The notes under the pieces: generated by a model
Told to the model about the DNA's origin: nothing
What the model saw: only the letters and a program-made list of their open reading frames with translations
Database searches by the model: none
Virus record (IMG/VR): IMGVR_UViG_3300042549_009448
Coordinates: 116,031-180,030 of that record
From: a virus
Reading direction: 5' to 3' (one strand)
DNA length: 64,000 bases
Part shown: piece after piece, positions 1 through 64,000 of the stretch
Layout of the letters: each line of letters starts with the position of its first letter
Position numbering within the stretch: position 1 is the stretch's first letter
Program-made: the position numbers and the translations under genes

Positions 1-296
1 GTTCCGCCTGAGAAAAGCTCTTCTGGCGTTCTAGGATGGTCATCATCCCAAAAATCTTCTTTTAGATCATCATATATTCTCTGCTTATCCCATGAGCTTG
101 CTTCCCAAAGAATATCATCAATATCGACATAGGTCGAGCCTTCAATATTGCTTGGCGGATATTCGCCATCTGGAATTGAAGTATCAAAAGCCTCTTTCAT
201 ATCCTCCTTTAGATACTCAACGAGTTTTCGCTTTTCGTTTAGGTTCAGATCGTCAACCAACTCGGTGACATCGACTGTGACTCTTATGTCTGACAT
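1..296 (-). CDS. Hypothetical acidic protein, cut by window edge
   Basis: An open frame starts at the ATG complementary to 294-296 (MSDIRVTVDVTELVDDLN) and runs off position 1 without a stop, so the C-terminus is missing. It is rich in Asp and Glu (for example EDFWDDDHP). No domain is recognised. A TATAATA-type box lies 17-29 bases upstream. Confidence 0.75.
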   Translation of the reverse strand, partial: MSDIRVTVDVTELVDDLNLNEKRKLVEYLKEDMKEAFDTSIPDGEYPPSNIEGSTYVDIDDILWEASSWDKQRIYDDLKEDFWDDDHPRTPEELFSGG

Positions 297-312
297 GATA
301 TTACTATTTTAG

Positions 313-325
313 ATTATTATACTCA
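313..325 (-). promoter_or_regulatory. TATAATA-type promoter-like box
   Basis: On the minus strand this reads GAGTATAATAATC, 17 bases before the start of the gene ending at the window edge. The same (T/G)(A/G)GTATAATA core recurs upstream of several small or metabolic genes here. Recurrence is the only evidence; no transcription start is known. Confidence 0.4.
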
Positions 326-337
326 ATAAAAATAAAA

Positions 338-357
338 AAGTCCCCGATTGGGGACTT
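338..357 (-). terminator. Rho-independent terminator
   Basis: A GTCCCC/GGGGAC stem with a four-base loop is followed on the minus strand by a T-run. It lies just downstream of the coiled-coil membrane protein at 382-786 and separates it from the next gene. Confidence 0.8.
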
Positions 358-381
358 AGTTAAAAATAATGATTGTAAAAA

Positions 382-786
382 TTAGTTTTCCACAGATTTA
401 AAGAATATGCTAACCAATATGCCGGCAACTGCGGTGAACAGAATCCACAGAATTTTGGTAACCGTGCTCTTCCATGACATTAGTTCCTTATGTTCGTCAA
501 TGATACCCTGAAAAGATTTCTCAGAGTCTTCCTTTTTTTTACGAAATTCGGTGTTCTTATTGACTCGAACAACGATTCCGTCTTCTGGATCTAATAGCTG
601 CTTTTTGATGAGTCTTAGATCTTCATGCATGTCCTCTTGAGCGGACTCAATATTCTCGATCTTATCTTGTATTGACTTGATCTCGCCGTTTGGCATCTTG
701 TCCCTGATCACGTCAAGGGCATCTAAAATATCATTCATCATAGAGTCAATATCATGATTGACTTCTCTGCGTCTTCCGCTACTCAT
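382..786 (-). CDS. Coiled-coil protein with C-terminal membrane anchor
   Basis: 134 residues. Residues 15-100 are highly charged and heptad-like (coiled coil), followed by one hydrophobic segment, about residues 110-130 (ILWILFTAVAGILVSIFF). The organisation resembles XhlA-type and other holin-associated phage proteins, but no specific signature was seen, so a lysis role is only possible. A strong terminator follows directly. It probably shares a transcript with the leader-bearing gene 10 bases upstream. Confidence 0.8.
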   Translation of the reverse strand: MSSGRRREVNHDIDSMMNDILDALDVIRDKMPNGEIKSIQDKIENIESAQEDMHEDLRLIKKQLLDPEDGIVVRVNKNTEFRKKKEDSEKSFQGIIDEHKELMSWKSTVTKILWILFTAVAGILVSIFFKSVEN

Positions 787-795
787 TTGGGAAAA

Positions 796-1104
796 TTAGT
801 CTTTTTTAGGCTCGTCATCCATCATGACGTTTGCATCAACTACAGGGGCATCAGCTTCTCCGGTTTCATCGTCTGTCATGTGAACTGCTGAATCAGTCTC
901 AGGCTCATCGCTAATTGGCTCTTGTGCTGGAACAGGCATATCGTCTCCAACCGGTTCAGACATGGTTGGTTCTTCTACTGGAGTAGGAAATTCGTCGTGC
1001 ATTGGCTCAAATTCAGTCGCTGGCATTTCTGTGCCAACTTGACCTTGCACATTATGCTTCACGAACTCTTGAAAGCTTAAGATTGTATTGGTATTAGTCT
1101 CCAT
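796..1104 (-). CDS. Acidic low-complexity protein with capsid-targeting-like leader
   Basis: 102 residues. The N-terminus (TILSFQEFVKHN) resembles the capsid-targeting sequence of T4 internal proteins (M-K-x-Y-Q-E-F-I-x-E). The rest is very acidic and repetitive (PVEEPTMSEPV, PVPAQEPISDEPE). An ATAAATAA box lies 21 bases upstream of the ATG. Probably a small virion-internal protein; no enzymatic domain. Confidence 0.75.
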   Translation of the reverse strand: METNTNTILSFQEFVKHNVQGQVGTEMPATEFEPMHDEFPTPVEEPTMSEPVGDDMPVPAQEPISDEPETDSAVHMTDDETGEADAPVVDANVMMDDEPKKD

Positions 1105-1124
1105 TTTAGTGAAATAATTTGAAT

Positions 1125-1132
1125 TTATTTAT
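1125..1132 (-). promoter_or_regulatory. T4-late-like promoter box ATAAATAA
   Basis: Minus strand reads GATAAATAAA, 21 bases before the ATG at 1104. One of about a dozen such boxes, nearly all before leader-bearing or virion genes, matching the T4 late -10 consensus TATAAATA. Confidence 0.5.
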
Positions 1133-1153
1133 CTGGGGTATCGGAACAATTTG

Positions 1154-1169
1154 AGCCTCGCTCTAGGCT
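1154..1169 (-). terminator. Weak hairpin after zinc-ribbon protein
   Basis: An AGCCT/AGGCT stem immediately downstream of the gene at 1175-1963. The following minus-strand sequence is only moderately T-rich, so terminator function is uncertain. Confidence 0.35.
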
Positions 1170-1174
1170 AATTG

Positions 1175-1963
1175 TTATTCTGAGGCTGAGGTTCCGCAAT
1201 TAGGACAGAACTTCCAGCTTGATTTTTTGTGACGCGTGCCACAGCCTGTGCAGTAAGAGCGGATTTCTCCAATCTCGACCGGTTTTTTGCTCTCAGGTAG
1301 AATCTGCCACTTAACTGTTGTGCAGCTCCATGGATTGTATTGACCGTCTGTGTATTCAAAGTTTTGACTAGAGCTTTCGCCTTTTTCAATTCGACCGGTC
1401 TCCATCGAAGCCGGTATTCCAGCTGGGCCCTGTGGACCTAATGAACTTGCGCAGTAAAATGCATTAGCTGAACCTCCAATATTAGAAGTTAGAGTATGGC
1501 CTGGCCACTGGTGGGTCGTGTACGTAAATGGCTGCTGCCATAAATTCGAACCTGAGGTGCAGTTTAACCAATAAGAAACTTCATCATAGAAGTGCACTTC
1601 GACCTTGCCGTTATCAGCGATTGCTTGAACAGTTCCAGTTGACGTATCAACGTCGTAAGTTTCAAACTTGAATTTTTTGGCAACATCCATGAATCTTTCA
1701 AGATAGACTCTCTGGCCCGGTCTCACGATAATTCCTGCATTCGATAATAGTTTCCCATTTATCCAGATTTTTGCAAGAACTGGTGTTGTTTTTGGATTGT
1801 GCAGTTCAATTTCAAAATGTGAACTGTCTTTTAGATAGACTGACTGACCGTAAGTCTTTAGTCTTCCTCTGCCCTTTGTGATGTGAGCAGTGGGTTGGGG
1901 TTGACTGGAAAAAGTATTAAATACTGCAGTCGAACCACCGGTTGTGATTGTTTGTTGGTACAT
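1175..1963 (-). CDS. Zinc-ribbon protein of unknown function, possibly structural
   Basis: 262 residues. The C-terminal 30 residues carry two CxxC knuckles (CTGCG and CPNCG, about residues 238 and 253), a zinc ribbon. Residues 20-130 are predicted beta-rich and contain LHNPKTTPVLAKIWINGK and PGQRVYLERFMD. A collagen-like GPQGPAG lies near residue 175. No signal peptide or membrane segment. Its place among virion-type genes suggests a structural role, which is inference. Confidence 0.8.
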   Translation of the reverse strand: MYQQTITTGGSTAVFNTFSSQPQPTAHITKGRGRLKTYGQSVYLKDSSHFEIELHNPKTTPVLAKIWINGKLLSNAGIIVRPGQRVYLERFMDVAKKFKFETYDVDTSTGTVQAIADNGKVEVHFYDEVSYWLNCTSGSNLWQQPFTYTTHQWPGHTLTSNIGGSANAFYCASSLGPQGPAGIPASMETGRIEKGESSSQNFEYTDGQYNPWSCTTVKWQILPESKKPVEIGEIRSYCTGCGTRHKKSSWKFCPNCGTSASE

Positions 1964-2096
1964 AGTAGTTATGTTATTTTTTGCTCATCTCATCGTAACC
2001 TTATGCGATTACTCAAGGGCTCGTAAACCCGAGACGAACAGAGCGAGGCTCTATGTTCCAGTTATGATTATATAATACTCTTGAGTATTGAAAAGT

Positions 2097-3008
2097 TTAG
2101 GTGAATTTAATGGCAAATTCTCCACCGCGTTTATCATAGTCTACGAATAGTGAATCTGCTACTTTTTTATCAACGAGGCCGTCTCCATCTTTACCTGGAG
2201 TCTTTACTTGATCTCCAGGTTTCAGAGTTTTTGGAACCTTACGACCGTCCGGTAATTGAACTAACACTTTCACAAATCCATCAGCTCTAGCACTCGTTCG
2301 GTTCATGACCTCAACTATCTCAACCGGTACGAAATCGCGCATGAAAGGAATCCATACTGATATTATTCTACCGGGTGAAAGAGTATACTCGCTTTCGACT
2401 TTAGCGATCTTTTTAAAATTGGCACTCGCCTTTTCTAATTTTTCGACAGTACCGTCTTCCTTAACTGAGATTAGTAGTTTTGAACTCTCATGCTCAATAA
2501 CTTGAGTGTCTACCGTCCTTCCGAATTTTCTTATGTGATGATCGTTTGAATTCTTAGCGAGTTCTTCATGAGACACCGAAGTTGGGAAAACTTTTAGCGT
2601 TACAGCCTCATTATGATTTATATAGCCGACTATCATTTCGCCATGATATATCTTTATAATTTCCCTTTGTGTCTTTGGGTCAATGTCTACTGACTCAACC
2701 GACATTTTAACCGGAGCTTCAAACTTTCCAATCTTAATGATTGGAATCAACATTATGTCAGCAACGTGCCTATTAGCAAAATCATTTCTTTGTATAACTC
2801 TAACCTTACTTTCAAACTCTTGTCTAATTAGATCAGCTATTTTTGGTTGAACTTCTATTGTAGAAATTCCATTTTCTCTTAATAAAGTAAGCGTCTTGTC
2901 AGATAAGGTAACAATCAACGAATTCATGATTCTTTGACGGGTCCGATCCTCGAAGTGTTGTTTTAATGCAGCTTCATTAACGAATTCAGTAAAATCTAAT
3001 AATTTCAA
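2097..3008 (-). CDS. Predicted virion-internal protein with capsid-targeting-like leader
   Basis: 303 residues. It begins MKLLDFTEFVNEA, a near-ideal T4-type capsid-targeting leader with a possible cleavage after FVNE. Residues 15-120 are mixed alpha/beta. Residues 215-280 resemble small beta-barrel (KOW/SH3-like) sequence (GRIISVWIPFMRDFVPVEIV). No catalytic motif recognised. A TATAAATA box lies 22 bases upstream of the start, so late expression is likely. The 88 bases between the upstream zinc-ribbon gene and this stop contain no gene. Confidence 0.85.
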   Translation of the reverse strand: MKLLDFTEFVNEAALKQHFEDRTRQRIMNSLIVTLSDKTLTLLRENGISTIEVQPKIADLIRQEFESKVRVIQRNDFANRHVADIMLIPIIKIGKFEAPVKMSVESVDIDPKTQREIIKIYHGEMIVGYINHNEAVTLKVFPTSVSHEELAKNSNDHHIRKFGRTVDTQVIEHESSKLLISVKEDGTVEKLEKASANFKKIAKVESEYTLSPGRIISVWIPFMRDFVPVEIVEVMNRTSARADGFVKVLVQLPDGRKVPKTLKPGDQVKTPGKDGDGLVDKKVADSLFVDYDKRGGEFAIKFT

Positions 3009-3029
3009 AATTGATAATCTCTTTAAAAC

Positions 3030-3037
3030 TATTTATA
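3030..3037 (-). promoter_or_regulatory. T4-late-like promoter TATAAATA
   Basis: The minus strand reads TATAAATA exactly, 22 bases upstream of the ATG at 3008. This is the clearest match in the window to the T4 late -10 consensus. Confidence 0.55.
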
Positions 3038-3132
3038 TTCGATAAGTTTTCATCGAGTTTCAGTTTTCATCGCGAATGACCCTACTTTAGATGTTTTCAT
3101 TTATTTTGTGTATGTTCTTCATAATCTTTGTT

Positions 3133-3360
3133 TTATAACCATTTCGGTGGTTCGTTTTTAAATATTTTAGTGTTTTGAAAAAACTTTTGGATTAAAAATA
3201 CTATTAATACAACAATACCAATCACTACAGATACCCAGCTAAAAATAGACATAAATAATCTAAATCCAACACTTTCCCAATCATGTGTTGCATCTAATAA
3301 TTTCCGACCATAATAAGAAACTATAAATCCTGCAATGTAAATTAAAATGTATGTGCTCAT
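3133..3360 (-). CDS. Small membrane protein
   Basis: 75 residues with two hydrophobic segments (about 2-16 and 35-58) separated by a charged loop (YGRKLLDATHDW). No family recognised. It starts a block of small AT-rich genes of accessory character that runs to 6.3 kb. Confidence 0.7.
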   Translation of the reverse strand: MSTYILIYIAGFIVSYYGRKLLDATHDWESVGFRLFMSIFSWVSVVIGIVVLIVFLIQKFFQNTKIFKNEPPKWL

Positions 3361-3370
3361 ATGTTTTATT

Positions 3371-3742
3371 TTAAATTTTTACATCCTGAACCGCTCGAAC
3401 ATAGGTTGGGTAGTTCTTGCTGTCGTAGTCCTGATCGCCATTGGCAAAGAGCTGACTCCAGGCGAAGTAGCTACTGCCCTCACTAGAACTCCAATAGTAG
3501 GCAGCGGCAAAACCCCCAATACTCTCTTTATTGAGCCATATAAGATGCAATTCTTCTTTTGTAGGTAATCTCCATCCTTCACCCAAATCTTCACATACTT
3601 TTTTCGCATCTTCCCAATTATGTTGACCCAAATCTTTAGGGTACACTTCAAACTTTAGATGTTGTTCTAAGATTATTGGCTTAGATTGTTTTTCAATAGG
3701 AGTTAAGTTGTAATCTACCCCATCAAGTGTTATTGTTTTCAT
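3371..3742 (-). CDS. Lcl/DUF1566-like C-type-lectin-fold protein, candidate diversified binder
   Basis: 123 residues. Residues 55-123 show the Lcl/DUF1566 pattern: WEDAKK, GWRLPTKEEL, YYWSSSE, AW..LFANG and YVRAV. This is a C-type-lectin-like fold common in Bacteroidota and phage binding proteins. The N-terminus (TLDGVDYNLTP) matches both ends of the cassette protein at 16291-16665. The 3' end is much more GC-rich than the start and is made of NNC codons (see separate feature). The stop overlaps no neighbour; the start overlaps the stop of the gene upstream by 4 bases. Confidence 0.85.
   Translation of the reverse strand: MKTITLDGVDYNLTPIEKQSKPIILEQHLKFEVYPKDLGQHNWEDAKKVCEDLGEGWRLPTKEELHLIWLNKESIGGFAAAYYWSSSEGSSYFAWSQLFANGDQDYDSKNYPTYVRAVQDVKI
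3390..3500 (-). other. Candidate DGR variable region (VR)
   Basis: Coding positions for about residues 82-118 of the lectin-like protein. The run includes GGC, AGC, TAC, TTC, CTC, GCC, GAC and AAC codons at the surface positions of the fold. These are the codons made by adenine mutagenesis of AAC in a diversity-generating retroelement template. GC content rises sharply against the AT-rich 5' half. No reverse transcriptase or template repeat is visible in this window. Confidence 0.5.
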
Positions 3743-4164
3743 TTGTTATTGTTTTTAACTATTTCTATTAACTTAATCAAACATTCAAGTTCTGCTTCTT
3801 CGTAGGTTTTATAAACTTTATATCCTTTAGATGGTAATTCATCATTCAACACTATAAAATTTTCTTGATTAATTTTATTATCATTAATCCCTCTAAAATG
3901 AACATAATACCCATTATAAAATTCTGAACTTCTACTCATCCAATCAATACTGTAGGATATATTATACTTCTCTCTAAACCATCTAAATGCTTGTTGGTAG
4001 AGTGGTGCTGATGCCCATCTCGAATCATCATTTCCTGTTCTATTATTTGATAAGTCTTCTATTAGTTCTTGGTTGCTGACATTGTAATACCCAAAACAAG
4101 GTTCATCAAATCCTAATTCTTTTAAAGCTAATGCTTGTTCGTAGGGTACAAATTCTCTTTTCAT
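3739..4164 (-). CDS. ELGFDEPCFGYY-family accessory protein
   Basis: 141 residues. It shares KELGFDEPCFGYY, SAPLYQQAFRWFREKY and YKTYEEAE.CL.KLIEIVK with the gene at 4410-4811, and more distantly with 4814-5173 (KKGFDEPCKLC, SAPTIAEVVMWIYDKYGI). I recognise this as a recurrent family of small phage and Bacteroidota proteins without known function. The three copies form a tandem, almost gapless block. Confidence 0.8.
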   Translation of the reverse strand: MKREFVPYEQALALKELGFDEPCFGYYNVSNQELIEDLSNNRTGNDDSRWASAPLYQQAFRWFREKYNISYSIDWMSRSSEFYNGYYVHFRGINDNKINQENFIVLNDELPSKGYKVYKTYEEAELECLIKLIEIVKNNNK

Positions 4165-4165
4165 A

Positions 4166-4408
4166 TTATTTTATATTTGTTAATGGATAAGCATTTAATA
4201 TTGAATCTCTGTTAATATAAGTAATATCTTCTTGTTCTCCTGACCAATCTGGTTCATATTCCATTTCTGCATTCTCACTAGCTAATTTTAAAGCTGCTTC
4301 CACATGCGTTTTAGCAAATTCAATCATTGCTCTTTCAATAATAGAATTAAGGTCATCATTATCTTTATCCATTTCTTCTAAAAATTCTTCTGCTGTTAAT
4401 ATGTTCAT
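4166..4408 (-). CDS. Hypothetical acidic protein
   Basis: 80 residues, acidic and mostly helical (EEFLEEMDKDNDDLNSIIE). It sits between two paralogues of the ELGFDEPCFGYY family with 1-base gaps on both sides, so it is probably co-translated. No domain recognised. Confidence 0.7.
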   Translation of the reverse strand: MNILTAEEFLEEMDKDNDDLNSIIERAMIEFAKTHVEAALKLASENAEMEYEPDWSGEQEDITYINRDSILNAYPLTNIK

Positions 4409-4409
4409 A

Positions 4410-4811
4410 TTATTTATTTTTTACTATTTTTATTAGTCTATCTAAACAAGCTTGTTCTGCTTCTTCGTAGGTTTTATATTCACACCAATCAAAAACATAT
4501 TTCTTACCATTTTCATTGTATTGGTATATTGTCCATTTATACCACATAAAATCTTCTGCTCGTTGTGTAATACCTTCCATCTCATATTTCTCTCTAAACC
4601 ATCTGAAACATTGTTGATAAAGTGGTGCTGAGATGGTAAACTTAGAACCAATGTTATAAAACTCATCAAGTGAATCATATTGTTTATCATCAGCAAATTT
4701 CCAATCTTTCCCATCAAGTGTGTAATAATATCCAAAACAAGGTTCATCAAATCCAAGTTCTTTCATATCAAAACTTGGTTGGTATGGTGCAAAATCTTTA
4801 TCTGTGTTCAT
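4410..4811 (-). CDS. ELGFDEPCFGYY-family accessory protein
   Basis: 133 residues, paralogue of 3739-4164: MKELGFDEPCFGYYY near the N-terminus, SAPLYQQCFRWFREKYE in the middle and YKTYEEAEQACLDRLIKIVK at the end. Function unknown. The long identical stretches point to recent duplication followed by divergence of the central segment. Confidence 0.8.
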   Translation of the reverse strand: MNTDKDFAPYQPSFDMKELGFDEPCFGYYYTLDGKDWKFADDKQYDSLDEFYNIGSKFTISAPLYQQCFRWFREKYEMEGITQRAEDFMWYKWTIYQYNENGKKYVFDWCEYKTYEEAEQACLDRLIKIVKNK

Positions 4812-4813
4812 TA

Positions 4814-5173
4814 TTAAATAAGTTTATTAAGTGTATATTCAATAGCTGCTAAGTATGCTTCTGTTGGTGATTCATATTTATGACCTTCCCACTTACCAAA
4901 TCTTTCATCACCTATTTCTTCTGCATAACATCTAAATAAGGTAGAATATCTTTCAGCATAAATCCAAATACCATATTTATCATATATCCACATTACTACT
5001 TCTGCTATAGTTGGTGCTGAATAATACGGATGTAAACTGTTTCTATGAATTGTGTCTCCACAATTAAATGGTAATGGCATTTCATCTCCCTCTTCTACAC
5101 ATAGTTTACAAGGTTCATCAAATCCTTTTTTTTCTAGCAACTTTGCTAATTTATAATTTACTGGTGTGTTCAT
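4814..5173 (-). CDS. Divergent ELGFDEPC-family accessory protein
   Basis: 119 residues. It keeps KKGFDEPC near the N-terminus, SAPTIAEVVMWIYDKYGIW in the middle and a final helix (SPTEAYLAAIEYTLNKLI) that corresponds to TYEEAE of its neighbours. Function unknown. Confidence 0.78.
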   Translation of the reverse strand: MNTPVNYKLAKLLEKKGFDEPCKLCVEEGDEMPLPFNCGDTIHRNSLHPYYSAPTIAEVVMWIYDKYGIWIYAERYSTLFRCYAEEIGDERFGKWEGHKYESPTEAYLAAIEYTLNKLI

Positions 5174-5179
5174 TATTAG

Positions 5180-5443
5180 TTATTTCTTTTTAAATTGTTC
5201 AAACCATTTATCCATATACTTTAAATATATACTGCCATATCCATCATCTTCAGTTATGTTTGAATTTCCTCCTGCAATAAAAGCTTTTCTCATATCTTCT
5301 TCACTATAACTTCTTTCTTGTTGCTCTTTAGCAAAAAGTACCATTAATTTTTTAACATTTAAGACATTAATTGATTCACCAACTGACATAATTCCAAAAT
5401 CCATAAGCATTTTATGTGCTGCTTTTTCAAGTGATTCTTCCAT
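5180..5443 (-). CDS. Hypothetical phage protein ending FEQFKKK
   Basis: 87 residues, largely helical, with SYSEEDMRKAFIAGG near residue 45 and the tail KWFEQFKKK. Proteins ending in EDM..AF.AG...W...FKK are common hypothetical proteins in Bacteroidota phages. The DNA for the tail recurs without the rest of the gene at 6115-6135 and 6297-6319, which suggests past duplication and deletion. Confidence 0.78.
   Translation of the reverse strand: MEESLEKAAHKMLMDFGIMSVGESINVLNVKKLMVLFAKEQQERSYSEEDMRKAFIAGGNSNITEDDGYGSIYLKYMDKWFEQFKKK
5183..5203. repeat. FEQFKK-tail dispersed repeat, copy 1
   Basis: About 20 bases encoding EQFKK plus the stop region of the gene at 5180-5443. Near-identical copies at 6115-6135 and 6297-6319 lie just upstream of other gene starts, where only the tail survives. 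Confidence 0.6.
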
Positions 5444-5534
5444 CTTATTTCTTTTTAAATTTTAACTTGCTTTAATGTAAATGAGGCACTGCTTGTAGCT
5501 GACAGTTATAAAAAATAAAATTAAAAATCAACAA

Positions 5535-5795
5535 CTAACCTGCATTTTTTGAAAGTTCCCACCATAAAACCAATATTGGTATGATAACAGGTGTAAATAC
5601 TACCCACCAACTTACAGATATTATAGTTGTTATTTTTAAAACCAAAAGTATTAGAAATATAATACCACACGGTCTGAAGAAAAAATAATCCCACTTGTCA
5701 GCATATTCCATATTTTTAATTTTACTTCTTATAACAGCAAGTATATTCAATTGCGGTTTCTGTTTTTTATCCGAGTTTTGTGCTTCTAATTTCAT
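5535..5795 (-). CDS. Small membrane protein
   Basis: 86 residues with a charged N-terminus and two membrane segments (about 44-58 GIIFLILLVLKITTIIS and 62-78 WWVVFTPVIIPILVLWW). No family recognised. The 90 bases separating it from the gene at lower coordinates hold no ORF. Confidence 0.7.
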   Translation of the reverse strand: MKLEAQNSDKKQKPQLNILAVIRSKIKNMEYADKWDYFFFRPCGIIFLILLVLKITTIISVSWWVVFTPVIIPILVLWWELSKNAG

Positions 5796-5817
5796 TTCTT
5801 CTTAATTTAAAGTTTTG

Positions 5818-6111
5818 TTATATGTAAGTCTTTGGATAAAATTCAACACAATACACTCTAAACTTGTCTGTATATGTTCCACCATTCCAATCATTACCAT
5901 TCTTACAACATTCATATTCATAATAACCTTCATAATCATCTGGATACTTTGTATTATGTGGAGTAAATCCTAAACATCTACCTGTATTTCTTTCATCAGC
6001 ACCGCAATATTCATCTAATGCTAATTTTAAATTATCAAACGAATCAGCTGATATGATTGGAAATCTATCTTCAAAATCACAAGCAAGATATGTTACTTTA
6101 ATGTGTGTCAT
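5818..6111 (-). CDS. Hypothetical cysteine-containing protein
   Basis: 97 residues from the preferred start MTHIKVTYLACDFEDRFP. A 9-residue longer frame (MFEQFKKIT) is only the duplicated tail of another gene read through, so I start at 6111. It has six cysteines (CGADERNTGRC, YECCKNG) and an aromatic C-terminus. No family recognised. Confidence 0.7.
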   Translation of the reverse strand: MTHIKVTYLACDFEDRFPIISADSFDNLKLALDEYCGADERNTGRCLGFTPHNTKYPDDYEGYYEYECCKNGNDWNGGTYTDKFRVYCVEFYPKTYI

Positions 6112-6114
6112 TGT

Positions 6115-6135
6115 TATTTTTTTAAATTGTTCAAA
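6115..6135. repeat. FEQFKK-tail dispersed repeat, copy 2
   Basis: The same short tail sequence as 5183-5203, here without a gene in front of it and directly before the start at 6111. Confidence 0.55.
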
Positions 6136-6140
6136 CAATA

Positions 6141-6293
6141 TTAATGTATTTTAGTGAATCTAAACCATCCTATAAGAAACATAAACAGCATTGGTACAGA
6201 AGGGCATTCTCTCATAATAGGATAACCATTGATACTACCTAATACTATTATACCTAACCAAAAGGGATAATACTTTAAAAACTTTTGCTTCAT
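6141..6293 (-). CDS. Small membrane protein
   Basis: 50 residues from MKQKFLKYYPFWLGIIV. A longer frame to 6413 would run through the tRNA-like sequence and the FEQFKK repeat, so it is rejected. Two hydrophobic segments. The leader before the ATG (TTTAAAAAGAAATAAG) is identical to that of the gene starting at 5443. Confidence 0.65.
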   Translation of the reverse strand: MKQKFLKYYPFWLGIIVLGSINGYPIMRECPSVPMLFMFLIGWFRFTKIH

Positions 6294-6296
6294 CTT

Positions 6297-6319
6297 ATTT
6301 CTTTTTAAATTGTTCAAAT
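6297..6319. repeat. FEQFKK-tail dispersed repeat, copy 3
   Basis: Third copy of the tail repeat, immediately upstream of the start at 6293 and followed by a TATTATACC box. Confidence 0.55.
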
Positions 6320-6335
6320 ATATTATACCAAAAAG

Positions 6336-6409
6336 CGGAAGATGCGGGACTCGAACCAACTCCGCCGATTTTGCAGACCTGCTAGCCTCCACGACCGACT
6401 TGACCAAAA
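6336..6409 (-). tRNA. Degenerate tRNA-Cys (GCA) or tRNA-like
   Basis: A T-arm with TTCGAGT, a D-arm AGTC/GGCT and an anticodon loop CTGCAAA (anticodon GCA) are present in order. The 3' acceptor strand ATCTTCC has no matching 5' strand (TTTTGGT is found), and the anticodon and T stems each have a mismatch. Probably a decayed tRNA-Cys. Confidence 0.45.
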
Positions 6410-6414
6410 ACAAA

Positions 6415-6442
6415 AAAGGCTTAAACGTTAGTCTAAGCCTTT
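6415..6442 (-). terminator. Rho-independent terminator
   Basis: AAAGGCTTA/TAAGCCTTT stem with a 10-base loop and a minus-strand T-run, 26 bases downstream of the VWA gene stop. It closes the three-gene AAA/metallopeptidase/VWA operon. Confidence 0.8.
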
Positions 6443-6467
6443 GGTTATATATGTTATTTACTTTATC

Positions 6468-7547
6468 TTAGTTCCAATAGCCTTTATCTCCATTTGCATG
6501 AATGATTCGGCCCCAATCTGAAGGTACATCAAAACCTGGATTATCAAATACTAACCATAGAGTCTTTTTACCCCAATTTTTAGGAGCAGGCGGTAGCGCA
6601 TTTGTTAAATGACCATCTGTCATGATTACTACAAAATCAATCTTGCCCTTTAGATTTGTATCAATCCAGTCAATTACATCCGGGATTGCTTCAGTACCTC
6701 CGCCAGTTCTAACTTTTGCAAAGTCATCAGGTGTGGGTTTTTTGAAACCTCTAATTTGGAATGGATCAACTACTGTATTGGCAAAAGGTAGTATTGAAAC
6801 AGTCTTGATCTTTTTGGCTTTAACAATACCGACTACTTCTGCTGCCAATTCTGGAAAGGAGTTTGCTATTGAACCACTAACGTCTAGTGCAACGGCTGCA
6901 TTATCTAGTGCATTATCAGTATCCTCTAAACCGTATCGATATTGACCGGCCGATATGTGTCGACGGTTAGGCAATTTAAAAGAACTTGATGAAGCTAGTC
7001 TGCCAATGAATCGTTTAAGCTCTTGTCTCCAGTTTACCTTTGGCTCTGTTAGCTCCATGATTCGTTGATAGATTGCACCCCTACCTGAACCCTTACTCTT
7101 TGATCTTGGACTGAGATGTGTTTGTGCAAGCTTGCGACCCAAGTCTTTCCAATCCTGGTCAGACATAGCACGGCCGCCTTCGACGCCTTCTTCACCGGCA
7201 ATTTGCCTACCATGTTCCTTAGAAATTACTTCACCAGTCATTGGGCCTCTAACTACCGTAACCTGTGCATCGTCTGAAAAATCTTCAGTCTTTACCATTG
7301 GGCCTTTACTTGAACTGCTACTTGAACCGCTGCTTTCGCCGTCCTGATCTTCGCCTGGTTTTTTGTCTCCAAGTGAATCGGTTTTTGGCTGATCCGAACT
7401 AGAACCGCCGTCCTGATCTTCGCCAGGTTTTTTATCTCCAAGTGAATCAGTTTTTTGTCGGGGCTGTTGATCTGGCTGATCCGAACCGGAACCTCCGCCC
7501 TGGCCAGGTTTCGTTATCTTTACTATTTCATCTAAACTTGCTCTCAT
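6468..7547 (-). CDS. VWA-domain protein of a MoxR-type module (DUF2201-like C-terminal half)
   Basis: 359 residues. An N-terminal linker (about 15-85) has two near-identical repeats (TDSLGDKKPGEDQDG). Residues 215-359 form a von Willebrand A-like domain with the MIDAS sequence DVSGS, a later TGGGT and VVIMTDGH. In the DUF2201 family a metallopeptidase domain and a VWA-like domain lie in one protein; here they are two coupled genes. The start overlaps the upstream stop as TAATG. It probably couples metal-dependent substrate binding to the AAA+ ATPase. Confidence 0.85.
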   Translation of the reverse strand: MRASLDEIVKITKPGQGGGSGSDQPDQQPRQKTDSLGDKKPGEDQDGGSSSDQPKTDSLGDKKPGEDQDGESSGSSSSSSKGPMVKTEDFSDDAQVTVVRGPMTGEVISKEHGRQIAGEEGVEGGRAMSDQDWKDLGRKLAQTHLSPRSKSKGSGRGAIYQRIMELTEPKVNWRQELKRFIGRLASSSSFKLPNRRHISAGQYRYGLEDTDNALDNAAVALDVSGSIANSFPELAAEVVGIVKAKKIKTVSILPFANTVVDPFQIRGFKKPTPDDFAKVRTGGGTEAIPDVIDWIDTNLKGKIDFVVIMTDGHLTNALPPAPKNWGKKTLWLVFDNPGFDVPSDWGRIIHANGDKGYWN

Positions 7548-8281
7548 TATCCGTTTACTATTTTAATTGCTTCTTCTTTATCGACTGGATCATAATCAAC
7601 TTCTCCAGTTGCTTCATTTATGCTAGTAACTACGCCATATCCACCAGTTCTTTCATTTCTAATAATGTCTCCAACTGAGAGAGGTTGCTCTTGACCTCCA
7701 CTTGGACCTAAACCTCCTTCTTTTCCACCGCTTCCACCGTTACCCGGCTTTTTCTTTGGCTTCGGAGCAGATTCAACTTCTACGTATATTTGTTCTGCAT
7801 TCAGGCCCTTATACTTATCGTCTATTAGACCTCGAAGGTCATTTGCAATTTCTGCTTTTGAGATAATACCGTCATCCGCTAACATTAAGTTAATCTCATA
7901 GTCGCCTGCGATATTCCATTTTTCAGGATCTCTGCCCTCCATTCTAGCAAAGTGTAGAAGTGCACAGTGCAAAACTTCATGGCACAAGATAAAGACTATT
8001 TGTTTTTCAGTCAGTGGAGCAAAGAAATCAGGATTAATGAATAGGTGGACGCCGTCAACCGCAGCAGTTTGAATTTGCGGGTGTCTTGTATAAACGATTT
8101 TGAGTTTATAGGCAAGCTCTGCAAAAAAGCGGTATCTACCAGTTAAGACTTGAAATGCATAGGATACTTTAATTCTAGTTATCTTAGAATTTGGATCATC
8201 CATTTGATTCTCTAAAACTAGATTGGATTTAGAGAATTGGCTGTATTGGTTAAAACTATTCCAGTCTAGGAGTCTTTTCAT
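7547..8281 (-). CDS. Zinc metallopeptidase of the MoxR/VWA module
   Basis: 244 residues. HEVLHCALLH at about residue 108 is the zincin HExxH motif of the DUF2201-type putative metallopeptidase domain; WNIAGDYEINLML follows, supplying a candidate third ligand. A Gly/Lys-rich linker and a small beta domain (VGDIIRNERTGGYGVVTS) end the protein. The N-terminus (MKRLLDWNSFNQ) is weakly like the capsid-targeting leader. Both ends overlap neighbours as TAATG, so the three proteins should be made in fixed ratio. Confidence 0.85.
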   Translation of the reverse strand: MKRLLDWNSFNQYSQFSKSNLVLENQMDDPNSKITRIKVSYAFQVLTGRYRFFAELAYKLKIVYTRHPQIQTAAVDGVHLFINPDFFAPLTEKQIVFILCHEVLHCALLHFARMEGRDPEKWNIAGDYEINLMLADDGIISKAEIANDLRGLIDDKYKGLNAEQIYVEVESAPKPKKKPGNGGSGGKEGGLGPSGGQEQPLSVGDIIRNERTGGYGVVTSINEATGEVDYDPVDKEEAIKIVNG

Positions 8282-9846
8282 TATGGATTAAGATTTGCGG
8301 CTTGAATTTCTCTAGTTGAACCAGGATATGCAGCCAAGAATTTTTTAAGTCCAGCAACAGTTGCTGGATAAGTATTTTTTGCGACATTTGGCTGGTTCTC
8401 TCTAACTGCTGATAGAATTTGAATCGCAACAGTTGGATCGCCGACTCTAATAATATACTCAAATAAGTTGTCAATTTCCTGATCAGTTAGATCTCTGTCC
8501 CGGTATTCGTATGCAATTGCTGATGCAAGGATGTATGCTGAATCGATTTCGTAATCATTACTACCTCTTGATTTAGGAGGTAACGGTGCATTCATTGGAT
8601 CAGAGTACACCAAATTCATTTTATCAAGGTCGATCTTTTGAGATAGTGCATAGTAACCCATGAACATGCTTGCAGCTTCTTTACCTACATTTGGTGCAAT
8701 TGCTTCGTTTTCAATAATTTCTGGAGTTAGTGTCATGCCAGACTCAGCAGATTCCCTCTTAAGATTTTTCAAAGCAATGGCAGCCGCTTCCCATGAACGT
8801 GGGCTTGGGAAAATAGTACCAGAGACGTCTGGATCGTATTTGTGAAAAAAGTCTTGACCTTTTGTCCAGTTCAAAAATGAAATAATACGTGGATCAAATA
8901 GGTCTTCGCCAGTTTCACTTTTTGCAGAAAGTGCATACTTACTGTAATCTTTAATGGATGGTGAATAGTTTACCTGTTGGAAACGATTACCTAGGGCAGA
9001 ACCAAATTCGGATGTATTAGTTTCATCGTCTTCCATTCGGTTAGAGGCAGCAATGATCGTCCAGTTGCTACCTAATTTCCAACCTCCATCCATTTCTCTA
9101 TCGAGTACAAGTTTCAAACAAATATTACGGATTGCCTCTTTAGCTCTTGATAATTCGTCTAAGAAGATAATTCCGCCCTTTCCATCTGGGCCGTTTGCTT
9201 TATCATTACCTTCTTGACCTTCAGACTCGTGATAAACCGGTAACCAGCCCTGTGGAACACGACCTGCTCTACGTGAATATCGGCCCTGCTGTGAAGTTGA
9301 ACCTTCTACTTCAGGTAAGAAGAAATCTTCTGGTGCATAGGTTGTCAACTGTACATCAATCATACGGCCTCCGTATTGTTTTTGAACCGCTTTAACGACT
9401 GATGTTTTACCAATACCTGGTGCTCCCCATATCATTATCGGACGTTCGTCCTTGTTTTTAAGGACTCTGTTGATAATTCTTAATAGTCTCTCAGCTCCCA
9501 CATTTATAACACCAGCCTTCACATTTGGAAAGTCCAATGGAACCACAGCTTCATCAACATCTGCAGAATCAGATTCCCCATCTCTTGTGATTTGTGGCAT
9601 TTCCGTAATATCAAGTGCCTGTGCATCGGCTGCCGATGGAATGATAGTTACGCCATACGGAATAGTACCATCTGCACCGTTTTCTGATCGCTTGCCGCTC
9701 ATTTGGGCTTTTAAAGCACTTAAGAAACCGCCGGCTTTTCCAAGAAAGCCTTTAACTGCACCAATTGCCTTTTTACCAAGTTCGCCTAAGCCTTCATTGT
9801 TTAAATTTTCAGTAATGAATTCTGAGTAAGATTTAATGATTCTCAT
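8281..9846 (-). CDS. MoxR-type AAA+ ATPase with capsid-targeting-like leader
   Basis: 521 residues. It begins MRIIKSYSEFITEN, a T4-type capsid-targeting leader with a possible cut after FITE, then an Ala/Gly/Lys-rich stretch. AAA+ core: Walker A GAPGIGKTS near residue 143, Walker B IIFLDE near 225 and sensor-1 IIAASNR. MoxR ATPases act with VWA proteins as chaperones or metal insertases. The leader suggests that this ATPase, at least, is carried in the virion. An ATAAATAA box lies 23 bases upstream. Confidence 0.88.
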   Translation of the reverse strand: MRIIKSYSEFITENLNNEGLGELGKKAIGAVKGFLGKAGGFLSALKAQMSGKRSENGADGTIPYGVTIIPSAADAQALDITEMPQITRDGESDSADVDEAVVPLDFPNVKAGVINVGAERLLRIINRVLKNKDERPIMIWGAPGIGKTSVVKAVQKQYGGRMIDVQLTTYAPEDFFLPEVEGSTSQQGRYSRRAGRVPQGWLPVYHESEGQEGNDKANGPDGKGGIIFLDELSRAKEAIRNICLKLVLDREMDGGWKLGSNWTIIAASNRMEDDETNTSEFGSALGNRFQQVNYSPSIKDYSKYALSAKSETGEDLFDPRIISFLNWTKGQDFFHKYDPDVSGTIFPSPRSWEAAAIALKNLKRESAESGMTLTPEIIENEAIAPNVGKEAASMFMGYYALSQKIDLDKMNLVYSDPMNAPLPPKSRGSNDYEIDSAYILASAIAYEYRDRDLTDQEIDNLFEYIIRVGDPTVAIQILSAVRENQPNVAKNTYPATVAGLKKFLAAYPGSTREIQAANLNP

Positions 9847-9868
9847 TTCTATATAAACTCTTTTTTTG

Positions 9869-9876
9869 TTATTTAT
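9869..9876 (-). promoter_or_regulatory. T4-late-like promoter box before the AAA+ operon
   Basis: Minus strand reads AATAAATAAC, 23 bases before the ATG at 9846. It would drive the coupled AAA/metallopeptidase/VWA operon late in infection. Confidence 0.5.
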
Positions 9877-9901
9877 TATTGCCCGATGTGGATTTCGTGG
9901 T

Positions 9902-10687
9902 TTATTTATTTCTTTTTGCTAACTTTCGTTTGACCGCTTCTCGAGTTGATTCCATCTTCTTTGCATACGATGGATTCTTTTTCTTATTGAAGTTGATTTG
10001 CTGGTTTAGTGAACCTGTTATCTTTTGCATGTTACCTCCCCTAGTTCGGATTAGCCAATCTGCTAATTTTTGAACTCCAAGTTCTTTGAATCGACCCTTT
10101 GCGTCGGGAGCATCACTGTGATGAAACTTAAGTTTCTTCTTTTCTGATACGTCATCATCGCCAATCCTCATCTTCATCATCCGCCGATCGTACTTTGAGG
10201 CTAACGAATTGCTAACGATTTCTCTAGCTTTTTCAAAAAATCCGACAGAATCTTCGTATCCGTGCAACAGCGTCATAGCCAGCTCAATCTCTTCTGCAAT
10301 CTCGTCAGTCTGCATTGAACTAGGATCTCCGTTTTGGAAAAATTCGCCCCAGTCAAGATCATCAAGCTTAAATGTTTCCGAAAGACCCATGTCCTTTTGG
10401 CTGATGAACCCTTCTGCTTTAATTGTTGAATTATCGAAGTCTATTGAAATCGTAATCCTATTCCAAAATTTTCGTGTAACCTCTTGATACTTTTCAGAAT
10501 CTATTCCATAATCTTCAAGGTCCGTGTCCCATTCTGACTCAAGTTTAAGCACTCCATCTTCGACCTTGCCGCCGAATCCGTTAGCTAACTGCTCAAGATC
10601 AATTGTAGGCATTCCAAGTTCTCTGAGTCGGATCTGGTCTTCTCTAGTAAGGCTTTCAAGTATGAATTGCTTAAATGTTTTTATCAT
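9902..10687 (-). CDS. Predicted virion-internal protein with capsid-targeting-like leader
   Basis: 261 residues. Leader MIKTFKQFILES (possible cut after FILE), then LTREDQIRLRELGMP, a motif shared with several other leader-bearing proteins here (LRxLG). The C-terminal 60 residues are strongly basic (AVKRKLAKRNK), consistent with nucleic-acid contact. No catalytic motif recognised. Confidence 0.85.
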   Translation of the reverse strand: MIKTFKQFILESLTREDQIRLRELGMPTIDLEQLANGFGGKVEDGVLKLESEWDTDLEDYGIDSEKYQEVTRKFWNRITISIDFDNSTIKAEGFISQKDMGLSETFKLDDLDWGEFFQNGDPSSMQTDEIAEEIELAMTLLHGYEDSVGFFEKAREIVSNSLASKYDRRMMKMRIGDDDVSEKKKLKFHHSDAPDAKGRFKELGVQKLADWLIRTRGGNMQKITGSLNQQINFNKKKNPSYAKKMESTREAVKRKLAKRNK

Positions 10688-10702
10688 TGTTATTACTTAT
10701 TT

Positions 10703-11275
10703 TTATCCAGGAAAGTGCGCGTATAACGTGTCAACCTTTTCTTTGTATTCTGGTGCGATTGCAGTAAGTGCATCAGCTAGCAGTGAGTACATAGAAACAA
10801 GTTCCGAGTACTCCCGGTACTCACTGGTTGAGTTATCGTTTCTAAACATTGCCATTACGTCAATCAAGATTTCCTCAAGCAGTTCATAAATTTTTTCAGC
10901 GTCCACCTTGGCCACAAATTCCTCATCAGACTCAACGTACTCAGATTCGTTCTTTAGATAATTATAGTAGTCTTGAGCAGAGTTCAATAGAGCCTGCAAA
11001 TCAGCCTGAGTATCTCTAACTTTGTGAGACTCAATCTCTCCCTTGTCAATCTTCTCTAGTGAGAATAACGGCACAGTTGCAATGTTCTCTTTTGAATTGT
11101 GCAATTTTACCTTTGCTGATTCTCCCTCGATCGCAACCACTTCTCCCATTCCTCTGTATGAGTTTACTGAATCTCCAACATCAATGCCGTTTGGGTTTGG
11201 ATCTTCGTTTCTGTCAGGTTGATGAGTTATTTCAAAGTCGTCTTCAAATTCCTCAAATAGTTTAATGTATTTCAT
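10703..11275 (-). CDS. Predicted virion-internal protein with capsid-targeting-like leader
   Basis: 190 residues, leader MKYIKLFEEFEDD. Residues 30-75 look like a small beta-barrel (VGDSVNSYRGMGEVVAIEGE), followed by a helical acidic region. The start overlaps the upstream gene's end by 14 bases. Function unknown. Confidence 0.82.
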   Translation of the reverse strand: MKYIKLFEEFEDDFEITHQPDRNEDPNPNGIDVGDSVNSYRGMGEVVAIEGESAKVKLHNSKENIATVPLFSLEKIDKGEIESHKVRDTQADLQALLNSAQDYYNYLKNESEYVESDEEFVAKVDAEKIYELLEEILIDVMAMFRNDNSTSEYREYSELVSMYSLLADALTAIAPEYKEKVDTLYAHFPG

Positions 11276-11669
11276 TGTACTTAATAATTAATTCTCCTAA
11301 TACTTCAATCTGACCGACGATTCTCTGAAATTCCATTTGTTTTAATTTAATGGCTTTCGGTGAACCGTCAATCGTCTTTAAGTGTTCAGCTAATTCTTTT
11401 TTTGCATCAGCAACGTCAAATTTACCAGCAGCAGCCTTTTTGTAATACGGCAATTTAACTTTGAAATGTTGATATGTAAGAAGAGCGTCTCCGCCCGTTT
11501 CTTTTGCATTTTGTGTGATCTTTGCGGCACCAGTAAGTCGGTTCTTTGCGAAATCCTCTAGCGATTCTGGAGCCTTTGCTTCATTGACCATGAAACTTTT
11601 AAAACTAGTTTCGATCCTTGAGTTGGTTCCATTGACCTTGTGGTGCAGGTCCCAATTGATTATTGACAT
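11262..11669 (-). CDS. Predicted virion-internal protein with internal leader motif
   Basis: 135 residues. The motif SFKSFMVNEA sits at residues 22-31 rather than at the very N-terminus, so the true start may be further in or the leader may be extended. The rest is helical and basic. An ATAAATAA box lies 50 bases upstream of the annotated ATG, further than usual. Confidence 0.72.
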   Translation of the reverse strand: MSIINWDLHHKVNGTNSRIETSFKSFMVNEAKAPESLEDFAKNRLTGAAKITQNAKETGGDALLTYQHFKVKLPYYKKAAAGKFDVADAKKELAEHLKTIDGSPKAIKLKQMEFQRIVGQIEVLGELIIKYNEIH

Positions 11670-11718
11670 TATACTCGATTTGTAATTTTATATACGTGCA
11701 CGTGACATTTATTTTTTA

Positions 11719-11726
11719 TTATTTAT
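11719..11726 (-). promoter_or_regulatory. T4-late-like promoter box
   Basis: Minus strand reads GATAAATAAT upstream of the leader-bearing genes at 11262-11669 and 10703-11275. The spacing of about 50 bases is longer than for the others. Confidence 0.4.
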
Positions 11727-11738
11727 CACATAGCCGTC

Positions 11739-13484
11739 TTACCTATATTCAACTCTTAGTCTTTCTCTAAAATTTGATCCAGTTAACGCAGTTGGGTCTC
11801 TTAATACATCAGCTAGACACCCATCTAAGAAATATGTTATAGCCCAATCATTTGGGGTTCGGATTGACCTACCAATTCCTTGAGCAATACTAACTTCGGT
11901 CTTCCAGTTGTACCATTTTTGGCTGTACTCCAACTTCGCAGCAACATACTTATCACCAAGGTGAGGATACGGCACCTTTAAGAATATTTGGAATCGACTC
12001 TGATCGTCGACCATGTTCAGACCCTCAAGAATTGACGGTCCCATCAGGACCATACCCTTCTTTTTAATCATTTTCTTTAGTGCAAGTTCCTTTTCACCAG
12101 AGCCTTTATAGAGCAGAATGCGTTTCTTGACATCCTTGGGAAGGCCATCGAAAATCTTAGTATTCAATTCATAAGAACCGGAATGGATGATACCTGAGTC
12201 CTCAGAGTGCTCACGAATGATTCGGGTAACCGTGTCTATTGCCCACTGTAAATTTTCAGTCAAGAATCTGGCTGACATTTTCTTACCTGGATAAAAAATG
12301 ATCGGTGAACGCTCCCAATTGAAGTTGCTTTCAATCTTGAAGTACTGTGCCTTTTTGATTCCGTGATTTCTCATGAAGTCTCCAGCTCCTCCCATTGTTG
12401 CAGTCATCAGTAATTTAAACCCGAATTTCGTAAAGAAGTGTTTTTGTAGTAAGTAGTACTCATCAATACAGTTAAATGTGATTGATTTCTCTCCAGGATT
12501 CTTTACAAGCTTTTCAAGGCCTACCTTGTCAATAATTTCACAGTAGTCTTCTAGTTTACAGTGAACGTCCTTCACCCAATCCGCAAGATTAAAAACGGCA
12601 AGCCATTCCATTGGAAGGCTTTCATCAACGAACTCCTCTGCCGCGTTTTCTCTGATTTGTGAGGTTGACTTTACCAAGTCGGCTAGCAGCCTGGTCACTT
12701 CTCTAAGCAGTTTAAGTAGAGTTGAATGATCTTCGTGCTCGTAAATTAAATTGATTGCCTTTTCCAATCGCTTGAAGTCAACAGATGGCGGCCTTTGTCC
12801 AATATCTCCCAAACCTTCAACTAATTTTTGAGTTTTACCGACTATTTCAGTTGAAACGATTGGGCTGAAATGGCTCTGTACAATATCTAGGAGTTTGTGA
12901 GCCTCATCGCATATCACGAAATCTCTTTGTGGAAATGGTGAGCCTCTACCTGTTCTCTGTTGCTGTTGCTCAACGTAATTTCTCTGAATCAGAGCATAGG
13001 GATAGGTTAACAGCGTAACTGGTGATTTGATTGACTTTTTACGTGAAGTTAAGTAACCACAATGCTTAAAACAAGGCAAAGATTCCGCTGCTTCATAGGT
13101 TGTACCCTTGTTTTTACATTCACCGACCGAGAATTTTTCTCCGTTTACTGAGCATGTGTAATTATCAACGCCCTTGATGTTGCCCCAATTCCAGAGCTGC
13201 ATTTTACGAAAATCTTTCACGTACTGTTCGTGTAGAGAAAGGTCAGAGGCTAAAATATAGCCTCGATTGCCTCTTTCTGTTAAAACACCCGCAAATATCA
13301 TAGCTATGATACTTTTGCCTCCACCTGTTGGGCAATCTAGTAAAAATACTGAATTTGGGTCTTCATCGTATGATTTTAGCATTTCACAAATTGCTTCAAA
13401 CTGTTGAGGTCTAAACTTAAAAGTTTGAGGATATTTAAACTTCACATATCTTTGTACTTCATCTATATAATTATGTTTTTCCAT
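11739..13484 (-). CDS. XPD/DinG-type iron-sulphur SF2 DNA helicase
   Basis: 581 residues. Walker A CPTGGGKS near residue 50, DEAH box VICDEAHKLLD near 193, and C-terminal motif V/VI (QGIGRSIRTPND). Between motifs Ia and II lie four spaced cysteines (NYTCSV, GECKNK, LPCFKHC) in the position of the 4Fe-4S domain of XPD/DinG 5'-3' helicases. A role in phage replication, recombination or repair is likely. The sequence directly upstream contains a homing-endonuclease remnant. Confidence 0.88.
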   Translation of the reverse strand: MEKHNYIDEVQRYVKFKYPQTFKFRPQQFEAICEMLKSYDEDPNSVFLLDCPTGGGKSIIAMIFAGVLTERGNRGYILASDLSLHEQYVKDFRKMQLWNWGNIKGVDNYTCSVNGEKFSVGECKNKGTTYEAAESLPCFKHCGYLTSRKKSIKSPVTLLTYPYALIQRNYVEQQQQRTGRGSPFPQRDFVICDEAHKLLDIVQSHFSPIVSTEIVGKTQKLVEGLGDIGQRPPSVDFKRLEKAINLIYEHEDHSTLLKLLREVTRLLADLVKSTSQIRENAAEEFVDESLPMEWLAVFNLADWVKDVHCKLEDYCEIIDKVGLEKLVKNPGEKSITFNCIDEYYLLQKHFFTKFGFKLLMTATMGGAGDFMRNHGIKKAQYFKIESNFNWERSPIIFYPGKKMSARFLTENLQWAIDTVTRIIREHSEDSGIIHSGSYELNTKIFDGLPKDVKKRILLYKGSGEKELALKKMIKKKGMVLMGPSILEGLNMVDDQSRFQIFLKVPYPHLGDKYVAAKLEYSQKWYNWKTEVSIAQGIGRSIRTPNDWAITYFLDGCLADVLRDPTALTGSNFRERLRVEYR

Positions 13485-13690
13485 TTAAAAAAGTTAAGCA
13501 CCGATTAGTTATTTCAATCTTGTTTTTAAGATAATCTGTTTCCCACACGACATGTATATTATACCCAAGTGATTTTGCTATTTTTAACTTAATGTCGTCA
13601 GCTTTCCAAATTTGTTTAGCCGATTTATTACTATGTACAAGCGATTCTTCTTTGTATTATGCTGATTTACCTGTATAATAGTCTTCAGTG
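13471..13690 (-). pseudogene. Remnant of a Vsr-like homing endonuclease
   Basis: The minus strand, in one frame, encodes KSAKQIWKADDIKLKIAKS then LGYNIHVVWETDYLKNK. This matches the C-terminal signature of Vsr-like phage homing endonucleases (compare TASENFGYFEKKMKLIESYG and IIIWTDCDLL in the intact gene at 48424-49383). A TAA interrupts the frame upstream (YYTGKSA then stop), and the N-terminus is absent. The frame ends inside the helicase start. A decayed mobile gene. Confidence 0.65.
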
Positions 13691-14011
13691 TTAAGTAGTT
13701 TCAATATCCCATCCATCTTCAGAATGCATGTACTCGCAGCATGGATATTCTCTGCCTTTCTCGTCAATATCAGTCCATATCGCATCTTTCTCTATCCACT
13801 TCCAGTCAACTCCTGCCTTTCCTTCCGGTAAAATCGAAGCACTTAACGGCGGATGATACGCATTCACATCAACTGAATAGTGATTACAGCTGCATCCTCT
13901 ATGTACGCAATCATCGCACGAACTTGGATTTCCGCCTTCGGCATATCCTGGCCCATAGCACCAGGTCGCAATCTTTCCGCAGGCGCAGAGTTCTTTACCA
14001 GCTATCGACAT
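13691..14011 (-). CDS. Small cysteine-rich, probably zinc-binding phage protein
   Basis: 106 residues. An N-terminal cluster CACG, CDDCVHRGCSC resembles a zinc-knuckle family common in large phages. The C-terminus (EYPCCEYMHSEDGWD) has a further CC pair. The start overlaps the upstream gene by 17 bases. Role unknown. Confidence 0.8.
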   Translation of the reverse strand: MSIAGKELCACGKIATWCYGPGYAEGGNPSSCDDCVHRGCSCNHYSVDVNAYHPPLSASILPEGKAGVDWKWIEKDAIWTDIDEKGREYPCCEYMHSEDGWDIETT

Positions 14012-14198
14012 CAGTTAAGTCTATTTTTACCCTTGCAGTATGTGAGTATACTTCAATACCTTCTCCGATTCCATTTGGTGTAATCGACCAGGTTAGGAGT
14101 CCAATCTCTCCATAAATGGCTTTGATGTGAGTGCACAACTTATCAAACTTCTTTTGCTGCTTGCTGTTTAGCTCGAGTGTTATTACTTTGTTTGCCAT
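13995..14198 (-). CDS. Small hypothetical protein
   Basis: 67 residues from the preferred start MANKVITLELNSKQQKKFDK. A longer frame to 14270 lies entirely inside the upstream gene, so I reject it. Alpha/beta, basic, no family. It overlaps the end of the gene at 14143-14874 by 56 bases in another frame. Confidence 0.65.
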   Translation of the reverse strand: MANKVITLELNSKQQKKFDKLCTHIKAIYGEIGLLTWSITPNGIGEGIEVYSHTARVKIDLTDVDSW

Positions 14199-14874
14199 TG
14201 TACTGTTTAAAAATTTTACTGAACTTCTTTTCCCAGGTTTTAATTCCCTTGAGTTTATCCATTCCATCATGCAGACCGGTCGCTAAATAGGCTTGAGTCT
14301 CGTCAGCTAGTACCTTTTCCGGATAGCCTTCCTTGATTAAGAATTCATTCAATGATTCGGTCAATTTGGTCGGCACCTGCTTCAGCAGACCGGTCATGGC
14401 CGCTTTGTATTCCGGATCGGTGAAGAACTTTGCATGTGCCATCTCGTGATCCATTACCCATGAATCCAATGAGTCGACTCCAAGTAGGTAAAAATTACCT
14501 CTTCGTTGGTGTTGACGAATGCACCATAAGATATTCATCATGTGTTCGTCGTACGGCGTAACCATGTCATCATAGTCTAACTGATCGTAACAGCCCTCGA
14601 CCTCATTACTTGGCACATTGTAGCCTGACCAATCAGCCGGATAGGAAAAGTGATCCTTGCCCCAGTGCTTTCGGTAGCGATTCATATAGGCAAAGATATT
14701 GAAGTTACGGCCTCTAAACTCCGGAAATGCAGACTCATAGTACTCTTGAGCTCTCAAAAAGAGCATTGCTCTATCGTAATCATCGGTCACTTGCACAGCG
14801 TAAATTTTTGGGGCAACCTCGTACAGTGAGTACGTTATCATTGGTAAATCTTCGGTGTGAGATATTAATTTCAT
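14143..14874 (-). CDS. Zincin-like phage protein (HExxH)
   Basis: 243 residues. WVMDHEMAHAKFFTDPEYKA near residue 148 contains HEMAH with a following acidic Tyr-rich segment. ADETQAYLATGLHDG near the end is conserved in related phage proteins I recall. This suggests a metal-binding zincin fold; peptidase activity is unproved. A GGTATAATA box lies directly upstream. Confidence 0.75.
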   Translation of the reverse strand: MKLISHTEDLPMITYSLYEVAPKIYAVQVTDDYDRAMLFLRAQEYYESAFPEFRGRNFNIFAYMNRYRKHWGKDHFSYPADWSGYNVPSNEVEGCYDQLDYDDMVTPYDEHMMNILWCIRQHQRRGNFYLLGVDSLDSWVMDHEMAHAKFFTDPEYKAAMTGLLKQVPTKLTESLNEFLIKEGYPEKVLADETQAYLATGLHDGMDKLKGIKTWEKKFSKIFKQYNGKQSNNTRAKQQAAKEV

Positions 14875-14880
14875 AATTAT

Positions 14881-14890
14881 ATTATACCAA
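14881..14890 (-). promoter_or_regulatory. TTGGTATAAT extended -10-like box
   Basis: Minus strand TTGGTATAATATAATT directly abuts the ATG at 14874. If it is a -10 element the mRNA would be nearly leaderless. Confidence 0.4.
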
Positions 14891-14935
14891 TTTTACAAAT
14901 TAATAGCGTTTCATTTTACATATTATCAAAAAAAA

Positions 14936-14953
14936 GGCAGCCGTTAAGCTGCC
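14936..14953 (-). terminator. Rho-independent terminator
   Basis: GGCAGC/GCTGCC stem with a six-base loop and an eight-T run on the minus strand, 33 bases after the stop of the 60-residue protein at 14986-15168. Confidence 0.85.
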
Positions 14954-14985
14954 AATTCGTGTCAACATCAGTTATTGTTTTTAAT

Positions 14986-15168
14986 TTACTTCAATATCTT
15001 CACCTTTTTATAGTTATCCAGGATATAAATCTTTGCTGCTTCAACCAGGGTTTTAATCTCGGTTGAAAATTCGATGTATAGAATCTCGAAGTTTCCCTCG
15101 TTATATTTTTTACCCTCCCTAATTACGGAAAGAACTTCTTCTTCTCTCTTTGATATGTCTACTAGCAT
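14986..15168 (-). CDS. Small hypothetical protein next to the recombinase
   Basis: 60 residues, alpha/beta, charged (VDISKREEEVLSVIREGKKY). No family recognised. It lies between the terminator and the recombinase gene, 57 bases downstream of the latter, and could be co-transcribed with it. Confidence 0.65.
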   Translation of the reverse strand: MLVDISKREEEVLSVIREGKKYNEGNFEILYIEFSTEIKTLVEAAKIYILDNYKKVKILK

Positions 15169-15225
15169 AGTTGGTATTTTAATTGTTCTACCGCAATGCT
15201 AAGTAAAATTTTCGGGGTAAAAAAA

Positions 15226-16038
15226 TTAAATTGGAAGTTTTACCCTACTTAAAAGACTATTTGAGACGTGTGTGTAAATTTCTGTTGTTTTAGAGCTGGA
15301 ATGACCTGCTATTTTTTGGATAATTCTTAAATCAGTTCCTGATTCTAATAGGTTAGTGAAAGAGGAATGTCTTAGTGTATGTATGGATGACCCGTCATCA
15401 ATGTATTTTTTATAAATTTGCTGACAGCTTCGTATTGAATACAATGAAGAATTTTGCCCATTAAAAAGATAATCTGAAGGTTTATACTCTTTAAAATATT
15501 CTCTTAGCAAAGTTAAAACAGTTAATGACAGCGGAACTATCCTATCCTTTCGACCCTTTGCATTTTTAATGTGAATTATCATTCGTTTGGAATCAATGTC
15601 CTCGATTTTTAAGTTTACGATTTCAGACACCCTTAGGCCAACCGAGTAGGTTAGAGTTAGTATAGCTCTGTGCTTAATGTTTTGTATTTTAGCAAGTTTG
15701 CTCTTAATAAACTCACCATCAATTACCCTAGGCAGTTTCTTTTCGGCCTTGGGTCTTTTAAACGATACCTTATCGTATTTCTTATCAAGTCCGTACTTAT
15801 ACAGAAATCTAATAGCGTTAATAACCTGGTTTTGTTGAGAAACTGAAGTGAATTTATGATTATCCAGGTAAGATTGGAAATCTTTTGAATTTAGGTGTGC
15901 TGCTGATTTAGTCTGTGAGGTAATGAATCTACTTATATGGCTTAAATAGGTCTCCTTGGTTCGAGCTGAGTAGTTTAAGTAATTAAGTTTTTGTTCACAA
16001 ATTTTTAAAGTTGGTAATCCCTTTTTGTTCATTATCAA
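15226..16038 (-). CDS. Tyrosine recombinase of the integron-like array (Xer-like)
   Basis: 270 residues. N-terminal SAM-like core-binding domain (about 10-95), then the catalytic domain with Arg in SVGLRVSEI, beta-hairpin Lys in AKGRKDRIVPL, HxxR in HTLRHSS, His in AGHSSSKT and the nucleophile in IYTHV. It ends in the SRVKLPI tail typical of Bacteroidota Xer-type recombinases. It lacks the roughly 20-residue insertion that defines IntI integrases, so it is not a canonical integron integrase. It is transcribed away from a 20-cassette array that begins 31 bases beyond its start, the usual integrase/attI/array geometry. Confidence 0.9.
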   Translation of the reverse strand: MIMNKKGLPTLKICEQKLNYLNYSARTKETYLSHISRFITSQTKSAAHLNSKDFQSYLDNHKFTSVSQQNQVINAIRFLYKYGLDKKYDKVSFKRPKAEKKLPRVIDGEFIKSKLAKIQNIKHRAILTLTYSVGLRVSEIVNLKIEDIDSKRMIIHIKNAKGRKDRIVPLSLTVLTLLREYFKEYKPSDYLFNGQNSSLYSIRSCQQIYKKYIDDGSSIHTLRHSSFTNLLESGTDLRIIQKIAGHSSSKTTEIYTHVSNSLLSRVKLPI

Positions 16039-16097
16039 TGGTTTAAGAGTACTTGTTTATATATGATAGTTATGGCACATTAAAACGATGCCATAAC
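16039..16097. promoter_or_regulatory. Candidate attI-like primary recombination site
   Basis: Sequence between the recombinase start and the first attC-like stem. It contains the first core GTTATGGCA (16069) and a 9-bp hairpin GTTATGGCA/TGCCATAAC enclosing the loop CATTAAAACGA, which also caps three attC-like sites. The left side has no AAC half-site, so this is the array boundary. It could be attI or a minimal, decayed cassette. Confidence 0.45.
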
Positions 16098-16286
16098 ACC
16101 AAATAAGCGCAATTTTTAGTCCACCCAGCAAGGCTCGAACTTGCTTACTCTTATTAAACTCGCATAAGCTGTTCCAATTTTTATTGGTCTTATGAGGCGG
16201 TTTAATCGTCATTGTGTTTTACCACGTTAAACTACAGGTGAATATCAATTTAGTTAAACTGCGCTTATTTGGATAACGTTATATGA
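16089..16286. repeat. attC-like site 1 (large loop with tRNA-like insert)
   Basis: AAC at 16095 and GTT at 16278. The stem is CCAAATAAGCGC/GCGCTTATTTGG. The loop of about 155 bases contains a tRNA-like sequence. The cassette carrying this site has no protein gene. Confidence 0.75.
16121..16242 (-). tRNA. tRNA-like element inside attC-like site 1
   Basis: Minus strand: acceptor TCACCTG/TGGGTGG pairs fully with wobbles, D-arm GTTT...AAAC with GTGGTA in the loop, and T-arm GCAAG/CTTGC around TTCGAGC. A normal anticodon arm is not visible. Instead there is an extended hairpin (ATTAAAC/GTTTAAT enclosing CTCATAAG/CTTATGCGAG). At about 120 bases it is too long for a standard tRNA. It could be a tRNA mimic, a tRNA with an insertion, or a decayed gene. 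Confidence 0.5.
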
Positions 16287-16290
16287 AATG

Positions 16291-16665
16291 TTATTTTTGT
16301 TTTGGTATTAATTCATAATCAACTCCATCAATCATAATTTCCTTAACAAAATCTTTATCACTATATTTTTCCAAATGTGATGTGAAGAAACTAACTTTAT
16401 TACCAGATGTTAGACTTTCTAAATTAACATTTAGGTAATTATCAACTCTTATCCCATCAATTAAATACGGATCAATTGATAATACTTTGAATTTGGTTTC
16501 TCCACATTCTTTTCTAATACTCTTTCCTTTATACCAAACAATATCATCAACATTAAAGTCAATTTTGTGTTTTTCTAAAACACACTTAACAAATTCTTCA
16601 TCTGTTAAAACTTTCTTAGGTGTTAACTCATATTCAACACCATCAATAATAATTTTCTTTTCCAT
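16291..16665 (-). CDS. Cassette 2 protein with two IDGVxYEL motifs
   Basis: 124 residues. The motif IDGVEYELTP occurs at residues 6-15 and again near the end (IDGVDYELIP). The lectin-like protein at 3371-3742 begins with a related TLDGVDYNLTP. The central part is alpha/beta with a possible small barrel (FNVDDIVWYKGKS). Function unknown. The stop lies 11 bases after core GTT 16278, so the cassette is filled by this gene. Confidence 0.78.
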   Translation of the reverse strand: MEKKIIIDGVEYELTPKKVLTDEEFVKCVLEKHKIDFNVDDIVWYKGKSIRKECGETKFKVLSIDPYLIDGIRVDNYLNVNLESLTSGNKVSFFTSHLEKYSDKDFVKEIMIDGVDYELIPKQK

Positions 16666-16703
16666 AAATTTATTTTTTTAATCGGTAAAACAAAAATAAC
16701 ACA

Positions 16704-16762
16704 TTCATATAACAGATGATAAACAACATTAAAACGATTGTTTATCATCAGACGTTAGCACC
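16704..16762. repeat. attC-like site 2 (short, conserved loop)
   Basis: AAC 16711, GTT 16754. Stem GATGATAAACAA/TTGTTTATCATC capped by CATTAAAACGA, the 11-base loop also found at 22511, 23088 and 16079. Left box TTCATATAAC complements the core GTTATATGAA at 16278. Confidence 0.85.
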
Positions 16763-16783
16763 AATACTACGGAAGTGCTTTGA

Positions 16784-17200
16784 TTAAGCATTTAATGGTT
16801 CATCAAAGATTACATTCCAACTATCTAATGGTTGCCAACCACCCCCCATAGTCATTACTTCCAAATCTGATGATGGTACATGCTTAAACGTAATATATTC
16901 ATCCCCTTTATTGTTCACTATTCTTGGTGATAGTTGATAATCATCAGTCAATTTTGTTCTTAAAATACACATTTTACTAATTCCACCCTTTGATTTTGCA
17001 TAGTATTTAGCATAGTCTAAATCATTTGTGAAACTAATTGATGGTTGCTCTTCACCAGTTCTATTTGGTTTCATATATCCATCGTTCTGTATATTCATTG
17101 CTTGTCCTTTACCAGTTCCGTGATAAATATAACCATCATTTTTTACTTGTTCATTTAAGTATTCTTTGATGGTGGTTTTTATAAATTTTCTCAATTCCAT
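16784..17200 (-). CDS. Cassette 3: ADP-ribosyltransferase-like protein
   Basis: 138 residues. The N-terminus LRKFIKTTIKEYLNEQ is a basic amphipathic helix like those on phage virion-internal proteins. YIYHGTGKG, then SISFTNDLDYAKYYAKSKG and a later EYITFKHVPSSDLEVM, follow the order His-Gly, Tyr/Ser, Glu of the H-Y-E ADP-ribosyltransferase fold. Assignment rests on these short motifs only. If right, this would be a mobile, possibly virion-delivered host-modifying enzyme. Confidence 0.6.
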   Translation of the reverse strand: MELRKFIKTTIKEYLNEQVKNDGYIYHGTGKGQAMNIQNDGYMKPNRTGEEQPSISFTNDLDYAKYYAKSKGGISKMCILRTKLTDDYQLSPRIVNNKGDEYITFKHVPSSDLEVMTMGGGWQPLDSWNVIFDEPLNA

Positions 17201-17260
17201 TTGCCTTTTATTTTATATATAAATATTCAAATTTTAAAATTCTGCTAAATAAACCGTACT

Positions 17261-17358
17261 GGTGCTAACAGCGTATATAAGAAATGGCACATAAACATTT
17301 GTGCTAAAATTCAACATTCTACAAGTGCCACTTCTCATATACGCAAACCGTTAGCAGT
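17261..17358. repeat. attC-like site 3
   Basis: AAC 17267, GTT 17350. Stem GCGTATATAAGAA/CTTCTCATATACGC with an inner TGGCAC/GTGCCA stem. Left box GGTGCTAAC is the exact complement of GTTAGCACC at 16754. One base separates AAC from the stem; five separate the stem from GTT. Confidence 0.88.
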
Positions 17359-17369
17359 AATAAAAATTA

Positions 17370-17570
17370 CTACTCTTCGTATTTAAGAAAATCTTCCGTT
17401 CCATCTAAGTATTTTGAATAACACTCTTTTAAGTCTTTTTTACTGTAATGTGATAAATCTGATGGTGCGAATCCAATTTCTACTTTTTCATAAATTGATG
17501 TCCAAGTATCGTGTGTTAACTTTTCAAAATACTTATTTTCCCACTCTTTGTAATTTAATTTGTTTTCCAT
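17370..17570 (-). CDS. Cassette 4 hypothetical protein
   Basis: 66 residues, charged and helical (NYKEWENKYFEKLTHD, SKKDLKECYSKYLDG). No family recognised. It fills the cassette between cores 17350 and 17679. Confidence 0.7.
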   Translation of the reverse strand: MENKLNYKEWENKYFEKLTHDTWTSIYEKVEIGFAPSDLSHYSKKDLKECYSKYLDGTEDFLKYEE

Positions 17571-17587
17571 ATCCGTAATTTTTACAT

Positions 17588-17687
17588 ACTGCTAACAGCG
17601 TATATACAAGATACACCTACAAGCATTTGTTTATAATTTAAAATTTTCGTTAAGGCGTACCTCGTATATACGCAAAACGTTACCAAC
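17588..17687. repeat. attC-like site 4
   Basis: AAC 17594, GTT 17679. Stem GCGTATATAC/GTATATACGC. Left box ACTGCTAAC complements GTTAGCAGT at 17350. Confidence 0.85.
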
Positions 17688-17696
17688 AATACTACG

Positions 17697-17948
17697 TTAG
17701 TACTTATATAAACGTTTTTTGTAATCTTCAAATGCTGACCAAATTGTGTCGCCAATACCATACAAGCAAGGTGATACATGTTCTTCTAACCAGTCATTAA
17801 TGATATAATAAACTTCTTCATCACCTTGTACAGAATCAACAAATCCCGCATCATTATCAGCGTTGAAGATTACAATTTTTCCACCATAACGCATTTTCAC
17901 TATGGTCAAAGGATATATATCCTCAATGTTTTCGATTTTCTTTTCCAT
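17697..17948 (-). CDS. Cassette 5 hypothetical protein
   Basis: 83 residues. EDIYPLTIVKMRYGGKIVIFN suggests a small beta structure, followed by an acidic stretch and a helical Arg/Lys end. No family recognised. Confidence 0.7.
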   Translation of the reverse strand: MEKKIENIEDIYPLTIVKMRYGGKIVIFNADNDAGFVDSVQGDEEVYYIINDWLEEHVSPCLYGIGDTIWSAFEDYKKRLYKY

Positions 17949-17980
17949 TTTATTTAAGTTTTATATTAATAATCCGTACT

Positions 17981-18078
17981 GTTGGTAACAAGGTGTATAA
18001 GAAAGTTTGCTATCAATAGTTGTGGTAATTTGAAAGTTCATCTAAGCAAACCTTCTCATACACCCAACCGTTATGTGT
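17981..18078. repeat. attC-like site 5
   Basis: AAC 17987, GTT 18070. Stem GGTGTATAAGAAAG/CTTCTCATACACC with an inner GTTTGC/GCAAAC pair. Left box GTTGGTAAC is the exact complement of GTTACCAAC at 17679. Confidence 0.85.
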
Positions 18079-18083
18079 AATGG

Positions 18084-18332
18084 TTAAAGAGACACGCTCC
18101 TTAAATCAAACTTCTTTATAATTTTCACTCCATTATCATCAATTTCATAATCTACAATTGTTCCAGATACTTTCATCTGTTCAAAGTCATTTATGTTTAT
18201 CGCATCTTTATTGATGATAATTTCGTTAGTGTCTACTTCATTAAATCTAATTGTATAACCACTACACATAACATCAGATATACCCAATTTGGGGTTCTCT
18301 GCGTTATTCAAGTTTTGTTCTTCTTTTTTCAT
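18084..18332 (-). CDS. Cassette 6 protein whose start lies in the attC-like hairpin
   Basis: 82 residues. Residues 1-21 (MKKEEQNLNNAENPKLGISD and V) are encoded by the loop and left arm of attC-like site 6. The GTT codon for Val21 is the recombination core, and the frame continues into the cassette body (MCSGYTIRF). The body contains FEQMKVSGTIVDYEIDDNG. No family. The shared ISDV junction also occurs in the proteins at 18743-19054 and 19903-20241. Confidence 0.72.
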   Translation of the reverse strand: MKKEEQNLNNAENPKLGISDVMCSGYTIRFNEVDTNEIIINKDAININDFEQMKVSGTIVDYEIDDNGVKIIKKFDLRSVSL

Positions 18333-18397
18333 TTTATCTTAATTTAAAGTTTCTAGTATTTAATCCCAAACTAGGTATATCTGCAACCGTTATAGGG
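18263..18397. repeat. attC-like site 6 (encodes an N-terminus)
   Basis: AAC 18270 lies inside the gene; GTT at 18389. Stem ATCAGATATACC/GGTATATCTG with an inner CCCAA pairing and a loop containing an ATG. Left box TACACATAAC complements GTTATGTGTA at 18070. Confidence 0.82.
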
Positions 18398-18401
18398 CAT
18401 T

Positions 18402-18581
18402 TTACACCCCACCATCACGTTGACCTGTTACTACTATTGAAGTGTATGCAGGTTCACGAGCATCACCAGCGTAATGTGATACGTTAATTGTTGTCCTGTT
18501 GATGTCAAGGTTGTATTTTTCAGCAACCATTTTCTTGATGTCATCTTCTGTAAGTTCGATTTTAATGTACTCTTTTGCCAT
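18402..18581 (-). CDS. Cassette 7 hypothetical protein
   Basis: 59 residues from MAKEYIKIELTEDDIKKMVA. A longer frame to 18671 would run through the attC-like stem and gives an unlikely N-terminus, so it is rejected. Alpha/beta, ending in a Gly-Gly-Val tail. No family. Confidence 0.7.
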   Translation of the reverse strand: MAKEYIKIELTEDDIKKMVAEKYNLDINRTTINVSHYAGDAREPAYTSIVVTGQRDGGV

Positions 18582-18600
18582 TTTGATTTGAATTAAAAAC

Positions 18601-18736
18601 GCCCTATAACATACGCTATACAAAAGCAGGGGCTTTACTGCTAATTGAAGCGGTGTGCATCTATTTATCATTTGTGCAAGGCTGAAAGGGAGTGCATCTT
18701 AACCCCTGCCTTCGTATAGCGTCAGCCGTTAGAAGT
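18601..18736. repeat. attC-like site 7
   Basis: AAC 18608, GTT 18728. Stem TACGCTATA/TATAGCGT with an inner GCAGGGG/CCCCTGC stem. Left box GCCCTATAAC complements GTTATAGGGC at 18389. Confidence 0.87.
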
Positions 18737-18742
18737 AATAAA

Positions 18743-19054
18743 TTAAACATTACCCAAAAACCACCTCTTAGAAAGTTCCCTACATATAATATCATACGAC
18801 TCAAACATCATAGTAGATTTACTTTCACCTAATCCACTAAAGTATATTTCGTATATTTCGTCTTGTATAGTCCTATCAAATAATCTTTTACCTGTTTTTT
18901 GGTAATGTAAATTATCTTCAATAGATTTTCTTATATCATCAATTGAAAGTTGTTCCATAAAATAATGTATGTTTAATTTACTACTTCTAACATCAGATAT
19001 ATTCAAGTTTTCTTCTGACTCATTAAATCTCCTTATGTGTGTTAAATCTTTCAT
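18743..19054 (-). CDS. Cassette 8 protein with capsid-targeting-like leader encoded by attC
   Basis: 103 residues. The first 22 (MKDLTHIRRFNESEENLNIS plus DV) are nearly identical to the protein at 19903-20241. They resemble a T4-type capsid-targeting leader with a possible cut after FNE. They are encoded entirely within attC-like site 8, and the Val codon is the GTT core. The body (RSSKLNIHYFMEQLSIDDIR) is unrelated to that of the sister gene. Function unknown. Confidence 0.75.
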   Translation of the reverse strand: MKDLTHIRRFNESEENLNISDVRSSKLNIHYFMEQLSIDDIRKSIEDNLHYQKTGKRLFDRTIQDEIYEIYFSGLGESKSTMMFESYDIICRELSKRWFLGNV

Positions 19055-19121
19055 CTTCTTATGTTATTTTAGTGTATATATTAAAAAGAAAACCTAAATA
19101 TATCTGAGTATCGTTAGGCGT
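18982..19121. repeat. attC-like site 8 (encodes start and leader)
   Basis: AAC 18989, GTT 19113. Stem ATCAGATATATT/AAATATATCTGA. The loop of about 90 bases contains the ATG and leader of the gene at 18743-19054. Left box ACTTCTAAC complements GTTAGAAGT at 18728. Confidence 0.83.
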
Positions 19122-19129
19122 AATAAATT

Positions 19130-19279
19130 TTACTGCCATTCGTCAAAGTTTTTATAATAGTTCTCCGCATCTTTCTTTGTCCATTTTATTTTGGTTGCTG
19201 CATCAATGTCCTTTTTAATTTGTCTGTCATCTGCTATCATAAACAGTATAACTATTCCAAAAAATATTAGTAGTCCCAT
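19130..19279 (-). CDS. Cassette 9 small membrane protein
   Basis: 49 residues. It starts MGLLIFFGIVILFMIADD (one membrane segment), then a charged helix ending KNFDEWQ. It fills the cassette between cores 19113 and 19422. It is short but has a clean start, a stop and normal composition. Confidence 0.65.
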   Translation of the reverse strand: MGLLIFFGIVILFMIADDRQIKKDIDAATKIKWTKKDAENYYKNFDEWQ

Positions 19280-19295
19280 AATCGTAAAATTTACA

Positions 19296-19430
19296 TACGC
19301 CTAACATTGCATAACCAAAAGCGGGGCGTATATCCGTCATTCAGCTATTGTACTACCAATTTACTTTGTGCCGTTGGTTAGGGTGGTTGCACTTAATCCC
19401 CGCCTTCGGTTATACCTGTCCGTTATAACC
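19296..19430. repeat. attC-like site 9
   Basis: AAC 19303, GTT 19422. Stem ATAACC/GGTTAT plus GCGGGG/CCCCGC. Left box ACGCCTAAC complements GTTAGGCGT at 19113. Confidence 0.85.
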
Positions 19431-19434
19431 AATG

Positions 19435-19719
19435 CTACGAGAACCCAAGTCCTGACAACAATTGCTCTTCAAAACTTTGTGGCTTGTAAGTTAATTTATC
19501 AATGTATTCAATAGCTAACTGTTTATGTTTTTCAACATATTCCTCAATTTGGAAAGTTTCTATTTCATCTTTTTGGTAGTAATTGTTGCCACCCATACAA
19601 TTAGTTATAATTGTGTGCCACCTTTTACCATTTAGTCTTTTTTCGACTTTGGTGTTTAACTCAACTGATGTGTTGAATTTGTAATATTTGTAATCAAATT
19701 CTCTGTTTAATTTTGACAT
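19435..19719 (-). CDS. Cassette 10 hypothetical protein
   Basis: 94 residues, basic N-terminal half (NREFDYKYYKFNTSVELNT, GKRWHTIITN) and helical C-terminal half. No family recognised. Confidence 0.7.
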   Translation of the reverse strand: MSKLNREFDYKYYKFNTSVELNTKVEKRLNGKRWHTIITNCMGGNNYYQKDEIETFQIEEYVEKHKQLAIEYIDKLTYKPQSFEEQLLSGLGFS

Positions 19720-19757
19720 TGTGTTTATTTTTTAAGTTTATAATTCGTAAAAAGCAC

Positions 19758-19894
19758 TGGTTATAACACACGTTTGGCAAAAAAGCGGTTTTAGTGCTAA
19801 ATTGAACATTCGTGCTTCCTATTGGCTTTTTTACTAAACTGAAAGTATGTGCTTTCAATTCCGCTTCTTCGCCAAGCGTGGAAACGTTAGTAGT
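19758..19894. repeat. attC-like site 10
   Basis: AAC 19765, GTT 19886. Stem CACGTTTGGC/GCCAAGCGTG with an inner AAGCGG/CCGCTT pair. Left box TGGTTATAAC complements GTTATAACCA at 19422. Confidence 0.87.
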
Positions 19895-19902
19895 AATAAA
19901 AA

Positions 19903-20241
19903 TCAACTACCCAACTCTGGTAGATGAATACATTTTACTATGTTATATTTTCCAATTTTAGTGTAGTCTTCTAATACATAAGTTTGACACATCAAATGTT
20001 CTAATGTGTTGTTATAGATTATATTCAACATATTTTCAACTTGTTTCTGTGTATTAAGTCCATCATTTATCATTTTATCAATCTGTGGATATAATGAATA
20101 ATCTATAACAGTAAAATGTATTTCATCACCACTTTCATGATGAACCACAAGTAAATGCTGATTTTTACTACTACTAACATCAGATATATTCAAGTTTTCT
20201 TCTGACTCGTTAAATCTTTTTATGTGTTTTAAATCTTTCAT
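19903..20241 (-). CDS. Cassette 11 protein with capsid-targeting-like leader encoded by attC
   Basis: 112 residues. N-terminal MKDLKHIKRFNESEENLNIS plus DV is encoded inside attC-like site 11. The body (SSSKNQHLLVVHHESGDEIH) is unrelated to the cassette 8 body despite the near-identical leader. The Val22 codon is the GTT core. Function unknown. Confidence 0.75.
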   Translation of the reverse strand: MKDLKHIKRFNESEENLNISDVSSSKNQHLLVVHHESGDEIHFTVIDYSLYPQIDKMINDGLNTQKQVENMLNIIYNNTLEHLMCQTYVLEDYTKIGKYNIVKCIHLPELGS

Positions 20242-20308
20242 CTTCGTTTACTATTTTTAAGTATATATTAAAAAGAAAACCAGAAATATATCTGTGTCCG
20301 TTATAAAC
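20169..20308. repeat. attC-like site 11 (encodes start and leader)
   Basis: AAC 20176, GTT 20300. Stem ATCAGATATATT/AAATATATCTG, the same as site 8. Left box TACTACTAAC complements GTTAGTAGTA at 19886. Confidence 0.83.
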
Positions 20309-20319
20309 AATAAAAAACC

Positions 20320-20718
20320 TTAAAGTGGTGGTTCTAAATTGTCTTTTATCTTATCATAAGATTCTTTAATCGCTTCGGATAATACTTGTTCGATAGGTTT
20401 TTTACTATTTATAACAACGGATATATGAAATAAAAAATTAATAGATTCTACAAACTTTATAATTTCTTCCTCTGTTTTACATTCTCGTTGAACAACACAA
20501 AATTCACCCCTAACTACTTTACAAGTTTGGGTTTCTATGTTGTAATAAAATATTGGCAATTTACAAGGGTTTCCGCATATCTCAGTATCTTCTTCACCTA
20601 AAACCCAAACGTGTTTCCCAGTGAATACATCAAGTATCTCACTAAAACCTAATTCTGTTAAATTTTGTGTTGTTATCATCGTTCTAATTATTAATTTTTT
20701 ACATTCATATATCCGCAA
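20320..20718 (-). CDS. Cassette 12 protein largely within an attC-like loop
   Basis: Up to 132 residues; an internal start at MITTQNLTELGFSEILDVF (14 residues in) is more likely. The N-terminal part is distantly like the ELGFDEPC family at 3739-5173. About two thirds of the gene lies in the 260-base loop of attC-like site 12, and the C-terminal end lies in the cassette body. Function unknown. Confidence 0.7.
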   Translation of the reverse strand: MRIYECKKLIIRTMITTQNLTELGFSEILDVFTGKHVWVLGEEDTEICGNPCKLPIFYYNIETQTCKVVRGEFCVVQRECKTEEEIIKFVESINFLFHISVVINSKKPIEQVLSEAIKESYDKIKDNLEPPL

Positions 20719-20729
20719 ACGTTATGCCT
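20406..20729. repeat. attC-like site 12 (gene-sized loop)
   Basis: AAC 20413, GTT 20721. Stem CGGATATATGAA/TTCATATATCCG, with AAAAAA/TTTTTT extending it further in. Left box TTTATAAC complements GTTATAAA at 20300. The unusually long loop carries coding sequence. Confidence 0.75.
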
Positions 20730-20970
20730 CATTCTGTGGGAACTCGACACCGAACTTTAATTCGACAATATGTTTCATACAATTTTGCTTAATTATTTGT
20801 TGCTGATGAACATACTCTTTAAATTGTTCACATATTGCTTCTAATTGAGCAACCGAATGATTCCCTTTACCTTCAAAAAAAGGTTGTTGGACTATAATTC
20901 CTTTGTAGTGAATTGGTGTGTACATCTCGTCTGACATATACACTAAATGTTCTGTTTTTAATTCTGACAT
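20722..20970 (-). CDS. Cassette 13 hypothetical protein
   Basis: 82 residues. LVYMSDEMYTPIHYKGIIV suggests beta strands, followed by a helix rich in Gln and Cys (FKEYVHQQQIIKQNCMKH). The stop overlaps the GTT core. No family. Confidence 0.7.
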   Translation of the reverse strand: MSELKTEHLVYMSDEMYTPIHYKGIIVQQPFFEGKGNHSVAQLEAICEQFKEYVHQQQIIKQNCMKHIVELKFGVEFPQNEA

Positions 20971-21015
20971 AATTTTATTTTTTGTTTGTTAATAATTGAT
21001 TTGTGAAAAAGAACG

Positions 21016-21152
21016 AAGGCATAACAGCACATAAGCAAAAGCAAAGGTTCTGTGGTAAATTGATATTCTCGTTTTCATATTATATTCTGTTTTAAAATTA
21101 AAGTTTTCGTTTCTAAATCTTTGCCTTCGCTTATCTGCGATACGTTATAAAC
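21016..21152. repeat. attC-like site 13
   Basis: AAC 21023, GTT 21144. Stem ATAAGCAAAAGCAAAG/CTTTGCCTTCGCTTAT. Left box GAAGGCATAAC complements GTTATGCCTC at 20721. Confidence 0.85.
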
Positions 21153-21157
21153 AATAA

Positions 21158-21367
21158 TTAATTCGGTGTTTCAAACATATCTTCTGGAAAACCGCAACCA
21201 GATAAGTCGTGATTTTTTGGAAAATATAATTTCTTTCCTTCATTATTGTAAGTTTGTAATCCACTTTCTGGTGTATCTGTAAAAATAAAACTATCGTCTA
21301 TTTTCCAAAATGAACCACCTTCGTGTGTTGCGGTTATTACTGTTCCTTGTTTAAGTTTTTTTTCCAT
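21158..21367 (-). CDS. Cassette 14 hypothetical protein
   Basis: 69 residues with a likely small beta-barrel (LKQGTVITATHEGGSFWKI). No family recognised. Confidence 0.68.
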   Translation of the reverse strand: MEKKLKQGTVITATHEGGSFWKIDDSFIFTDTPESGLQTYNNEGKKLYFPKNHDLSGCGFPEDMFETPN

Positions 21368-21376
21368 ATTAATTAC

Positions 21377-21474
21377 TGTTTATAACAAAGTATATGTGAA
21401 ATACCTCATAAAGTTTCTACTAAATTATTAATTTCTGTGGTAAGGTACTTCACATATACCTAACTGTTATAAAA
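21377..21474. repeat. attC-like site 14
   Basis: AAC 21384, GTT 21466. Stem GTATATGTGAA/TTCACATATAC with an inner TACCT/AGGTA pair. Left box TGTTTATAAC complements GTTATAAACA at 21144. Confidence 0.86.
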
Positions 21475-21676
21475 CATTTGTATAATCTGTCAAAAATTTA
21501 TCCATAGATATAGCATAAGTTTTAAAAACCAATCCATTTTGATTTTTGAATACAGACAACATTCCTGTTGAACTTCTTTTGTTACCCACAAATTCAATAA
21601 CATCCCCTTGTTTCAGTAAATTATCTTTACCGTAATACTTATCAATTTTCATGATAAATTTTTGTCCTTTTTTCAT
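21467..21676 (-). CDS. Cassette 15 hypothetical beta-barrel protein
   Basis: 69 residues: MKKGQKFIMKIDKYYGKDN then GDVIEFVGNKRS, an SH3/KOW-like pattern. The stop overlaps the GTT core. No family. Confidence 0.68.
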   Translation of the reverse strand: MKKGQKFIMKIDKYYGKDNLLKQGDVIEFVGNKRSSTGMLSVFKNQNGLVFKTYAISMDKFLTDYTNVL

Positions 21677-21684
21677 ATCTAACC

Positions 21685-21781
21685 GTTTTATAACAACAAA
21701 TATACCACATTTTTATCAAAAAAAAAAATTAATTTGAAACTTTCTACAAAAAAACGTTGTATATTTGCAGTCGTTATCGGC
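21685..21781. repeat. attC-like site 15
   Basis: AAC 21692, GTT 21773. Stem ACAAATATAC/GTATATTTG. Left box GTTTTATAAC complements GTTATAAAAC at 21466. Confidence 0.82.
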
Positions 21782-21785
21782 AACC

Positions 21786-22175
21786 CTAAGCAGATACCGT
21801 TTCGTGAATGTTACCGACAACAACCAATCTTTCACAATCTATGTATTGAGTTAATCCCGTTTGTAACTTGCAAACAAACCTTGCTTTTTCATCATTGAAA
21901 ATTACTTCAAATGGATAGTTCCAAGCATCGTGCTGAACTAAATCACCCTCATAAATTTCCTTGCCATTCTTATCTTTCAATCCAGTAAATTGCATAAGGT
22001 CAATACAATTTTCATCAGCATTCATCCATCCAATAGTTACAAAATCACCACTATCAACCCAAATGCTATTGCAAGTGTAATTGGGGTCTGCGAGGTCAGT
22101 ATTGCCAACTTGCACTTTGTAATTCATTAGGCTGTATGTTTTATCCCAAGCCCTAAATTTAATTTGTCTGTTCAT
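21786..22175 (-). CDS. Cassette 16: YopX-family protein
   Basis: 129 residues. IKFRAWDK at the N-terminus, LMQFTGLKDKNGKEIYEGDLV in the middle and WNYPFEVIFNDEKARF form the YopX (DUF1897-like) pattern of phage accessory proteins. Biochemical role is unknown for the family. It is the only cassette protein assigned confidently to a family. Confidence 0.85.
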   Translation of the reverse strand: MNRQIKFRAWDKTYSLMNYKVQVGNTDLADPNYTCNSIWVDSGDFVTIGWMNADENCIDLMQFTGLKDKNGKEIYEGDLVQHDAWNYPFEVIFNDEKARFVCKLQTGLTQYIDCERLVVVGNIHETVSA

Positions 22176-22214
22176 TTTGTGTCTGTTTTTAATTTAATAA
22201 TTCATTGAAAGGGC

Positions 22215-22299
22215 ATCCGATAACAGCGTATAAAAGAAAGCTACCCAACGCTAAAGGCTCTGCTTCGTAGCTTTCTTTTATACGCAAAACGTTATAAAT
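22215..22299. repeat. attC-like site 16
   Basis: AAC 22222, GTT 22291. Stem GCGTATAAAAGAAAGCTAC/GTAGCTTTCTTTTATACGC is perfectly paired over 19 bp. Left box CCGATAAC complements GTTATCGG at 21773. Confidence 0.9.
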
Positions 22300-22312
22300 A
22301 ATAAAACTAAAA

Positions 22313-22465
22313 TTATGAATTGTTTAATTCGTTCAGTCTTATTTTCGATGTTTCATAAGTATTCCACCTTTCATAAAATGATTCAAATAATCCAAACCAT
22401 CTTACATATATCATGTGATAAACTTCACCACACATCAATTCTTGTTTAATAAAGTATTTTTTCAT
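22313..22465 (-). CDS. Cassette 17 small protein
   Basis: 50 residues from MKKYFIKQELMCGEVYHMIY. A frame extended to 22513 would include the attC arm, so it is rejected. Aromatic-rich (YVRWFGLFESFYERW). No family. Confidence 0.65.
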   Translation of the reverse strand: MKKYFIKQELMCGEVYHMIYVRWFGLFESFYERWNTYETSKIRLNELNNS

Positions 22466-22487
22466 ATTGTATAATTTTAGTTTTACA

Positions 22488-22546
22488 TATTTATAACAAA
22501 GTGTAAAAAACATTAAAACGATTTTTTACACTCAACCGTTATGTGC
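22488..22546. repeat. attC-like site 17 (short, conserved loop)
   Basis: AAC 22495, GTT 22538. Stem GTGTAAAAAA/TTTTTTACAC capped by CATTAAAACGA. Left box ATTTATAAC complements GTTATAAAT at 22291. Confidence 0.87.
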
Positions 22547-22757
22547 CATTATAGACACGAAACCAACTTCGCTTTTTATTAGCCATAAATTTAGTTCCAC
22601 ACTTTACACATTCAAATTGCCCTACCTCTCTTCCATCAACTCTATCAATGAATTTACACTCTTCAATAGTTCTTATGTAATGGAATAAACGGCACATAAC
22701 ACCACCTAACCAAAAGCGGTGGTTTCGTGCTTTTTTGATAGTTAATTGCTCATTCAT
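22539..22757 (-). CDS. Cassette 18 zinc-finger-like protein whose start lies in the attC hairpin
   Basis: 72 residues. The first 20 (MNEQLTIKKARNHRFWLGGV) are encoded by the right-hand attC-like site 18, and the Val codon is the core. The body has CRLFHYIRTIEECKF and a CVKCG knuckle, so a zinc-binding fold is likely. A start inside the body is also possible (MCRLFHY), because GTT is followed directly by ATG. Confidence 0.68.
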   Translation of the reverse strand: MNEQLTIKKARNHRFWLGGVMCRLFHYIRTIEECKFIDRVDGREVGQFECVKCGTKFMANKKRSWFRVYNGT

Positions 22758-22825
22758 ATTATATTCTTTTAAGTTAATTTATCTATTAAATCACCGCCTT
22801 CGGTTAGCTGCAAACCGTTATAAGT
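22691..22825. repeat. attC-like site 18
   Basis: AAC 22698, GTT 22817. Stem CTAACC/GGTTAG plus GCGGTG/CACCGC. Left box GGCACATAAC is the exact complement of GTTATGTGCC at 22538. It resembles site 9 in its inner stem. Confidence 0.87.
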
Positions 22826-22838
22826 AATAAAACAAAAA

Positions 22839-23027
22839 TTATGAGTTTATTCTGTTCTCAAGTTTTTGAATTATTTTTTCAATATCTGATAACCAATTAT
22901 CAATGTCTCTACCTTCTGTTTCTTCAAATAAATGTGCAGATGCCATTTTTAAATGGTCTATCGCTGCATGTTCTGCTGTTGCATAATTAACACTTTCTTC
23001 TTCTACTCTACTTAATAATGTTTTCAT
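22839..23027 (-). CDS. Cassette 19 helical protein
   Basis: 62 residues, nearly all helical (SVNYATAEHAAIDHLKMASA, IEKIIQKLENRIN). No family recognised. Confidence 0.7.
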   Translation of the reverse strand: MKTLLSRVEEESVNYATAEHAAIDHLKMASAHLFEETEGRDIDNWLSDIEKIIQKLENRINS

Positions 23028-23065
23028 AATTTATTTCTTTTAATTTGTATAATTTTTGTTTTACA

Positions 23066-23124
23066 TACTTATAACAACAAATAAAACACATTAAAACGAT
23101 GTTTTATTTGTAATCGTTATAAAA
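23066..23124. repeat. attC-like site 19 (short, conserved loop)
   Basis: AAC 23073, GTT 23116. Stem ACAAATAAAACA/TGTTTTATTTGT capped by CATTAAAACGA. Left box TACTTATAAC complements GTTATAAGTA at 22817. Confidence 0.87.
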
Positions 23125-23126
23125 CA

Positions 23127-23327
23127 TTATAAACGACCACCCCACTCAAATTTTATTTCATCAACATTATAGTCAATTTCATAATCTTGCTTCAATATCT
23201 CAACTGCTTTCAGTTTTGCTTCATTTTCATTTGAAACAATACCACCTAATCTAATATTCTTTCCGTTTATTGTCATACTGTGATTAGTTCCAGCAAAACT
23301 TCCGTTCCAATAAAATTTGATTTCCAT
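23127..23327 (-). CDS. Cassette 20 hypothetical protein
   Basis: 66 residues, alpha/beta: MEIKFYWNGSFAGTNHSM, then NEAKLKAVEILKQDYE and DEIKFEWGG. It has the look of a small double-stranded-RNA-binding-like or ubiquitin-like fold, which I cannot confirm. Confidence 0.68.
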   Translation of the reverse strand: MEIKFYWNGSFAGTNHSMTINGKNIRLGGIVSNENEAKLKAVEILKQDYEIDYNVDEIKFEWGGRL

Positions 23328-23336
23328 ATAAATAAC

Positions 23337-23372
23337 GTTTTATAACAAAGTGTATAAGTAATGTGGCTAAAT
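23337..23372. repeat. Truncated attC-like half-site at array end
   Basis: Left box GTTTTATAAC complements GTTATAAAAC at 23116, and the left arm (AAAGTGTATAAGTAATGTGGC) resembles other sites. No right arm or GTT follows before the next gene stop at 23398. The array ends here, probably by deletion. Confidence 0.65.
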
Positions 23373-23397
23373 AAGTTTATTTGTCTGTGAGACCTAA

Positions 23398-23805
23398 TTA
23401 GACGGTGTGCGGCCACTGAACTCTTATACAATCTTGAGGTAATCTATTGATATGGCGGTAATTATTAATGTAGCCCATCATATTTGCTGATCCGATTGCA
23501 TTAGCTGAATGTATAACAACCTTAACTACCGATGCTCCGTCTAACCATTGTTCAACCATCCACTTAGTACAGTCCATACCAGTCTTCTCGGTAATATTAT
23601 CGTAATTCAATTCGTAGTTATGGTAAACGTTTTTATGCCATTCCCTCATTGCGCTATCTCCTAAATCGTGATCCAGCGAAATTAGTTCAATATTCTCTAA
23701 TCCAAGTTCAGTTATTTTCTCAACAAACTCCTCGTAGCTTCTAACTACGATCCAGCTCTTATCGATTGGGGTCCTAATGTCGTCTAAGTATATTTTATGC
23801 TTCAT
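23398..23805 (-). CDS. Cyclic-phosphate-processing receiver-like (cpREC) protein
   Basis: 135 residues: YLDDIRTP at the N-terminus and ISLDHDLG near residue 42, the Asp-rich core of the receiver-like domain linked to 2',3'-cyclic phosphate processing, with VVIHSANAIG as a later strand. The gene overlaps the RNA ligase start by 11 bases. The pairing suggests a role in preparing RNA ends for ligation. Confidence 0.8.
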   Translation of the reverse strand: MKHKIYLDDIRTPIDKSWIVVRSYEEFVEKITELGLENIELISLDHDLGDSAMREWHKNVYHNYELNYDNITEKTGMDCTKWMVEQWLDGASVVKVVIHSANAIGSANMMGYINNYRHINRLPQDCIRVQWPHTV

Positions 23806-24868
23806 TCAGTAAAAATTTATTTGAAATTACCTTGAACGAAATTTTTCGATCAAGACTTCTGATGACAACGCCCTCCCTATCAAAATTTGGATTAAGACTT
23901 GATTTTGAATCAGCGTACTCGAGTAATTGATCTATTGTATCAGGCAGAGCGAATTTGGTTTCAACTATTGGAACAATTGGTAAACCAAATCCCAAGACTA
24001 GTTTAGTAAACTCTTCAAATCCCAAGTATTCTTGAGTGTCGATATTAAAAGCATTAAAGAACTTCACAGTCTGTCCTCTTAATTTATAAGGGTTCTTTTG
24101 AATTCCCTCGCCTACCAATTCTCCTTGAATGCAAATATTATAGCCAACTGACTCTAATTTAGGCTTAATCTCCATTTCTCTAGCGACTTTCCAAAACGTA
24201 TTTTCATCAGTCTCCAGCAGTTCCAAATTACGTGAACACGCTCCAAACTCTCCGTCCTTCAGGTAGAAAGTTGCGGACGAACCGTCCAATTTCTCAGTTA
24301 CGTAAAAAGCCTGATCTTTCCAACTTTCATAATGGTCGGTTAAGTTTTGTACACGGTCCTCATCAGTCTTATGAATGAATGATGGGAACATACCTTTAAC
24401 CTTACCTGCCAATTCTGCTGGAATGGGAGGCTCGTATTTAAGCACGCACATGTACTCAGTAACGTCAGTGCCTTCTTCGATAACTATTGCATCATCATAG
24501 GGTCCAAGCTGAAGCTGATCCCCCCAAGGCTGTTTGCTGATTCCAATCTTCATTTCATCGTCCTTTTCCAGGACACTTAATGGTAAACACAGCCCTTGCG
24601 AAACCTGCCCTCTAAGCCTAATGGTTTTTAATCTGAATCCCTCTAAGTCTCCCATCTTTTTATATGAAGACTTTCTTAGGAATTCAAAGTCCTTCTCCAT
24701 CGGTAGAAACGAATCTATTTCAAAATAAACGCAGAGGTCGCCCTCTGTGAATTCACCTTTTTTTGCAACTACGTTCCAGCTATTGATCTGAACTACTTCG
24801 ATTGCATCCGCTCCCTCAATCGGTTTGATTGCGCGGACTCTTTGAATGCTTGCTAATTTTCTTTCCAT
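23795..24868 (-). CDS. RNA ligase (Rnl5/DRB0094-like)
   Basis: 357 residues. An N-terminal OB-like domain (about 1-110: RKLASIQRVRAIKPIEGADA) precedes the nucleotidyltransferase domain with catalytic Lys in TEKLDGSSATFY (about 195), then ELVGEGIQ (motif IIIa region), and REGVVIRS (motif IV) and ISFKVIS (motif V). This order matches the DRB0094/Rnl5 family. Probably repairs nicked host or phage tRNA during infection. Confidence 0.85.
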   Translation of the reverse strand: MERKLASIQRVRAIKPIEGADAIEVVQINSWNVVAKKGEFTEGDLCVYFEIDSFLPMEKDFEFLRKSSYKKMGDLEGFRLKTIRLRGQVSQGLCLPLSVLEKDDEMKIGISKQPWGDQLQLGPYDDAIVIEEGTDVTEYMCVLKYEPPIPAELAGKVKGMFPSFIHKTDEDRVQNLTDHYESWKDQAFYVTEKLDGSSATFYLKDGEFGACSRNLELLETDENTFWKVAREMEIKPKLESVGYNICIQGELVGEGIQKNPYKLRGQTVKFFNAFNIDTQEYLGFEEFTKLVLGFGLPIVPIVETKFALPDTIDQLLEYADSKSSLNPNFDREGVVIRSLDRKISFKVISNKFLLNEA

Positions 24869-24871
24869 TTT

Positions 24872-25174
24872 TTAATCTTTTATTTTTAAAATTAAGGTAC
24901 CCCAACCGAGGTCAATCCAAAATTTGAACCAAATGACGTCAACTCCTATCATTAGGTTTGGTGAGTGTGTGTCCTTCCATAACCACTTAGACAAACCTTT
25001 GGTTGAACCTATTGTTCTGTAAGTCTTCCACCAAATTCCCAAGTGTCTCTCAGTCTTCCACTTTTGTTTGTCCCACCAATTATGATCATTTTCCTTCTCC
25101 CATTGGTGCCTCAGAACAAGATCGATCTTAAGTTGACCCAGGCTAGTGTGAAGTCCGTGATTACTCTTTCTCAT
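24872..25174 (-). CDS. Hypothetical Trp-rich protein
   Basis: 100 residues with an unusual number of tryptophans (WWDKQKWKTERHLGIWWKTY, WLWKDT). No membrane segment is clear. It overlaps the upstream lipoprotein gene by 14 bases. No family recognised. Confidence 0.7.
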   Translation of the reverse strand: MRKSNHGLHTSLGQLKIDLVLRHQWEKENDHNWWDKQKWKTERHLGIWWKTYRTIGSTKGLSKWLWKDTHSPNLMIGVDVIWFKFWIDLGWGTLILKIKD

Positions 25175-25397
25175 GGCCTGAGTTTTTGATTATTGTATAG
25201 GTTCCACAAACTGTTACGACTTGCGGATCTCCGCCGCCGCAACCGCATTCGTGCTTGAACACAATACAGCCGTTCGCGTCCTTTGTATAGGAATTTGTCC
25301 AGTACTTACCGGCTTCGCTGTTAATCGTGTATTTTGCCGGTTTTCCGCAGCTTGCAAAAACTGAAGCTACGAATAATAAAATTATTATCTTTTTCAT
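25161..25397 (-). CDS. Small lipoprotein
   Basis: 78 residues. Signal peptide MKKIIILLFVASVFASC ends in a lipobox (FASC, Cys at about 17). The mature part has a Cys/Gly-rich stretch (CGCGGG). Likely exported to the host envelope. Function unknown. Confidence 0.8.
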   Translation of the reverse strand: MKKIIILLFVASVFASCGKPAKYTINSEAGKYWTNSYTKDANGCIVFKHECGCGGGDPQVVTVCGTYTIIKNSGHEKE

Positions 25398-25398
25398 A

Positions 25399-26136
25399 TT
25401 ATTCCTCCATTGTTGGTTTCAACCAAATCTTTGTCATAAAAATGTATTCAAATAGTGCAGGATACCTCATCAATACTCTGAGAGTTTCTGCAGTATCGTG
25501 CTTAAAACATTTAAGCAGTTCTTCTCGGATTCTCTCAGTTGAGACGACCGGCATGAAGACTTCATAATCGAAGTGCTTGATGTGCTGATGCATGTCGGCT
25601 GTGATTACAAAGTCCTTAGTGACCATGAATCTGATCGCTCTTAAGATTCTCAAAGGATCGTCCTTAAAGGTAATTTCGCAAGGTAAAGGTGTTCTTAGAA
25701 CTCCATTTTTCAAATCTTCAATTCCGTTGAATGGATCAATCAGTGCTCCATCCTCGTCCTTTGCGATTGCATTGAGCGTGAAGTCACGTCTTTGTAAATC
25801 ATCGAATAGAGTTCCAGGCTTCACGATCGGTGTTCTTGTAAAAGGCAAGTATCCAACCTCTTTTCTAGCCATCACGAAATCCGCAACTCCCTGGTACTTG
25901 TGACCATCTGGAAATTTAGCCCTGATCGTATAACAGTCAGCGGTCACTAAAAAGATTTGAAACTTCTCACGAGTCAAGTAGTCAACTAGCACTTTGAAAA
26001 GGTCTTCTGCTTCCGGAAACTCTTCAATTAAAGACTCCTTGGGAACGGCAACGAAATCAACGTCCTTTGACTGCAGGCCCAAGATTTCGTCCCTGACCTT
26101 GCCTCCTACCTCGTAAAATTTAAAAAATGGTTTCAT
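25399..26136 (-). CDS. CCA-adding / poly(A) polymerase-like nucleotidyltransferase
   Basis: 245 residues. VGGKVRD with KDVDFV (class II nucleotidyltransferase), RRDFTLNAIA (motif) and DPLRILRAIRF (neck). Bacterial CCA-adding enzymes are about 400 residues, so the body and tail domains are missing. tRNA 3'-end repair is the likely role, given the RNA ligase and cpREC nearby. Confidence 0.82.
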   Translation of the reverse strand: MKPFFKFYEVGGKVRDEILGLQSKDVDFVAVPKESLIEEFPEAEDLFKVLVDYLTREKFQIFLVTADCYTIRAKFPDGHKYQGVADFVMARKEVGYLPFTRTPIVKPGTLFDDLQRRDFTLNAIAKDEDGALIDPFNGIEDLKNGVLRTPLPCEITFKDDPLRILRAIRFMVTKDFVITADMHQHIKHFDYEVFMPVVSTERIREELLKCFKHDTAETLRVLMRYPALFEYIFMTKIWLKPTMEE

Positions 26137-26154
26137 ATTACTTTAATATACCAA

Positions 26155-26823
26155 CTATCTGCCTTCATTTGTTTCGTGATGATCGTTTGGCAAAACTAAA
26201 CACCTAACCGGGCGGTCCCTCATGATCTTTGCGATCTCCTGTAGAGAGTAAGGGTTTAGATCATTACCGTCCATACCGACATCCATTGCCTTGCCATCAT
26301 GTAGTTTATTCTCCGGACCCAAGTGAACGTGACCATGTAGGTGAATGACTCCACGGTTCATGTCGTGCCAGCTTGCAATTGGGTAATGACACATGACAAA
26401 TGTCTTTTTAATGACCTCGCCAGAGTTTATTGAATTAGGTTCGTTTGGAACAGTAAGCTCAAGTCTCAAGTAATCGTGTACCGAACTGAATAACTTTCGG
26501 ATTCCTCCCTTGTCCCTCTCGATGTGATGGTCGTGATTTCCTAATAGTAGATGAATGTTCTTGCACAGGATTCTCTCCCTAAACTCTGCTATATTCTCGT
26601 ATCCTCCGAATGACCAGTCTCCCAAGTGGAATAGAATATCATCTTCCCTAACTAGGTGATTGATGTTATTGATTACGGTCTCATTCATCTGCTCTAAGGT
26701 ATCAAAATCCCTAGTCTTGCTGGACTCAGGCCAATTAGAGGTTCCCCTACAGATATTTGAGTGTTTATAGTGAGTATCTGATGTAAACCATATACGCTGA
26801 TGTGGTTGTAGTGTAATTTTCAT
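26155..26823 (-). CDS. Calcineurin-like metallophosphoesterase
   Basis: 222 residues. Metal-binding blocks in order: SDTHYKHSN, LGDWSF, LLGNHDHH, MCHYPIASW and LHGHVHLG. All five canonical metallophosphatase motifs are present. Phage copies often act on nucleotides or RNA ends; substrate unknown. Confidence 0.85.
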   Translation of the reverse strand: MKITLQPHQRIWFTSDTHYKHSNICRGTSNWPESSKTRDFDTLEQMNETVINNINHLVREDDILFHLGDWSFGGYENIAEFRERILCKNIHLLLGNHDHHIERDKGGIRKLFSSVHDYLRLELTVPNEPNSINSGEVIKKTFVMCHYPIASWHDMNRGVIHLHGHVHLGPENKLHDGKAMDVGMDGNDLNPYSLQEIAKIMRDRPVRCLVLPNDHHETNEGR

Positions 26824-26863
26824 GAGATTAATTTACCAAAACTTTTTCTAACCTAACAAAAAA

Positions 26864-26883
26864 AGCAATCTTTCGATTGCTTT
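26864..26883 (-). terminator. Rho-independent terminator
   Basis: AAGCAATC/GATTGCTT stem, four-base loop and a minus-strand T-run, 32 bases after the stop of the GEVED protein. Confidence 0.8.
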
Positions 26884-26914
26884 CAGTATAACGATTTTCT
26901 AGGATTAAGTGAAA

Positions 26915-29095
26915 TTAATCGGTTATTGTAACTAAGTGATCTTCTGTTTCACCTGATTGAAATTTAGAACACGGTGTTAGGTAAACCCCATATAAACCTC
27001 CACCTAATACTAATCTAAGACAGGTAACCCCCGATATAGCATTTAATGGTATTGTTATGGTTCCGGTTATGTGTTTAGGTCCGGTTACACCATCAACTTG
27101 TAGAATTTTTTCGTTATTATCAAACACCCCATTTTGATTAAAGTCTATCCAACCACCAACTGACGCTGTATAATATGGCGAGGCTGGTGTATCACAGTCA
27201 TTATCATAAATATCAAATGAGTATGTATTACCCTTTTTTAGTTCGGTAAATGAACCGTTTGGTTTAAAGTCTGAGTATTCATTTAAGTAGGATTTAGCAC
27301 CGGGTGCTTGTTTACCACAATCTAGACCAACCTTTACTCCATTTAACGTGAAGTCTATAATTTCTTCATCAGCCTGACCACCAGCACCAGACTCACAATA
27401 ACAATCAGTAAACTTATTTAAATCAATTAAAATTGACTCTGTTTCTTTTAATACATCACCACATTTAACTTTACAAATAAAAGTAGTAGGTTCAGATACA
27501 ACTGGTTCATAAAAAAAATCAGTAGATCCACTTACCACTTGACCATTTTTAATCCATTGATAACTATCACCTGTTATAGATGGGTAAAGTAATAAACTAC
27601 TGCCTTTACAAACTTTAGTATCAGAGCTTACTATTGTGGGAATAGAATCACAGTTAATATGGCTAACTAAGTTGATTGTGTAGTCCTCAGTTTCTCCAAA
27701 AGCATAAGATCCACATGATGAAATTGCGTTTTGTGTTTCGTTCACAATAACTCTAACTCCTGTTATACCTGGTTGTGATGTGATAGGGATTTTAATAAAA
27801 CCTTTTCTAACACTGGCAGTTGGACCATAAACAACAGGTGATAGATAAATTTGTTCACTACCCTCAAATTCACCATTTCGGTTAGCATCTATAAAAATAG
27901 CGGCACGGTTATAAGCTCCATTAGTGCCACATAATGATGTTTCAACAATAAAGGGAACAGTGGAACCAATTTTAATATCTGTGGGTTTATCCCCTCTATA
28001 GTTTGAGTATAAAGATTTTTTTGATCCTTCACCGGGTGCTAAATCACCACAGTCTCCAGGTCTAACCCCAAATATAACAGGAGTACCAACACTGGATTTT
28101 TTATCTAAATCACCTAATTTGAAATGTGTTATTTCCTCATCTGTTGGGGATTGAGCCGTACTTGGGCAATAGCAATTGTAAAAAGGGTTAATTGGTATTT
28201 TTATAATATTTGTCCAAGTAACAAGACTACCACAGCTAACCTTACATCTATAATATGTCTCGGCTGTTTGTGATGTAATTACTGATGAACCATTACCAAT
28301 AGAAGCGGCGCTATCAAAAGATAAAGCATTTGATTTCTGCCAGTCATAGGATATACCACCTTCGGCTATTTTATTAGTTAGTGAAAGTGTGAATTGTTGG
28401 TTTGGACAAACAACCGAATTCGTAGAGACAGCCAAGCCTGGACTAGGCATCGTGGAACACATAATAGGTGCTGTGTATGTTATTCTAATTGTGGGTCTTA
28501 CCGAACCAGATGTTGGTAGTAGCAAAGCATCTTGTGGTATTAGTGCTGGACTGATTACCTGCATAGACTTTCCAACAGAAGGTTTTTGATAAAAGTTTAA
28601 TGGGCCAGTACATGTTCCAGCTTTAGCCCAATCGGTTAGTATAGATAAGCTTCCACCTTCATATATAAACCCAGATGAGAATTGGCAAGGTATCCAATAA
28701 TTAGTTGTGGCTGGTAACCCTAGTTTATCAGTTGAGAAAACTGTTTGTGAGTTTTGTAAAAAGTCCGAATAGTTGGCAGATACACCCATTGTTGTTTTAG
28801 GTGTATTGGAAATGATAACCTTGAATTTATTGTTACCGGTAGCAGTCGCATTATTTGCTTTTAACCATTCAACTTTTGTAATGGTTGATCCAGAGGGAAT
28901 GTTTAATTCATCTTTGGTGTAAAGATAAGCGGACTTAGCATAATTTGAGCTCTGAGCGGTAACCCTTTGATAGATGGGACCTGTTTGATAGGACGAAGCA
29001 CCAGAGATTGGGCCGATTGTTACACTTTGTGCAAAACACTTGGGGATAGTTAGTATCGATAGCATCAATACCATAAGTTGAGTAATTTTTCTCAT
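26915..29095 (-). CDS. Secreted GEVED-domain protein
   Basis: 726 residues. Sec signal peptide MRKITQLMVLMLSILTIP to FAQ (cleavage near residue 22). Two copies of a GEVED-type domain: one with AAIFIDANRNGEFEGSEQIY and FGETEDYTINL, the other ending QSGETEDHLVTITD, with Ig-like segments between (SYDWQKSNALSFDS, SYQWIKNGQVVSG). This architecture is typical of surface or secreted Bacteroidota proteins and unusual in phages. No C-terminal T9SS sorting domain was seen. It may act on the host surface or on neighbouring cells. Confidence 0.85.
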   Translation of the reverse strand: MRKITQLMVLMLSILTIPKCFAQSVTIGPISGASSYQTGPIYQRVTAQSSNYAKSAYLYTKDELNIPSGSTITKVEWLKANNATATGNNKFKVIISNTPKTTMGVSANYSDFLQNSQTVFSTDKLGLPATTNYWIPCQFSSGFIYEGGSLSILTDWAKAGTCTGPLNFYQKPSVGKSMQVISPALIPQDALLLPTSGSVRPTIRITYTAPIMCSTMPSPGLAVSTNSVVCPNQQFTLSLTNKIAEGGISYDWQKSNALSFDSAASIGNGSSVITSQTAETYYRCKVSCGSLVTWTNIIKIPINPFYNCYCPSTAQSPTDEEITHFKLGDLDKKSSVGTPVIFGVRPGDCGDLAPGEGSKKSLYSNYRGDKPTDIKIGSTVPFIVETSLCGTNGAYNRAAIFIDANRNGEFEGSEQIYLSPVVYGPTASVRKGFIKIPITSQPGITGVRVIVNETQNAISSCGSYAFGETEDYTINLVSHINCDSIPTIVSSDTKVCKGSSLLLYPSITGDSYQWIKNGQVVSGSTDFFYEPVVSEPTTFICKVKCGDVLKETESILIDLNKFTDCYCESGAGGQADEEIIDFTLNGVKVGLDCGKQAPGAKSYLNEYSDFKPNGSFTELKKGNTYSFDIYDNDCDTPASPYYTASVGGWIDFNQNGVFDNNEKILQVDGVTGPKHITGTITIPLNAISGVTCLRLVLGGGLYGVYLTPCSKFQSGETEDHLVTITD

Positions 29096-29166
29096 AACGT
29101 TTTATTGTTATTTATTGATTTTTCATACTCCATGTACCGGCTTGATCATTGTTAACTGGTCATTAA

Positions 29167-29556
29167 CTACCTTTGAAAAATTGACTCTAGTTTATTAAGG
29201 GCCTCCTCAAGCTGAGGCTCAGAATTGTATCGTAAAATAGCTTCGTGTATTCTCTTTTCTAATTTGACTAACTTCACGAAGTTCCACAATGGACAGGTGA
29301 GTAGGTCAAGGCTAATATCTTCGACCTCATGCGCTCTGGCCTGATAGAGCTCTGCTAATTTTATAAGTTGCATGATCACTTCAGTTCTTTCCTCAATCGC
29401 ACAGTCCGCTAAGTATAGCGCCCTAGCGATCTTCATCATTTGGTCGGCGGTGAGTGTGTAAGTCTCCTCATCGAATCCAACGGTCATGCCGCCTCCTGGA
29501 TCAAAGCTCTCGACGATTAATCGAGCCTCATCTATTGAGTGTTGTACGTTCTTCAT
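29167..29556 (-). CDS. Hypothetical helical protein
   Basis: 129 residues, almost all helical and acidic (LTADQMMKIARALYLADCAI, SEPQLEEALNKLESIFQ). The start overlaps the upstream gene by 4 bases. No family recognised. Confidence 0.7.
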   Translation of the reverse strand: MKNVQHSIDEARLIVESFDPGGGMTVGFDEETYTLTADQMMKIARALYLADCAIEERTEVIMQLIKLAELYQARAHEVEDISLDLLTCPLWNFVKLVKLEKRIHEAILRYNSEPQLEEALNKLESIFQR

Positions 29557-29762
29557 TTTTTTTCTAGATTTTGTTCTTGTTGTATTAGGTCAAATATTCT
29601 TTTAGTTATGATCTTCCAGTCAGCGAGTGTGACTGAGAATTTATCATTCTCAACTCCGCCAACCGTGATATCAACGTAGCCATCACGAACCTGAACGTCC
29701 ATGTACTCGCCACCTGATTGAAAAGATAGCTGTTCAATTCTAACCTTGATATCTGATTTCAT
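29553..29762 (-). CDS. Hypothetical beta-rich protein
   Basis: 69 residues: IKVRIEQLSFQSGGEYMDVQ and YVDITVGGVENDKFSVTLAD suggest beta strands, then a helix. Coupled with the downstream gene. Confidence 0.68.
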   Translation of the reverse strand: MKSDIKVRIEQLSFQSGGEYMDVQVRDGYVDITVGGVENDKFSVTLADWKIITKRIFDLIQQEQNLEKK

Positions 29763-29793
29763 TATTAATTTAATATACCCAAACTTGGCCAGA

Positions 29794-30630
29794 TTAATGG
29801 CCGTTCGTTGTGGTGTTGTAGAATACTAGGCCTGTGACAGTGGTTGTCTTGGCAATGTTGGGAGTAGAATAATTAAAGGTCATGACGTCTCCTCCAGTGT
29901 TTTCGCCAAATTGGATTCTAACCGGGTAATACGTACCTGCAGTTAAATCGATTGAGCCGGATCGCTCCTGCGTTCCATGAAGACTTCCATTATTAACGGT
30001 TGCATTTGTTGTTGTGAATCCAGTTTGAGCGTTTGCACCGATCCACATGTAAGATGCATCGTCGCTTGACGTATAGAATGTGTAAGTTTCAGTGGTCGTC
30101 GGTTTAAAATAGCCTAACCACTGACAGCTAAATACTTCACCGTCATTGGTTGCAGGTTCTGAAATAGTCGTAGCTTGTACTGAGGTTGCTTGATTTGCGC
30201 CGAATGCTTGTGGAGTCGCGGTCGCAAAGAAACTAACGTTATCGGCAAAGTATCCAGAGAAAGTGGTCTTGTAGAGACCTGCCGCATACGGCTGAAACGT
30301 CGTGTAATAGCCGTTTGTTGTTAACCAAGTGTAAGCAGCTGCGGCCGATGCAAATGGGCTTGTACCGAATCGCCTAGCTAGATTATTAGCAAGACTTAGA
30401 AAAGCTGGATCAGTCTTAGCCGTGGATCGCCAGAAAGAAGGATTTGCGCCATCTTGCTTCACGATTAAGTAACCAACATCCTCGTCCGGACCCATCCACC
30501 AAGTAACTGAGCCTGGTCGATTTGACCAGATTGTGGTTGGTGTCCCAGTCCCAACCGCAAAGTTACCAGTTTGAGTAGTACCTGTGATTGCTGAACCTAG
30601 GTTAATTGCATACGGTTTATGAGTTGGCAT
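29794..30630 (-). CDS. PA14-domain virion adhesin
   Basis: 278 residues. The C-terminal half has the PA14 signature (WLGYFKPTTTETYTFYTSSD, YPVRIQFGENTGG), a carbohydrate-binding beta-barrel. The N-terminal half resembles that of the LamG protein at 61472-62521. No signal peptide, so probably a tail or fibre component. An ATAAATAA box lies 19 bases upstream. Confidence 0.8.
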   Translation of the reverse strand: MPTHKPYAINLGSAITGTTQTGNFAVGTGTPTTIWSNRPGSVTWWMGPDEDVGYLIVKQDGANPSFWRSTAKTDPAFLSLANNLARRFGTSPFASAAAAYTWLTTNGYYTTFQPYAAGLYKTTFSGYFADNVSFFATATPQAFGANQATSVQATTISEPATNDGEVFSCQWLGYFKPTTTETYTFYTSSDDASYMWIGANAQTGFTTTNATVNNGSLHGTQERSGSIDLTAGTYYPVRIQFGENTGGDVMTFNYSTPNIAKTTTVTGLVFYNTTTNGH

Positions 30631-30648
30631 GTGTCTGGGTGCTTTCGA

Positions 30649-30656
30649 TTATTTAT
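30649..30656 (-). promoter_or_regulatory. T4-late-like promoter box
   Basis: Minus strand TAATAAATAATC, 19 bases before the PA14 adhesin start. Confidence 0.5.
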
Positions 30657-30675
30657 TAGAAGAGCGCCGGGCCTG

Positions 30676-31665
30676 CTAGCGTTCATATACGTCTAACCAG
30701 TGCTGAATCATTTCATCTAGCATCGTTTCAAACGTGTAATCATGAGACCAGCCGGTGGCTCTGACCAGTTTACTGGGATCTCCCTTTAGATCATGTAGCT
30801 CTTCAGGTCTAAGAAACTTCTCATCAGTTTTAACCCAGTCTTTCCAATTCAAGTCTAGTTTAGAAAAGACGTATTCACATAGATCCCTAACTGAGTGAGA
30901 TACTCCAGTTGCACAAACATAATCACCGGGTTCTTTTAACTGTAGGATTTCCCACATTGCTCTAACGTAATCCTTGGCATGGCCCCAATCTCTTGTTGCA
31001 GATAAATTACCAAGCCTAAGTTCAGTCGAGAGCCCCAATTTAATCTTAACTGCCTCCTTGCATACTTTATTAGTAACGAAGTTCGTACCACGTCTTGGAG
31101 ACTCGTGATTGAATAGGATTCCGTTTGACACGTACATTCCATAAGAGTTTCTGTAATTTCTTGCAATGTTATAAGAGAAAACTTTAGCGCAACCGTAAGG
31201 AGAGACAGGCGTCATTTGAGTAGTTTCTCTCTGGTACCCGTCCTGGTCAATCGAGTTTCCGAACATCTCAGACGAAGAGGCTTGATAAACTCTAGCATCC
31301 GGTTTAATTAGCCGTACGACCTCCAATAGGTTTAATGTGCTTATGCCGGTTGCATGCGCAGTATAGACAGGTTGATCAAACGAAATTCGAACATGCGACT
31401 GTGCAGCTAAGTTATAGATCTCGGCTGGCATGATTTCCTGAACAACTCTGATTAACGAAGATAAGTCAGTAACGTCAGCATAGTGTAGCTTGACTTTTGT
31501 GTAAACATCATCTGTCAATCGAGCGGTTTGATTCTCAGAGATTGAATTTCTTTTTAGGGTGCCGTGTACTTCGTAACCCTTGTCTAACAAAAACTCGGCT
31601 AAGTACGAGCCGTCCTGTCCGTTTATTCCGGTGATTAGTGCTTTTTTATTTTCTTGCTGTTTCAT
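30676..31665 (-). CDS. gmd: GDP-mannose 4,6-dehydratase
   Basis: 329 residues. Rossmann motif TGINGQDGSYLAEFLL, catalytic YxxxK as YGCAKVF and SSEMFG (catalytic Thr/Ser-Glu region). Full length for Gmd (about 340). Converts GDP-mannose to GDP-4-keto-6-deoxymannose. The start overlaps the next enzyme's end by 20 bases, and the two form a GDP-fucose pathway. Confidence 0.92.
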   Translation of the reverse strand: MKQQENKKALITGINGQDGSYLAEFLLDKGYEVHGTLKRNSISENQTARLTDDVYTKVKLHYADVTDLSSLIRVVQEIMPAEIYNLAAQSHVRISFDQPVYTAHATGISTLNLLEVVRLIKPDARVYQASSSEMFGNSIDQDGYQRETTQMTPVSPYGCAKVFSYNIARNYRNSYGMYVSNGILFNHESPRRGTNFVTNKVCKEAVKIKLGLSTELRLGNLSATRDWGHAKDYVRAMWEILQLKEPGDYVCATGVSHSVRDLCEYVFSKLDLNWKDWVKTDEKFLRPEELHDLKGDPSKLVRATGWSHDYTFETMLDEMIQHWLDVYER

Positions 31666-32548
31666 AATTGTCTATAAACCATTTTACTGTCTCCTTGAGG
31701 CCTTCCTCAATCGGTGTGAATTTAAAATCAGGTAGGTAACTCTTCAACTTTGAATTGTCTGAAGGTTTTCGGTGTTGGCCGTTTGGTTTTGACTTATCGA
31801 ATCTAACTGCGCCCTTAAAATTAAATGCCTCAACTAGAAGCTCAACAACTTCCGCAATTGAAATTTCTTCTGACGTGCTGAATACTATTGGCTCAGCCTC
31901 ATCGTAGTTATCTACTGCCCATTCAGCAAGTCGAGCAACGTCCTTTGCGTATATGAATTCCCTAAGCGGCGATCCATCTCCCCAAATAGAGAGCTCGCTA
32001 TTGTTTTGCTGAGCTTTATAGATCTTGTGCATCAACATCGGAATGACATGCCCATGGTCCAGCGAAAAATTATCGTTTGGTCCGTATATGTTGCATGGAA
32101 TTACTGATGTGTACCTCACGCCGTACTGTTCGCGATACGCTCTGATCTGAATGTCTGACATCCTCTTTGCGTATGCATAGGGATAGTTAGATGAGTGAGG
32201 TTCACCAAGATGAATCTTCTTTTCCGTCAACGGATACTCAATTGAGTCCGGGAAAACGCAAGTGGAGAGAAAAGCAACTAGATTAGTAACGCCGGCTTTA
32301 CGTGCCTCCTCAATGACGTTTGTGTTAATCATCAAGTTATCGTAAAAGTATTCGCCTTTATAGTTCATGTTTCCGCCAAGGCCTCCCACCTTACCAGCAC
32401 AGTGTATAACATGAGTTGGTTTATGGAGTTCAAAAGCCTTTTGGGTTTGAGCGGTGCTAGTTAAGTCAAATTCTCTACCGATCTTAACTTCAGCAGCTAT
32501 CGCTGACCCGACTAGCCCATTGCCACCGGTCACAAGTAATTTACGCAT
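31646..32548 (-). CDS. fcl: GDP-L-fucose synthase
   Basis: 300 residues. TGGNGLVGSAI (NADP binding), STCVFPDSIEYPLTE (substrate/Ser region) and YAYAKRM (YxxxK). Epimerises and reduces the Gmd product to GDP-L-fucose. Immediately upstream of gmd and overlapping it, so the two are co-translated. GDP-fucose may feed the phage glycosyltransferases at 39412, 46124 and 56098. Confidence 0.92.
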   Translation of the reverse strand: MRKLLVTGGNGLVGSAIAAEVKIGREFDLTSTAQTQKAFELHKPTHVIHCAGKVGGLGGNMNYKGEYFYDNLMINTNVIEEARKAGVTNLVAFLSTCVFPDSIEYPLTEKKIHLGEPHSSNYPYAYAKRMSDIQIRAYREQYGVRYTSVIPCNIYGPNDNFSLDHGHVIPMLMHKIYKAQQNNSELSIWGDGSPLREFIYAKDVARLAEWAVDNYDEAEPIVFSTSEEISIAEVVELLVEAFNFKGAVRFDKSKPNGQHRKPSDNSKLKSYLPDFKFTPIEEGLKETVKWFIDNYETARK

Positions 32549-32567
32549 GTTAGATTGAGTCTTTTTA

Positions 32568-32577
32568 TATTATACTC
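32568..32577 (-). promoter_or_regulatory. TATAATA-type promoter-like box
   Basis: Minus strand AGTATAATAT, 20 bases before the GDP-fucose synthase start. Confidence 0.4.
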
Positions 32578-32585
32578 TCAATCGG

Positions 32586-33662
32586 TTAACGGTTCCAGAA
32601 AGGTTTTTGATAATCAGGGCGAATCATTCGCCAAACTGTTTGACTGTAGTCTTTGCCCTGTAACATTGAGAACACCAGACCTTGGTACACCTTTGGGCAA
32701 TTTGCTTGAATCCACAAGGCATCCTCCTTCTTGGTATTAATATCTTGGCTTAATAACTCGGCAAAAATCTTTTTAGCCTCAAGTTCCTTCATGACGAACG
32801 CGAACGTAAGAGCCCTGATCCAGCCCCTGACCCATGAATCAAATTCGTCTGGCACGCTCTCAATGTACTCGCTTAGGTCATCTCCATTTCTCAAGCATTC
32901 CCAAATATCGATATTTGAAAAATTGGTCAACAGTCGGTGTAATCTGACATACTCATCGAACTTGATCTTAACTCTGTAATTTGATGGATGGAATCGTAGG
33001 ACGAAACCTTCCTTATCCGATTCGTTAAGGTTCTTGTATCGTTTAAAAATATTCTCAGTAATAGTATCCATCACCGTCCACACAATATCCTCTTCACGGA
33101 TCCCAGATGAGTGAAATAGTGCTTTAGCCGTTCCCCAATTTACTTCACGGCCTTCCATGACAGCAGATAAGAAGGTAATCTTTTCTTCAGAGTAGTCAAC
33201 TACAATTCGGTTCTCAGGATAGATAATCTCGCAAATGTAACAAACAGTTGAATGAAACTTTCCAAGATCGTACTTCTTTTTTAGAATCTCCAGACCGGCT
33301 TTTGCTTGCTCAGATTCAAATGATCCGCGAGTTGCCATGTGCCACTCACCATTGTAATGAAATAGGATTCCTAAAGAGCCGTCCATTTTCTCCTGCACGT
33401 AAACGTATTTATCATTCACTGGAATCTGGCCAGTGTTCTCAACCTCTTCGTAATTAAAGAATTTATTGAAACCTCTAGCGACCAACCGGTTCTCATGATC
33501 AAGGATTAGCCCTCGACATTGTAGAGTCACCTGATCCCAACTCTTTTCAAACTGGCACTCTCTTGAGTAATTATAAATGGTGAGTGGAAGCGTTGGATGA
33601 TCCTTTGCTTCCACTAATCCTTTATCGATATAAGGCTGTATGATTTCTCTAGTTAAGATCAT
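32586..33662 (-). CDS. T4 Rnl1-like RNA ligase
   Basis: 358 residues. Adenylation Lys in VQEKMDGSLGILF (about 96), ATRGSF, CEIIYPENRIVV (motif III region), EGFVLRF (motif IV) and RVKIKF (motif V). The C-terminal helical domain is Rnl1-like. This is a second, unrelated RNA ligase in the window. It lies two genes from a polynucleotide-kinase-like protein, the same pairing as the T4 tRNA-repair system. Confidence 0.87.
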   Translation of the reverse strand: MILTREIIQPYIDKGLVEAKDHPTLPLTIYNYSRECQFEKSWDQVTLQCRGLILDHENRLVARGFNKFFNYEEVENTGQIPVNDKYVYVQEKMDGSLGILFHYNGEWHMATRGSFESEQAKAGLEILKKKYDLGKFHSTVCYICEIIYPENRIVVDYSEEKITFLSAVMEGREVNWGTAKALFHSSGIREEDIVWTVMDTITENIFKRYKNLNESDKEGFVLRFHPSNYRVKIKFDEYVRLHRLLTNFSNIDIWECLRNGDDLSEYIESVPDEFDSWVRGWIRALTFAFVMKELEAKKIFAELLSQDINTKKEDALWIQANCPKVYQGLVFSMLQGKDYSQTVWRMIRPDYQKPFWNR

Positions 33663-33979
33663 GATGTTATTAGTTGAATAATCGAATACGACAATTTGTA
33701 ACCGGTAAATGCTCCAAGAGCTGAAGGAATTGGAAACACTATCAGCTTGCCCAAGTGGGTTACGTATTTAGGTCGATTCACGATTGTGCCCATGTAAAAG
33801 TAATAGGCAAGGTAACCGAATAGTACAGCAATATCCGTTCTGGTTGCAATGAACACGACAAGAGTTGCACCAATAAAACCAAAGGTGAAGTTATCTCTGA
33901 TACCTTCCCAGACTTCAGCAGCAGTAGCTTCATTCCAATCCTTTACTATTCTTTTGAATGTTGATTTGCCCATTCTCAT
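33659..33979 (-). CDS. Membrane protein in the RNA-repair cluster
   Basis: 106 residues with three hydrophobic segments (about 33-47, 50-66 and 82-104). It overlaps both neighbours by 4 bases and so is part of the kinase-ligase operon. No family recognised. Confidence 0.75.
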   Translation of the reverse strand: MRMGKSTFKRIVKDWNEATAAEVWEGIRDNFTFGFIGATLVVFIATRTDIAVLFGYLAYYFYMGTIVNRPKYVTHLGKLIVFPIPSALGAFTGYKLSYSIIQLITS

Positions 33980-34392
33980 AATTTAACTTCAAATCGGGCT
34001 CTCATCTCCTGTACCTTCTCATCGGGTACTCCATGCAAGTTCTTGCCACCATGTCGATTCTCAACAATCAAAGAAACTACATTGTATTCGAATTGCTTTG
34101 CTAAATCCAAGTATGCCTGCATCTCCCACTCTCGTGTGAATGTGTTTGACACAATAATTTCCGGATAGTGCTGACCTGCGCTTAGGTGGTTCTGTTCCAT
34201 TGCCTCCTGTACTGATCGACGACACCATTCATGGGCCTCTTTTAATTTAGAGCCGTCGAATTGATATTTACCGTCCTCATCATAGAAGAATTTATCGGCT
34301 TCAAACACGACTCCGCTTGACCACATGTGATTGGCAAAGGTGCTCTTGCCTGAACCTGGAACTCCACGTAGGAGAATTAATACTCTACTCAT
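33976..34392 (-). CDS. Polynucleotide-kinase-like P-loop kinase
   Basis: 138 residues. Walker A GVPGSGKST at residues 9-17, EADKFF as the acceptor-site Asp, and SNTFTRE (lid region). It corresponds to the 5'-kinase half of T4 Pnk and lacks the C-terminal phosphatase domain. With the neighbouring ligase it would restore breaks in tRNA. Confidence 0.82.
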   Translation of the reverse strand: MSRVLILLRGVPGSGKSTFANHMWSSGVVFEADKFFYDEDGKYQFDGSKLKEAHEWCRRSVQEAMEQNHLSAGQHYPEIIVSNTFTREWEMQAYLDLAKQFEYNVVSLIVENRHGGKNLHGVPDEKVQEMRARFEVKL

Positions 34393-35060
34393 TATTTAGC
34401 CTTCTTTAGGATTACTTGATCAATTATACCGTACTTAACTGCTTCGTCAGCAGTCAACCAAAAATCTCTAGTTGCGTCTTTCTTAACCTGTTCAGGTTTT
34501 TTACCGCAGTACTTGCCCAGCAGAATGAAGAGCTCATCATTGATCTTCTTCCATTCTTCCATGTCAACTTCAGCATCCTGAATATTTCCGCTAAAACCTC
34601 CACTTGATTGATGTAGCATTGTACGTGAGTGCTTTAGTGAAAACCTCTTGCCCTTTGTTCCTGCGCCTAGTAGAACAGACCCCATCGATGCTGCCATTCC
34701 AGTATTAACCGTGACTATGTCTGCATTGATGTAGTCCATCACATCGACCATTGAGAGACCTGATTTAACCGATCCGCCTGGAGAGTCAATGTGCATGGTA
34801 ATGTCCTTGCCATCAACTGAGTCTAGAAACATTAGTTGAGCCTGCACGATGGTTGACATATAGTCATTCACCGGACCCGCGACCCATAAGATACGATCGC
34901 GCATTAATCTGGAAAAAATGTCCATTTGGGTAACGCGTAACTCGCGTTCCTCTAGGATATAAGGCGTCATTGATGCTTCAACTTGTTTTTGATAATTATG
35001 CAAATTCAGCGATGACACACCGTGCTCGCTCATTGCGTACTTTTGGAATTCATTCATCAT
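34392..35060 (-). CDS. clpP: ClpP-family serine protease
   Basis: 222 residues. HIDSPGGSV, catalytic Ser in GMAASMGSV and His in RTMLHQSSGG, with FWLTADEAVKYGIID at the C-terminus. Full length for ClpP. T4 uses gp21 for prohead cleavage; a ClpP-type protease can serve as a prohead protease in other phages, but it may instead act with host Clp chaperones. The start lies in the same transcription unit as the kinase. Confidence 0.88.
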   Translation of the reverse strand: MMNEFQKYAMSEHGVSSLNLHNYQKQVEASMTPYILEERELRVTQMDIFSRLMRDRILWVAGPVNDYMSTIVQAQLMFLDSVDGKDITMHIDSPGGSVKSGLSMVDVMDYINADIVTVNTGMAASMGSVLLGAGTKGKRFSLKHSRTMLHQSSGGFSGNIQDAEVDMEEWKKINDELFILLGKYCGKKPEQVKKDATRDFWLTADEAVKYGIIDQVILKKAK

Positions 35061-35075
35061 TGTACTTATAGTGGT

Positions 35076-35471
35076 TTAGAATTGCTCTGAATTTTCAGAA
35101 TTATTTGCGAAAAAATTTAACAAACTTCTGAGGTTACGCTGATCATTGCTCAACTTCTCAATCTCAATCTTTTTTTCTGAGATCTCGCGTTGTATGTACT
35201 CATAGTCGGTTTTTAGATCCTTCAACTCCTCATTATCATTTGACTCCTCAATGAAGGCCGCTTCACGAGCTTCAGCATTCGAATAGACTTTCTTTCCGTT
35301 GGCATCGACTTCATTGTTAATATCAGCCCTGATCTTTGACTCAATCGTGGTAATTTTAGCCTGTACCTGTTTAGAGGCTTCAGTTCTTTCCAAGATTTCC
35401 AATTGAATCTCGCTGATTGCTTGAGGCAGTTCCATTAAGCGGTCCGCCATTTCTGAGAATTTTTGATTCAT
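35076..35471 (-). CDS. Coiled-coil protein
   Basis: 131 residues, nearly continuous heptads (LERTEASKQVQAKITTIESK, QREISEKKIEIEKLSNDQRN). No catalytic motif. A GGTATAATAATAA box lies 17 bases upstream. It could be a scaffold or a protease partner, given the adjacent ClpP gene. Confidence 0.75.
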   Translation of the reverse strand: MNQKFSEMADRLMELPQAISEIQLEILERTEASKQVQAKITTIESKIRADINNEVDANGKKVYSNAEAREAAFIEESNDNEELKDLKTDYEYIQREISEKKIEIEKLSNDQRNLRSLLNFFANNSENSEQF

Positions 35472-35487
35472 GTTTTTATTTTTTATT

Positions 35488-35497
35488 ATTATACCAA
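35488..35497 (-). promoter_or_regulatory. TTGGTATAAT promoter-like box
   Basis: Minus strand TTTGGTATAATAATAA, between the tRNA-Asp gene and the coiled-coil gene start. Confidence 0.4.
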
Positions 35498-35501
35498 ATG
35501 G

Positions 35502-35575
35502 CGGACCTTTCAGGACTCGAACATGTGGCCTCCGCCGTGACAGGGCGGCATTCTAACCAGCTGAACTACCAGTCC
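35502..35575 (-). tRNA. tRNA-Asp (GTC)
   Basis: Standard cloverleaf on the minus strand: anticodon stem CCGCC/GGCGG around CTGTCAC (anticodon GTC), D-arm TAGTTCAGCTGGTTAGA and T-loop TTCGAGT. The acceptor pairs over five bases. CCA is not encoded. Confidence 0.85.
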
Positions 35576-35685
35576 GTTTCTCTTCAGTTCACTCCTGCCC
35601 CGTAGAGCATACCGTGACGGGTTGTTTATCCATGTAAATCTACCTGAAGAGCAATTGGTTTGCGCTCGACGTACATGAATCCGGG

Positions 35686-35791
35686 CGATTAGAGCCGGAC
35701 TCGAACCGGATACCGTGCTAGACGGGGTAGACGACCTTACCTCTTTCGAGTTGGGGATTCGGGAGCCGTCCCTCATTACGTCCATCTAATC
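35686..35791 (-). tRNA. Non-canonical tRNA-like, about 106 bases
   Basis: Perfect acceptor GATTAGA/TCTAATC and a T-arm CCGG TTCGAGT CCGG, but about 30 bases too long between the D and T regions. An arm with loop GTCTAGC (possible anticodon CTA, amber) is conceivable but its stem has two mismatches. I cannot assign an identity. It sits 6 bases from the tRNA-Met gene. Confidence 0.45.
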
Positions 35792-35796
35792 ATTCG

Positions 35797-35869
35797 TTGC
35801 GAATAAGGGATTCGAACCCCTGATCTCAAGGTTATGAGCCTTGTGAGATGACCACTTCTCTACCCCACA
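35797..35869 (-). tRNA. tRNA-Met (CAT)
   Basis: Anticodon stem CAAGG/CCTTG around CTCATAA (CAT) and T-arm AGGGG TTCGAAT CCCTT. The acceptor TGTGGGG/ATTCGCA has one mismatch and wobble pairs. It could be elongator, initiator or, if lysidinylated, Ile2. Confidence 0.8.
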
Positions 35870-35878
35870 ATATATTTG

Positions 35879-35973
35879 CTGACTAATAAGGATTCGAACC
35901 TTAATCCCCCGGCCCTGATTTCAGCTGTGAGGCTTACTTTCCGGGGCCAGTGTGCACCATTACACCATAATCA
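35879..35973 (-). tRNA. Non-canonical tRNA-like, 95 bases
   Basis: Acceptor TGATTAT/TTAGTCA (one mismatch), D-arm-like GGTGTAATGGTGCAC and T-arm TAAGG TTCGAAT CCTTA. The middle is an extended CCCCGG/CCGGGG stem with a 26-28 base loop instead of a 7-base anticodon loop. It resembles the other long tRNA-like elements of the window. Confidence 0.5.
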
Positions 35974-36024
35974 ATCGGATGCTTCGAATCATCCAGTCTT
36001 AGGGTAATTAATCCCAAGATTTGT

Positions 36025-36095
36025 TGTCCCTGTAGGATTCGAACCCATAACCCTCTGCATGTAAAACAGATGCTCTGCCAATTGAGCTAAAGGAC
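36025..36095 (-). tRNA. tRNA-Val (TAC)
   Basis: Anticodon stem TCTGT/GCAGA around TTTACAT (TAC), D-arm AGCTCAATTGGCAGAGC, T-arm with TTCGAAT and acceptor GTCCTTT/AGGGAC. Confidence 0.85.
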
Positions 36096-36196
36096 AATTT
36101 GCGATCTCCAATATGTCAAAGGACTCTCTTTGTTATTAATAATAATAATATACCATAACATCCAAAGTTTGGTTTTCTTTTGAAAACTATCTAGAG

Positions 36197-36267
36197 CACG
36201 GGTGGAGAGATTCGAACTCCCGTCAAGGGTTTTGGAGACCGATATGCTACCATTGCACCACACCCGC
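36197..36267 (-). tRNA. tRNA-Trp (CCA)
   Basis: Acceptor GCGGGTG/CACCCGT pairs fully. D-arm GGTGCAATGGTAGCAT, anticodon loop CTCCAAA (anticodon CCA) and T-loop TTCGAAT. The outer anticodon stem is weak. Confidence 0.82.
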
Positions 36268-36282
36268 GTATTTTGTCTTTGG

Positions 36283-36356
36283 TGATCCCGACAGGATTCG
36301 AACCTGTGACTCCCATATTAAAAGTATGGTACTCTAACCAGCTGAGTTACGAGATC
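36283..36356 (-). tRNA. tRNA-Lys (TTT)
   Basis: Clean cloverleaf: acceptor GATCTCG/CGGGATC, anticodon stem CCATA/TATGG around CTTTTAA (TTT), T-arm ACAGG TTCGAAT CCTGT. Confidence 0.9.
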
Positions 36357-36389
36357 ATAGTGCACCAACTTTGCTACCTCACCATATAA

Positions 36390-36431
36390 AACAAAAAACC
36401 TCGAATTTTTTAGGTTCGAGGTTTTTTGTTT
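36390..36431 (-). terminator. Terminator between DUF5824 gene and tRNA cluster
   Basis: AAAAACCTCGAA/TTCGAGGTTTTT inverted repeat with T-runs on both strands, so it may work bidirectionally. Confidence 0.8.
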
Positions 36432-36469
36432 TCATAGTATGCTATAATACCTACTTTTTAAGAAAGGTT

Positions 36470-36949
36470 TTATTTTTTTCCAACCTTTTTTACATTTGCC
36501 CAAGATTTACTAGGAGACGCTGAATTTACTCTTGCCATTGCCCATTGATGAGCAGTCATTCCAGGTCTTGAACCTGAAGAGTAGAAAGCGCCTAGACCCT
36601 TAACGTATTCTCCTTTAAGATCGGCGAATGAGTAACCTTTTTTGGTCGCAACCGCTCTAATCTTTGCAAGAGTTTCCTTGCTTAAGTTCTTACCCGCCTT
36701 TTTAGCTTCATCAACTTGTGAATCCTTGCGAGGAGTGTTCTTCCAATCCGGTTTAGATCGTTCCTTCTTTTCCATATCATCACGCAACTTGTAAGCTTGA
36801 TCCTTTTTGCCAGCTTTCAATAGGGCCTGGGCCTTATCGAGCTTGGCATCTCGGGAACTACCCTCGGGCGCTTTGTATTTAGCTGGGTGACTTGATTTGG
36901 CCTCGTTGAGTGTGTACTCATTGAAACTTTGAACTAGTGACTTAATCAT
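36470..36949 (-). CDS. DUF5824-like protein with capsid-targeting-like leader
   Basis: 159 residues. Leader IKSLVQSFNEYTLNEAK, then a lysine-rich linker (40-100), and a C-terminal domain with VKGLGAFYSSGSRPGMTAHQ and WAMARVNS. I recognise this as the DUF5824 phage domain. The basic linker suggests DNA contact inside the capsid. Role unknown. Confidence 0.85.
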   Translation of the reverse strand: MIKSLVQSFNEYTLNEAKSSHPAKYKAPEGSSRDAKLDKAQALLKAGKKDQAYKLRDDMEKKERSKPDWKNTPRKDSQVDEAKKAGKNLSKETLAKIRAVATKKGYSFADLKGEYVKGLGAFYSSGSRPGMTAHQWAMARVNSASPSKSWANVKKVGKK

Positions 36950-36959
36950 TGGGGTTCAA

Positions 36960-37523
36960 TTATTTCTTAATATCTGCAAGTTTTGCGTTAGCTGCATCGA
37001 TCTTAGCGATCTTAGAGTCAAAGAAGCTCTTGAATTTAGCAACCATTGATTTAATCTTGTCAGAAATCTTAGCGATTACTGCCCTAGCCTTATCGGTTAG
37101 CTTACCTTCGTCCAATTTATTGATTTCAAAAGAGTGCTTAACTGAGGTGATTGCTGTATTCTGTCTAACGCATTCGTTAATGATTGCTTGAGCAGCTTCA
37201 TCAACCATTGTTAGAGCCTGTTCTACCGCTTTTCCGTAAGAAACAGAAGATCCTTCTCCACCGTATCTTGTAATTTTCATTACGTACTTTTCAGTAGTTG
37301 CCAATTTATCGTTAAGAACTTTCATTGCATCAAAGATTGGTTTAACTGATGCGTCGAACTCCTTTAATTCTCCGTCGATTGCTTTAGTTTCAGCAGTCAA
37401 CTCTTTCAATCTTTCTTTGATTTCGTGAATTCTTTCTAACTTAGCAATGATTGCCTTGTCTTTTAATTGTGCTTCATTAACTTTTGATTCGTTAACAAAT
37501 TGTGTGAACTTTAACAGTTTCAT
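36960..37523 (-). CDS. Predicted virion-internal coiled-coil protein
   Basis: 187 residues. Leader MKLLKFTQFVNES (possible cut after FVNE), then heptad-rich segments (IAKLERIHEIKERLKELTAE) and a C-terminal helical Ala/Lys-rich tail. An ATAAATAA box lies 22 bases upstream. Resembles head-core or scaffold-type internal proteins. Confidence 0.85.
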   Translation of the reverse strand: MKLLKFTQFVNESKVNEAQLKDKAIIAKLERIHEIKERLKELTAETKAIDGELKEFDASVKPIFDAMKVLNDKLATTEKYVMKITRYGGEGSSVSYGKAVEQALTMVDEAAQAIINECVRQNTAITSVKHSFEINKLDEGKLTDKARAVIAKISDKIKSMVAKFKSFFDSKIAKIDAANAKLADIKK

Positions 37524-37544
37524 GTAGATTCGTGTAATTTTAGG

Positions 37545-37552
37545 TTATTTAT
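37545..37552 (-). promoter_or_regulatory. T4-late-like promoter box
   Basis: Minus strand AAATAAATAACC, 22 bases before the ATG at 37523. Confidence 0.5.
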
Positions 37553-37559
37553 TTGATGA

Positions 37560-38084
37560 TTAACAGTACTTATCATCAATTTTATTGACTGCCGCCTGTA
37601 ATTCGGTCGAAAAGTCACCGACTATTTGTTTGAGTTGGTTGGCTTTATATAGACTTATGAATCTATCGGAGAATGCCTTTAGCTCTTCGCCTTTCAAGTC
37701 TTTCCAGTTTTGTTGCCAACTTCCTGAGCACGCAATATCCGCGATAAGCTCTTCACTTGCCTCTTCCTTGAGTCCCAATCTAATGAGTTGAGCCGACTGC
37801 TCAGGATCCAATGGATTCACTAGATCAATGATTTCGTCTCTGCGCTCAAGATTAGTTAATTGCATAACCTCATTTACTCCATATAACCAGTAATCCTCAA
37901 CGAAATCAAATGAGACCGGTATTCCAACCTCTGGATCAGCCGATTGATGGTCCCATGTTAAGTCTACATCAAAGTAGTAAACATCGTAAATTTCACCGTC
38001 AATTATGAAAAGTTGCTCTTCTATCTCAACTCTATGAAGAGATTCATTTATTGCTATGAATTCATTAAATTTCTTTAGTTTCAT
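37560..38084 (-). CDS. Predicted virion-internal protein with capsid-targeting-like leader
   Basis: 174 residues. Leader MKLKKFNEFIAINES. Residues 20-75 are beta-rich (LFIIDGEIYDVYYFDVDLTW), the rest helical with QLIRLGLKEEASEE, a version of the LRxLGL motif. The start overlaps the upstream gene by 20 bases. ATAAATAA box 21 bases upstream. Confidence 0.83.
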   Translation of the reverse strand: MKLKKFNEFIAINESLHRVEIEEQLFIIDGEIYDVYYFDVDLTWDHQSADPEVGIPVSFDFVEDYWLYGVNEVMQLTNLERRDEIIDLVNPLDPEQSAQLIRLGLKEEASEELIADIACSGSWQQNWKDLKGEELKAFSDRFISLYKANQLKQIVGDFSTELQAAVNKIDDKYC

Positions 38085-38373
38085 CCGATATTGCGGAATT
38101 TTTATTATTTATTCCGCCCCGGTTTAAAACTTGAACCTGAATTGACATTCCGTCAGGATTCTTACTGACCTTGACGGTTGCCTCGGAGAATCCTCTAACA
38201 AAGAAAAGATCCTCAATTACCTCCTGTAAATCATCAGGATAAACTTCTGGGTGTACCATACCCGGCCGATATGGATCATACTTCAGCTTTTCTGTGAACT
38301 CTTCAACAAGTCGTGCAAGTTCAATGTCCCTTTGTTTTCGATTTTGTTCTGAACCTCTAATCATTTCCAACAT
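38065..38373 (-). CDS. Hypothetical protein, possible IraD/Gp25-like fold
   Basis: 102 residues: helical ARLVEEFTEKLKYDPYRPGM, then VIEDLFFVRGFSEATVKVS and a basic tail. The helix-then-strand pattern is loosely like small baseplate-wedge proteins, but no motif settles it. Confidence 0.7.
   Translation of the reverse strand: MLEMIRGSEQNRKQRDIELARLVEEFTEKLKYDPYRPGMVHPEVYPDDLQEVIEDLFFVRGFSEATVKVSKNPDGMSIQVQVLNRGGINNKNSAISDETKEI
38105..38112 (-). promoter_or_regulatory. T4-late-like promoter box inside preceding gene end
   Basis: Minus strand GAATAAATAATA, 21 bases before the start at 38084, within the 3' end of the upstream gene. Confidence 0.45.
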
Positions 38374-38699
38374 AATTGTATTGCGAGTATTGTGAGACCT
38401 AGCATAAGACAGATCACGGTTTTTAGACTAAGACCCTCAGCGAACAGCAATTGGGACATTATTGTGAACACTGTGATCCCAATTGAGAATCCGATTAGTC
38501 GACTCGGCCAAATATGCCCGTCGAAAGCAAGCACGAAATTTTTTACCGAATTCATAAAAAGCCAAGAAACTGGCAGTCCAAGTAGGATCAGCCAGTTCCT
38601 GTTAGTTTTTAATAGATCCCATCTCATTGGTCCCTGTAATTGAATGAATGTTAATACTTGTGCGATGAAGCCGTAAAGAAAACCTAGAAATAACTTCAT
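38361..38699 (-). CDS. Four-helix membrane protein, EamA/DMT-like
   Basis: 112 residues with four hydrophobic segments (about 2-19, 34-50, 66-86, 90-110). Size and layout match small drug/metabolite-transporter-like proteins found in phages. Overlaps neighbours at both ends. Function unknown. Confidence 0.75.
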   Translation of the reverse strand: MKLFLGFLYGFIAQVLTFIQLQGPMRWDLLKTNRNWLILLGLPVSWLFMNSVKNFVLAFDGHIWPSRLIGFSIGITVFTIMSQLLFAEGLSLKTVICLMLGLTILAIQLCWK

Positions 38700-39388
38700 T
38701 AACCTATGTATTTGGCAAAATTAACGGCAGCTTTATAGGCATCTTCGTAAGAATGAATCGTTTTACTTCCGCGTAACTTGAAAGGAATGTGGCTTGCTGC
38801 CCATGAGTTAAGAGTGAATTCTTCGGCCTTATGTTCGGAACTGCTCTTTGACCAGTCGGCGTATTCGATTTGAAATTCTCCCAAGCGTTTTACGTAGTGT
38901 TTTTCAAGAGCAAGCAGCTCATCATCATTTGGAACCCAATTTGCATCGAATAACTTATCACCCTTACCGAATGCACAAGCACCACGATGAGAATATCCTA
39001 TCCATTGCTTTGCCTCCTTGCTCCATGCGGTATGAGGGTGAGAACCTTTAGTTGATCTGAGCCCGTTATTGTAATACCACCAACCTTCTTCAATGGAGCC
39101 AACGTACTGTCCATCAGCGTTCATGCATGAATTAGGTAATTCATGCTCGTCATTTGGACCAAACGTGTGAGTTTCAACCTTAAGCCCTGTGTTCTTTCGG
39201 ATCAGGTTAATACAATCGGGGTTTACTACAAAACCGTTCTCATCTCTGACTGGTGTTATGCGGCTGACCAACTTGGTGAATCCAAGGTTTAGGTGAATTT
39301 TATTCAGCTTATCTTTTCCTGAATAGTGAGGAAACTTTTCAAACTTAAGTCTGATCTTTCCTAAATAAGGCGTCGTGTTTTTAATCAT
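38699..39388 (-). CDS. Hypothetical protein
   Basis: 229 residues with many aromatic residues (EEGWWYYNNGLRSTKGSH, AWSKEAKQWIGYSHRGACAF). No family recognised. No signal or membrane segment. Confidence 0.78.
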   Translation of the reverse strand: MIKNTTPYLGKIRLKFEKFPHYSGKDKLNKIHLNLGFTKLVSRITPVRDENGFVVNPDCINLIRKNTGLKVETHTFGPNDEHELPNSCMNADGQYVGSIEEGWWYYNNGLRSTKGSHPHTAWSKEAKQWIGYSHRGACAFGKGDKLFDANWVPNDDELLALEKHYVKRLGEFQIEYADWSKSSSEHKAEEFTLNSWAASHIPFKLRGSKTIHSYEDAYKAAVNFAKYIG

Positions 39389-39411
39389 CGGTATTATTTA
39401 ATTTTTATATT

Positions 39412-40389
39412 TTATCGATCAAAAGAAACTAAATTTCTACTAATTTCTTTGATTATATTTGAATAGTCGAACGTAACATCATTGTCTGTTATTTTAAGAT
39501 TAGCGACATCATGCGAACGAATGTTAAATTCAATCATTTTATTGTTTCCAAGAGTCAATTCATAAATTGACTCGTTAATTTCAAATTTAAAATTTTGAGT
39601 TTCGATAAACTCATAAAAATAAAATCTTAAATTTGGAGATATGATATGTTCTTCCAAACCATCACTATTTATCAAAGTGCTAAGTTCATCAGTCTTACCA
39701 ATGAACATCTTATATTTTGTATTTTGGGAATAGTTAAAAATGTCACACTCTTCCCAATAATAAATTTTGTCCTTTATATAGTGATCTGATACTGAAAGAT
39801 TAAATTTATTCTTCCACTTAATAACTTGATCTTCAGCAATACCATTTTTGCTCAAATATTCGTCTAACTCTATCTCTTTTTCAATATTAATCATTGATTC
39901 TCTATCAAACACCATAAAATGTAGAGTAGCTTCCCATATTAGGCTATCATCGCCTAAGCTAACTCTCGAATGAACTAAGTTCATTCGATTTTCGGTTATT
40001 TCTTTGATGACCTCGTCATCGATATCTAGATCATAAATTAGATGATAAAATAAATCATAGTCATAAGTTAAAGCAATTTGACTCATTTTTTTTACTTGAT
40101 ACAAAGCGGCCCAACCGTAATCGCCAACATTACGATGCATTCTTACAAAACCGTCAACTGACCAATCAGCCTTCCAAAATGTAAAAGCTCGGACCGGCCA
40201 ATTCAATATTGGGTTTTCTTTAGTGTAGAAAAAATAGTCACAAAGTTTTATAATATCATAGGGAACTTCTATGGGACTAATTGCGAATACATCAATTCCC
40301 AATCTCTTAATCGTTAAGATATTTTCCTTTAAAACATTTTGCTTTTCAATAGTATCACAAAAGGTGCTAATTAGTGCAATTTTTTTCAT
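39412..40389 (-). CDS. Glycosyltransferase-like protein
   Basis: 325 residues from [21 protein letters not shown] frame extending to 40491 runs through the tRNA-Ser gene, so I reject it. [18 protein letters not shown] near residue 135 looks like a GT-A DxD region. The protein is a distant paralogue of 46124-47137 (both have CDYxxxxK.NPxxxWPxR or similar and YD.D). Likely modifies phage or host surface glycans; the sugar is unknown. Confidence 0.75.
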
Positions 40390-40412
40390 AGTTCCATTTT
40401 GCTTAATTTTTG

Positions 40413-40497
40413 CGGAGAGGGAGGGATTCGAACCCCCGTTAGTGTTACCTAAAACGGTTTTCAAGACCGCCGCGTTCAACCGCTCTGCCACCTCTCC
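40413..40497 (-). tRNA. tRNA-Ser (TGA)
   Basis: Type II tRNA: acceptor GGAGAGG/CCTCTCC, anticodon loop CTTGAAA (TGA), a long variable arm and T-arm GGGGG TTCGAAT CCCTC. 85 bases, as expected for serine. Confidence 0.92.
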
Positions 40498-40502
40498 GTT
40501 GA

Positions 40503-40682
40503 CTAAATTCCTCTTTCGATTTCTTGTTGAAGAATGTTAATCGTTGTTTCAATGAGATCCCGATTATGGAACTCCTTGACTTCTTTAATCTGATCGTAAC
40601 CAAGGACAGCCTTTACTGTTTGGCCGTCCTTGGTTAATGATACAGTTATTTCAATTTTGTCTGGTGTATTATTACTTGACAT
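40503..40682 (-). CDS. Small hypothetical protein
   Basis: 59 residues: [20 protein letters not shown], then [18 protein letters not shown] and a helical end. Lies between the tRNA-Ser gene and the SPFH gene, overlapping the latter's end by 11 bases. No family. Confidence 0.7.
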
Positions 40683-41514
40683 TGTACATCATGTTTGTAC
40701 CTGCTCCCAATTGAGTGGTAGGTAGTGTACCGTTCCATTTCTCAATCCACATTTGTTGTAAGAGCATTGGCGTGATTGCCGATTGTTTAAGTCTATACGA
40801 TTCTGCCTCAGCCTTTGAAGTCGCTAGCATTGCTTGAGCATTACCTTCAGCCTTTGCTACCTGGATCTTTGCGTTCGCCTCAGCCGTTTTTACCTGATTC
40901 TCTGCAGTTAACGCTGACTGCACCGCATTGTTCTTTGCCTCAATTGCTTTCTTGAAAGTCTCAGGATAGCCTAAGTTCGAGGTTAATTGACTTATTGAGA
41001 AACCTTCTTTAAGAAGATCCGTATCTAATTTAGCTTTCACCTTAGTCTCAAAGATTTGACGATTAGAGATAAGCTCCTCAGCTGTGTAGGCATTAGCGGT
41101 CATACGGAACGCATCGTATAGAGTAGTCTTTAAGAAACCTTCCTCAATCGATTCCAATGTTCTACGGTACTTACTAAATATCGCTGGTACCTTTTCACGT
41201 TGAACTGCGTAATTTATGATTGGGCTTACGTGAAATTCAGATCCGTCCTTTGAATTGATCACAAATGATTGGTCTTCCGTGTACTCCTTGTGTTGGATAA
41301 AGGTTGGGAACTCGTAAATTTTGGTTGAGATTGGGTTATAGAATACCCATCCCGTACATTCAGTAATATCACCGACGCCTTTGCCAGTTCCATACAAGTT
41401 TACTCTGACTCCGACGTGTCCAGCGTCGATACGTTCGCATGAGTTCATCAATAGAGTCATTGCGATAAAAAGGCCGATTATGGCCAGGATTAATTTTAAT
41501 TTTCCTTTGTTCAT
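40672..41514 (-). CDS. SPFH/prohibitin-like membrane protein
   Basis: 280 residues. N-terminal membrane segment (LKLILAIIGLFIAMTLLMNS) with a possible lipobox Cys, then the band-7 fold (AGHVGVRVNLYGTGKGVGDI) and a coiled coil rich in Ala/Glu (AEANAKIQVAKAEGNAQAML). Prohibitin-type organisers of membrane microdomains. In phages a role in membrane protection or superinfection exclusion is possible but unproved. Confidence 0.88.
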   Translation of the reverse strand: MNKGKLKLILAIIGLFIAMTLLMNSCERIDAGHVGVRVNLYGTGKGVGDITECTGWVFYNPISTKIYEFPTFIQHKEYTEDQSFVINSKDGSEFHVSPIINYAVQREKVPAIFSKYRRTLESIEEGFLKTTLYDAFRMTANAYTAEELISNRQIFETKVKAKLDTDLLKEGFSISQLTSNLGYPETFKKAIEAKNNAVQSALTAENQVKTAEANAKIQVAKAEGNAQAMLATSKAEAESYRLKQSAITPMLLQQMWIEKWNGTLPTTQLGAGTNMMYNVK

Positions 41515-41553
41515 TTTTATTTGTTTTTATTTGTTTTTAAAGTGTTTAAATGA

Positions 41554-41784
41554 TTAGCGATACTTAGAGTCTTCTGTATCTTCAAACTTTTTTTCGATCC
41601 ATTCTCCCACCTTTTTCCAAATGTAGGTTCCTGATAGAAAAGAAATTCCAGTAAGGGCCATAACTCCAAGCCAAAATAATGGAGTGCTAGGTTGATTCAT
41701 TAGCCAAAAGGCCAAGTGTACTGATTCGAAACCTATTGCTAAGCATAGGACGAATATTGCGATTTGTTTGATTTTATTCTTCAT
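41554..41784 (-). CDS. Small membrane protein
   Basis: 76 residues, two membrane segments (about 5-27 and 35-55), then a charged tail (KKVGEWIEKKFEDTEDSKYR). No family. Confidence 0.72.
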   Translation of the reverse strand: MKNKIKQIAIFVLCLAIGFESVHLAFWLMNQPSTPLFWLGVMALTGISFLSGTYIWKKVGEWIEKKFEDTEDSKYR

Positions 41785-41788
41785 ACGG

Positions 41789-41799
41789 TTATTATACTA
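41789..41799 (-). promoter_or_regulatory. TATAATA-type promoter-like box
   Basis: Minus strand TAGTATAATAACC, 5 bases before the ATG at 41784. Confidence 0.4.
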
Positions 41800-42475
41800 A
41801 ATTTTGAGAATTTGGTTCAATTTCTATTATGTATGGAGGTTCATATCGTAACTCATATTTTAGAGTAACCATTGAGGCATTGATGAAAATTGTTCCATCA
41901 ATTTCTTCCTTACCTCTAGCCTCATGAATGTGGCCAAAGACATGAACTTTGGGTTTTATCTGTTTAACCTTCTCCAATAGAGTTGGGCAGCCAACATGGT
42001 CACGATCATACTCGGTAAAATCAAGTATTCCTTTTGGTGGACCGTGAGTTATCAGGACATCAATTCCTTCTGGAATCAGGTCCCAATGCGGTTTAATTTC
42101 ATCCGAATATCGATTGAATGCCCAATTATGAAAGAACGGAGTGATTGGGCTTCCCCAAAACGTTATGCCCTCAACGGTTACTTCGCTATCGTTTAGATAG
42201 GTAATTCCAGGATACTCTGCAATCAAGGCCTCAACCTCCTCAGGTTTGGCAACTTCAAAAAAGAAGTCATGATTGCCTGAGATTAAGATTTTATGCGTGT
42301 ACGGCAACTTACTAAACCAGTCAAGAAACTTTCTGATCTCAAATTCAGTGCCTCTGCCGCTCACATCCCCTGCGTGCACCAAGATTGGGCCGCCGGGTAG
42401 GAGATCATTCATGTCTCTACAGGCTTGAGCGTCTCTCACCAGCCAGTGAGTGTCAGATATGAAAGTTATTTGCAT
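41792..42475 (-). CDS. Metallophosphoesterase (MPPED/UPF0046-like)
   Basis: 227 residues. SDTHW, HAGDVSGRG, ISGNHDFFF, ITHGPPKGILD and VFGHIHEARG: all metal ligands are present and the ITHGPP segment is typical of the MPPED group. A second phosphoesterase distinct from 26155-26823. Confidence 0.87.
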   Translation of the reverse strand: MQITFISDTHWLVRDAQACRDMNDLLPGGPILVHAGDVSGRGTEFEIRKFLDWFSKLPYTHKILISGNHDFFFEVAKPEEVEALIAEYPGITYLNDSEVTVEGITFWGSPITPFFHNWAFNRYSDEIKPHWDLIPEGIDVLITHGPPKGILDFTEYDRDHVGCPTLLEKVKQIKPKVHVFGHIHEARGKEEIDGTIFINASMVTLKYELRYEPPYIIEIEPNSQNLV

Positions 42476-42750
42476 TAGGCTTTTAGATTTTCGATTATTT
42501 CTTTAATTTTAGCATACTGTAAGATTCCGCTTCTACGCTCAACCTCAGCTCCATCCTTTTCAAATACGAGAGTAGGGATCGAACGAATTCCGACCTTGGC
42601 TGAAGTTTCAGAGTCTTCATCGACGTTCACCTTTTTGATCTGAACCTCGCTATCTGGAACGTTATATTCCTCTGCTAGTTTTTCAATTGTTGGCATTAGC
42701 GTTTTGCAAGGGCCGCACCATGGAGCCCAGTAGTCAGTTACGGTTATCAT
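42475..42750 (-). CDS. trxA: Thioredoxin
   Basis: 91 residues. Active site WAPWCGPCKTLMP near the N-terminus, cis-Pro region IRSIPTLVF and a C-terminal helix. Slightly short for thioredoxin. It may serve a phage ribonucleotide reductase elsewhere in the genome, or the phage polymerase; neither is in this window. Confidence 0.9.
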   Translation of the reverse strand: MITVTDYWAPWCGPCKTLMPTIEKLAEEYNVPDSEVQIKKVNVDEDSETSAKVGIRSIPTLVFEKDGAEVERRSGILQYAKIKEIIENLKA

Positions 42751-42975
42751 TTAATTTAATTTTTTTTGATCCTTTAATTGGAATTGTTCGTTTACGTGAT
42801 TGCAACTTGCGCATGAAAATGCTGGAATTGGCACGATCATGTCTTCAGCGGCTCCGGTTAATAATCGAGAAATACGTCTAAGGTAAGTAACCTCCTTGAA
42901 TGTTTGGCTTCCGCACTCATCACAGACAATTGCTGTTGAGTTTTCCAAGCCAACCTTAATGTTAGATTGATCCAT
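42751..42975 (-). CDS. Zinc-ribbon protein next to thioredoxin
   Basis: 74 residues. Two pairs of cysteines (CDECGSQ and CASCNH) form a zinc ribbon; a basic helix lies between. Directly upstream of trxA with no gap. Confidence 0.8.
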   Translation of the reverse strand: MDQSNIKVGLENSTAIVCDECGSQTFKEVTYLRRISRLLTGAAEDMIVPIPAFSCASCNHVNEQFQLKDQKKLN

Positions 42976-43069
42976 GAATAAAAGTTTAGACTATTCTACT
43001 CGATTTCCATCAATTGGTTTGATTGTGGGCATCTTTTTTACGACTTTTTTGTCATTTATATAAAACAAA

Positions 43070-43095
43070 TCTGCCCGAACCTAGGCTCGGGCAGA
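43070..43095 (-). terminator. GC-rich terminator hairpin
   Basis: CTGCCCGA/TCGGGCAG stem with a short loop, after the lipoprotein gene at 43120-43293. It is nested in a further inverted repeat (TTTTTACGACT ... AGTCGTAAAAAG). Confidence 0.75.
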
Positions 43096-43119
43096 AATAG
43101 TCGTAAAAAGTTTAGCTGA

Positions 43120-43293
43120 TTACTTTGAGCAACAAGCAGTATCAGCCGGGATACTAGTCGTATCAACTGCAGTTACCGTCGTGTCAACTTGGGTAGTGTC
43201 TTGGCTTGTTGAAGTTGCATCAGTTACAGTATTTTGACAGCTTGTCAAAATTACAGCGAAGATCATTACGATCGCGAAAAATAGTTTTTTCAT
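43120..43293 (-). CDS. Thr/Asp-rich small lipoprotein
   Basis: 57 residues. MKKLFFAIVMIFAVILTSC is a signal peptide with a lipobox (LTSC); the mature part is Thr-rich with repeated VDTT and ends ACCSK. Too short to be noticed by size filters but with clean signals. Confidence 0.8.
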   Translation of the reverse strand: MKKLFFAIVMIFAVILTSCQNTVTDATSTSQDTTQVDTTVTAVDTTSIPADTACCSK

Positions 43294-43335
43294 GTTTATT
43301 TGTTTTTTATTTTAAAGATATTGATATTTATTATA

Positions 43336-43740
43336 CTACTTTTTAGGTCGAAGTTTCCCTAGAACGAATCTACGAGCCTCAAGTTTATCTCTTTTAGCTC
43401 GATTATTGCATGTTATCTCATAGGGATGGTTCTCGTAACTGTTTCGATATTCTAGGTACTTGCACATGTCCTGAGTAAAATGAGTGTATTCATGAATCAC
43501 CGTCCCACACCATTCTAATAGAGAGCGATGGTTCTTTGGATTAATCACAATCTCGTTAGGATAAGGAAAATATTGACCTAGACTATCAAGCGTTAAATCT
43601 AATCTAATTTTTAGAGTCTTAATGTTTTGATAATGACTTGGTCCGTATTTTTCTTTACACCAATTGAGAAGAAGACTTGCGCTTCGCTTATTAATGTAGG
43701 GGCTCATACCGGGTTTATTTATTAGACCGGTTAGGTCCAT
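43336..43740 (-). CDS. SprT-like zinc metallopeptidase candidate
   Basis: 134 residues. VIHEYTHFTQDM contains the zincin motif HEYTH; the later YENHPYEITCNNRAKR would supply a third ligand. Divergent from the endolysin on the other strand. SprT-like by organisation, substrate unknown. Confidence 0.75.
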   Translation of the reverse strand: MDLTGLINKPGMSPYINKRSASLLLNWCKEKYGPSHYQNIKTLKIRLDLTLDSLGQYFPYPNEIVINPKNHRSLLEWCGTVIHEYTHFTQDMCKYLEYRNSYENHPYEITCNNRAKRDKLEARRFVLGKLRPKK

Positions 43741-43749
43741 GCGGTTCTA

Positions 43750-43757
43750 ATAAATAA
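43750..43757 (+). promoter_or_regulatory. T4-late-like promoter box for the endolysin
   Basis: Plus strand TAATAAATAACA, 17 bases before the endolysin ATG, the only such box on the plus strand. Confidence 0.5.
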
Positions 43758-43774
43758 CAAAAAAAATCATACTT

Positions 43775-44599
43775 ATGTTACTAAAAAATGGATCTTCAGG
43801 AGCTGAAGTTAAACAGCTTCAGGAAAAACTTGGTCTTACAGCAGACGGTCAATTTGGACCAGGCACTGAGGCTAAGGTAAAAGAATGGCAAGCGGCTAAC
43901 GGCCTATCTGCTGATGGTATTGTCGGCCCAGCCTCTTGGTCAAAATTAATGGGAGCAGCCCCAGCTCAAGCAGCAACCCCAGTTGCAATCCCAGCTTCAA
44001 ACTTTAAACTAGCTAATCTAAAAGGTCATATTCCTGACGCAGTTATTGCACAAATCCCGGACACAGCCGCTAAATTCAACATTACAACCCCATTGCGTTT
44101 AGCTCATTTCTTGGCACAATGCGGTCATGAATCAGCTGGATTCAAAGCTGTATCTGAAAATTTAAACTATTCGGCAGATGGATTAGTTAAGATATTTGGA
44201 AAGTATTTTAATTCTGCAACAGCTGCAGGTAGTGCTCGTAACCCTGAAAAAATTGCAAACACCGTGTACTCATCAAGAATGGGTAATGGAAACGAAGCAT
44301 CAGGCGATGGTTGGAAACATAGAGGTCGTGGATACATCCAGTTAACCGGTAAAGACAACTACAAAGCATTTGATGCAGCAGTAGAAGACGATATCTTGGC
44401 AAACCCAGATCTAGTAGCTACAAAATATCCATTAGCATCCGCAGCATTCTTCTTCAACAAGAATGGATTATGGGCTGTATGCGATAAAGGTTCAGATGAT
44501 GCTACTGTTACATCAGTGACAAAGAGAGTAAATGGAGGAACTATCGGATTGGCTGATCGTTTGAAACACTTTAAAGAGTATTACGCTCTATTAAAATAA
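43775..44599 (+). CDS. Endolysin: peptidoglycan-binding + GH19 domain
   Basis: 274 residues. Residues 5-60 are a peptidoglycan-binding-1 domain (GSSGAEVKQLQEKLGLTADG, KVKEWQAANGLSADGIVG). Residues 95-270 are a chitinase-like GH19 domain with the catalytic Glu region AQCGHESAGF and GRGYIQLTGKDNY. Degrades host peptidoglycan for release. No signal peptide, so it needs a holin. The only clear plus-strand gene, bounded by a terminator. Confidence 0.92.
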   Translation: MLLKNGSSGAEVKQLQEKLGLTADGQFGPGTEAKVKEWQAANGLSADGIVGPASWSKLMGAAPAQAATPVAIPASNFKLANLKGHIPDAVIAQIPDTAAKFNITTPLRLAHFLAQCGHESAGFKAVSENLNYSADGLVKIFGKYFNSATAAGSARNPEKIANTVYSSRMGNGNEASGDGWKHRGRGYIQLTGKDNYKAFDAAVEDDILANPDLVATKYPLASAAFFFNKNGLWAVCDKGSDDATVTSVTKRVNGGTIGLADRLKHFKEYYALLK

Positions 44600-44626
44600 A
44601 TGAAGTTTTCTCAATGAATTTAATGA

Positions 44627-44650
44627 AAGCAGCCTCGGCTGCTTTCATTG
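44627..44650 (+). terminator. Rho-independent terminator after endolysin
   Basis: GAAAGCAGCC/GGCTGCTTTC stem with a two-to-four base loop followed by a T-rich tail (ATTGTTTTAA). Confidence 0.85.
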
Positions 44651-44695
44651 TTTTAACAGGATAGCCCTACTAGAATTTCTTGGGTTATCCTGTAA

Positions 44696-45649
44696 CTATA
44701 TTTTTGCTAAGTGATTGTCCATTGAGATTGAATTAACTATTGCTTCGATTGCAGCCGCAATCGCTGGAGCACAGCTTACGACCTGGATCTTGGGATTCGA
44801 GATTTGCTCAATGGTGTCAGTAATGATTAGCTTGTTAAGATCAGTTGAACCTGCAATTCTTTCGTGACCGACTCCTGAGAGTACTCCATGCGAGATTATG
44901 GCAGTTACCTTTTTTGCACCGCCTTCTTTTAAGAGTCGAGCTGCATTAACTAAGGTTCCACCTGTGTCTATCATATCATCAACTAAGATCACGTGGCGAT
45001 CCTTAACGTCTCCAATTAGGTCCATTCTCTCAATTGAGTTGGGTTTATCTCTTAATTTTGATAGCATTGCAAAATGAGTGTCCGCGAACTTATGTAGAAA
45101 CTTCTGATAAAAACGACTTGCTCTTTTTACTCCACCTGCATCTGGTGAACAGATACAATAATCATCAGTTGCGATTGTCCTAATGAATGGAGCGAATGTT
45201 ACATGACCTGGAATCATGTTGACTGGAATGTCAAAGAAACCTTGAATCTGTTCTGCATGCAGATCTATTGAAATTATTCGGTTTGCTCCAGCCGTTTGTA
45301 AAAGATCGGCCATTAATTTTGCACCGATTGCTCCGCGCATGCCTTCCTTACGGTCCTGTCGTGAGTAGCCAAAATATGGCAATACAACAATTACTTCAGA
45401 AGCGGATGCACGTTTTGCAGCATCGATTGAGAGTAACAGGGTCAGCATTTTCTCAGGAGAGGTTGTGCTTGAGACCAGGAAAACTTTCTTGTCCCTAACC
45501 GATTCCATGAATTGCGGGCTAATCTCGCCATCCGAAAAGGTGTCCACCTTAAATTTGCCTAAGATTTGATCGTAGTTGTCAGCGTCCAGTTGGATCGCGA
45601 TGTTTGTGGCTAGCTTAGAGCCATCGATTGAGAAAATTTTATAATTCAT
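44696..45649 (-). CDS. prs: Ribose-phosphate pyrophosphokinase
   Basis: 317 residues. VDTFSDGEISPQF (N-terminal Prs motif), LPYFGYSRQDRKEG, the PRPP-binding VILVDDMIDTGGTL and IISIDLHAEQIQGFF (flexible loop region). Full length. Produces PRPP for nucleotide or NAD synthesis; phages often pair it with NadV, which is not in this window. Confidence 0.92.
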   Translation of the reverse strand: MNYKIFSIDGSKLATNIAIQLDADNYDQILGKFKVDTFSDGEISPQFMESVRDKKVFLVSSTTSPEKMLTLLLSIDAAKRASASEVIVVLPYFGYSRQDRKEGMRGAIGAKLMADLLQTAGANRIISIDLHAEQIQGFFDIPVNMIPGHVTFAPFIRTIATDDYCICSPDAGGVKRASRFYQKFLHKFADTHFAMLSKLRDKPNSIERMDLIGDVKDRHVILVDDMIDTGGTLVNAARLLKEGGAKKVTAIISHGVLSGVGHERIAGSTDLNKLIITDTIEQISNPKIQVVSCAPAIAAAIEAIVNSISMDNHLAKI

Positions 45650-46110
45650 TATTGCTTTTTGGAATTTGTTTTCTTTTTAATCATTTCCTCTGGCGTGAGC
45701 AGTGCTCTACCGTACTCCTTCATACGCTCAGAGTATCTCTCCTTGACTCTTTCGCTAATTGCAAGCGGAGTACCCTCATCGTCAATTCTTACGAACTTGA
45801 TATTTGTATGAGTGACTACTGTCTGCAGGCCGGTGTAAACGTTGTGCTTACGAACCTCAATGTAGAGAGTAACGGATGTTGTTCCAAATTCCTTGACCTC
45901 GCCGTAGACTTTTAAGATATTACCGACCTTTACCGGCTTTGCAAAGATGAGCTCATCTATTTTTAAGGTCACGACTCTCTGTGTATCGCAGGTCTGAGAT
46001 GCATAACTGGCGGAGGCATCGTCTATTATTGAAAGGATTGTTCCGCCGAACATGTTATCATGAACTCCGATCTCGCTCTGTTTACAAATATGAGTTGTAA
46101 TAAGTTCCAT
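45649..46110 (-). CDS. YciA-like acyl-CoA thioesterase
   Basis: 153 residues with the hotdog-fold pattern HDNMFGGTILSIIDDASASY (catalytic Asp region), TLKIDELIFAKPVKVGN and VVTHTNIKFV. The end is basic. The gene abuts prs. Rare in phages; may alter host lipid metabolism or membranes. Confidence 0.82.
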   Translation of the reverse strand: MELITTHICKQSEIGVHDNMFGGTILSIIDDASASYASQTCDTQRVVTLKIDELIFAKPVKVGNILKVYGEVKEFGTTSVTLYIEVRKHNVYTGLQTVVTHTNIKFVRIDDEGTPLAISERVKERYSERMKEYGRALLTPEEMIKKKTNSKKQ

Positions 46111-46123
46111 GTTATGTTAAATG

Positions 46124-47137
46124 TTAAATGTCAAAAGTAAAATTCGATATCCAATATTCGTCGTTAAAACTTTCGTCTAGAGTTTCTTCCATCGATTCGT
46201 TATTGATTTTTAGAATTTTAAATTGAGTAGGATTCTTATCAATTAAATCAATTTCATAAAGTATATAATAATCCAATTCAATTAAGTTTAAGTGTAGATC
46301 AGTAAGCTCTAAAATCTCAGTTCCAATATCTACAGTTAACCGGCGAATTTCCTGTTGTACACAATAAATAAGTATTTTCTTGAGTGAAGGATTTTCACTA
46401 ACTGATCCTAAATGAAGAAACTCGAAATACTTTAGGACAGGCTCGTGCTTGCTAGGAATCCTACCGTGTAATCTATCTTGTTGTTCAGAAAATAATTCAG
46501 GCAAATTAGCTCCATCTATCTGATGAAATTTTAAATTTGAAATTTGTAGACAGTTGTGAAAATATGCTTCAGCGAGTCTTTCAGTATTTGTTGTGAACTC
46601 TATGTAGTGTTTTAAATTAACTATTGAACTTAAAGCTTTGAACGACTTTTGAACATTGAAGTAAAGTTGAGTACACTGAACTCCGATATTGCCGTCGTAT
46701 CTTCCGAATTGGTGAGTGACTACATCATTATTAACACTTAACTCATGTATCATTTGATTGTACTCAGTAAAATTAGTTAAGTCAACATCATAATTAAAGA
46801 AATACGCGAACTCGTAGTTTAAATTATAGGCAAAACCTAATCCATTTATTATTTGTTCTATTGCTGCGAAACCGTATTCTTCTTTGACAAATACCATTTT
46901 CTTATTTCCCCAGTCTTTCCAAACGTTGAATGTTCTTTCGGGTATTACTGGATTGGATTTGTCAAAAATATAGTAATCGCATACGCTGTGAACCTTATCT
47001 GGAACTGGATATTTTGCATACAGCAAAACGTCTAATCCATTTTGCTTGCAGTTTAAAATGCACGATTCAACCAGTTTTAATTTAACATCAGTGTTTGCAT
47101 ACGAACCGATTATCGCAAGTTCTCTTTTTAATTGCAT
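46124..47137 (-). CDS. Glycosyltransferase-like protein
   Basis: 337 residues. FAYFFNYDVDLTNFTEYNQM near residue 115 is a GT-A-like DxD region; N-terminal ELAIIGSYANTDVKLKLVES matches a Rossmann-like start. Distant paralogue of 39412-40389 (same DYYIFDKSNPVIPERTFNVW-type segment). Substrate unknown. Confidence 0.75.
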   Translation of the reverse strand: MQLKRELAIIGSYANTDVKLKLVESCILNCKQNGLDVLLYAKYPVPDKVHSVCDYYIFDKSNPVIPERTFNVWKDWGNKKMVFVKEEYGFAAIEQIINGLGFAYNLNYEFAYFFNYDVDLTNFTEYNQMIHELSVNNDVVTHQFGRYDGNIGVQCTQLYFNVQKSFKALSSIVNLKHYIEFTTNTERLAEAYFHNCLQISNLKFHQIDGANLPELFSEQQDRLHGRIPSKHEPVLKYFEFLHLGSVSENPSLKKILIYCVQQEIRRLTVDIGTEILELTDLHLNLIELDYYILYEIDLIDKNPTQFKILKINNESMEETLDESFNDEYWISNFTFDI

Positions 47138-47201
47138 ACTTCTTCTATGTGGTCCCCACCTGGTTTTGAGTAAACTATCTTGTTTATTTCCATTTTATAT
47201 T

Positions 47202-48443
47202 TTACTTTAATGCTGTTTTAAGGTTCTTCTTTAGTTCAACTAAATCTTCTCTGTACATATCAATCGGCTCCTTCTTTTTAATCTCAGCCAATTCGACCTT
47301 CTTTTCAGCAACCTCGTTTAAGAACTGCTCGTAAGTCTCTTTAGTTAATGAATGAATTGGCATGTTCAATAGGTAATTGTACGATCCGTTAACCTCATCA
47401 AAATCAGCAGTCTGTAAATAGAGAACGATTTCTTTACGTGGAACGTTATTGATCTTTAGTTTACCATCGATGATTAGCTTTACGAACTTCGCTCGGTTTG
47501 ATAAGTACACCAATTCTTCGCCGTACTTCTTTATTAGGAATGCCTTACGCTTTGAATAGAATCCCAATCTGAAATTAACGAAGTATTCCACCACTTGCGG
47601 AACCTCTTCGAATATGATTAGCTTACCATTTTCGTTCAGGCAAGTCAAGTTCTCAGTTTCAGTCTCAATCATCTTTAGAGTCTGATCTAATTTACCCTTT
47701 GCAATTAAGTCAGAGAGAGTTGCTCTTGCGAATTTAATGGTGTAATTGATTCCATCGGTTGAGTTATCCTCGTAAGAGTAAATGATACCTCTGTCCTGCA
47801 AGGAGTTAAGATGAGTCTCGTACTTTTGGAATGTCATTGACGGCGGAAGCTCGGTGATCTTGACTGTCGTCGTATTTTGGATCTCATAGACTCCACGCAT
47901 TACGTACTGATTAGTGCCAGTAACGTTCTCAACCGGGCCAGAGTAGTCCTTCCACCAAGGTAAAAGCTTACCGATCTTCTTTCCATCAAGCACCTTTAGG
48001 CAAGAATCGACAAGATCAAGAGGGTTTCTGTTTAAGATATTAGTAGCGAATCCTACTGCAATTCCCGAACTACCGTTTAGTAAAACGGTCGGAATGATCG
48101 GTAAAAAGAATTTAGGTTCAATTGTGTTACCTTCCTCGATCTGATTCTCTAGTAATTCAAAATCCTTGTAGAGCAATCTAAAATTACCGGTTAGCTTAGT
48201 TGAAATGTAACGAGCTGCACCGGCTTCAGGCGATCTTAAGGATCCGAACTGGCCGATCTCATCAAGTAAAGGTAGGGAATTCTTGAATGATTGCGCCATA
48301 CCAATGATTGCACCACTAAGGCTTGAATTATGGGTTACAATATTTCCTCTACTTATTAAAAAGGTATGAGTATCATCTACGGTAATATCATAAAACTTTT
48401 TAGGTTCTAGTAATTTTACTAAATTAATTCTTTTTATTTTCAT
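47202..48443 (-). CDS. Topoisomerase II medium subunit, C-terminal part fused to intein-C
   Basis: 413 residues. Residues 1-39 are a C-terminal intein half (KFYDITVDDTHTFLISRGN, IVTHN then Ser as +1). After splicing, SSLSGAIIGMAQSF continues the HHGD motif of the other half. The active-site Tyr is in AARYIST. Together the two exteins make about 453 residues, close to T4 gp52 (442). A split, trans-splicing intein (see mobile element). Confidence 0.9.
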   Translation of the reverse strand: MKIKRINLVKLLEPKKFYDITVDDTHTFLISRGNIVTHNSSLSGAIIGMAQSFKNSLPLLDEIGQFGSLRSPEAGAARYISTKLTGNFRLLYKDFELLENQIEEGNTIEPKFFLPIIPTVLLNGSSGIAVGFATNILNRNPLDLVDSCLKVLDGKKIGKLLPWWKDYSGPVENVTGTNQYVMRGVYEIQNTTTVKITELPPSMTFQKYETHLNSLQDRGIIYSYEDNSTDGINYTIKFARATLSDLIAKGKLDQTLKMIETETENLTCLNENGKLIIFEEVPQVVEYFVNFRLGFYSKRKAFLIKKYGEELVYLSNRAKFVKLIIDGKLKINNVPRKEIVLYLQTADFDEVNGSYNYLLNMPIHSLTKETYEQFLNEVAEKKVELAEIKKKEPIDMYREDLVELKKNLKTALK

Positions 48444-49724
48444 TTATCTTATTTGTTAATGTATTTAATAATGAATTTGATTGAGTTAATAAATCGCAAT
48501 CTGTCCAAATAATAATAGTCTCATATCCATAAGATTCTATTAGTTTCATCTTTTTTTCAAAATATCCAAAATTTTCAGACGCAGTTTGTTTAGTTATTGG
48601 ATGGATCCAGTTTGAATCTTTGGATTTAGCATGCCATGTACAATTATTATACTCAACTACTATTTTTAATTTAGGTATGACTAAATCATAAAAATATGAC
48701 TTATGTGTAATTGAATCCCTTATGCAAAATTCACGGAGACTATCAATTCCACAAAAGAATTTTACTTTATTTTTTTGTAATAATTCAATAGTTGGTCCAA
48801 AAAATACAATGCTTTCTTTTGAGGTTTGAGATAATTGACTTAGTCTAGGGTCATATCCTAATTTATCAATAAAAGCATGATGAGTTTTCCACCAAGATCT
48901 TTTTATTAAATCTGGGTCATGTAATAAAGACATAGTTAGAGTATTCTTCTTTTTTGTCTTAGTTTTTTCTAATTTAGAAATATTATCTACGCCATATCGA
49001 TCAATCATTGTATTCTTTATTTTGGTCTTAACTGAATCTACTGAAAATTGGTTTATTACACCATGTTCTTCAAATAATCTATTTTTAATCAAGTTAACGG
49101 TCTTTGACTCTTTTTTAAAATTATGACTAACTCCTTCTGATTTAAGATAGGATTCAATTGTTAATTGCTTAGCGCATTCTTTAGAACAGGTTTGATTTTG
49201 ATGATGCTTAAATTCAATGTTACAAATAGGACATATTTTATAATGTCTACAATCTTTACATAAACTTGTTAATTTAGTAAATGATTCAATAATTCTCCTT
49301 TCTGAAAAGTTTGATATTGAATATGAGTCAGAACATCGAGTACACGCATACATCCCTTTTCTGATTTTTGAGATTTCTTCCATATTCGTTGTGTAGTTTT
49401 AAGTTATTTATACTCACAATATCATCATGGTGTTAAAATGTCATCGTTGTCTTCTAAATGCTGAGCTTCGATCCAACCTCTAGTAGTTAAAAATGGATGA
49501 TTGCCTGTACATTTAATAATTTCTCCATTTTCTAACTCTATCTCAAACTCAACATCAGTTACGTTTCCTATCCTAGGCGAGTGAGCTATCGACTTTGTAA
49601 ATTCCTTTTCAGTTTCATCAAATGTGATGACTTCAAATCTTTCATTTGGAAATTTTTCAAACCATTCGCCTATTGTAATATAAGTACCATCACTTAATAA
49701 AATTTCGGTATTAGGATCTAAACA
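48327..49724 (-). mobile_element. Split intein with internal endonuclease gene (fractured topoisomerase)
   Basis: IntN (49428-49724, about 99 residues starting at Cys80, CLDPNTEILLSDG, with block B GNHPFLTTRGW) lies at the 3' end of one gene. IntC (48327-48443, 39 residues) starts the other. Between them is the free-standing homing-endonuclease gene 48424-49383. This matches the fractured-gene arrangement of split inteins described from metagenomic phages. Confidence 0.88.
48424..49383 (-). CDS. Vsr-like homing endonuclease between split-intein halves
   Basis: 319 residues. N-terminal zinc fingers (CTRCSD, CKDCRHYKICPIC, CSKECAK), a central helical DNA-binding region and a C-terminal EDxHD-type nuclease: SKESIVFFGP, YFYDLVIPKLKIVVEYN, TWHAKSKDSNWIHPITK. 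These features match the homing family found in fractured genes. It overlaps the IntC gene by 20 bases. Confidence 0.85.
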   Translation of the reverse strand: MEEISKIRKGMYACTRCSDSYSISNFSERRIIESFTKLTSLCKDCRHYKICPICNIEFKHHQNQTCSKECAKQLTIESYLKSEGVSHNFKKESKTVNLIKNRLFEEHGVINQFSVDSVKTKIKNTMIDRYGVDNISKLEKTKTKKKNTLTMSLLHDPDLIKRSWWKTHHAFIDKLGYDPRLSQLSQTSKESIVFFGPTIELLQKNKVKFFCGIDSLREFCIRDSITHKSYFYDLVIPKLKIVVEYNNCTWHAKSKDSNWIHPITKQTASENFGYFEKKMKLIESYGYETIIIWTDCDLLTQSNSLLNTLTNKINENKKN

Positions 49725-49961
49725 ATCGCCATGATGGTAGTGGGCATCAGCTGCAATCTTACCGCCTAATTGAAATATCTTTAATGGCTTTTCATTGCCT
49801 GATCTCCAAACTTTATCTGAGATATAAATGATTTTACGCTGAGTAGGTTTGAAACCATCTATTACAGAAGGAATTGCCCGGTTTTCTAACGTGTACATTC
49901 CGTACATCGCATAGTCCTGATCTAAGTATTCAGTTACTGTTTTATTCTTTACGTGTGTCAT
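49425..49961 (-). CDS. Topoisomerase II medium subunit, N-terminal part fused to intein-N
   Basis: 178 residues. Residues 1-79 are the gp52/GyrA-type N-terminus (ENRAIPSVIDGFKPTQRKI and AADAHYHHGD); intein-N begins at Cys80. The extein break falls exactly in the HHGD/S motif next to the active-site region. Overlaps the SulP gene by 20 bases. Confidence 0.9.
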   Translation of the reverse strand: MTHVKNKTVTEYLDQDYAMYGMYTLENRAIPSVIDGFKPTQRKIIYISDKVWRSGNEKPLKIFQLGGKIAADAHYHHGDCLDPNTEILLSDGTYITIGEWFEKFPNERFEVITFDETEKEFTKSIAHSPRIGNVTDVEFEIELENGEIIKCTGNHPFLTTRGWIEAQHLEDNDDILTP

Positions 49962-51084
49962 GCTTTAATATTAATTTACTAAAATAGAATATAATTGACC
50001 CGATGATTACGCCGATTGCTAAGTTATGAGTAGCTAACGAAATAATAACTGTCAATATAATACTCAATAAGTTAAGTTTATTTCCTGATTTTATGCTTTG
50101 CCAATCCCCAGTTTGGTAAACAACAACCATCATTACACCAATTAGGCCAGCGAGCGGTAACCGTTCAATCCATTCACCAAACACTAGAATAATGACAGCT
50201 AATCCTAGAGCCGCAACTAGGCTAGACAAACGGTGTTTTGCACCTGCTCCAATATTCAAGTTGGTTTGTCCGACTAGTACGCAGCCTCCCATTGTTCCAA
50301 ATAGCCCGCTTACGATATTACCTATTCCTTGAGCTAATGTTTCTTTGCCCTTGTCACCGGGCTCGTTTAACTTATTAGAAACACTATCGACCGTTAGTAA
50401 TGATTCGGTTAATCCTGAAATTGCCATGCCGAAAGAGTATGGAATAACTGCAAGTATTAAAGCAGTAGAGATCGTTGGCACCTTAAATTCTGGTAAGCTT
50501 GCTGTAACTGACGATAGATCGCCGACTGTCGCAAAACCTAATGGAATACCAATGAGGGTACCGACTGCAATTGCGGAAAGAGCTGGTGGAAACTTAAATC
50601 GTTTTGCGGAGTACATCATTGTTGCCGCAGACAGAGCAACTACACAAATAAGCCAAATCGTTTGTGAACTAGTAGGCGAACCTACTTGCAGATACTTTAA
50701 TTGACTATGTAATAGCATTAAGGCCAAGGCAATTAAAAACCCTGAGATTGCAGCATTCGGTATCTTTGCAAATACTCGCCATGCGCCAGAAGAAAAAATT
50801 ATCAATTGAATTATCCCAGCTAAGATTACTCCCAGAAATAGAGAGTCTATTCCAACTGTAGATACTAAACCTGCCATGATTACGGCGGTTGCACCAGTTG
50901 CACCGGAAATAATTCCAGGTCTTCCACCGAAAATGGAAGTAGATAGTGCCATGAATACGGCAGCCCATAATCCAATTTGAGGAGCTGCTCCAACCAATAG
51001 AGCAAATGATATTGCTTCTGGTACAAGCGCGATTGAGATAGTTAATCCTGAAAGTACTTCCGTTTTTATTTGATTAGCGGTCAT
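49942..51084 (-). CDS. SulP-family anion transporter
   Basis: 380 residues, 10-11 membrane segments. GLTISIALVPEAISFALLVG (TM1, SulP signature), FGGRPGIISGATGATAV (TM3 region) and AISGLTESLLTVDSVSNKL. The C-terminal STAS domain present in most SulP proteins is missing. Transport of sulfate, bicarbonate or another anion is possible. A phage-encoded transporter of this size is unusual. Confidence 0.88.
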   Translation of the reverse strand: MTANQIKTEVLSGLTISIALVPEAISFALLVGAAPQIGLWAAVFMALSTSIFGGRPGIISGATGATAVIMAGLVSTVGIDSLFLGVILAGIIQLIIFSSGAWRVFAKIPNAAISGFLIALALMLLHSQLKYLQVGSPTSSQTIWLICVVALSAATMMYSAKRFKFPPALSAIAVGTLIGIPLGFATVGDLSSVTASLPEFKVPTISTALILAVIPYSFGMAISGLTESLLTVDSVSNKLNEPGDKGKETLAQGIGNIVSGLFGTMGGCVLVGQTNLNIGAGAKHRLSSLVAALGLAVIILVFGEWIERLPLAGLIGVMMVVVYQTGDWQSIKSGNKLNLLSIILTVIISLATHNLAIGVIIGSIIFYFSKLILKHDTRKE

Positions 51085-51088
51085 CTAC

Positions 51089-51466
51089 TTAATTTAGGTC
51101 TAAACAAACTGATGTTAAAAAATGGTGGTCTTCTGGTAGAGTCAACAGATCTTTGATGTGATCGTCACAGGCCGCTTGAAATTTCTCAGGCTCACTATTA
51201 CTCCAAAGAGTTGGCTGATCGAAATGGTTTAACTTAGCTAATCTAACTAACTCTGCATAATCCTTATCTCGTAAATGACCTTTAAGTGGCATAAGACCGC
51301 CGACACAAGTATTCCACATTAATTTACGACCATCATACGTTATCCAATAGTAGTCCCACTCGTCTTCGCCGACTGCGACAAGTCTTTCAATCTTCCAGCT
51401 TGCATTGATTACAAATTGGCCTTTGAGTTTCTCAAACTCAGCAAGGATTAGGGTTTTATTATCCAT
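51089..51466 (-). CDS. Hypothetical protein
   Basis: 125 residues. Trp- and charge-rich (WKIERLVAVGEDEWDYYWIT), ending in a helical segment and DHHFLTSVCLDLN. No family. 12 bases separate it from the L,D-transpeptidase gene. Confidence 0.75.
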   Translation of the reverse strand: MDNKTLILAEFEKLKGQFVINASWKIERLVAVGEDEWDYYWITYDGRKLMWNTCVGGLMPLKGHLRDKDYAELVRLAKLNHFDQPTLWSNSEPEKFQAACDDHIKDLLTLPEDHHFLTSVCLDLN

Positions 51467-51478
51467 CTATTTGAATTA

Positions 51479-52006
51479 TTATCTAAAAATGTAAACTAGA
51501 GTACCGCCCTTAACTAGGTCAATTATCTGCCGGTTAGTTTCCTCAGGCGTTGCGAAACAGCCAGCAGACCAAGCAAAGTCCATTTTCTTATTTGAATGGA
51601 AAATTATATTTCTGGAATAGGCATTTGAATTTTGAGATTCAAGTCCACGAACGTACATTGAATAACCGAACTTTCCGTATTTCGTTCCGCCAGTTATATA
51701 AGCACCTAGGCTTGACTTTTCTGAACCTGGTACATTACTAAAATCGGTGGCATGAATTAATCCGCTATTATATGCATGACTTACTCTTGACGATATTACT
51801 ATTCTTTTTTTGGCCATGTCAACGACATAAAGTCGTTCGGATAAAATTGATTTAGAATAGTCAATTATGACAACGTAATCTCGTTTTTTAACATCGTACT
51901 TTTTTGACATCTCGGTTGCTAAGTTAATGACTCTTAATTCAGTATCACAAGAGAATCCCATGCAGATCAATACGGCCAGCAAAAATACAATAGTAAGTAA
52001 TTTCAT
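51479..52006 (-). CDS. Exported L,D-transpeptidase-like protein
   Basis: 175 residues. Lipoprotein signal MKLLTIVFLLAVLICMGFSC. The catalytic segment HSNKKMDFAWSAGCFATPEE has the His...Ser-x-Gly-Cys pattern of the murein L,D-transpeptidase (YkuD-like) fold. It would act on periplasmic peptidoglycan. Confidence 0.82.
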   Translation of the reverse strand: MKLLTIVFLLAVLICMGFSCDTELRVINLATEMSKKYDVKKRDYVVIIDYSKSILSERLYVVDMAKKRIVISSRVSHAYNSGLIHATDFSNVPGSEKSSLGAYITGGTKYGKFGYSMYVRGLESQNSNAYSRNIIFHSNKKMDFAWSAGCFATPEETNRQIIDLVKGGTLVYIFR

Positions 52007-52027
52007 ATAAAAAGTTTTTAATGGTGA

Positions 52028-52804
52028 TTAAATTTTACCAATGTCAAAAGTTATAGCGGTTGGATTTTGGGCTGTTTTCCACAGCTGACTCACCAAGCTA
52101 TTCTCGTTTGGTTTTTTATAATTTACCAATAATTCAATCGATTGTTTCTTATTGGCTGCCAACCAAGTACCGTAGAACTTTGCAAAATCTTCCATTTGAT
52201 CGGTCAGATCAATGCAACCGTGAGAACCGGCAAGGGATCCGCCGTGTACGTAAAAGCTTCCACGACCGTAAGTCTCTGTTCCTGACTGGATCTTGATTGG
52301 GGCCCTAAAGTTACCCCAACCTATTTTACTGTAAAGTGTGTTAGCTTGAAACGCTTTGTCAGCATCAGTCTTTGCGCTTGCAGGACCGGTAAATTGATTC
52401 CATAGAGCTTCAAGCGAACCAATTTCGGATTTATCACCTACTCGAGTTTCAATTCGACCGACTGTGTACTTTCCTGGTGGAATTGGACCGGCGTTTTTAT
52501 CCTTGGACCATTCTTCTGGGCTCTTGACAAGACGACTAATTAGTTTACCCCAATCTCCAGGATGTGTGTTTCTCCAAGTCAAACCGCTAATTGCTTTCCA
52601 TGCTTTAACGACAGCGCCATTAACAATCCATTTTAATTGATCTCCATCAAATAGCAGTGAGGCATTTGGTATCAAGACCTGGTCCGTACCAACCTTCTTT
52701 TTAGCAACATCCTTGCCTGCTTGAGAGGTTGCTGCTAATGAGTCAGCTGCCTCAGCTATCAACTGCGATGATTTAAAATTGTTGAATGACATTATTTGAT
52801 TCAT
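52028..52804 (-). CDS. L,D-transpeptidase-like (DUF2778/Tlde1-type) with capsid-targeting-like leader
   Basis: 258 residues. The N-terminus MSFNNFKSSQLIAEAADSL is leader-like, with possible cut after LIAE. The catalytic motif YVHGGSLAGSHGCIDLT (His...SHGC) with PPGKYTVGRIETR matches the DUF2778/Tlde1 effector fold. No secretion signal. An ATAAATAA box lies 22 bases upstream. A virion-delivered peptidoglycan-modifying enzyme is likely. Confidence 0.84.
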   Translation of the reverse strand: MNQIMSFNNFKSSQLIAEAADSLAATSQAGKDVAKKKVGTDQVLIPNASLLFDGDQLKWIVNGAVVKAWKAISGLTWRNTHPGDWGKLISRLVKSPEEWSKDKNAGPIPPGKYTVGRIETRVGDKSEIGSLEALWNQFTGPASAKTDADKAFQANTLYSKIGWGNFRAPIKIQSGTETYGRGSFYVHGGSLAGSHGCIDLTDQMEDFAKFYGTWLAANKKQSIELLVNYKKPNENSLVSQLWKTAQNPTAITFDIGKI

Positions 52805-52825
52805 GGAAATCTGTATTTTTCAGGG

Positions 52826-52833
52826 TTATTTAT
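52826..52833 (-). promoter_or_regulatory. T4-late-like promoter box
   Basis: Minus strand GAATAAATAACC, 22 bases before the ATG at 52804. Confidence 0.5.
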
Positions 52834-52876
52834 TCACAGGTTTTACTAAAATCGATCAATCTAGTAAGCAGGTTTA

Positions 52877-54712
52877 TTAAATTGAAAGCTTGAGCAGCTT
52901 TTCCTTACGAGGTTCAGAGTCTGATCCGAACCAGTCGCTTAGGCTATCTTTGTATTGCTTGTCGTTCTGTAATTTAACCAAGACCGGATTATGAATAATA
53001 TCTCGATACTCAACGTCTTCCAAGGCAGCAAGACCTTTCTTGTATTCAACATCCCAACCCCTTGCACCAGTTTTCTTTTCCCATTCAGAGTACTCGTCGT
53101 TTGAATAGAACGGTTTTACCTCCTTGCCCTTCTTTGCAACGACCAATGGAGTCATTACCTTGAAGACCCGGTTCTGTTCAAAAAGCTCTGGCCAATACTT
53201 ATTAAAGAAGTTGATTAGCAGACCGGCAATCGAGTCTCCGTCTGGATCAGCATCAGTGTAGATGTACACTTTTCCATATCTCAGATCACCCGGTTCCTCT
53301 CCCAATTTGATTCCTAATGATGCCATAAGCTGGACGACCTCATCATTCTGGATGACCCCAGAGTTTGTCATCTCGCTAACGTTTAGGAACTTACCCTTTA
53401 GCGGAAAGGCTCCGAACGTTTGCGGATCCCTGAACTTACGTACAGCAGAAAGCGCTGACATTCCTTCAAATATTCCAAGCACGCATTTATTACGGTCCTT
53501 ACCCTTTGCATCAATTAACTTAAGCACTTTAGTGCTTGCTAACGATTTATTAAGCTTGCGTAGCTCAGCTCGTTCTTCTGCACTTTTTTTCTGTTCAATC
53601 CAATCCAATAGAGACTGAATTACTTCTGATCCAAAAACAGCCTTTGCGAATTTCTCAGTAACTTCATGCTTTGTACCAAAATCCTTTGCCTCAGTGATTA
53701 ACTTCTCCTTTGTTTGAGATGAGAACGCTGGATTGATTACGGTACAGTTTATGAAAAGAAATACATGGTTCTTTATTTCAGAAGGTTTAACATCGACCTT
53801 GTGTTTTTTCTTAATCATGGCCCTGAGATACTCAATTACCTGATTTAGGACATAGTTCTCATGTGTTCCACCGTCTTTTGTTTGAATTGAGTTAACGAAC
53901 GATATTGATTGGTATCCATCCTTTGAAACTCCCATCGCAAACTCCCAGTCCTTTGACTTTTCCCAAATGGAATCCTTTACGTAGAGGTCAACGTACTCTT
54001 TAAATGTTTTAAACTTGTATTTCTCTCCACAGAATTCTAATTTAAGTCCAGGATTTGCAGCAGCGATATCGATTACTCGCTTACGCATCATCTTCCAATG
54101 AGCCGAGTCAATCTCTTCCATTTCGAAACGAGCAAGATCCGGTACGTAGGTTATTTCAGTAAAGCCTTGCGAAGTTTTACTGGTTTTTGGAACAGTTCTC
54201 TTCGACATGTTATCTGTGAATGTCTGTAAGAATCGGTTCTTTCCGTCAGCTGTATCAATCACGAAACGCTTTGAGAAAATATTAACCAATGAAGCTCCCA
54301 CTCCATTCGTTCCAGCAACGGTTCTGCCCTCATCATCATTGAAGTTTGAGCCTGCTCTTAAGTTAGAGAAGATTAATTCAGGAATCCAAACTTTGTGCTG
54401 CGGATGTTGAACTACCGGTATTCCACCATTGTCCCATACCGTGATGGTGTCTGCACTCACCGATACTTTAATTGTGTTAATTTTACCGGATCTTTTGTGC
54501 TCGTCAACTGAATTCGAAATGATTTCGTCAAACAGTTTTAGGAAACCTGGATTATAGGTTAACTCCTCTTTTGAATAGAGGCCGTCTCCGAGAATCCATT
54601 CATTTGCGGTGTGGGGCTTTGTGGAGCCAATGTACATTCCAGGTCTTTTAAGAACGTGTTCAATCTCGTCTAGTAGCTGGTATTTCTTTCCTATTTCTTT
54701 AGTAGATGCCAT
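52877..54712 (-). CDS. Type II topoisomerase large subunit (gp39-like)
   Basis: 611 residues. GHKL ATPase: DEIISNSVDEHK, WDNGGIPV and GTNGVGASLVN. Toprim: GIFEGMSALSA and YTDADPDGDSI. Resembles T4 gp39 plus gp60 in one protein. Its partner is the split-intein medium subunit at 47202-49961. Works in phage DNA replication by removing supercoils. Confidence 0.93.
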   Translation of the reverse strand: MASTKEIGKKYQLLDEIEHVLKRPGMYIGSTKPHTANEWILGDGLYSKEELTYNPGFLKLFDEIISNSVDEHKRSGKINTIKVSVSADTITVWDNGGIPVVQHPQHKVWIPELIFSNLRAGSNFNDDEGRTVAGTNGVGASLVNIFSKRFVIDTADGKNRFLQTFTDNMSKRTVPKTSKTSQGFTEITYVPDLARFEMEEIDSAHWKMMRKRVIDIAAANPGLKLEFCGEKYKFKTFKEYVDLYVKDSIWEKSKDWEFAMGVSKDGYQSISFVNSIQTKDGGTHENYVLNQVIEYLRAMIKKKHKVDVKPSEIKNHVFLFINCTVINPAFSSQTKEKLITEAKDFGTKHEVTEKFAKAVFGSEVIQSLLDWIEQKKSAEERAELRKLNKSLASTKVLKLIDAKGKDRNKCVLGIFEGMSALSAVRKFRDPQTFGAFPLKGKFLNVSEMTNSGVIQNDEVVQLMASLGIKLGEEPGDLRYGKVYIYTDADPDGDSIAGLLINFFNKYWPELFEQNRVFKVMTPLVVAKKGKEVKPFYSNDEYSEWEKKTGARGWDVEYKKGLAALEDVEYRDIIHNPVLVKLQNDKQYKDSLSDWFGSDSEPRKEKLLKLSI

Positions 54713-54906
54713 ATAGTTTCTATTGTATCTGATTTTATATAAAAAGTTTTTAGTCCAGTGTAGTAAAAACTAGGGGAGGTCTTGATTAGAGAAATTGCTG
54801 AATCGACTTTGGCTCTCCAATTATCCACAGCCTGGTCAATGACGATTTGTGCATGGGATACACCGATTACTGCTAATAAAATTAGCGTTAAAAATAGTTT
54901 TCGCAT
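54691..54906 (-). CDS. Small exported protein
   Basis: 71 residues, signal peptide MRKLFLTLILLAVIGVSHAQ with a clean Ala-x-Ala-type site, then a short amphipathic mature part. The end overlaps the topoisomerase start by 22 bases. No family. Confidence 0.75.
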   Translation of the reverse strand: MRKLFLTLILLAVIGVSHAQIVIDQAVDNWRAKVDSAISLIKTSPSFYYTGLKTFYIKSDTIETIWHLLKK

Positions 54907-54910
54907 AATG

Positions 54911-54920
54911 TTATTATACT
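54911..54920 (-). promoter_or_regulatory. TATAATA-type promoter-like box
   Basis: Minus strand TATAGTATAATAAC ends 4 bases before the ATG at 54906. Confidence 0.4.
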
Positions 54921-54926
54921 ATAAAA

Positions 54927-56084
54927 TTAAGGTATCTTAACTCCAGGAATTCCCATTAACTGGTTGCTTAATGCTCTAAGCATTGGGATATGATTTGAGA
55001 ACTTAACGGTCTCGAACCAGAATGGAGTTTTGGTTTTTGAATTTAGAACAACTTGGTAATCGCTAAGGCCAGCGTATTTCTGTAGAGTTTGAGGATCGAA
55101 CATTACCGGTTTTGCAATCAGATTTCCATTCTCCTGACGAATCATCATCGGTGAAGCTAGTCCAACCATTTGCACCAAACGACCAGCTCTTTCAACTTCT
55201 CTAGCCCAATCAATATAGAATACGAAAAGTCTGCGACCTCCCTCAACATTGGGACCCATGACAACAACCGTATTACCCTTACCGAAAGAAACGGATTCGT
55301 CTACTACATCAGTTTCAGTAGAGAACTTAGAGTCAACTGCATTTGAGGGTTCAGAATAAATATGTGAATAGGCTTGAGACTTTAGGTCAATTAACTTTCC
55401 GATCCAGCCTTCATTACGTAATCTCTTAAATACTAGATTCTCAACCGAGAACTCTCCGCCCTTATTCGCAAGCTGTTCGTCTCTTGATCTTGAGATCTTT
55501 TTCTTTAGAACGGAGGCACGTTCCATAATATCACGAGCCTCTTCCGGGCCAGCCTCTTGAATCTCGTCAATCATTTGCTTGATTGCATAGATGTAATGGT
55601 CAGATTTTAGCTGAACGTCTTTTGGATCAACACTAGGCGGATTATACGCAGGTTTTCTAAGCCATTCTCCCTTTAGTAGAGAATAGAGACCTGATGCCAA
55701 ATGTAATTGATTTACGTCCTGTGCGTACAGTTCAACATCGTATCCTTCAATATTTACTGGATGGCGTTGATTCCACACGGTCTTTAAACCTTCCATTGCA
55801 ATCTTCACGAGCTCAACGTCCTTGTTTATCTTGGAAAGATCCATGATAATATGCACGTCAAAGTCAGAGTACTTTGTCCAGTTATAATTAGCTAGGGATC
55901 CAGTAAGTTGAATATCTTCAATTGGAGCACTAACCTTTAGGTCCTCATAGAAGTCATGAGCAATTTGCAGAAGCTTGGTTCTGAGCTCAGAGTTAAGGTC
56001 TTCTCCATCCCAGACCATTGGATTCAATTGATCTTGGTAGAATTGGCCCTCATTTATGAATTCGGTGAATTTAAACAGTTTCAT
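54927..56084 (-). CDS. Nucleotidyltransferase with capsid-targeting-like leader
   Basis: 385 residues. Leader MKLFKFTEFINEGQ (possible cut after FINE). Residues 50-110 contain TGSLANYNWTKYSDFDVHII, the GS...DxD signature of the polymerase-beta-like nucleotidyltransferase fold, and a third Asp is available in YDVELY. The C-terminal 150 residues are unassigned. Possible virion-delivered enzyme that modifies a host macromolecule. An ATAAATAA box lies only 6 bases before the ATG. Confidence 0.85.
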   Translation of the reverse strand: MKLFKFTEFINEGQFYQDQLNPMVWDGEDLNSELRTKLLQIAHDFYEDLKVSAPIEDIQLTGSLANYNWTKYSDFDVHIIMDLSKINKDVELVKIAMEGLKTVWNQRHPVNIEGYDVELYAQDVNQLHLASGLYSLLKGEWLRKPAYNPPSVDPKDVQLKSDHYIYAIKQMIDEIQEAGPEEARDIMERASVLKKKISRSRDEQLANKGGEFSVENLVFKRLRNEGWIGKLIDLKSQAYSHIYSEPSNAVDSKFSTETDVVDESVSFGKGNTVVVMGPNVEGGRRLFVFYIDWAREVERAGRLVQMVGLASPMMIRQENGNLIAKPVMFDPQTLQKYAGLSDYQVVLNSKTKTPFWFETVKFSNHIPMLRALSNQLMGIPGVKIP

Positions 56085-56089
56085 CTGGA

Positions 56090-56097
56090 TTATTTAT
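56090..56097 (-). promoter_or_regulatory. T4-late-like box close to the start codon
   Basis: Minus strand GATAAATAATCC ends 5 bases before the ATG at 56084. A -10 element here would give a leaderless mRNA, so either the start is misassigned or leaderless translation is used. Confidence 0.4.
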
Positions 56098-56916
56098 CTA
56101 AGCCTCTAATCTCTCCTGGGCGTATGGGCTTACGTATTTTGCCCATAGTTCTGGATCGTAGTCGGTTTTAGTATCAGATAGGAATTGGTAGAACCTGTTA
56201 TAGAAAGGCTCGATCACGGACTGACCGCAACGATTCAAGGGTTTTGCTGAAACATCGGTAGATGCAACCTTGTGATTGTCAAAGTTAGATGGATTATTAA
56301 TATCGCCTGACTGCTTGTGACCTGCCATGTCTAAAGGATCTGACCAGTTAAAACAATAAGATGGGATATAGTGGGTAAAGTGTTCGTCCAAGTGGTTCTC
56401 ATCCCTAAGCTTGGTGTACCAGCTTAAACCCTCGTAACCTGTCATATCATCCCTAAACCCGATTTCTCTAATACGATTCATCTTTACGATTACTGATGCC
56501 TCTAGCGTATTTCGAGTAAGTTCAACTTTATGTGGAGTCGCGAAGATGCTTTTTTCAGGCTTCCATGCATCCTTGCAGTTTGCAGAGATTCCATCAACTG
56601 CTTGGCGAATATGCCAAGGCAAGTAAGCATCATCATCATCCGCTAACATGAAGTACTCACCGGTTGCATGAGTTACTGCATCTCTGCAAATGGCTCCACG
56701 ATTAGTGTATGATTCGCCAGTCACATAGTCAGTATCATTATTGAAAAACTTTATGTTTAAGGCAATCAGGTCAGGATCAATGCTCAATGGATTCTCAATG
56801 TCGGTGTTGAAGATAATTAATTCCTTATGCGGATAATCCTGTTGAATGAATTGTTCTATGATTCTCTCAACACAGCGGTATCGGCGATACGTTGTGCAAA
56901 CGAAACTTACTGTCAT
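56098..56916 (-). CDS. GT2-family glycosyltransferase
   Basis: 272 residues. N-terminal VSFVCTTYRRYRCVERIIEQ (GT-A start), ESYTNRGAICRDAV and FMLADDDDAYLPW (DxD). A standard GT2 fold. Possible user of GDP-fucose or other sugars made by the phage, although GT2 enzymes more often use UDP-sugars. Confidence 0.87.
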   Translation of the reverse strand: MTVSFVCTTYRRYRCVERIIEQFIQQDYPHKELIIFNTDIENPLSIDPDLIALNIKFFNNDTDYVTGESYTNRGAICRDAVTHATGEYFMLADDDDAYLPWHIRQAVDGISANCKDAWKPEKSIFATPHKVELTRNTLEASVIVKMNRIREIGFRDDMTGYEGLSWYTKLRDENHLDEHFTHYIPSYCFNWSDPLDMAGHKQSGDINNPSNFDNHKVASTDVSAKPLNRCGQSVIEPFYNRFYQFLSDTKTDYDPELWAKYVSPYAQERLEA

Positions 56917-56950
56917 CTTTGTAGTAATCTATTTTTGGTTTTCTAAATAT

Positions 56951-57160
56951 TTATCGAGTCCAGTAAACGTCGCCGTCAACTAGGGTCTTAACGATGGCCT
57001 CATCCTTCATGATAGAATTGATGTAGGCTTTTGGATTCTTTACGTTGGTATAAACTCTCTGAATTCCATTTGAATAAACAACGGTCACTGAGTATCCGCC
57101 GGGTCTAAGACTTAGCTCGTTGGTTCTAAATCTTTCGTGTACGATTATTGTTTTTGACAT
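56951..57160 (-). CDS. Small hypothetical protein
   Basis: 69 residues from MSKTIIVHERFRTNELSL. A longer frame to 57229 overlaps the upstream gene and is less plausible. Beta-rich (GGYSVTVVYSNGIQRVYTN) then helix. No family. Confidence 0.7.
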   Translation of the reverse strand: MSKTIIVHERFRTNELSLRPGGYSVTVVYSNGIQRVYTNVKNPKAYINSIMKDEAIVKTLVDGDVYWTR

Positions 57161-57171
57161 ATTTCTTATTT

Positions 57172-57372
57172 TCAGGTTAATAAATTTCGGATCATTCCCA
57201 ATAGCATTATGAATACTGTTATTGGCCAAGTTAGGATGACGACTACTCTAGCGATTAGAGTTTTAGGAATTTGTCGATTTGCTTGTCTATATTCAATGTA
57301 CTCAATGAATGCTCCCCAAATGAGGCCAAGTATTAAGTAGGTTGCTAGGTCGTGTAATAAATTAGTTTGCAT
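57172..57372 (-). CDS. Small membrane protein
   Basis: 66 residues, two hydrophobic segments (about 9-24 and 41-62). The start overlaps the primase-like gene by 11 bases. Confidence 0.7.
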   Translation of the reverse strand: MQTNLLHDLATYLILGLIWGAFIEYIEYRQANRQIPKTLIARVVVILTWPITVFIMLLGMIRNLLT

Positions 57373-57964
57373 ATAAAATTGTTGGATTATCTTTATGAAC
57401 GTCTATTTTTGGATATAGGCTTTTAAATTTCTGAAGATTGAATGGTCGGCAGATCAGATGAATTCCGTTCTTGCTATTGACGGTCCACACCGTATCGTCT
57501 CTATCAGTTTCAGAGATTAGGGTTTGTACTGAGTGGATTACTTCATTGATGGTCTGATCATGATCTCCTTCAATATCCAGGTAGTCAATATCAATTATCC
57601 AGGTCTTGTCCGGCTCTGAATGATGGGTACCAGCGGCTGAGTCGAATGCATTTCTTACTGCCCGGTAATTGCCTTCCGCTATGTAACCGGCAATCATCTT
57701 CAAAGCTTCGAGTGAGGTCTTACGATAGCTTCGGCGATTGAGTCTGAAATAGGCTCTAGCACTATTGTCTTGACACTGCTTGACTACATCGGGCACAAGC
57801 TTGTCAAAATGGTCTAATGATTTGACACAGTAATTCGCAAGAACAATCATGTCCTTTGCCATGTTAGGATTATCCTTACGTCTCTTAAAAATCTGTAAAA
57901 AGTAGAAAGTATCTTCAGAATCAAATTGTAACATTGATCTGATCTGCTCAGTATTGTTGACCAT
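57362..57964 (-). CDS. AEP-primase-like protein
   Basis: 200 residues. TWIIDIDYLDIEGDHDQ near residue 140 has the DxD pattern of the archaeo-eukaryotic primase fold, and TVNSKNGIHLICRPF follows like the SxH block. I recall similar proteins in Bacteroidota phages. Possible primase or nucleic-acid-repair polymerase; not proven. Confidence 0.65.
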   Translation of the reverse strand: MVNNTEQIRSMLQFDSEDTFYFLQIFKRRKDNPNMAKDMIVLANYCVKSLDHFDKLVPDVVKQCQDNSARAYFRLNRRSYRKTSLEALKMIAGYIAEGNYRAVRNAFDSAAGTHHSEPDKTWIIDIDYLDIEGDHDQTINEVIHSVQTLISETDRDDTVWTVNSKNGIHLICRPFNLQKFKSLYPKIDVHKDNPTILYAN

Positions 57965-57970
57965 ACTGGT

Positions 57971-57980
57971 TTATTATACT
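57971..57980 (-). promoter_or_regulatory. TATAATA-type promoter-like box
   Basis: Minus strand TAGTATAATAA, 7 bases before the primase-like start. Confidence 0.4.
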
Positions 57981-58003
57981 AAATCGAGAGTAAAAGGTTA
58001 GGA

Positions 58004-59176
58004 TTAATCTCGCCAACTGAATCTTGTGTCAGCATATAAGTAATCGATTCCGTGTCGATTGGAAATTCTCTTAACTCTCTCGTTTTCGTCAGCCGAAAAT
58101 AATGATCCACCGTAGATTGAAATGTACCCAGTTGATTTTATTCCTACGCTGGCTAATTTAGCAAGCACCACTTCCAGGCTTTCAAAACAAATCTCACGAG
58201 ATTGATTTGGATTTTGCAAGATTGAAATTGATCGTGCTTTTGGATCTTTAACTGGCAGAAAGTTAAAGTTATCAAGGTTTGTAATTTGACCTTCAAATTG
58301 GTATTGACCTGCACCATCGTGTGAAATTGATATTCCAGATTTAGATAGAACAGTTATCATGTCGTGTGTGTAAGTTTGGTTACTGTTAAACACTATCGTA
58401 CATGAACCATTTTCGAAATAATTTATTAGGTTCTTAATTGCATTTTTACGGACGGCTGCCTCAAATTGGCCGCCCATAGTATGATAAAGAGATCTTATTG
58501 TTTTTTGAGATTCGCTTGCGCTAATTTTAGACATGTCCTCTTGAACAAGTTTAGTAATTAAGTCCATCAACCTAGTTTGATCATCGCTCGTCGTTTTAGC
58601 CAAAGCAACCGTTCTCTTAGCTGGAAACCATCTTTCTGAAAAATCTAAAGTCTCTGATACCCATGCCATTGCCTGCTTGAAGAAATCTATCTCTGATAAA
58701 CTGGCGTCAAACCTTTTCATTTGCAGATTCATGTCCCGGTAGCCAGTTTTAGGAAAGATCCGTTTTACCACATTAACATTTGCAAAGAACCCTATCGCAA
58801 AGTCGGTCTTAACATTTCGATTAACCCTCTTTGAAAAGACTAGTGTGTGATTGAGTAGTTGAGTAACGGATGATGATAGAAAAACGTCTTTTGCAACTAG
58901 GGCTGCATATTCCGGAGAATCAACAACTTTAATCAGCCATCTGAATTCAGATTTCTTTCTAAGATCTTCAAACCATTCTTTTGAATAAATGGTATGTTGC
59001 GAATTGGTCGTTAACTCGTCTTTTGCATGCTTACGTAGCTTAAGTTCAATAAGAGACTTTTGCTCAGCGTAATCAGGATCATCGACGAGCCCTATTTCCC
59101 TTAATCTCTCAAGATCTTCTAACTCGGCCATTAATAGGTCAATCGCTTGTTCTTCAAATAATTTTATGTATTTCAA
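58004..59176 (-). CDS. Predicted virion-internal protein with capsid-targeting-like leader
   Basis: 390 residues. Leader MKYIKLFEEQ and then LEDLERLREIGLVDDPDYAE, the LRxLGL motif shared with four other leader-bearing proteins. The large remainder (beta/alpha, with YISIYGGSLFSADENERVKR near the end) has no family. Confidence 0.83.
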   Translation of the reverse strand: MKYIKLFEEQAIDLLMAELEDLERLREIGLVDDPDYAEQKSLIELKLRKHAKDELTTNSQHTIYSKEWFEDLRKKSEFRWLIKVVDSPEYAALVAKDVFLSSSVTQLLNHTLVFSKRVNRNVKTDFAIGFFANVNVVKRIFPKTGYRDMNLQMKRFDASLSEIDFFKQAMAWVSETLDFSERWFPAKRTVALAKTTSDDQTRLMDLITKLVQEDMSKISASESQKTIRSLYHTMGGQFEAAVRKNAIKNLINYFENGSCTIVFNSNQTYTHDMITVLSKSGISISHDGAGQYQFEGQITNLDNFNFLPVKDPKARSISILQNPNQSREICFESLEVVLAKLASVGIKSTGYISIYGGSLFSADENERVKRISNRHGIDYLYADTRFSWRD

Positions 59177-59185
59177 ACTTTACTA

Positions 59186-60070
59186 TTATTTTTTGGCAGC
59201 AGTACCAGCCGATCCTGAAGTTCCAGCAGAACCCACATTAAGGGCTGCACCGAACTGCGGCTTATAGTTTTTTAGTAAAGAATCCAATTGCATGGCTTTG
59301 TCTTGGGCCTGCTTCTGTAAATTTAGATCTTGAGTTGCTCTATATTCAGATTGAGCTTGGACTAATTTTGCAGTTAGTGCGGCTTTAACCTTGGGTTCAA
59401 TTTCCTTTTCTTTAGTGTCCTTTTCTGCTGGAGTAGCGGCAGAGGCCTGAGCATCAAGTAGAGTCTTGATTGTAGCATCTTGGCCAGCGGCTGCCTGTAA
59501 GGCTGGATCGTTTATCATTCGTAAGTAGGCAGCGACCTGTTGTACACCAGCCGCTTGCATTGCTTTATCGAAACCAGCAGACGCCGCTGCTCCGAACATT
59601 TTATCAGCGGCAGTACCAGCTGAACCCGAAGTCCCAGCTTTCCCAGCTGAACCGGCTGAGCCAGTAGAATTGACTCCATCTAAAATATCAGAGATTGCAT
59701 CGAGCTTTGCAGCCCCGTCCTGTTCAGTTACTTTGAATCCGTATCTGGCTGAAAAAACATAATCCGGCTCTCCGTTAGGCAATGCAGATAGTTTCCCAGA
59801 CTGCTCAACTACTGCAGTTCCGCCGATCGCTTTTAATTTAGAATTGACTGTATTATCTGAGATTGTTAACATTGCAACTATATTACTGCCGGTTTTTGCT
59901 ATCTGTGCAGCATTAGTTATGGCCATCATTTTGCCAAGTTTTTTATTAGACAATTTAAAGAGTTGTAGATAATCAGTCCATTTAACTTTGCCCGTATCTG
60001 CAAACTTTGTCATTGGATCATTGGCGCCTTCGCTAATGAACGATTCAAATAATTTTATGTATTTTGGCAT
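59186..60070 (-). CDS. Predicted virion-internal Ala/Gly-rich protein
   Basis: 294 residues. Leader PKYIKLFESFISEG (possible cut after FISE). The middle and end are low-complexity with repeated GSAGTSGSAGTAA. A lipid- or DNA-associated structural role is possible. ATAAATAA box 24 bases upstream. Confidence 0.82.
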   Translation of the reverse strand: MPKYIKLFESFISEGANDPMTKFADTGKVKWTDYLQLFKLSNKKLGKMMAITNAAQIAKTGSNIVAMLTISDNTVNSKLKAIGGTAVVEQSGKLSALPNGEPDYVFSARYGFKVTEQDGAAKLDAISDILDGVNSTGSAGSAGKAGTSGSAGTAADKMFGAAASAGFDKAMQAAGVQQVAAYLRMINDPALQAAAGQDATIKTLLDAQASAATPAEKDTKEKEIEPKVKAALTAKLVQAQSEYRATQDLNLQKQAQDKAMQLDSLLKNYKPQFGAALNVGSAGTSGSAGTAAKK

Positions 60071-60093
60071 TTATTGAGTAATTTATTTCAGGT

Positions 60094-60101
60094 TTATTTA
60101 T
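60094..60101 (-). promoter_or_regulatory. T4-late-like promoter box
   Basis: Minus strand AAATAAATAAAC, 24 bases before the ATG at 60070. Confidence 0.5.
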
Positions 60102-60172
60102 TTTAGCCGAACACTCTAAGAATTATCGAAGCCCAGTCCTAGATAACTTTTTTCTTTAAAGTTACTAATTAT

Positions 60173-60532
60173 TTACCGAGTTAGGTATTTTAGCCTTGAT
60201 TGATTGTCTGCTTCATTAAAAAAAACATACTCAAACCAACCAATATCGTCAATACTATAATCATACAGCCGGTCTTTAATTTGATTAACTTTGTTAGAAT
60301 CCTCATCTGAATTGACATCTATTTGTTGTGCAAATAGTTCATCAAACTTGGCCTTTAAGGTATCAATCGCAGTACGTACTTCAGGATCAGACATCCAGTC
60401 GTTCAGTAGCTCCTGATATCTTTCTTCAAAAGGTGCAGAATAGTTAGTTATTCCTAGATTTCTAAGATGGTCCTTGTCATCCTTAGTAAGGTCTTCATTA
60501 ATGAATTGAGTAAATGCTTTTAAATTTTTCAT
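60173..60532 (-). CDS. Predicted virion-internal protein with capsid-targeting-like leader
   Basis: 119 residues from MKNLKAFTQFINEDL, an internal start that places the leader at the N-terminus (a 23-residue longer frame reads into the preceding gene). Then LTKDDKDHLRNLGITN, the LRxLGL motif. The rest is acidic and helical. Possible cut after FINE. Confidence 0.82.
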   Translation of the reverse strand: MKNLKAFTQFINEDLTKDDKDHLRNLGITNYSAPFEERYQELLNDWMSDPEVRTAIDTLKAKFDELFAQQIDVNSDEDSNKVNQIKDRLYDYSIDDIGWFEYVFFNEADNQSRLKYLTR

Positions 60533-60542
60533 GTGAGGTCTT

Positions 60543-61178
60543 TTATTTTTTACCTGTTTTTTGGGTGCCGAACCTGACTGCGATCTGCTTTGAGAGCTCA
60601 ATGTCTTGATCGGTCGCTCGGTTGATTGCCTCCTTCTCCATTCGTCTCATGAAGTCCGGAAACTCGGTTCCGACCTTGAGCACGCATTCGGTCCAAAGTT
60701 TCGGATCGTATTCTCTCTTTCCGGTGTAATACTCACGAGCAATCTCGCCAGCAGTATCATTGTCCAAATACACAGTGTTCTCTCCGAGTTTAAAGCTTGC
60801 CTCAACTGTTGGATAATCCTCCATTGAGATTGACCATTGGCATGAGGTTTCGTTCTCAAGTTCTGCCCAACACTTCACGCTCTGCTCGGTCTCTTCGCAC
60901 TCCGCTATCTTTTTTACCTTAGTTACCAACCAGTCTTTAAAAGATTTAGGTTCCTCAGCAACAGGTGCGTCAGTCGTAGTTTTAGTCGTGTCCTCTTCAG
61001 GTTCGGTTTGAGCAGGCTCTTGAACCTTGACTGGCTTCTCTTCCGGTTCCGCTTCAGGTTTAATCTTCTTCTCCTTCTTCTTGAAAGGCACCGGTTCATG
61101 AGCTTGATCCGCTGCGCGTTCCATATCCTCAAAGAAGTTCTCGTATAGTTTAACGTATTTCAAATTAATATTCTTCAA
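60543..61178 (-). CDS. Predicted virion-internal protein with acidic linker
   Basis: 211 residues. LKYVKLYENFFEDM at residues 6-19 is leader-like. Residues 30-80 are a low-complexity Pro/Glu/Lys linker. The C-terminal domain has cysteines (AECEETEQSVKCWAELENET). No family recognised. Confidence 0.78.
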   Translation of the reverse strand: MKNINLKYVKLYENFFEDMERAADQAHEPVPFKKKEKKIKPEAEPEEKPVKVQEPAQTEPEEDTTKTTTDAPVAEEPKSFKDWLVTKVKKIAECEETEQSVKCWAELENETSCQWSISMEDYPTVEASFKLGENTVYLDNDTAGEIAREYYTGKREYDPKLWTECVLKVGTEFPDFMRRMEKEAINRATDQDIELSKQIAVRFGTQKTGKK

Positions 61179-61455
61179 TTTTAGTAGTAGTAGTATTGAA
61201 GTATTGTCTATTTATTAAACCAGGACCATCACTCCAGTCAGATCCGTCCAATATTTGTAGCATTTCTTGATAGGTATAAGGTCCTTCAGATGTTGTCAAT
61301 GTTTTAATACATTGAGGCGTTGTTCCTTCCCATTTAACAAAGGTCTTGGTGCCGCTTAGTGATAGCCTAACTGTATCTGAGCTGGTCTCTAATACCTCTT
61401 CAAAATTAATCTTTGATAATTCTGAAATGTTAAATACTATGAATGTTCTTTCCAT
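61165..61455 (-). CDS. Hypothetical protein
   Basis: 96 residues, beta-rich start (TFIVFNISELSKINFEEVLE) and Asp/Trp-containing end (LDGSDWSDGPGLINRQYF). No family. Confidence 0.72.
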   Translation of the reverse strand: MERTFIVFNISELSKINFEEVLETSSDTVRLSLSGTKTFVKWEGTTPQCIKTLTTSEGPYTYQEMLQILDGSDWSDGPGLINRQYFNTTTTKIEEY

Positions 61456-61471
61456 TTAAAATTCTATTATT

Positions 61472-62521
61472 TTAAAGTCCTACTCTACCCCTTTGTGCAT
61501 TAAAGTTATTTAGTATCTCGGTTGCGGTTAAAGCACGAGAGTAAAACCTTGCGTTATTGACACGAACTTTAGTATATACGGTTGGTGTTGCTTGTGATGG
61601 TCTTGCCGCGATTGAAAGTCTAGCTGATGTATTTGTTACGGTAAAAGTTATGCTGGTCGTCATCTTTAGAGAACCGTTACGATACATCAACACGTTGCTA
61701 CCGTCATATACATAAACGACTTGATGCCAGTTATTATAGAAATTACCTGTGGTTATGGACTCATTCGCATTATTTATATTTGCTCCACCACCAAGCCTTT
61801 CGCAATAACATGTAACGTAACCTGATGCGGCTGAACCCGGATTTTGAGTAAAGTTAATACCCCAACCATGATTACCGCCGGTGACACTTGAATAACTACC
61901 AAAAACCATATAATACTGAATTGTGCTACTTGGTGTAAGTGGATAGAACCAAACCTCAGCGGTATAGGGTAGACTACCATTAATCGAAAATGCTGCATTA
62001 TATGCGCTGGTGGTTAGATGGTCATTCGAGCCATCAAATGACCAATATGATGCTGATCCGGATGAAACAAACGTTGGGCTGTTTGTCAGGTTTTGAGTAA
62101 CTACTGAACTGCCCATATCATTCACCACCGTACCGGTACGTGGATATGAAGGTGCAAACGCAGCATCAACCGAAAATGCTAGATTAGTCGTTTTAACTGC
62201 TTCATAGTCTCGATCGATTACCATCTTATCGGTTTGGCCGTAATAATACTGTAATGCAAGTGCCGCACTGGCATAGGTTGTGCCTGAAATCATAGCCGTA
62301 TAACCTATTAGCGCTGCATCGTTTGCCGCAACGTAAATGGATGGGCCTCCGCTTGCTTTATTTAGATATATCGTGTAGCCTCCAGAAGGTGGCGTGATTC
62401 CGTTCCAATAGTCGGTTGATGAAGTTGGTCCCTTATCAACGTCGCCGACGCCTATCCAGTAATTTGACTTTTTAAGAGCGGCGGTCTGGGTTGTCGCGCT
62501 GTACTTTACTACGTTTGGCAT
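61472..62521 (-). CDS. LamG/concanavalin-like virion adhesin
   Basis: 349 residues. The C-terminal 200 residues follow the LamG pattern (SYWSFDGSNDHLTTSAYNAA, WHQVVYVYDGSNVLMYRNGS, ARFYSRALTATEILNNFNAQ). The N-terminal 110 residues (NYWIGVGDVDKG, GGPSIYVAANDAALIGYTA) resemble the PA14 adhesin at 29794-30630. Likely a tail or head decoration that binds glycans. Confidence 0.83.
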   Translation of the reverse strand: MPNVVKYSATTQTAALKKSNYWIGVGDVDKGPTSSTDYWNGITPPSGGYTIYLNKASGGPSIYVAANDAALIGYTAMISGTTYASAALALQYYYGQTDKMVIDRDYEAVKTTNLAFSVDAAFAPSYPRTGTVVNDMGSSVVTQNLTNSPTFVSSGSASYWSFDGSNDHLTTSAYNAAFSINGSLPYTAEVWFYPLTPSSTIQYYMVFGSYSSVTGGNHGWGINFTQNPGSAASGYVTCYCERLGGGANINNANESITTGNFYNNWHQVVYVYDGSNVLMYRNGSLKMTTSITFTVTNTSARLSIAARPSQATPTVYTKVRVNNARFYSRALTATEILNNFNAQRGRVGL

Positions 62522-62549
62522 TATTTAGATTTCAGTGTTTTTTGTAAGA

Positions 62550-63074
62550 TTATTCATTAGACTCAAGGTCCTGTCTGAGCATGAAGTAGGATATAGTGTA
62601 TTGGCTATCCCATTCAACTGCCATTAGTCCGTTATCGCCCTCAAAGAGCACCACCCTAACCTCGTCCCCGTATTCTGGATCTTCAACAAAGATCTCTTCA
62701 ATCTCTCGCGAACTCTCAGGTCGACGATACTCGTCGGTGTTCGGATCGTATGCTAGTATACCAGGAAAGCGACGGCAGAATTCGCGAACTCTTGGTTCGG
62801 TCCGGTAATCGAGAGCCAGTGCATTGAAGACCTCAACCACAGAGTCCAGTGGTAAACTGTCAAGCAGTTGTTGCTGATCAGCAAGGCCACGTTCATGAAG
62901 TCTGGCAACATTCGGCGGTGGCTCAATGCCAAGCATTTTACAGGTCTCAATCGCGGCCTCTGAATACATCTCAAATCTACTTGCAACCACGCTAAAATGG
63001 TCCGGATTGAGCACGTCCTGTAGGGTTGCAAGTTCTGAATTATTGAATTCTTCGAATATCTTAAGGTATTTCAT
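62550..63074 (-). CDS. Predicted virion-internal protein with capsid-targeting-like leader
   Basis: 174 residues. Leader MKYLKIFEEFNNS. NVARLHERGLADQQQLLDSL carries a variant of the LRxLGL motif. Paralogue of the next gene (same length class, same order: leader, LRxLGL, FNALALDYRTEPRVREFCRR against FNIDDVPHTDVPRLRALVQK). Confidence 0.83.
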   Translation of the reverse strand: MKYLKIFEEFNNSELATLQDVLNPDHFSVVASRFEMYSEAAIETCKMLGIEPPPNVARLHERGLADQQQLLDSLPLDSVVEVFNALALDYRTEPRVREFCRRFPGILAYDPNTDEYRRPESSREIEEIFVEDPEYGDEVRVVLFEGDNGLMAVEWDSQYTISYFMLRQDLESNE

Positions 63075-63086
63075 TTGAGTTTTTTT

Positions 63087-63590
63087 TTATAATGCTGAGC
63101 CCAACATGAACCACATCCGAATATGTAAGCTCTCCCAATAGACTGCAGTATTACCAGCCGAGTCTTTCCACACAGTCACGTCTACTTCATCATATAGAAT
63201 TTTAGACCCACTCCATTTGAAAGGATACTGGCCAACTTTCGGATCGATCTCCTTGTCGGGAACCGCTTCGCGGCTGGCGATAAGCTCACCGTACCAAACC
63301 GTGAAAAGGCCTGGAAACTTCTGCACCAGGGCCCGGAGTCTTGGCACATCAGTGTGGGGAACGTCATCAATATTGAACACAAGCTTGACTCGATCAAATA
63401 GCTCATACTTGTCAATTAGGCCAAGCTCCCGAAGTCGTTGTTCATCCGGATCAAGTTTAAGATCAAGAGCATCGACCGTTTCAAGTGCGGCCCTTTCAAA
63501 ATCTTCAAAATCGTCAGGGTTATTGTCGACCACGTCCCTTAGGGTAGGGAGGTCAGACTCCAGTTCCTCGAATAGTTTAATATACTTCAT
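63087..63590 (-). CDS. Predicted virion-internal protein with capsid-targeting-like leader
   Basis: 167 residues. Leader MKYIKLFEELESD, then DEQRLRELGLIDKYELFD. Paralogue of 62550-63074. The C-terminal part is beta-rich (YPFKWSGSKILYDEVDVTVW). An ATAAATAA box lies 5 bases before the ATG. Confidence 0.83.
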   Translation of the reverse strand: MKYIKLFEELESDLPTLRDVVDNNPDDFEDFERAALETVDALDLKLDPDEQRLRELGLIDKYELFDRVKLVFNIDDVPHTDVPRLRALVQKFPGLFTVWYGELIASREAVPDKEIDPKVGQYPFKWSGSKILYDEVDVTVWKDSAGNTAVYWESLHIRMWFMLGSAL

Positions 63591-63594
63591 AGAG

Positions 63595-63602
63595 TTATTT
63601 AT
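63595..63602 (-). promoter_or_regulatory. T4-late-like box close to the start codon
   Basis: Minus strand GAATAAATAACTC, ending 4 bases before the ATG at 63590, the second case where this box nearly abuts the start. Confidence 0.4.
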
Positions 63603-63627
63603 TCGGCAGCAGCCTGACCAGTTTATC

Positions 63628-63975
63628 TTAATTCTTTACCACCTTAAAGAGGGCTTTCTCGATGGAGTAGCCGTTATTAATGAAATATTTCAAACTATCC
63701 ACATTACAGTGAGCATAGATCATTTTATCCGAGTCTTTTATTTTAGAGTCTCGATAGTTCCAGAGCAGTTTGTATATGCCCTTGTGTCGATGCTCTTCTT
63801 TAACATAGGCATGGCATAGATAGATTACGGCAGGCTGGTCTAGATACGATACAATACCGACCAATTCGTCTTTAATAAAACATCCATAGTAGGTTGCGTA
63901 TTCATCCAACAGATCAGGTTTAATCTCAGCGAATTCTTCGTGAACCTCTCTGTAGGTTATTTTCTTTATTTCCAT
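63628..63975 (-). CDS. GNAT-family acetyltransferase
   Basis: 115 residues. GCFIKDELVGIVSYLDQPAV and AYVKEEHRHKGIYKLLWNY (acetyl-CoA binding R/Q-x-x-G region) define the GNAT fold, shortened at the C-terminus. Substrate unknown. The last 25 bases of the window hold nothing recognisable. Confidence 0.85.
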   Translation of the reverse strand: MEIKKITYREVHEEFAEIKPDLLDEYATYYGCFIKDELVGIVSYLDQPAVIYLCHAYVKEEHRHKGIYKLLWNYRDSKIKDSDKMIYAHCNVDSLKYFINNGYSIEKALFKVVKN

Positions 63976-64000
63976 AGTCTTTTATTTTTTAAGTAGTCAG

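Follow-up and report, generated by a model that had tools for sequence, protein, structure and literature searches.

Integrons, as known from class 1 elements and the chromosomes of Vibrio, consist of a tyrosine recombinase beside an attI site, followed by an array of small-gene cassettes that are inserted at G|TT of attI. Their attC sites show R''/R' self-complementarity and fold as single strands, the bottom strand folding best, and the genes read from attI towards attC; all of these features but the last recur in the phage locus reported here. The canonical recombinase, IntI, carries an additional domain, an insertion held to be necessary (Messier and Roy 2001; MacDonald 2006; both as cited in PMC9668308 and PMC8138268). 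The part of Smyshlyaev et al. (2021, PMC8138268) drawn on here also treats the insertion as indispensable to integrons, and for those "integron-like" simple tyrosine recombinases that lack it no cassette arrays are mentioned. Integron searches such as IntegronFinder require the IntI domain, and a survey based on this program found complete integrons to be very rare in Bacteroidetes (PMC9024848, PMC9668308). As the domain defines integrons and is called essential, searches that require it would miss a class without it.

Phage integrons and CALINs (attC without integrase) were described by Qi et al. (2023, PMC9892861). Like the present locus, they place cassettes with attC-like sites in a phage genome, but they have canonical attC or IntI and mostly lack an adjacent integrase. 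Here, a phage-specific integrase clade is accompanied by its own attI, so that the arrays are not CALINs. We found no published description of such a system in open-access PMC papers.

Results

The cassette array

The window (the whole stretch of 64,000 nt that was analysed) belongs to a 180-kb record from a metagenomic assembly. An initial sequence-only reading had assigned it to a large phage, and T4-type portal and gp23 capsid genes in the same record confirm a T4-like phage. An integron-like array of 20 cassettes occupies positions 16069-23439 (Table 1). As that reading had proposed, 19 complete palindromic sites and one half-site separate the cassettes: the former are AAC...GTT hairpins (16095-23118), and the latter is a degenerate terminal attC-like site (23344-23439), the right arm of which overlaps the 3' end of a phage gene (23398-23805). 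The cassettes stand in tandem, each with one small gene and a folding site with R''/R' self-complementarity, except for a gene-less first cassette of 29 nt with arms of 9 bp. The bases following GTT had been noted to match those preceding the AAC of the same cassette, and this proved correct: among the 18 cassettes between successive complete sites, complementarity extends over 7 nt in 15 and over 6, 5 and 5 nt in the remaining three.

Table 1. Features of the integron-like locus in the phage window.
Feature	Position	Strand	Remarks
Insert-less integron-type tyrosine recombinase P0001	15226..16038	-	likely ATG start 16032
attI-like site TTTATATATGATAG|TTA	16053..16071	+	inferred crossover between 16069 and 16070
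Gene-less first cassette GTTATGGCA-CATTAAAACGA-TGCCATAAC	16069..16097	+	similar empty cassette in L014, L022, L028
attC-like site 1	16095..16280	+	186 nt
Cassette 2 gene	16291..16665	-	124 aa; no Pfam/PHROG match
attC-like site 2	16711..16756	+	46 nt minimal form
Cassette 3 gene	16784..17200	-	138 aa, unknown
attC-like site 3	17267..17352	+	minus-strand DNA fold z -5.6
Cassette 4 gene	17370..17570	-	66 aa
attC-like site 4	17594..17681	+	minus strand folds, z -5.2; plus does not, z -1.0
Cassette 5 gene	17697..17948	-	83 aa
attC-like site 5	17987..18072	+	
Cassette 6 gene	18084..18332	-	82 aa; start codon within attC site 6
attC-like site 6	18270..18391	+	
Cassette 7 gene	18402..18581	-	about 59 aa
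attC-like site 7	18608..18730	+	
Cassette 8 gene	18743..19054	-	103 aa; start within attC site 8
attC-like site 8	18989..19115	+	
Cassette 9 including its attC	19113..19426	+	315 bp 100% identical in L065, G|TT-bounded at both ends
Cassette 9 gene	19130..19279	-	
attC-like site 9	19303..19424	+	
Cassette 10 gene	19435..19719	-	94 aa
attC-like site 10	19765..19888	+	79% over 114 nt to chromosomal site of Arundinibacter roseus (L259)
Cassette 11 gene	19903..20241	-	112 aa; start within attC site 11
attC-like site 11	20176..20302	+	
Cassette 12 gene	20320..20679	-	about 119 aa; largely encoded through oversized attC
attC-like site 12	20413..20723	+	311 nt; 95% identical in L046
Cassette 13 gene	20722..20970	-	82 aa
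attC-like site 13	21023..21146	+	
Cassette 14 gene	21158..21367	-	69 aa
attC-like site 14	21384..21468	+	
Cassette 15 gene	21467..21676	-	69 aa
attC-like site 15	21692..21775	+	
Cassette 16 gene	21786..22175	-	129 aa; YopX family, PF09643, E 4e-18
attC-like site 16	22222..22293	+	
Cassette 17 gene	22313..22465	-	about 50 aa
attC-like site 17	22495..22540	+	46 nt minimal form
Cassette 18 ORF	22539..22757	-	72 aa as listed; start overlaps site 18
attC-like site 18	22698..22819	+	
Cassette 19 gene	22839..23027	-	62 aa
attC-like site 19	23073..23118	+	46 nt minimal form
Cassette 20 gene	23127..23327	-	66 aa
Terminal degenerate attC	23344..23439	+	R'' and left arm intact; R' GTT lost

When folded as single-stranded DNA, the six sites tested scored well below dinucleotide shuffles (minus strand, z -2.1 to -5.7). 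The R-L spacers are asymmetric (1-2/5 nt), whereas canonical attC sites have unpaired spacers of similar length on both arms, the same code returning 7-8/7-8 for class 1 attC. This control comprises two sites only, because a symmetric-spacer scan beside canonical IntI genes in three MAGs yielded no arrays. PHROGs and Pfam put a name to a single cassette gene of the window (YopX), and Rfam returned only chance microRNA and snoRNA models on the array.

The integrase

The recombinase beside the array, P0001, matches PF00589 (E 3e-34) and PF13495 (E 4e-11) and is the sole tyrosine recombinase of the 180-kb record, in which no IntI was found. It reaches 151 bits against the curated IntI model TIGR02249 (cut-off 265), while its best NCBIfam model is XerA (176 bits, cut-off 220) and its best PDB match a XerA-type protein. 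The catalytic residues R136, K161, H220, R223, H246 and Y255 are conserved and are invariant in all 18 aligned members. The earlier observation that the IntI insertion is missing was borne out: the additional domain near patch III, visible as an extra block in the aligned IntI4 structure, is not present in the phage integrase, and the distance from KGxxDR to HxLRH is 53 residues (52-54) in the phage clade, mostly 58-59 in bacterial relatives, and 99-101 in six IntI.

XerC, XerD and XerA have the same fold as P0001, and their target is dif rather than hairpin cassette sites. The tree separates them from P0001. Under a midpoint root, IntI together with the insert-less family splits from Xer (support 100/93), and the insert-less family (97/98), which includes the phage clade (100/100), is sister to IntI. 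This position beside IntI, not Xer, is also that of the "integron-like" recombinases in the part of Smyshlyaev et al. (2021, PMC8138268) consulted here.

The attI site and the point of insertion

A conserved attI-like site (TATATATAATAG|TTA) adjoins the integrase start. This site, at about 16053-16071 of the window, did not figure in the sequence-only reading. Since it lies there, the array begins on the integrase side and its genes face back to attI. A pattern match placed attI 30-100 nt upstream of the integrase start in 57 of the 67 phage loci, and in most of the others it could be made out by eye.

Homology between phages stops at the G|TT of attI. Four loci (L026, L029, L030 and L031) are identical across the integrase and attI as far as the G, past which L026/L030, L029 and L031 are only about 50% identical to each other. 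L029 differs from L031 by exactly one extra cassette, located at attI, at an integrase coding identity of 1.0. Cassette 9 of the window is 100% identical in L065 and this identity ends at G|TT, although the integrase of L065 is only 60% identical. Where cassettes recur in a new context, the attC on the 5' side of the gene travels with it (4 cases vs 0). These natural variants suggest that cassettes enter at G|TT and that each brings its own attC on the side away from attI. An attC at the 3' end of the gene, as in classical cassettes, can be ruled out for the phages by this travel test and by the polarity counts given below. Some differences between loci could stem from homologous recombination inside shared attC sequences.

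Distribution in phages

The same sites with other cassette contents, a search that the initial reading had suggested, were found in IMG/VR phages: of the 53 loci with sufficient 5' flank, 47 have an array directly 5' of the integrase, and the other six have fewer than two detected sites. The site detector, which uses fixed asymmetric spacers, reported 350 sites in 81 loci, and none with mirrored geometry or in shuffled sequence. A near-DNA search of cultured phages found nothing.

In the grammar common to the sites, seven Watson-Crick pairs are followed by a constant G-T wobble at position 8 (5% Watson-Crick, 78% wobble) and then by four further pairs. The better-folding strand is the bottom one in 194 of 231 phage sites and the top one in 29. 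Cassettes are short (median body 284 nt), and their genes are oriented opposite to the usual polarity in 227 cases vs 1. The proposal of a new or little-known integron class is supported by these comparisons, as neither of the two findings named as speaking against it was obtained. Gene content and order vary between related phages, for clustering of the 159 cassette proteins with 75 aa or more gave 154 clusters, and identical integrases have different first cassettes; and complementarity persists in the wider alignment, the seven positions after GTT being 99-74% Watson-Crick over 197 distinct phage cassettes.

Chromosomal relatives

Bacteria have the class as well. In Bacteroidota, Nitrospirota and others, related integrases without the insertion are accompanied by chromosomal arrays of homologous sites, examples being Flavobacterium terrisoli (L216) and Arundinibacter roseus (L259). 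As in the phages, these have a homologous integrase (about 40-54% identity), sites homologous to the phage sites (up to 79% over 114 nt), the same spacer geometry and the same wobble (position 8: 6% Watson-Crick, 72% wobble), and the same strand is favoured in folding, with a milder bias (37 to 23). Unlike in the phages, the attI candidate is located 3' of the integrase (about 84-140 nt from its end in most loci having one), cassettes are longer (median 717 nt) and genes show the classical polarity (45:0). Of 40 bacterial relatives with 2 kb or more of downstream flank, 23 yielded no array with the site detector used here.

Discussion

Judged by its sequence, the locus is very probably a phage-borne, integron-like cassette platform run by P0001. 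This reading draws on the per-cassette complementarity, the strand-biased folding, the conserved attI, single-cassette insertion, the exact exchange at G|TT and the linkage of array and integrase in 47 of 53 loci. The lack of the additional domain, the asymmetric spacers and the inverted gene polarity set it apart from canonical integrons. P0001, as the presumed acting enzyme, would bind double-stranded attI (about 16053-16071) together with the bottom-strand, single-stranded attC hairpin and exchange strands at G|TT, so that cassettes would enter one at a time beside the integrase and could be excised and reshuffled. Recombination may take place while the phage replicates or co-infects a cell, at which time single strands would be exposed, and the cargo may represent a common pool of phage accessory genes. 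Because the genes are inverted, they would be transcribed together with the flanking phage genes in the direction of the integrase, and not outward from an attI promoter. The view that the IntI insertion is necessary argues against activity of P0001, unless the enzyme compensates.

CALINs are known from phages, IntI1 recombining some of them (PMC9892861), and the array might be a canonical CALIN serviced by an IntI of the host, next to an unrelated phage integrase. An array beside only an integrase fragment (LR756500.1) and another without an integrase match (LR745206.1) would fit this explanation. We consider it very unlikely, as the arrays are linked to one integrase clade with attI in between, the spacers are not those of the class 1 controls, Polaribacter phage P12002L from that study has none of these sites, and no match above the IntI cut-off exists in 10 of the 13 bacterial genomes that contain relatives of the system. 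It is equally hard to believe that the locus is a dead, once-mobile integron whose integrase now has its task elsewhere, such as the resolution of genome dimers, and whose variation is of ancient date. The degenerate terminal site and the empty cassette agree with decay, but recent events are evident in the 100% identical cassettes of divergent phages and in loci that share an integrase sequence and differ by a single cassette, and the catalytic residues have remained invariant in the 18 aligned members.

A role of the palindromes as intergenic terminators or as hairpins that stabilise mRNA, with gene variation due to ordinary homologous or illegitimate phage mosaicism, appears very improbable. 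The hairpins do sit between co-directional genes, the best-folding strand in phages is the coding strand, as would also be expected of a function in RNA, and attC sites are thought to be weak terminators (PMC9892861). Such hairpins leave unexplained, however, why the two ends of each gene unit are complementary, why a conserved attI lies beside the integrase, why identity starts and stops exactly at G|TT and why the sites keep a fixed orientation relative to the integrase; moreover, the bacterial arrays show the same wobble and a milder bias for the same strand with their genes on the other strand.

Returning to a platform run by P0001, we lean towards the broader view that the insert-less recombinases sister to IntI constitute a second, possibly ancestral, functional integron class, present in phages and in chromosomes of Bacteroidota, Nitrospirota, Bacillota and some archaea. 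On this view the IntI domain would have been added later as a refinement and would not be required, and phages would maintain a separate economy of inverted-gene cassettes, passed from phage to phage. Activity of these integrases would mean that integrons are more widespread than assumed, that the additional domain is dispensable and that the transition from Xer to IntI can be tested with living intermediates. Large phages would also possess a site-specific trade in single accessory genes, DNA methyltransferases included, as a route of genome evolution beyond homologous mosaicism. The occurrence in dozens of phages, with a related form in many bacteria, suggests that textbooks may understate both the breadth and the age of integrons.

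A tRNA within site 1 is called by ARAGORN only at a lowered threshold and with no amino acid assigned. The recurrent loop CATTAAAACGA, considered as a mark of cassette genesis, may only represent the smallest loop size at which the conserved wobble motif is retained.

The window array and its sites

A minus-strand block of small genes occupies 16.1–23.4 kb of the window. The virus record (180,030 bases, of which the window is bases 116031–180030) also encodes a T4-type portal (PF07230, E 3e-70) and a gp23 capsid protein (PF07068, E 3e-42), and the carrier is therefore a T4-like phage. The sequence-only reading had placed 20 cassettes here, and its count and coordinates proved correct, as 19 complete sites of 46–311 nt (site detector) plus the terminal site were found. 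The layout is TAAC – short spacer – stem – loop – stem – 5-nt spacer – GTTA, and in the 18 cassettes between complete sites the bases following GTT are complementary to those preceding the cassette's own AAC, over 7 nt in 15 and over 5–6 nt in the other three.

Features of the window and of compared arrays
Feature	Position	Remark
Integrase P0001	15226-16038 (-)	insert-less
attI	~16053-16071	insertion site
Cassette array	16069-23439	20 cassettes
Terminal site	23344-23439	GTT lost (direct sequence reading)
CATTAAAACGA loops	16078-16088, 16725-16735, 22509-22519, 23087-23097
Within loop of attC site 1	16113-16250 (-)	tRNA-like
Gene starts within own 5'-side attC	18332, 19054, 20241
Unit in common with L065	19113-19426	315 bp
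Oversized site	20413-20723	311 nt; L046 12290-12615 (array orientation)
cREC_REC domain protein	23398-23805	flanks or near array
RNA ligases (n=2)	23795-24868, 32586-33662	flanking or near array
Topoisomerase II A-subunit-like ORF	47202-48443	TIGR01443 match near start
Second ORF	48424-49383	adjoins preceding ORF
SulP-type anion transporter	49942-51084	TIGR00815; phage-borne
Array, LR756500.1	L303:14729-18308	8 sites
Array, LR745206.1	L304:13814-15621	4 sites
Array, phage 6H (KC959568)	L305:3828-4338	2 sites
Chromosomal arrays	L216:11499-18028, L259:12690-17225, L276, L255, L205	and others

As single-stranded DNA, the window sites fold more stably on the minus strand (the bottom strand relative to attI); one of six tested folds on that strand only. 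The stability comparison favours the bottom strand in 194 of 231 distinct phage sites and the top strand in 29. Seven positions after GTT pair at the cassette ends (99 to 74% Watson-Crick), position 8 is a fixed G-T wobble (5% Watson-Crick, 78% wobble, bottom strand), and four pairs lie beyond it; the stem of the attC comprises about 12 pairs, then a wobble at 13–14. R–L spacers of phage-type sites are 1–2 and 5 nt, whereas class 1 integron sites have 7–8 and 7–8 by the same code, and none of the latter scored as phage-type.

An identical 11-nt loop, CATTAAAACGA, caps perfect stems of unrelated sequence, both in minimal attCs (46 nt) and in cassettes without a gene (29 nt). It was counted at 73 distinct places across the phage loci, and never on the opposite strand. 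It possibly reflects cassette genesis, or a minimal loop preserving the wobble motif. The loop of attC site 1 has T-arm- and D-arm-like stretches; ARAGORN called a tRNA near this site only after its threshold was lowered.

Recurrence across phages

In 81 phage loci (80 relatives retrieved via the integrase, and the window) a detector of asymmetric spacers found 350 sites, all in one orientation; neither the mirrored geometry nor shuffled sequence gave any. At least two sites are present in 47 of the 53 loci having at least 2 kb of 5' flank. An integrase-blind scan of viral contigs, with a pattern of 48 bases representing the 46-nt minimal site, matched at least 118 stretches. Arrays of the same grammar occur in two huge phages, LR756500.1 (462 kb, with an integrase fragment elsewhere in the record) and LR745206.1 (635 kb, no integrase match found in the record), and in the cultured Flavobacterium phage 6H. 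None of the three has an intact adjacent integrase of the phage clade, and a close relative of that clade is absent from 50,697 phage records (best match 39.5%).

Insertion point, gene polarity and cassette exchange

Close relatives have a conserved TATATATAATAG|TTA 30–100 nt 5' of the integrase start, and diverge on its far side. Four phage loci with identical integrase genes (L026, L029, L030 and L031) are identical up to and including the G of this motif, past which identity drops to about 50%, except for a first cassette common to L026 and L030. L029 has exactly one cassette more than L031, at attI, and the sequence next to attI in L031 is that next to the first cassette's attC in L029. 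Breakpoints and one-cassette difference together place insertion at G|TT on the integrase side, the same arrangement as in integrons, and this fixes the orientation of the array.

Relative to that orientation, the genes in phage arrays run backwards: the longest open frame per cassette, read in the orientation set by attI, lies on the minus strand in 227 of 235 phage cassettes and on the plus strand in one (seven undecided). Where a cassette is present in two phages with different neighbours, it is the attC at the gene's 5' side that travels along (4 cases vs 0 opposite), and several window genes begin within this attC.

The 315-bp window unit is 100% identical in L065, a phage locus with an integrase 60% identical to that of the window and with unrelated sequence beyond both G|TT boundaries; another cassette, 98% identical, is common to L056 and L049. 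The cargo is open-ended: clustering of the 159 cassette proteins with 75 aa or more gave 154 clusters. Pfam recognised few of the 70 larger proteins scanned, including DNA methyltransferases, an RNA ligase, a 3'-5' exoribonuclease, a PARP-like domain and acetyltransferases; PADLOC returned methyltransferases only, among the matches listed. The oversized site, through which a gene is coded, is 95% identical in L046 while the cassette body ahead of it differs, which suggests a replacement of the body at the R'' (outer AAC-side) end.

The integrase

Catalytic residues are invariant across the aligned phage integrase clade. The window integrase scores below both NCBIfam cut-offs, with 176 bits for XerA (cut-off 220) and 151 for IntI (cut-off 265), and its best PDB matches are XerA-type proteins, then IntI4, whose structure has an extra block that the window integrase lacks. 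The stretch separating KGxxDR from HxLRH counts 53 residues in the phage integrase and mostly 58–59 in bacterial relatives, as against 99–101 in IntI (n=6). A tree of 81 proteins separates Xer from IntI and the insert-less family (100/93), and makes that family (97/98) the sister of IntI; the phage clade and four MAG sequences form a 100/100 group within it. As a column had to be filled in 30% of rows or more to enter the tree, the IntI insertion, occurring in 6 of 81, does not drive the topology.

Bacterial and archaeal counterparts

Relatives with about 40–54% integrase identity occur in bacterial and archaeal genomes, and 17 of 40 such loci (at least 2 kb of downstream flank) have arrays with the same asymmetric sites beside the integrase. 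They belong to Bacteroidota, Nitrospirota, Bacillota, Neomarinimicrobiota and Altarchaeota, with many metagenome-assembled genomes and several isolates; hosts include Flavobacterium terrisoli, Arundinibacter roseus, Pelobium, Nitrospirae MAGs and an Altarchaeum MAG. Canonical IntI above cut-off was not found in 10 of the 13 searched among these genomes. Here attI lies 3' of the integrase and gene polarity is classical (45:0), whereas in phage loci attI lies 5' of the integrase start and polarity is inverted. The position-8 wobble is alike (6% Watson-Crick, 72% wobble). Same-orientation alignments to bacterial sites were obtained for 49 of 231 phage sites, the best at 79% over 114 nt, and for none of the shuffled sites. 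We conclude that the sites are homologous and that the cassette genes, not the sites, have turned round.

Relation to known integrons and proposed mechanism

A 2023 paper reported that phages can carry integrons as well as attC clusters lacking an integrase (PMC9892861), and the IntI additional domain is regarded as defining and necessary (PMC9668308). A 2021 paper noted a subgroup of integron-like recombinases whose members do not all conserve the insertion (PMC8138268). The sole complete integron that IntegronFinder 2 reports in Bacteroidetes proper is from Salinibacter ruber (PMC9024848). A search of open-access papers turned up neither insert-less integrases accompanied by cassette arrays nor cassettes with inverted polarity.

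Genome comparison establishes, at the level of sequence, that the architecture is integron-like, that there is an insertion point, that single cassettes are naturally gained or lost, and that phages exchange them. The phage system works like an integron but departs from features that define the IntI-based family. We propose that the adjacent insert-less integrase would carry out cassette recombination, on folded bottom strands exposed in phage DNA replication, and that co-infecting phages may trade cassettes. As the genes are inverted, new cassettes would join the 3' end of the transcription unit, beside the integrase; cassette genes may be transcribed together with the neighbouring phage genes, or from promoters close to the attC of each cassette.

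Elsewhere in the window, the topoisomerase-like ORF and its neighbour (47202-49383), with a match to an intein C-terminal splicing region, possibly represent an intein or a split gene.

What the first reader, a model, noticed from the sequence alone, without database searches (positions are those of the whole stretch)
47202..49961. Fractured topoisomerase gene: split intein with a homing endonuclease between the halves
A gp52-like subunit is broken at the HHGD/S motif. The first gene ends in an intein-N (Cys80 onwards) and the second begins with a 39-residue intein-C ending VTHN and Ser, with a Vsr-like endonuclease gene in between. Joined exteins give about 453 residues, matching T4 gp52 (442). 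The arrangement matches the fractured genes described in metagenomic phages, here in an essential topoisomerase.
Basis: partly seen in the sequence, partly recalled or inferred. Interest (0 to 1): 0.85.

Follow-up and report, generated by a model that had tools for sequence, protein, structure and literature searches.

The report
Split-intein topoisomerase gene in a phage
A large phage has its DNA topoisomerase gene cut in two by a mobile element, a split intein plus a DNA-cutting homing enzyme; the two half-proteins almost certainly stitch themselves back together, and DNA scars around the insert show that it jumped in recently and brought along the one amino acid the stitching needs.

Summary
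On the minus strand, a gp52/GyrA-type topoisomerase gene is broken after YHHGD into gene N (79-aa extein + 99-aa intein-N), a 319-aa endonuclease gene, and gene C (39-aa intein-C + 374-aa extein). All splicing residues are present, the joined exteins give 453 aa, and no second copy lies in the 180-kb record. I found the same fractured arrangement at exactly this site in 12 other IMG/VR contigs and in LR756500.1; dozens of relatives have intact genes. Two fractured loci have lost a working endonuclease yet keep a complete split intein, and inteins are under purifying selection (dN/dS 0.09-0.24), so trans-splicing is very likely. The element moves horizontally: extein and intein trees conflict, and the window carries a conversion tract (about 390 bp left, under 26 bp right) that replaced the recipient's Gly codon by the Ser needed at +1. 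The endonuclease looks Vsr/I-Bth0305I-like, at moderate confidence. This is a new member of the known 'fractured gene' kind (Dassa 2009). New to me: the host gene and site (GyrA Asp82/Ser83), the imported +1 nucleophile, a homing-site-like sequence before the endonuclease, and a relative with both topoisomerase subunits fractured.

The parts
49725..49961 (-). Extein-N of topoisomerase IIA A-subunit (79 codons, ends YHHGD)
   Evidence: PF00521/phrog_551 matches; intact relatives continue directly from here
49425..49724 (-). Intein-N, 99 aa (Cys1, TGNH block B) and stop codon
   Evidence: TIGR01445 E=8e-14; alignment of 11 loci
49421..49435 (-). Homing-site-like sequence TAACACCATGATGAT (13/15 to YHHGD codons), overlapping the gene N stop
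   Evidence: 0 of 1000 shuffles reach it; also seen in L017, L018, L107; post-hoc observation
49405..49412 (-). TATAAATA, T4-late-promoter-like, just before the endonuclease ATG
   Evidence: the motif is not enriched in the window, so suggestive only
48424..49383 (-). Free-standing homing endonuclease, 319 aa: N-terminal Cys (zinc) motifs, DUF7487 middle, Vsr-like C-terminal domain
48327..48443 (-). Intein-C, 39 aa, ends VTHN; start overlaps the endonuclease end by 20 nt
   Evidence: TIGR01443 E=1.2e-7
47202..48326 (-). Extein-C (374 aa and stop), starts with +1 Ser (48324-48326); catalytic-type Tyr is residue 79 of gene C
   Evidence: PF00521 E=3e-65; Ser40 aligns with E. coli GyrA Ser83, Tyr79 with Tyr122 by the same offset
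49725..50110 (.). Left part of the conversion tract: L009-like sequence within an L004-like backbone
   Evidence: from -430 to -90, 79 of 89 informative sites match L009; from -1000 to -480, 168 of 186 match L004
48300..48326 (.). Right part of the conversion tract, brings Ser+1 (TCA) and AGT at +4
   Evidence: 9 of 12 positions differ from L004 against 18 of 360 beyond, P=4e-10
52877..54712 (-). Intact partner subunit (gp39/GyrB-type); not interrupted here
   Evidence: phrog_543 E=4e-193

Best explanation
A phage gp52-type topoisomerase II subunit is made as two precursors from a fractured gene. Their intein halves associate and trans-splice (Cys1, TxxH, His-Asn, Ser+1), giving an uninterrupted 453-aa subunit and releasing the intein. 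The endonuclease gene between them makes the element mobile: it is inferred to cut intact topoisomerase genes at the YHHGD codons, and repair copies in the whole cassette with short flanks. Shown here: anatomy, conserved chemistry, purifying selection, exact empty sites, horizontal spread, a conversion tract. Inferred: that splicing occurs, and that the endonuclease cuts this site.
For: Domain matches and site. The junction is exact: relatives with 88-96% identical exteins read straight through. Same layout in L015-L018, L107-L112, L114/L097, L115. Catalytic residues kept in all 11 distinct junctions. Inteins dN/dS 0.09-0.24. In L016 the endonuclease is broken and in L115 only a remnant remains, yet both keep complete split inteins. 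+1 is Ser in 11 of 11 fractured loci, but G40/A15/S8/T3 in 66 intact ones, and Gly in 13 of 14 of the closest. Conversion tract. Intein tree contradicts extein tree: L111 and L097 inteins pair (99/99), exteins do not. For L017/L018, dS is 0.09 in the intein and 0.13 in the endonuclease against 0.30 in the exteins.
Against: No splicing or cleavage was measured. The endonuclease's Vsr assignment is weak by sequence (E 0.004-0.03) and its model is only moderately confident (pLDDT 77). The window's endonuclease is fast-evolving (31-40% identity to its relatives; dN/dS 0.49 against L017), so its activity here is less certain than the intein's.
Confidence: 0.9

Rival explanations
1. Genes in pieces: the halves work as separate subunits held together without splicing, as with T4 gp39/gp60 or Aeh1 NrdA split by endonuclease insertion.
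For: Such cases are documented in T4-like phages, including a mobA insertion in the T4 topoisomerase (PMC2988022).
Against: All intein chemistry residues are kept in every locus, including those with a dead endonuclease; inteins under purifying selection; the break lies inside the most conserved active-site segment.
Confidence: 0.05
2. The split intein is ancestral and inherited vertically; intact relatives have lost it precisely.
For: Several fractured loci fall near each other in one part of the extein tree.
Against: Precise loss would leave Ser at +1, but the closest intact relatives have Gly; conversion tract; discordant trees; intein dS below extein dS.
Confidence: 0.04
3. The locus is a dead or dying copy in this phage, with the topoisomerase supplied by the host or another copy.
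For: T4 topoisomerase is dispensable under some conditions (own knowledge); the record is incomplete, so another copy cannot be excluded.
Against: All three reading frames are intact; exteins are 88-96% identical to intact genes with the active-site Tyr kept.
Confidence: 0.03

Closest known systems
Fractured genes with split inteins (Dassa et al. 2009; gp41-1, gp41-8, NrdJ-1, IMPDH-1, NrdA-2)
   Same: Conserved DNA enzyme split by an intein, intein-N about 100 aa and intein-C about 40 aa, +1 Ser, free-standing endonuclease between the halves, Vsr-like in about half the cases (own knowledge of that abstract). The joined intein's best match among solved structures is NrdJ-1 (E=1e-6).
   Different: Host protein is a type II topoisomerase A subunit, at the GyrA Asp82/Ser83 position. 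I could not read the 2009 paper to check whether topoisomerase is among its eight enzyme types.
Mycobacterial GyrA intein
   Same: Intein near the active site of the same protein family.
   Different: Contiguous, not split; sits about 40 residues further on, next to the active-site Tyr (own knowledge).
I-Bth0305I / EDxHD homing endonucleases and Vsr nucleases
   Same: C-terminal domain aligns with Vsr, with invariant Asp233 and His251 on Asp and His of Vsr, and Foldseek places it with Vsr and I-Bth0305I (prob 0.91-0.97).
   Different: E-values are modest; no sequence match to I-Bth0305I; N-terminal zinc-type region.
I-TevI autorepression (operator resembling the homing site, over a late promoter)
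   Same: Homing-site-like sequence and TATAAATA in front of the endonuclease gene (PMC2988022).
   Different: Other endonuclease family; no binding data; not seen in L097, L111, L115.

Membership tests
Class 1 split intein | N-terminal Cys, block B TxxH, C-terminal His-Asn, +1 Cys/Ser/Thr | tested here: met
   All present in the window; Cys1, His-Asn and +1 Ser in 11 of 11 loci
Class 1 split intein | Two fragments on separate polypeptides that splice in trans | tested here: inconclusive
   Separate ORFs are shown; splicing was not measured
Fractured gene arrangement | Enzyme gene broken by a split intein, with an endonuclease ORF between the halves | tested here: met
Fractured gene arrangement | Intact homologues without the insert, exact at the junction | tested here: met
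   66 distinct intact junctions
Vsr-like / EDxHD homing endonuclease | Vsr-type catalytic fold and residues | tested here: inconclusive
   Top PDB sequence hits are all Vsr but E=0.004-0.03; fold hits Vsr, I-Bth0305I, AbaSI
Vsr-like / EDxHD homing endonuclease | Cuts the empty site | not testable with these tools
   Needs purified enzyme; the conversion tract is indirect support
Type IIA topoisomerase A subunit (gp52/GyrA) | PF00521 across both halves, active-site Arg-Tyr | tested here: met
   AARY at residues 76-79 of gene C

The most novel reading that the evidence does not exclude
A homing element that makes its own host site usable: recipients carry Gly at +1, where the intein could not splice, and homing overwrites it with Ser through a short, asymmetric conversion tract. 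In addition the endonuclease would limit itself by binding a homing-site copy placed in front of its own gene, as I-TevI does, but in a Vsr-type enzyme inside a split intein.
Probability: 0.25. Interest if true: 0.65.

Novelty: new member of a known kind. Interest (0 to 1): 0.52.

Why it matters
It gives a densely sampled natural series (empty site, fresh insertion with conversion scar, old insertions, insertions whose endonuclease has died) for one split-intein site, so the life cycle of fractured genes can be followed step by step. It also adds about ten diverse natural split inteins of the gp41-1/NrdJ-1 size class as candidates for protein-ligation tools.

Tried and rejected
Single-sequence scan with the endonuclease found no relatives in viral contigs; the alignment scan did. 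A deeper endonuclease alignment did not sharpen the Vsr match (E 0.024 against 0.0036). TATAAATA is not enriched in the window (8 against 6.7 expected), so a late promoter is only suggestive. The homing-site-like motif is absent from L097, L111 and L115, so it is not universal. L095/L096 carry a remote intein in a helicase-like gene, unrelated to this site. Assembly error rejected: independent contigs agree.

Full report
What is there. On the minus strand of the window three ORFs follow each other: gene N (49961-49425, 178 aa), an endonuclease (49383-48424, 319 aa) and gene C (48443-47202, 413 aa). Gene N residues 1-79 and gene C residues 40-413 are the two parts of a type IIA topoisomerase A subunit: both match PF00521 and phrog_551, at adjoining positions of the profile. 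Between them lie a 99-aa intein-N (TIGR01445, E=8e-14) and a 39-aa intein-C (TIGR01443, E=1e-7). The partner subunit (gp39/GyrB type, 52877-54712) is intact nearby. The window is part of a 180,030-bp IMG/VR record in which no second A-subunit gene was found and this is the only intein; the record is probably a fragment, since the longest contigs of close relatives are 250-270 kb.

Where the break is. In alignments to full-length E. coli GyrA (chain 6rks_A), gene N ends at Asp82 and gene C's +1 Ser falls on Ser83. By the same offset, gene C Tyr79 (AARY) falls on the catalytic Tyr122. Ser83 is the classic quinolone-resistance position (own knowledge). Neither half holds a complete active site.

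A family of fractured topoisomerase genes. Scans found the same arrangement at the same codon in 12 IMG/VR contigs (L015, L016, L017, L018, L107, L108, L109, L110, L111, L112, L114, L115) and in the 462-kb phage LR756500.1 (L097; its endonuclease is identical to that of L114). Dozens of relatives read straight through the site (66 distinct intact junctions).

Evidence that the intein works. Cys1, His-Asn and +1 Ser are kept in all 11 distinct junctions. dN/dS in the intein is 0.09-0.24 in the pairs measured. In L016 the endonuclease is reduced to a frameshifted fragment and in L115 to a stub of about 44 codons, yet both still have complete intein halves. A broken endonuclease can be tolerated; a broken intein apparently cannot. 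The closest solved intein is NrdJ-1, itself a split intein from a fractured gene (own knowledge).

Evidence that it moved in recently. In the closest intact relatives (extein-C at least 80% identical) the residue after HHGD is Gly in 13 of 14, followed by SLNG; the window has SSLSG, as in L017/L018. Going from Gly codons GGN to TCA takes several base changes. In the first 12 bases right of the junction the window differs from its nearest relative L004 at 9 positions, against 18 in the next 360 (P=4e-10); from +26 on it is L004-like again. On the left, the backbone is L004-like up to about -390, then L009-like from -383 to -94 (79 of 89 informative sites between -430 and -90), then mixed to the junction. 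This is what double-strand-break repair from an intein-bearing donor would leave: a patch of about 390 bp on one side and under 26 bp on the other. The immediate donor was not found. The extein tree puts the window inside a clade of intact genes (99/99) and scatters the other fractured genes; the intein tree pairs L111 with L097 (99/99) although their exteins are apart. For L017/L018 the intein and endonuclease have lower dS than the exteins.

The endonuclease. It has conserved Cys pairs at the N-terminus, a DUF7487 match in the middle and a C-terminal domain whose best PDB sequence hits are all Vsr nucleases (E=0.0036 with 5 sequences, 0.024 with 9). Two AlphaFold models (pLDDT 64 and 77) give Foldseek hits to AbaSI/PvuRts1I, I-Bth0305I and Vsr (probabilities mostly 0.85-1.0, E above 0.001). 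I take the Vsr-like assignment as likely, not proven. Its end overlaps the gene C start by 20 nt, and 4-nt ATGA overlaps occur in several relatives, which suggests coupled translation. Hits in Tenacibaculum phages, Chryseobacterium phage topoisomerases and one Bacteroidetes MAG hint at a Bacteroidota host.

A possible control element. Right after intein-N there is a sequence like the homing site itself: 13/15 to the YHHGD codons in the window, 14/15 in L017 and L018, 13/15 in L107, with 0 of 1000 shuffles as good (1 of 1000 for L108), followed in the window by TATAAATA. T4 intron endonucleases repress themselves through homing-site-like operators over such promoters (PMC2988022). I noticed this after the fact, the loci are related, and L097, L111 and L115 lack it, so it is a hypothesis.

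Novelty. Fractured genes with split inteins and Vsr-like endonucleases have been known since Dassa et al. 2009 (cited in the papers; text not held). I found no held paper reporting one in a type II topoisomerase, but that search is limited. I file this as a new member of a known kind, with an unusually clear homing footprint.

Noticed in passing
L097:800-7233 (LR756500.1): Both topoisomerase II subunits are fractured side by side: the B subunit is split at GIFEGL/SALSAV by another split intein with an HNH-like endonuclease between the halves, and the A subunit is split as in the window.
   Followed up: partly
L189:3077-5538: An intact topoisomerase A gene has, divergently just upstream, a stand-alone endonuclease with the same N-terminal DNA-binding region but an HNH-like C-terminus: catalytic domain apparently swapped.
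   Followed up: partly
window 49942-51084 (-): SulP-type sulfate permease gene (PF00916) in a phage, present in L004 and L009 but missing in other close relatives such as L002 and L013.
   Followed up: partly
window, e.g. 36960-37523, 54927-56084, 8281-9846 (-): Many ORFs share an N-terminus like MKxLKFxEFINE, resembling T4 capsid-targeting peptides (recalled, not tested).
   Followed up: no
window 39412-40491 and 46124-47137 (-): Two ORFs of similar size that look related to each other, without a confident family; the start of the first overlaps a tRNA-Ser (40412-40497).
   Followed up: no
L098:4749-5588 (Tenacibaculum phage PTm5): Unannotated stretch encoding a relative of the window's endonuclease, next to the baseplate subunit gene.
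   Followed up: no
L095:5377-7950: A helicase-like gene carrying a contiguous intein after DE, remote to the one here.
   Followed up: no
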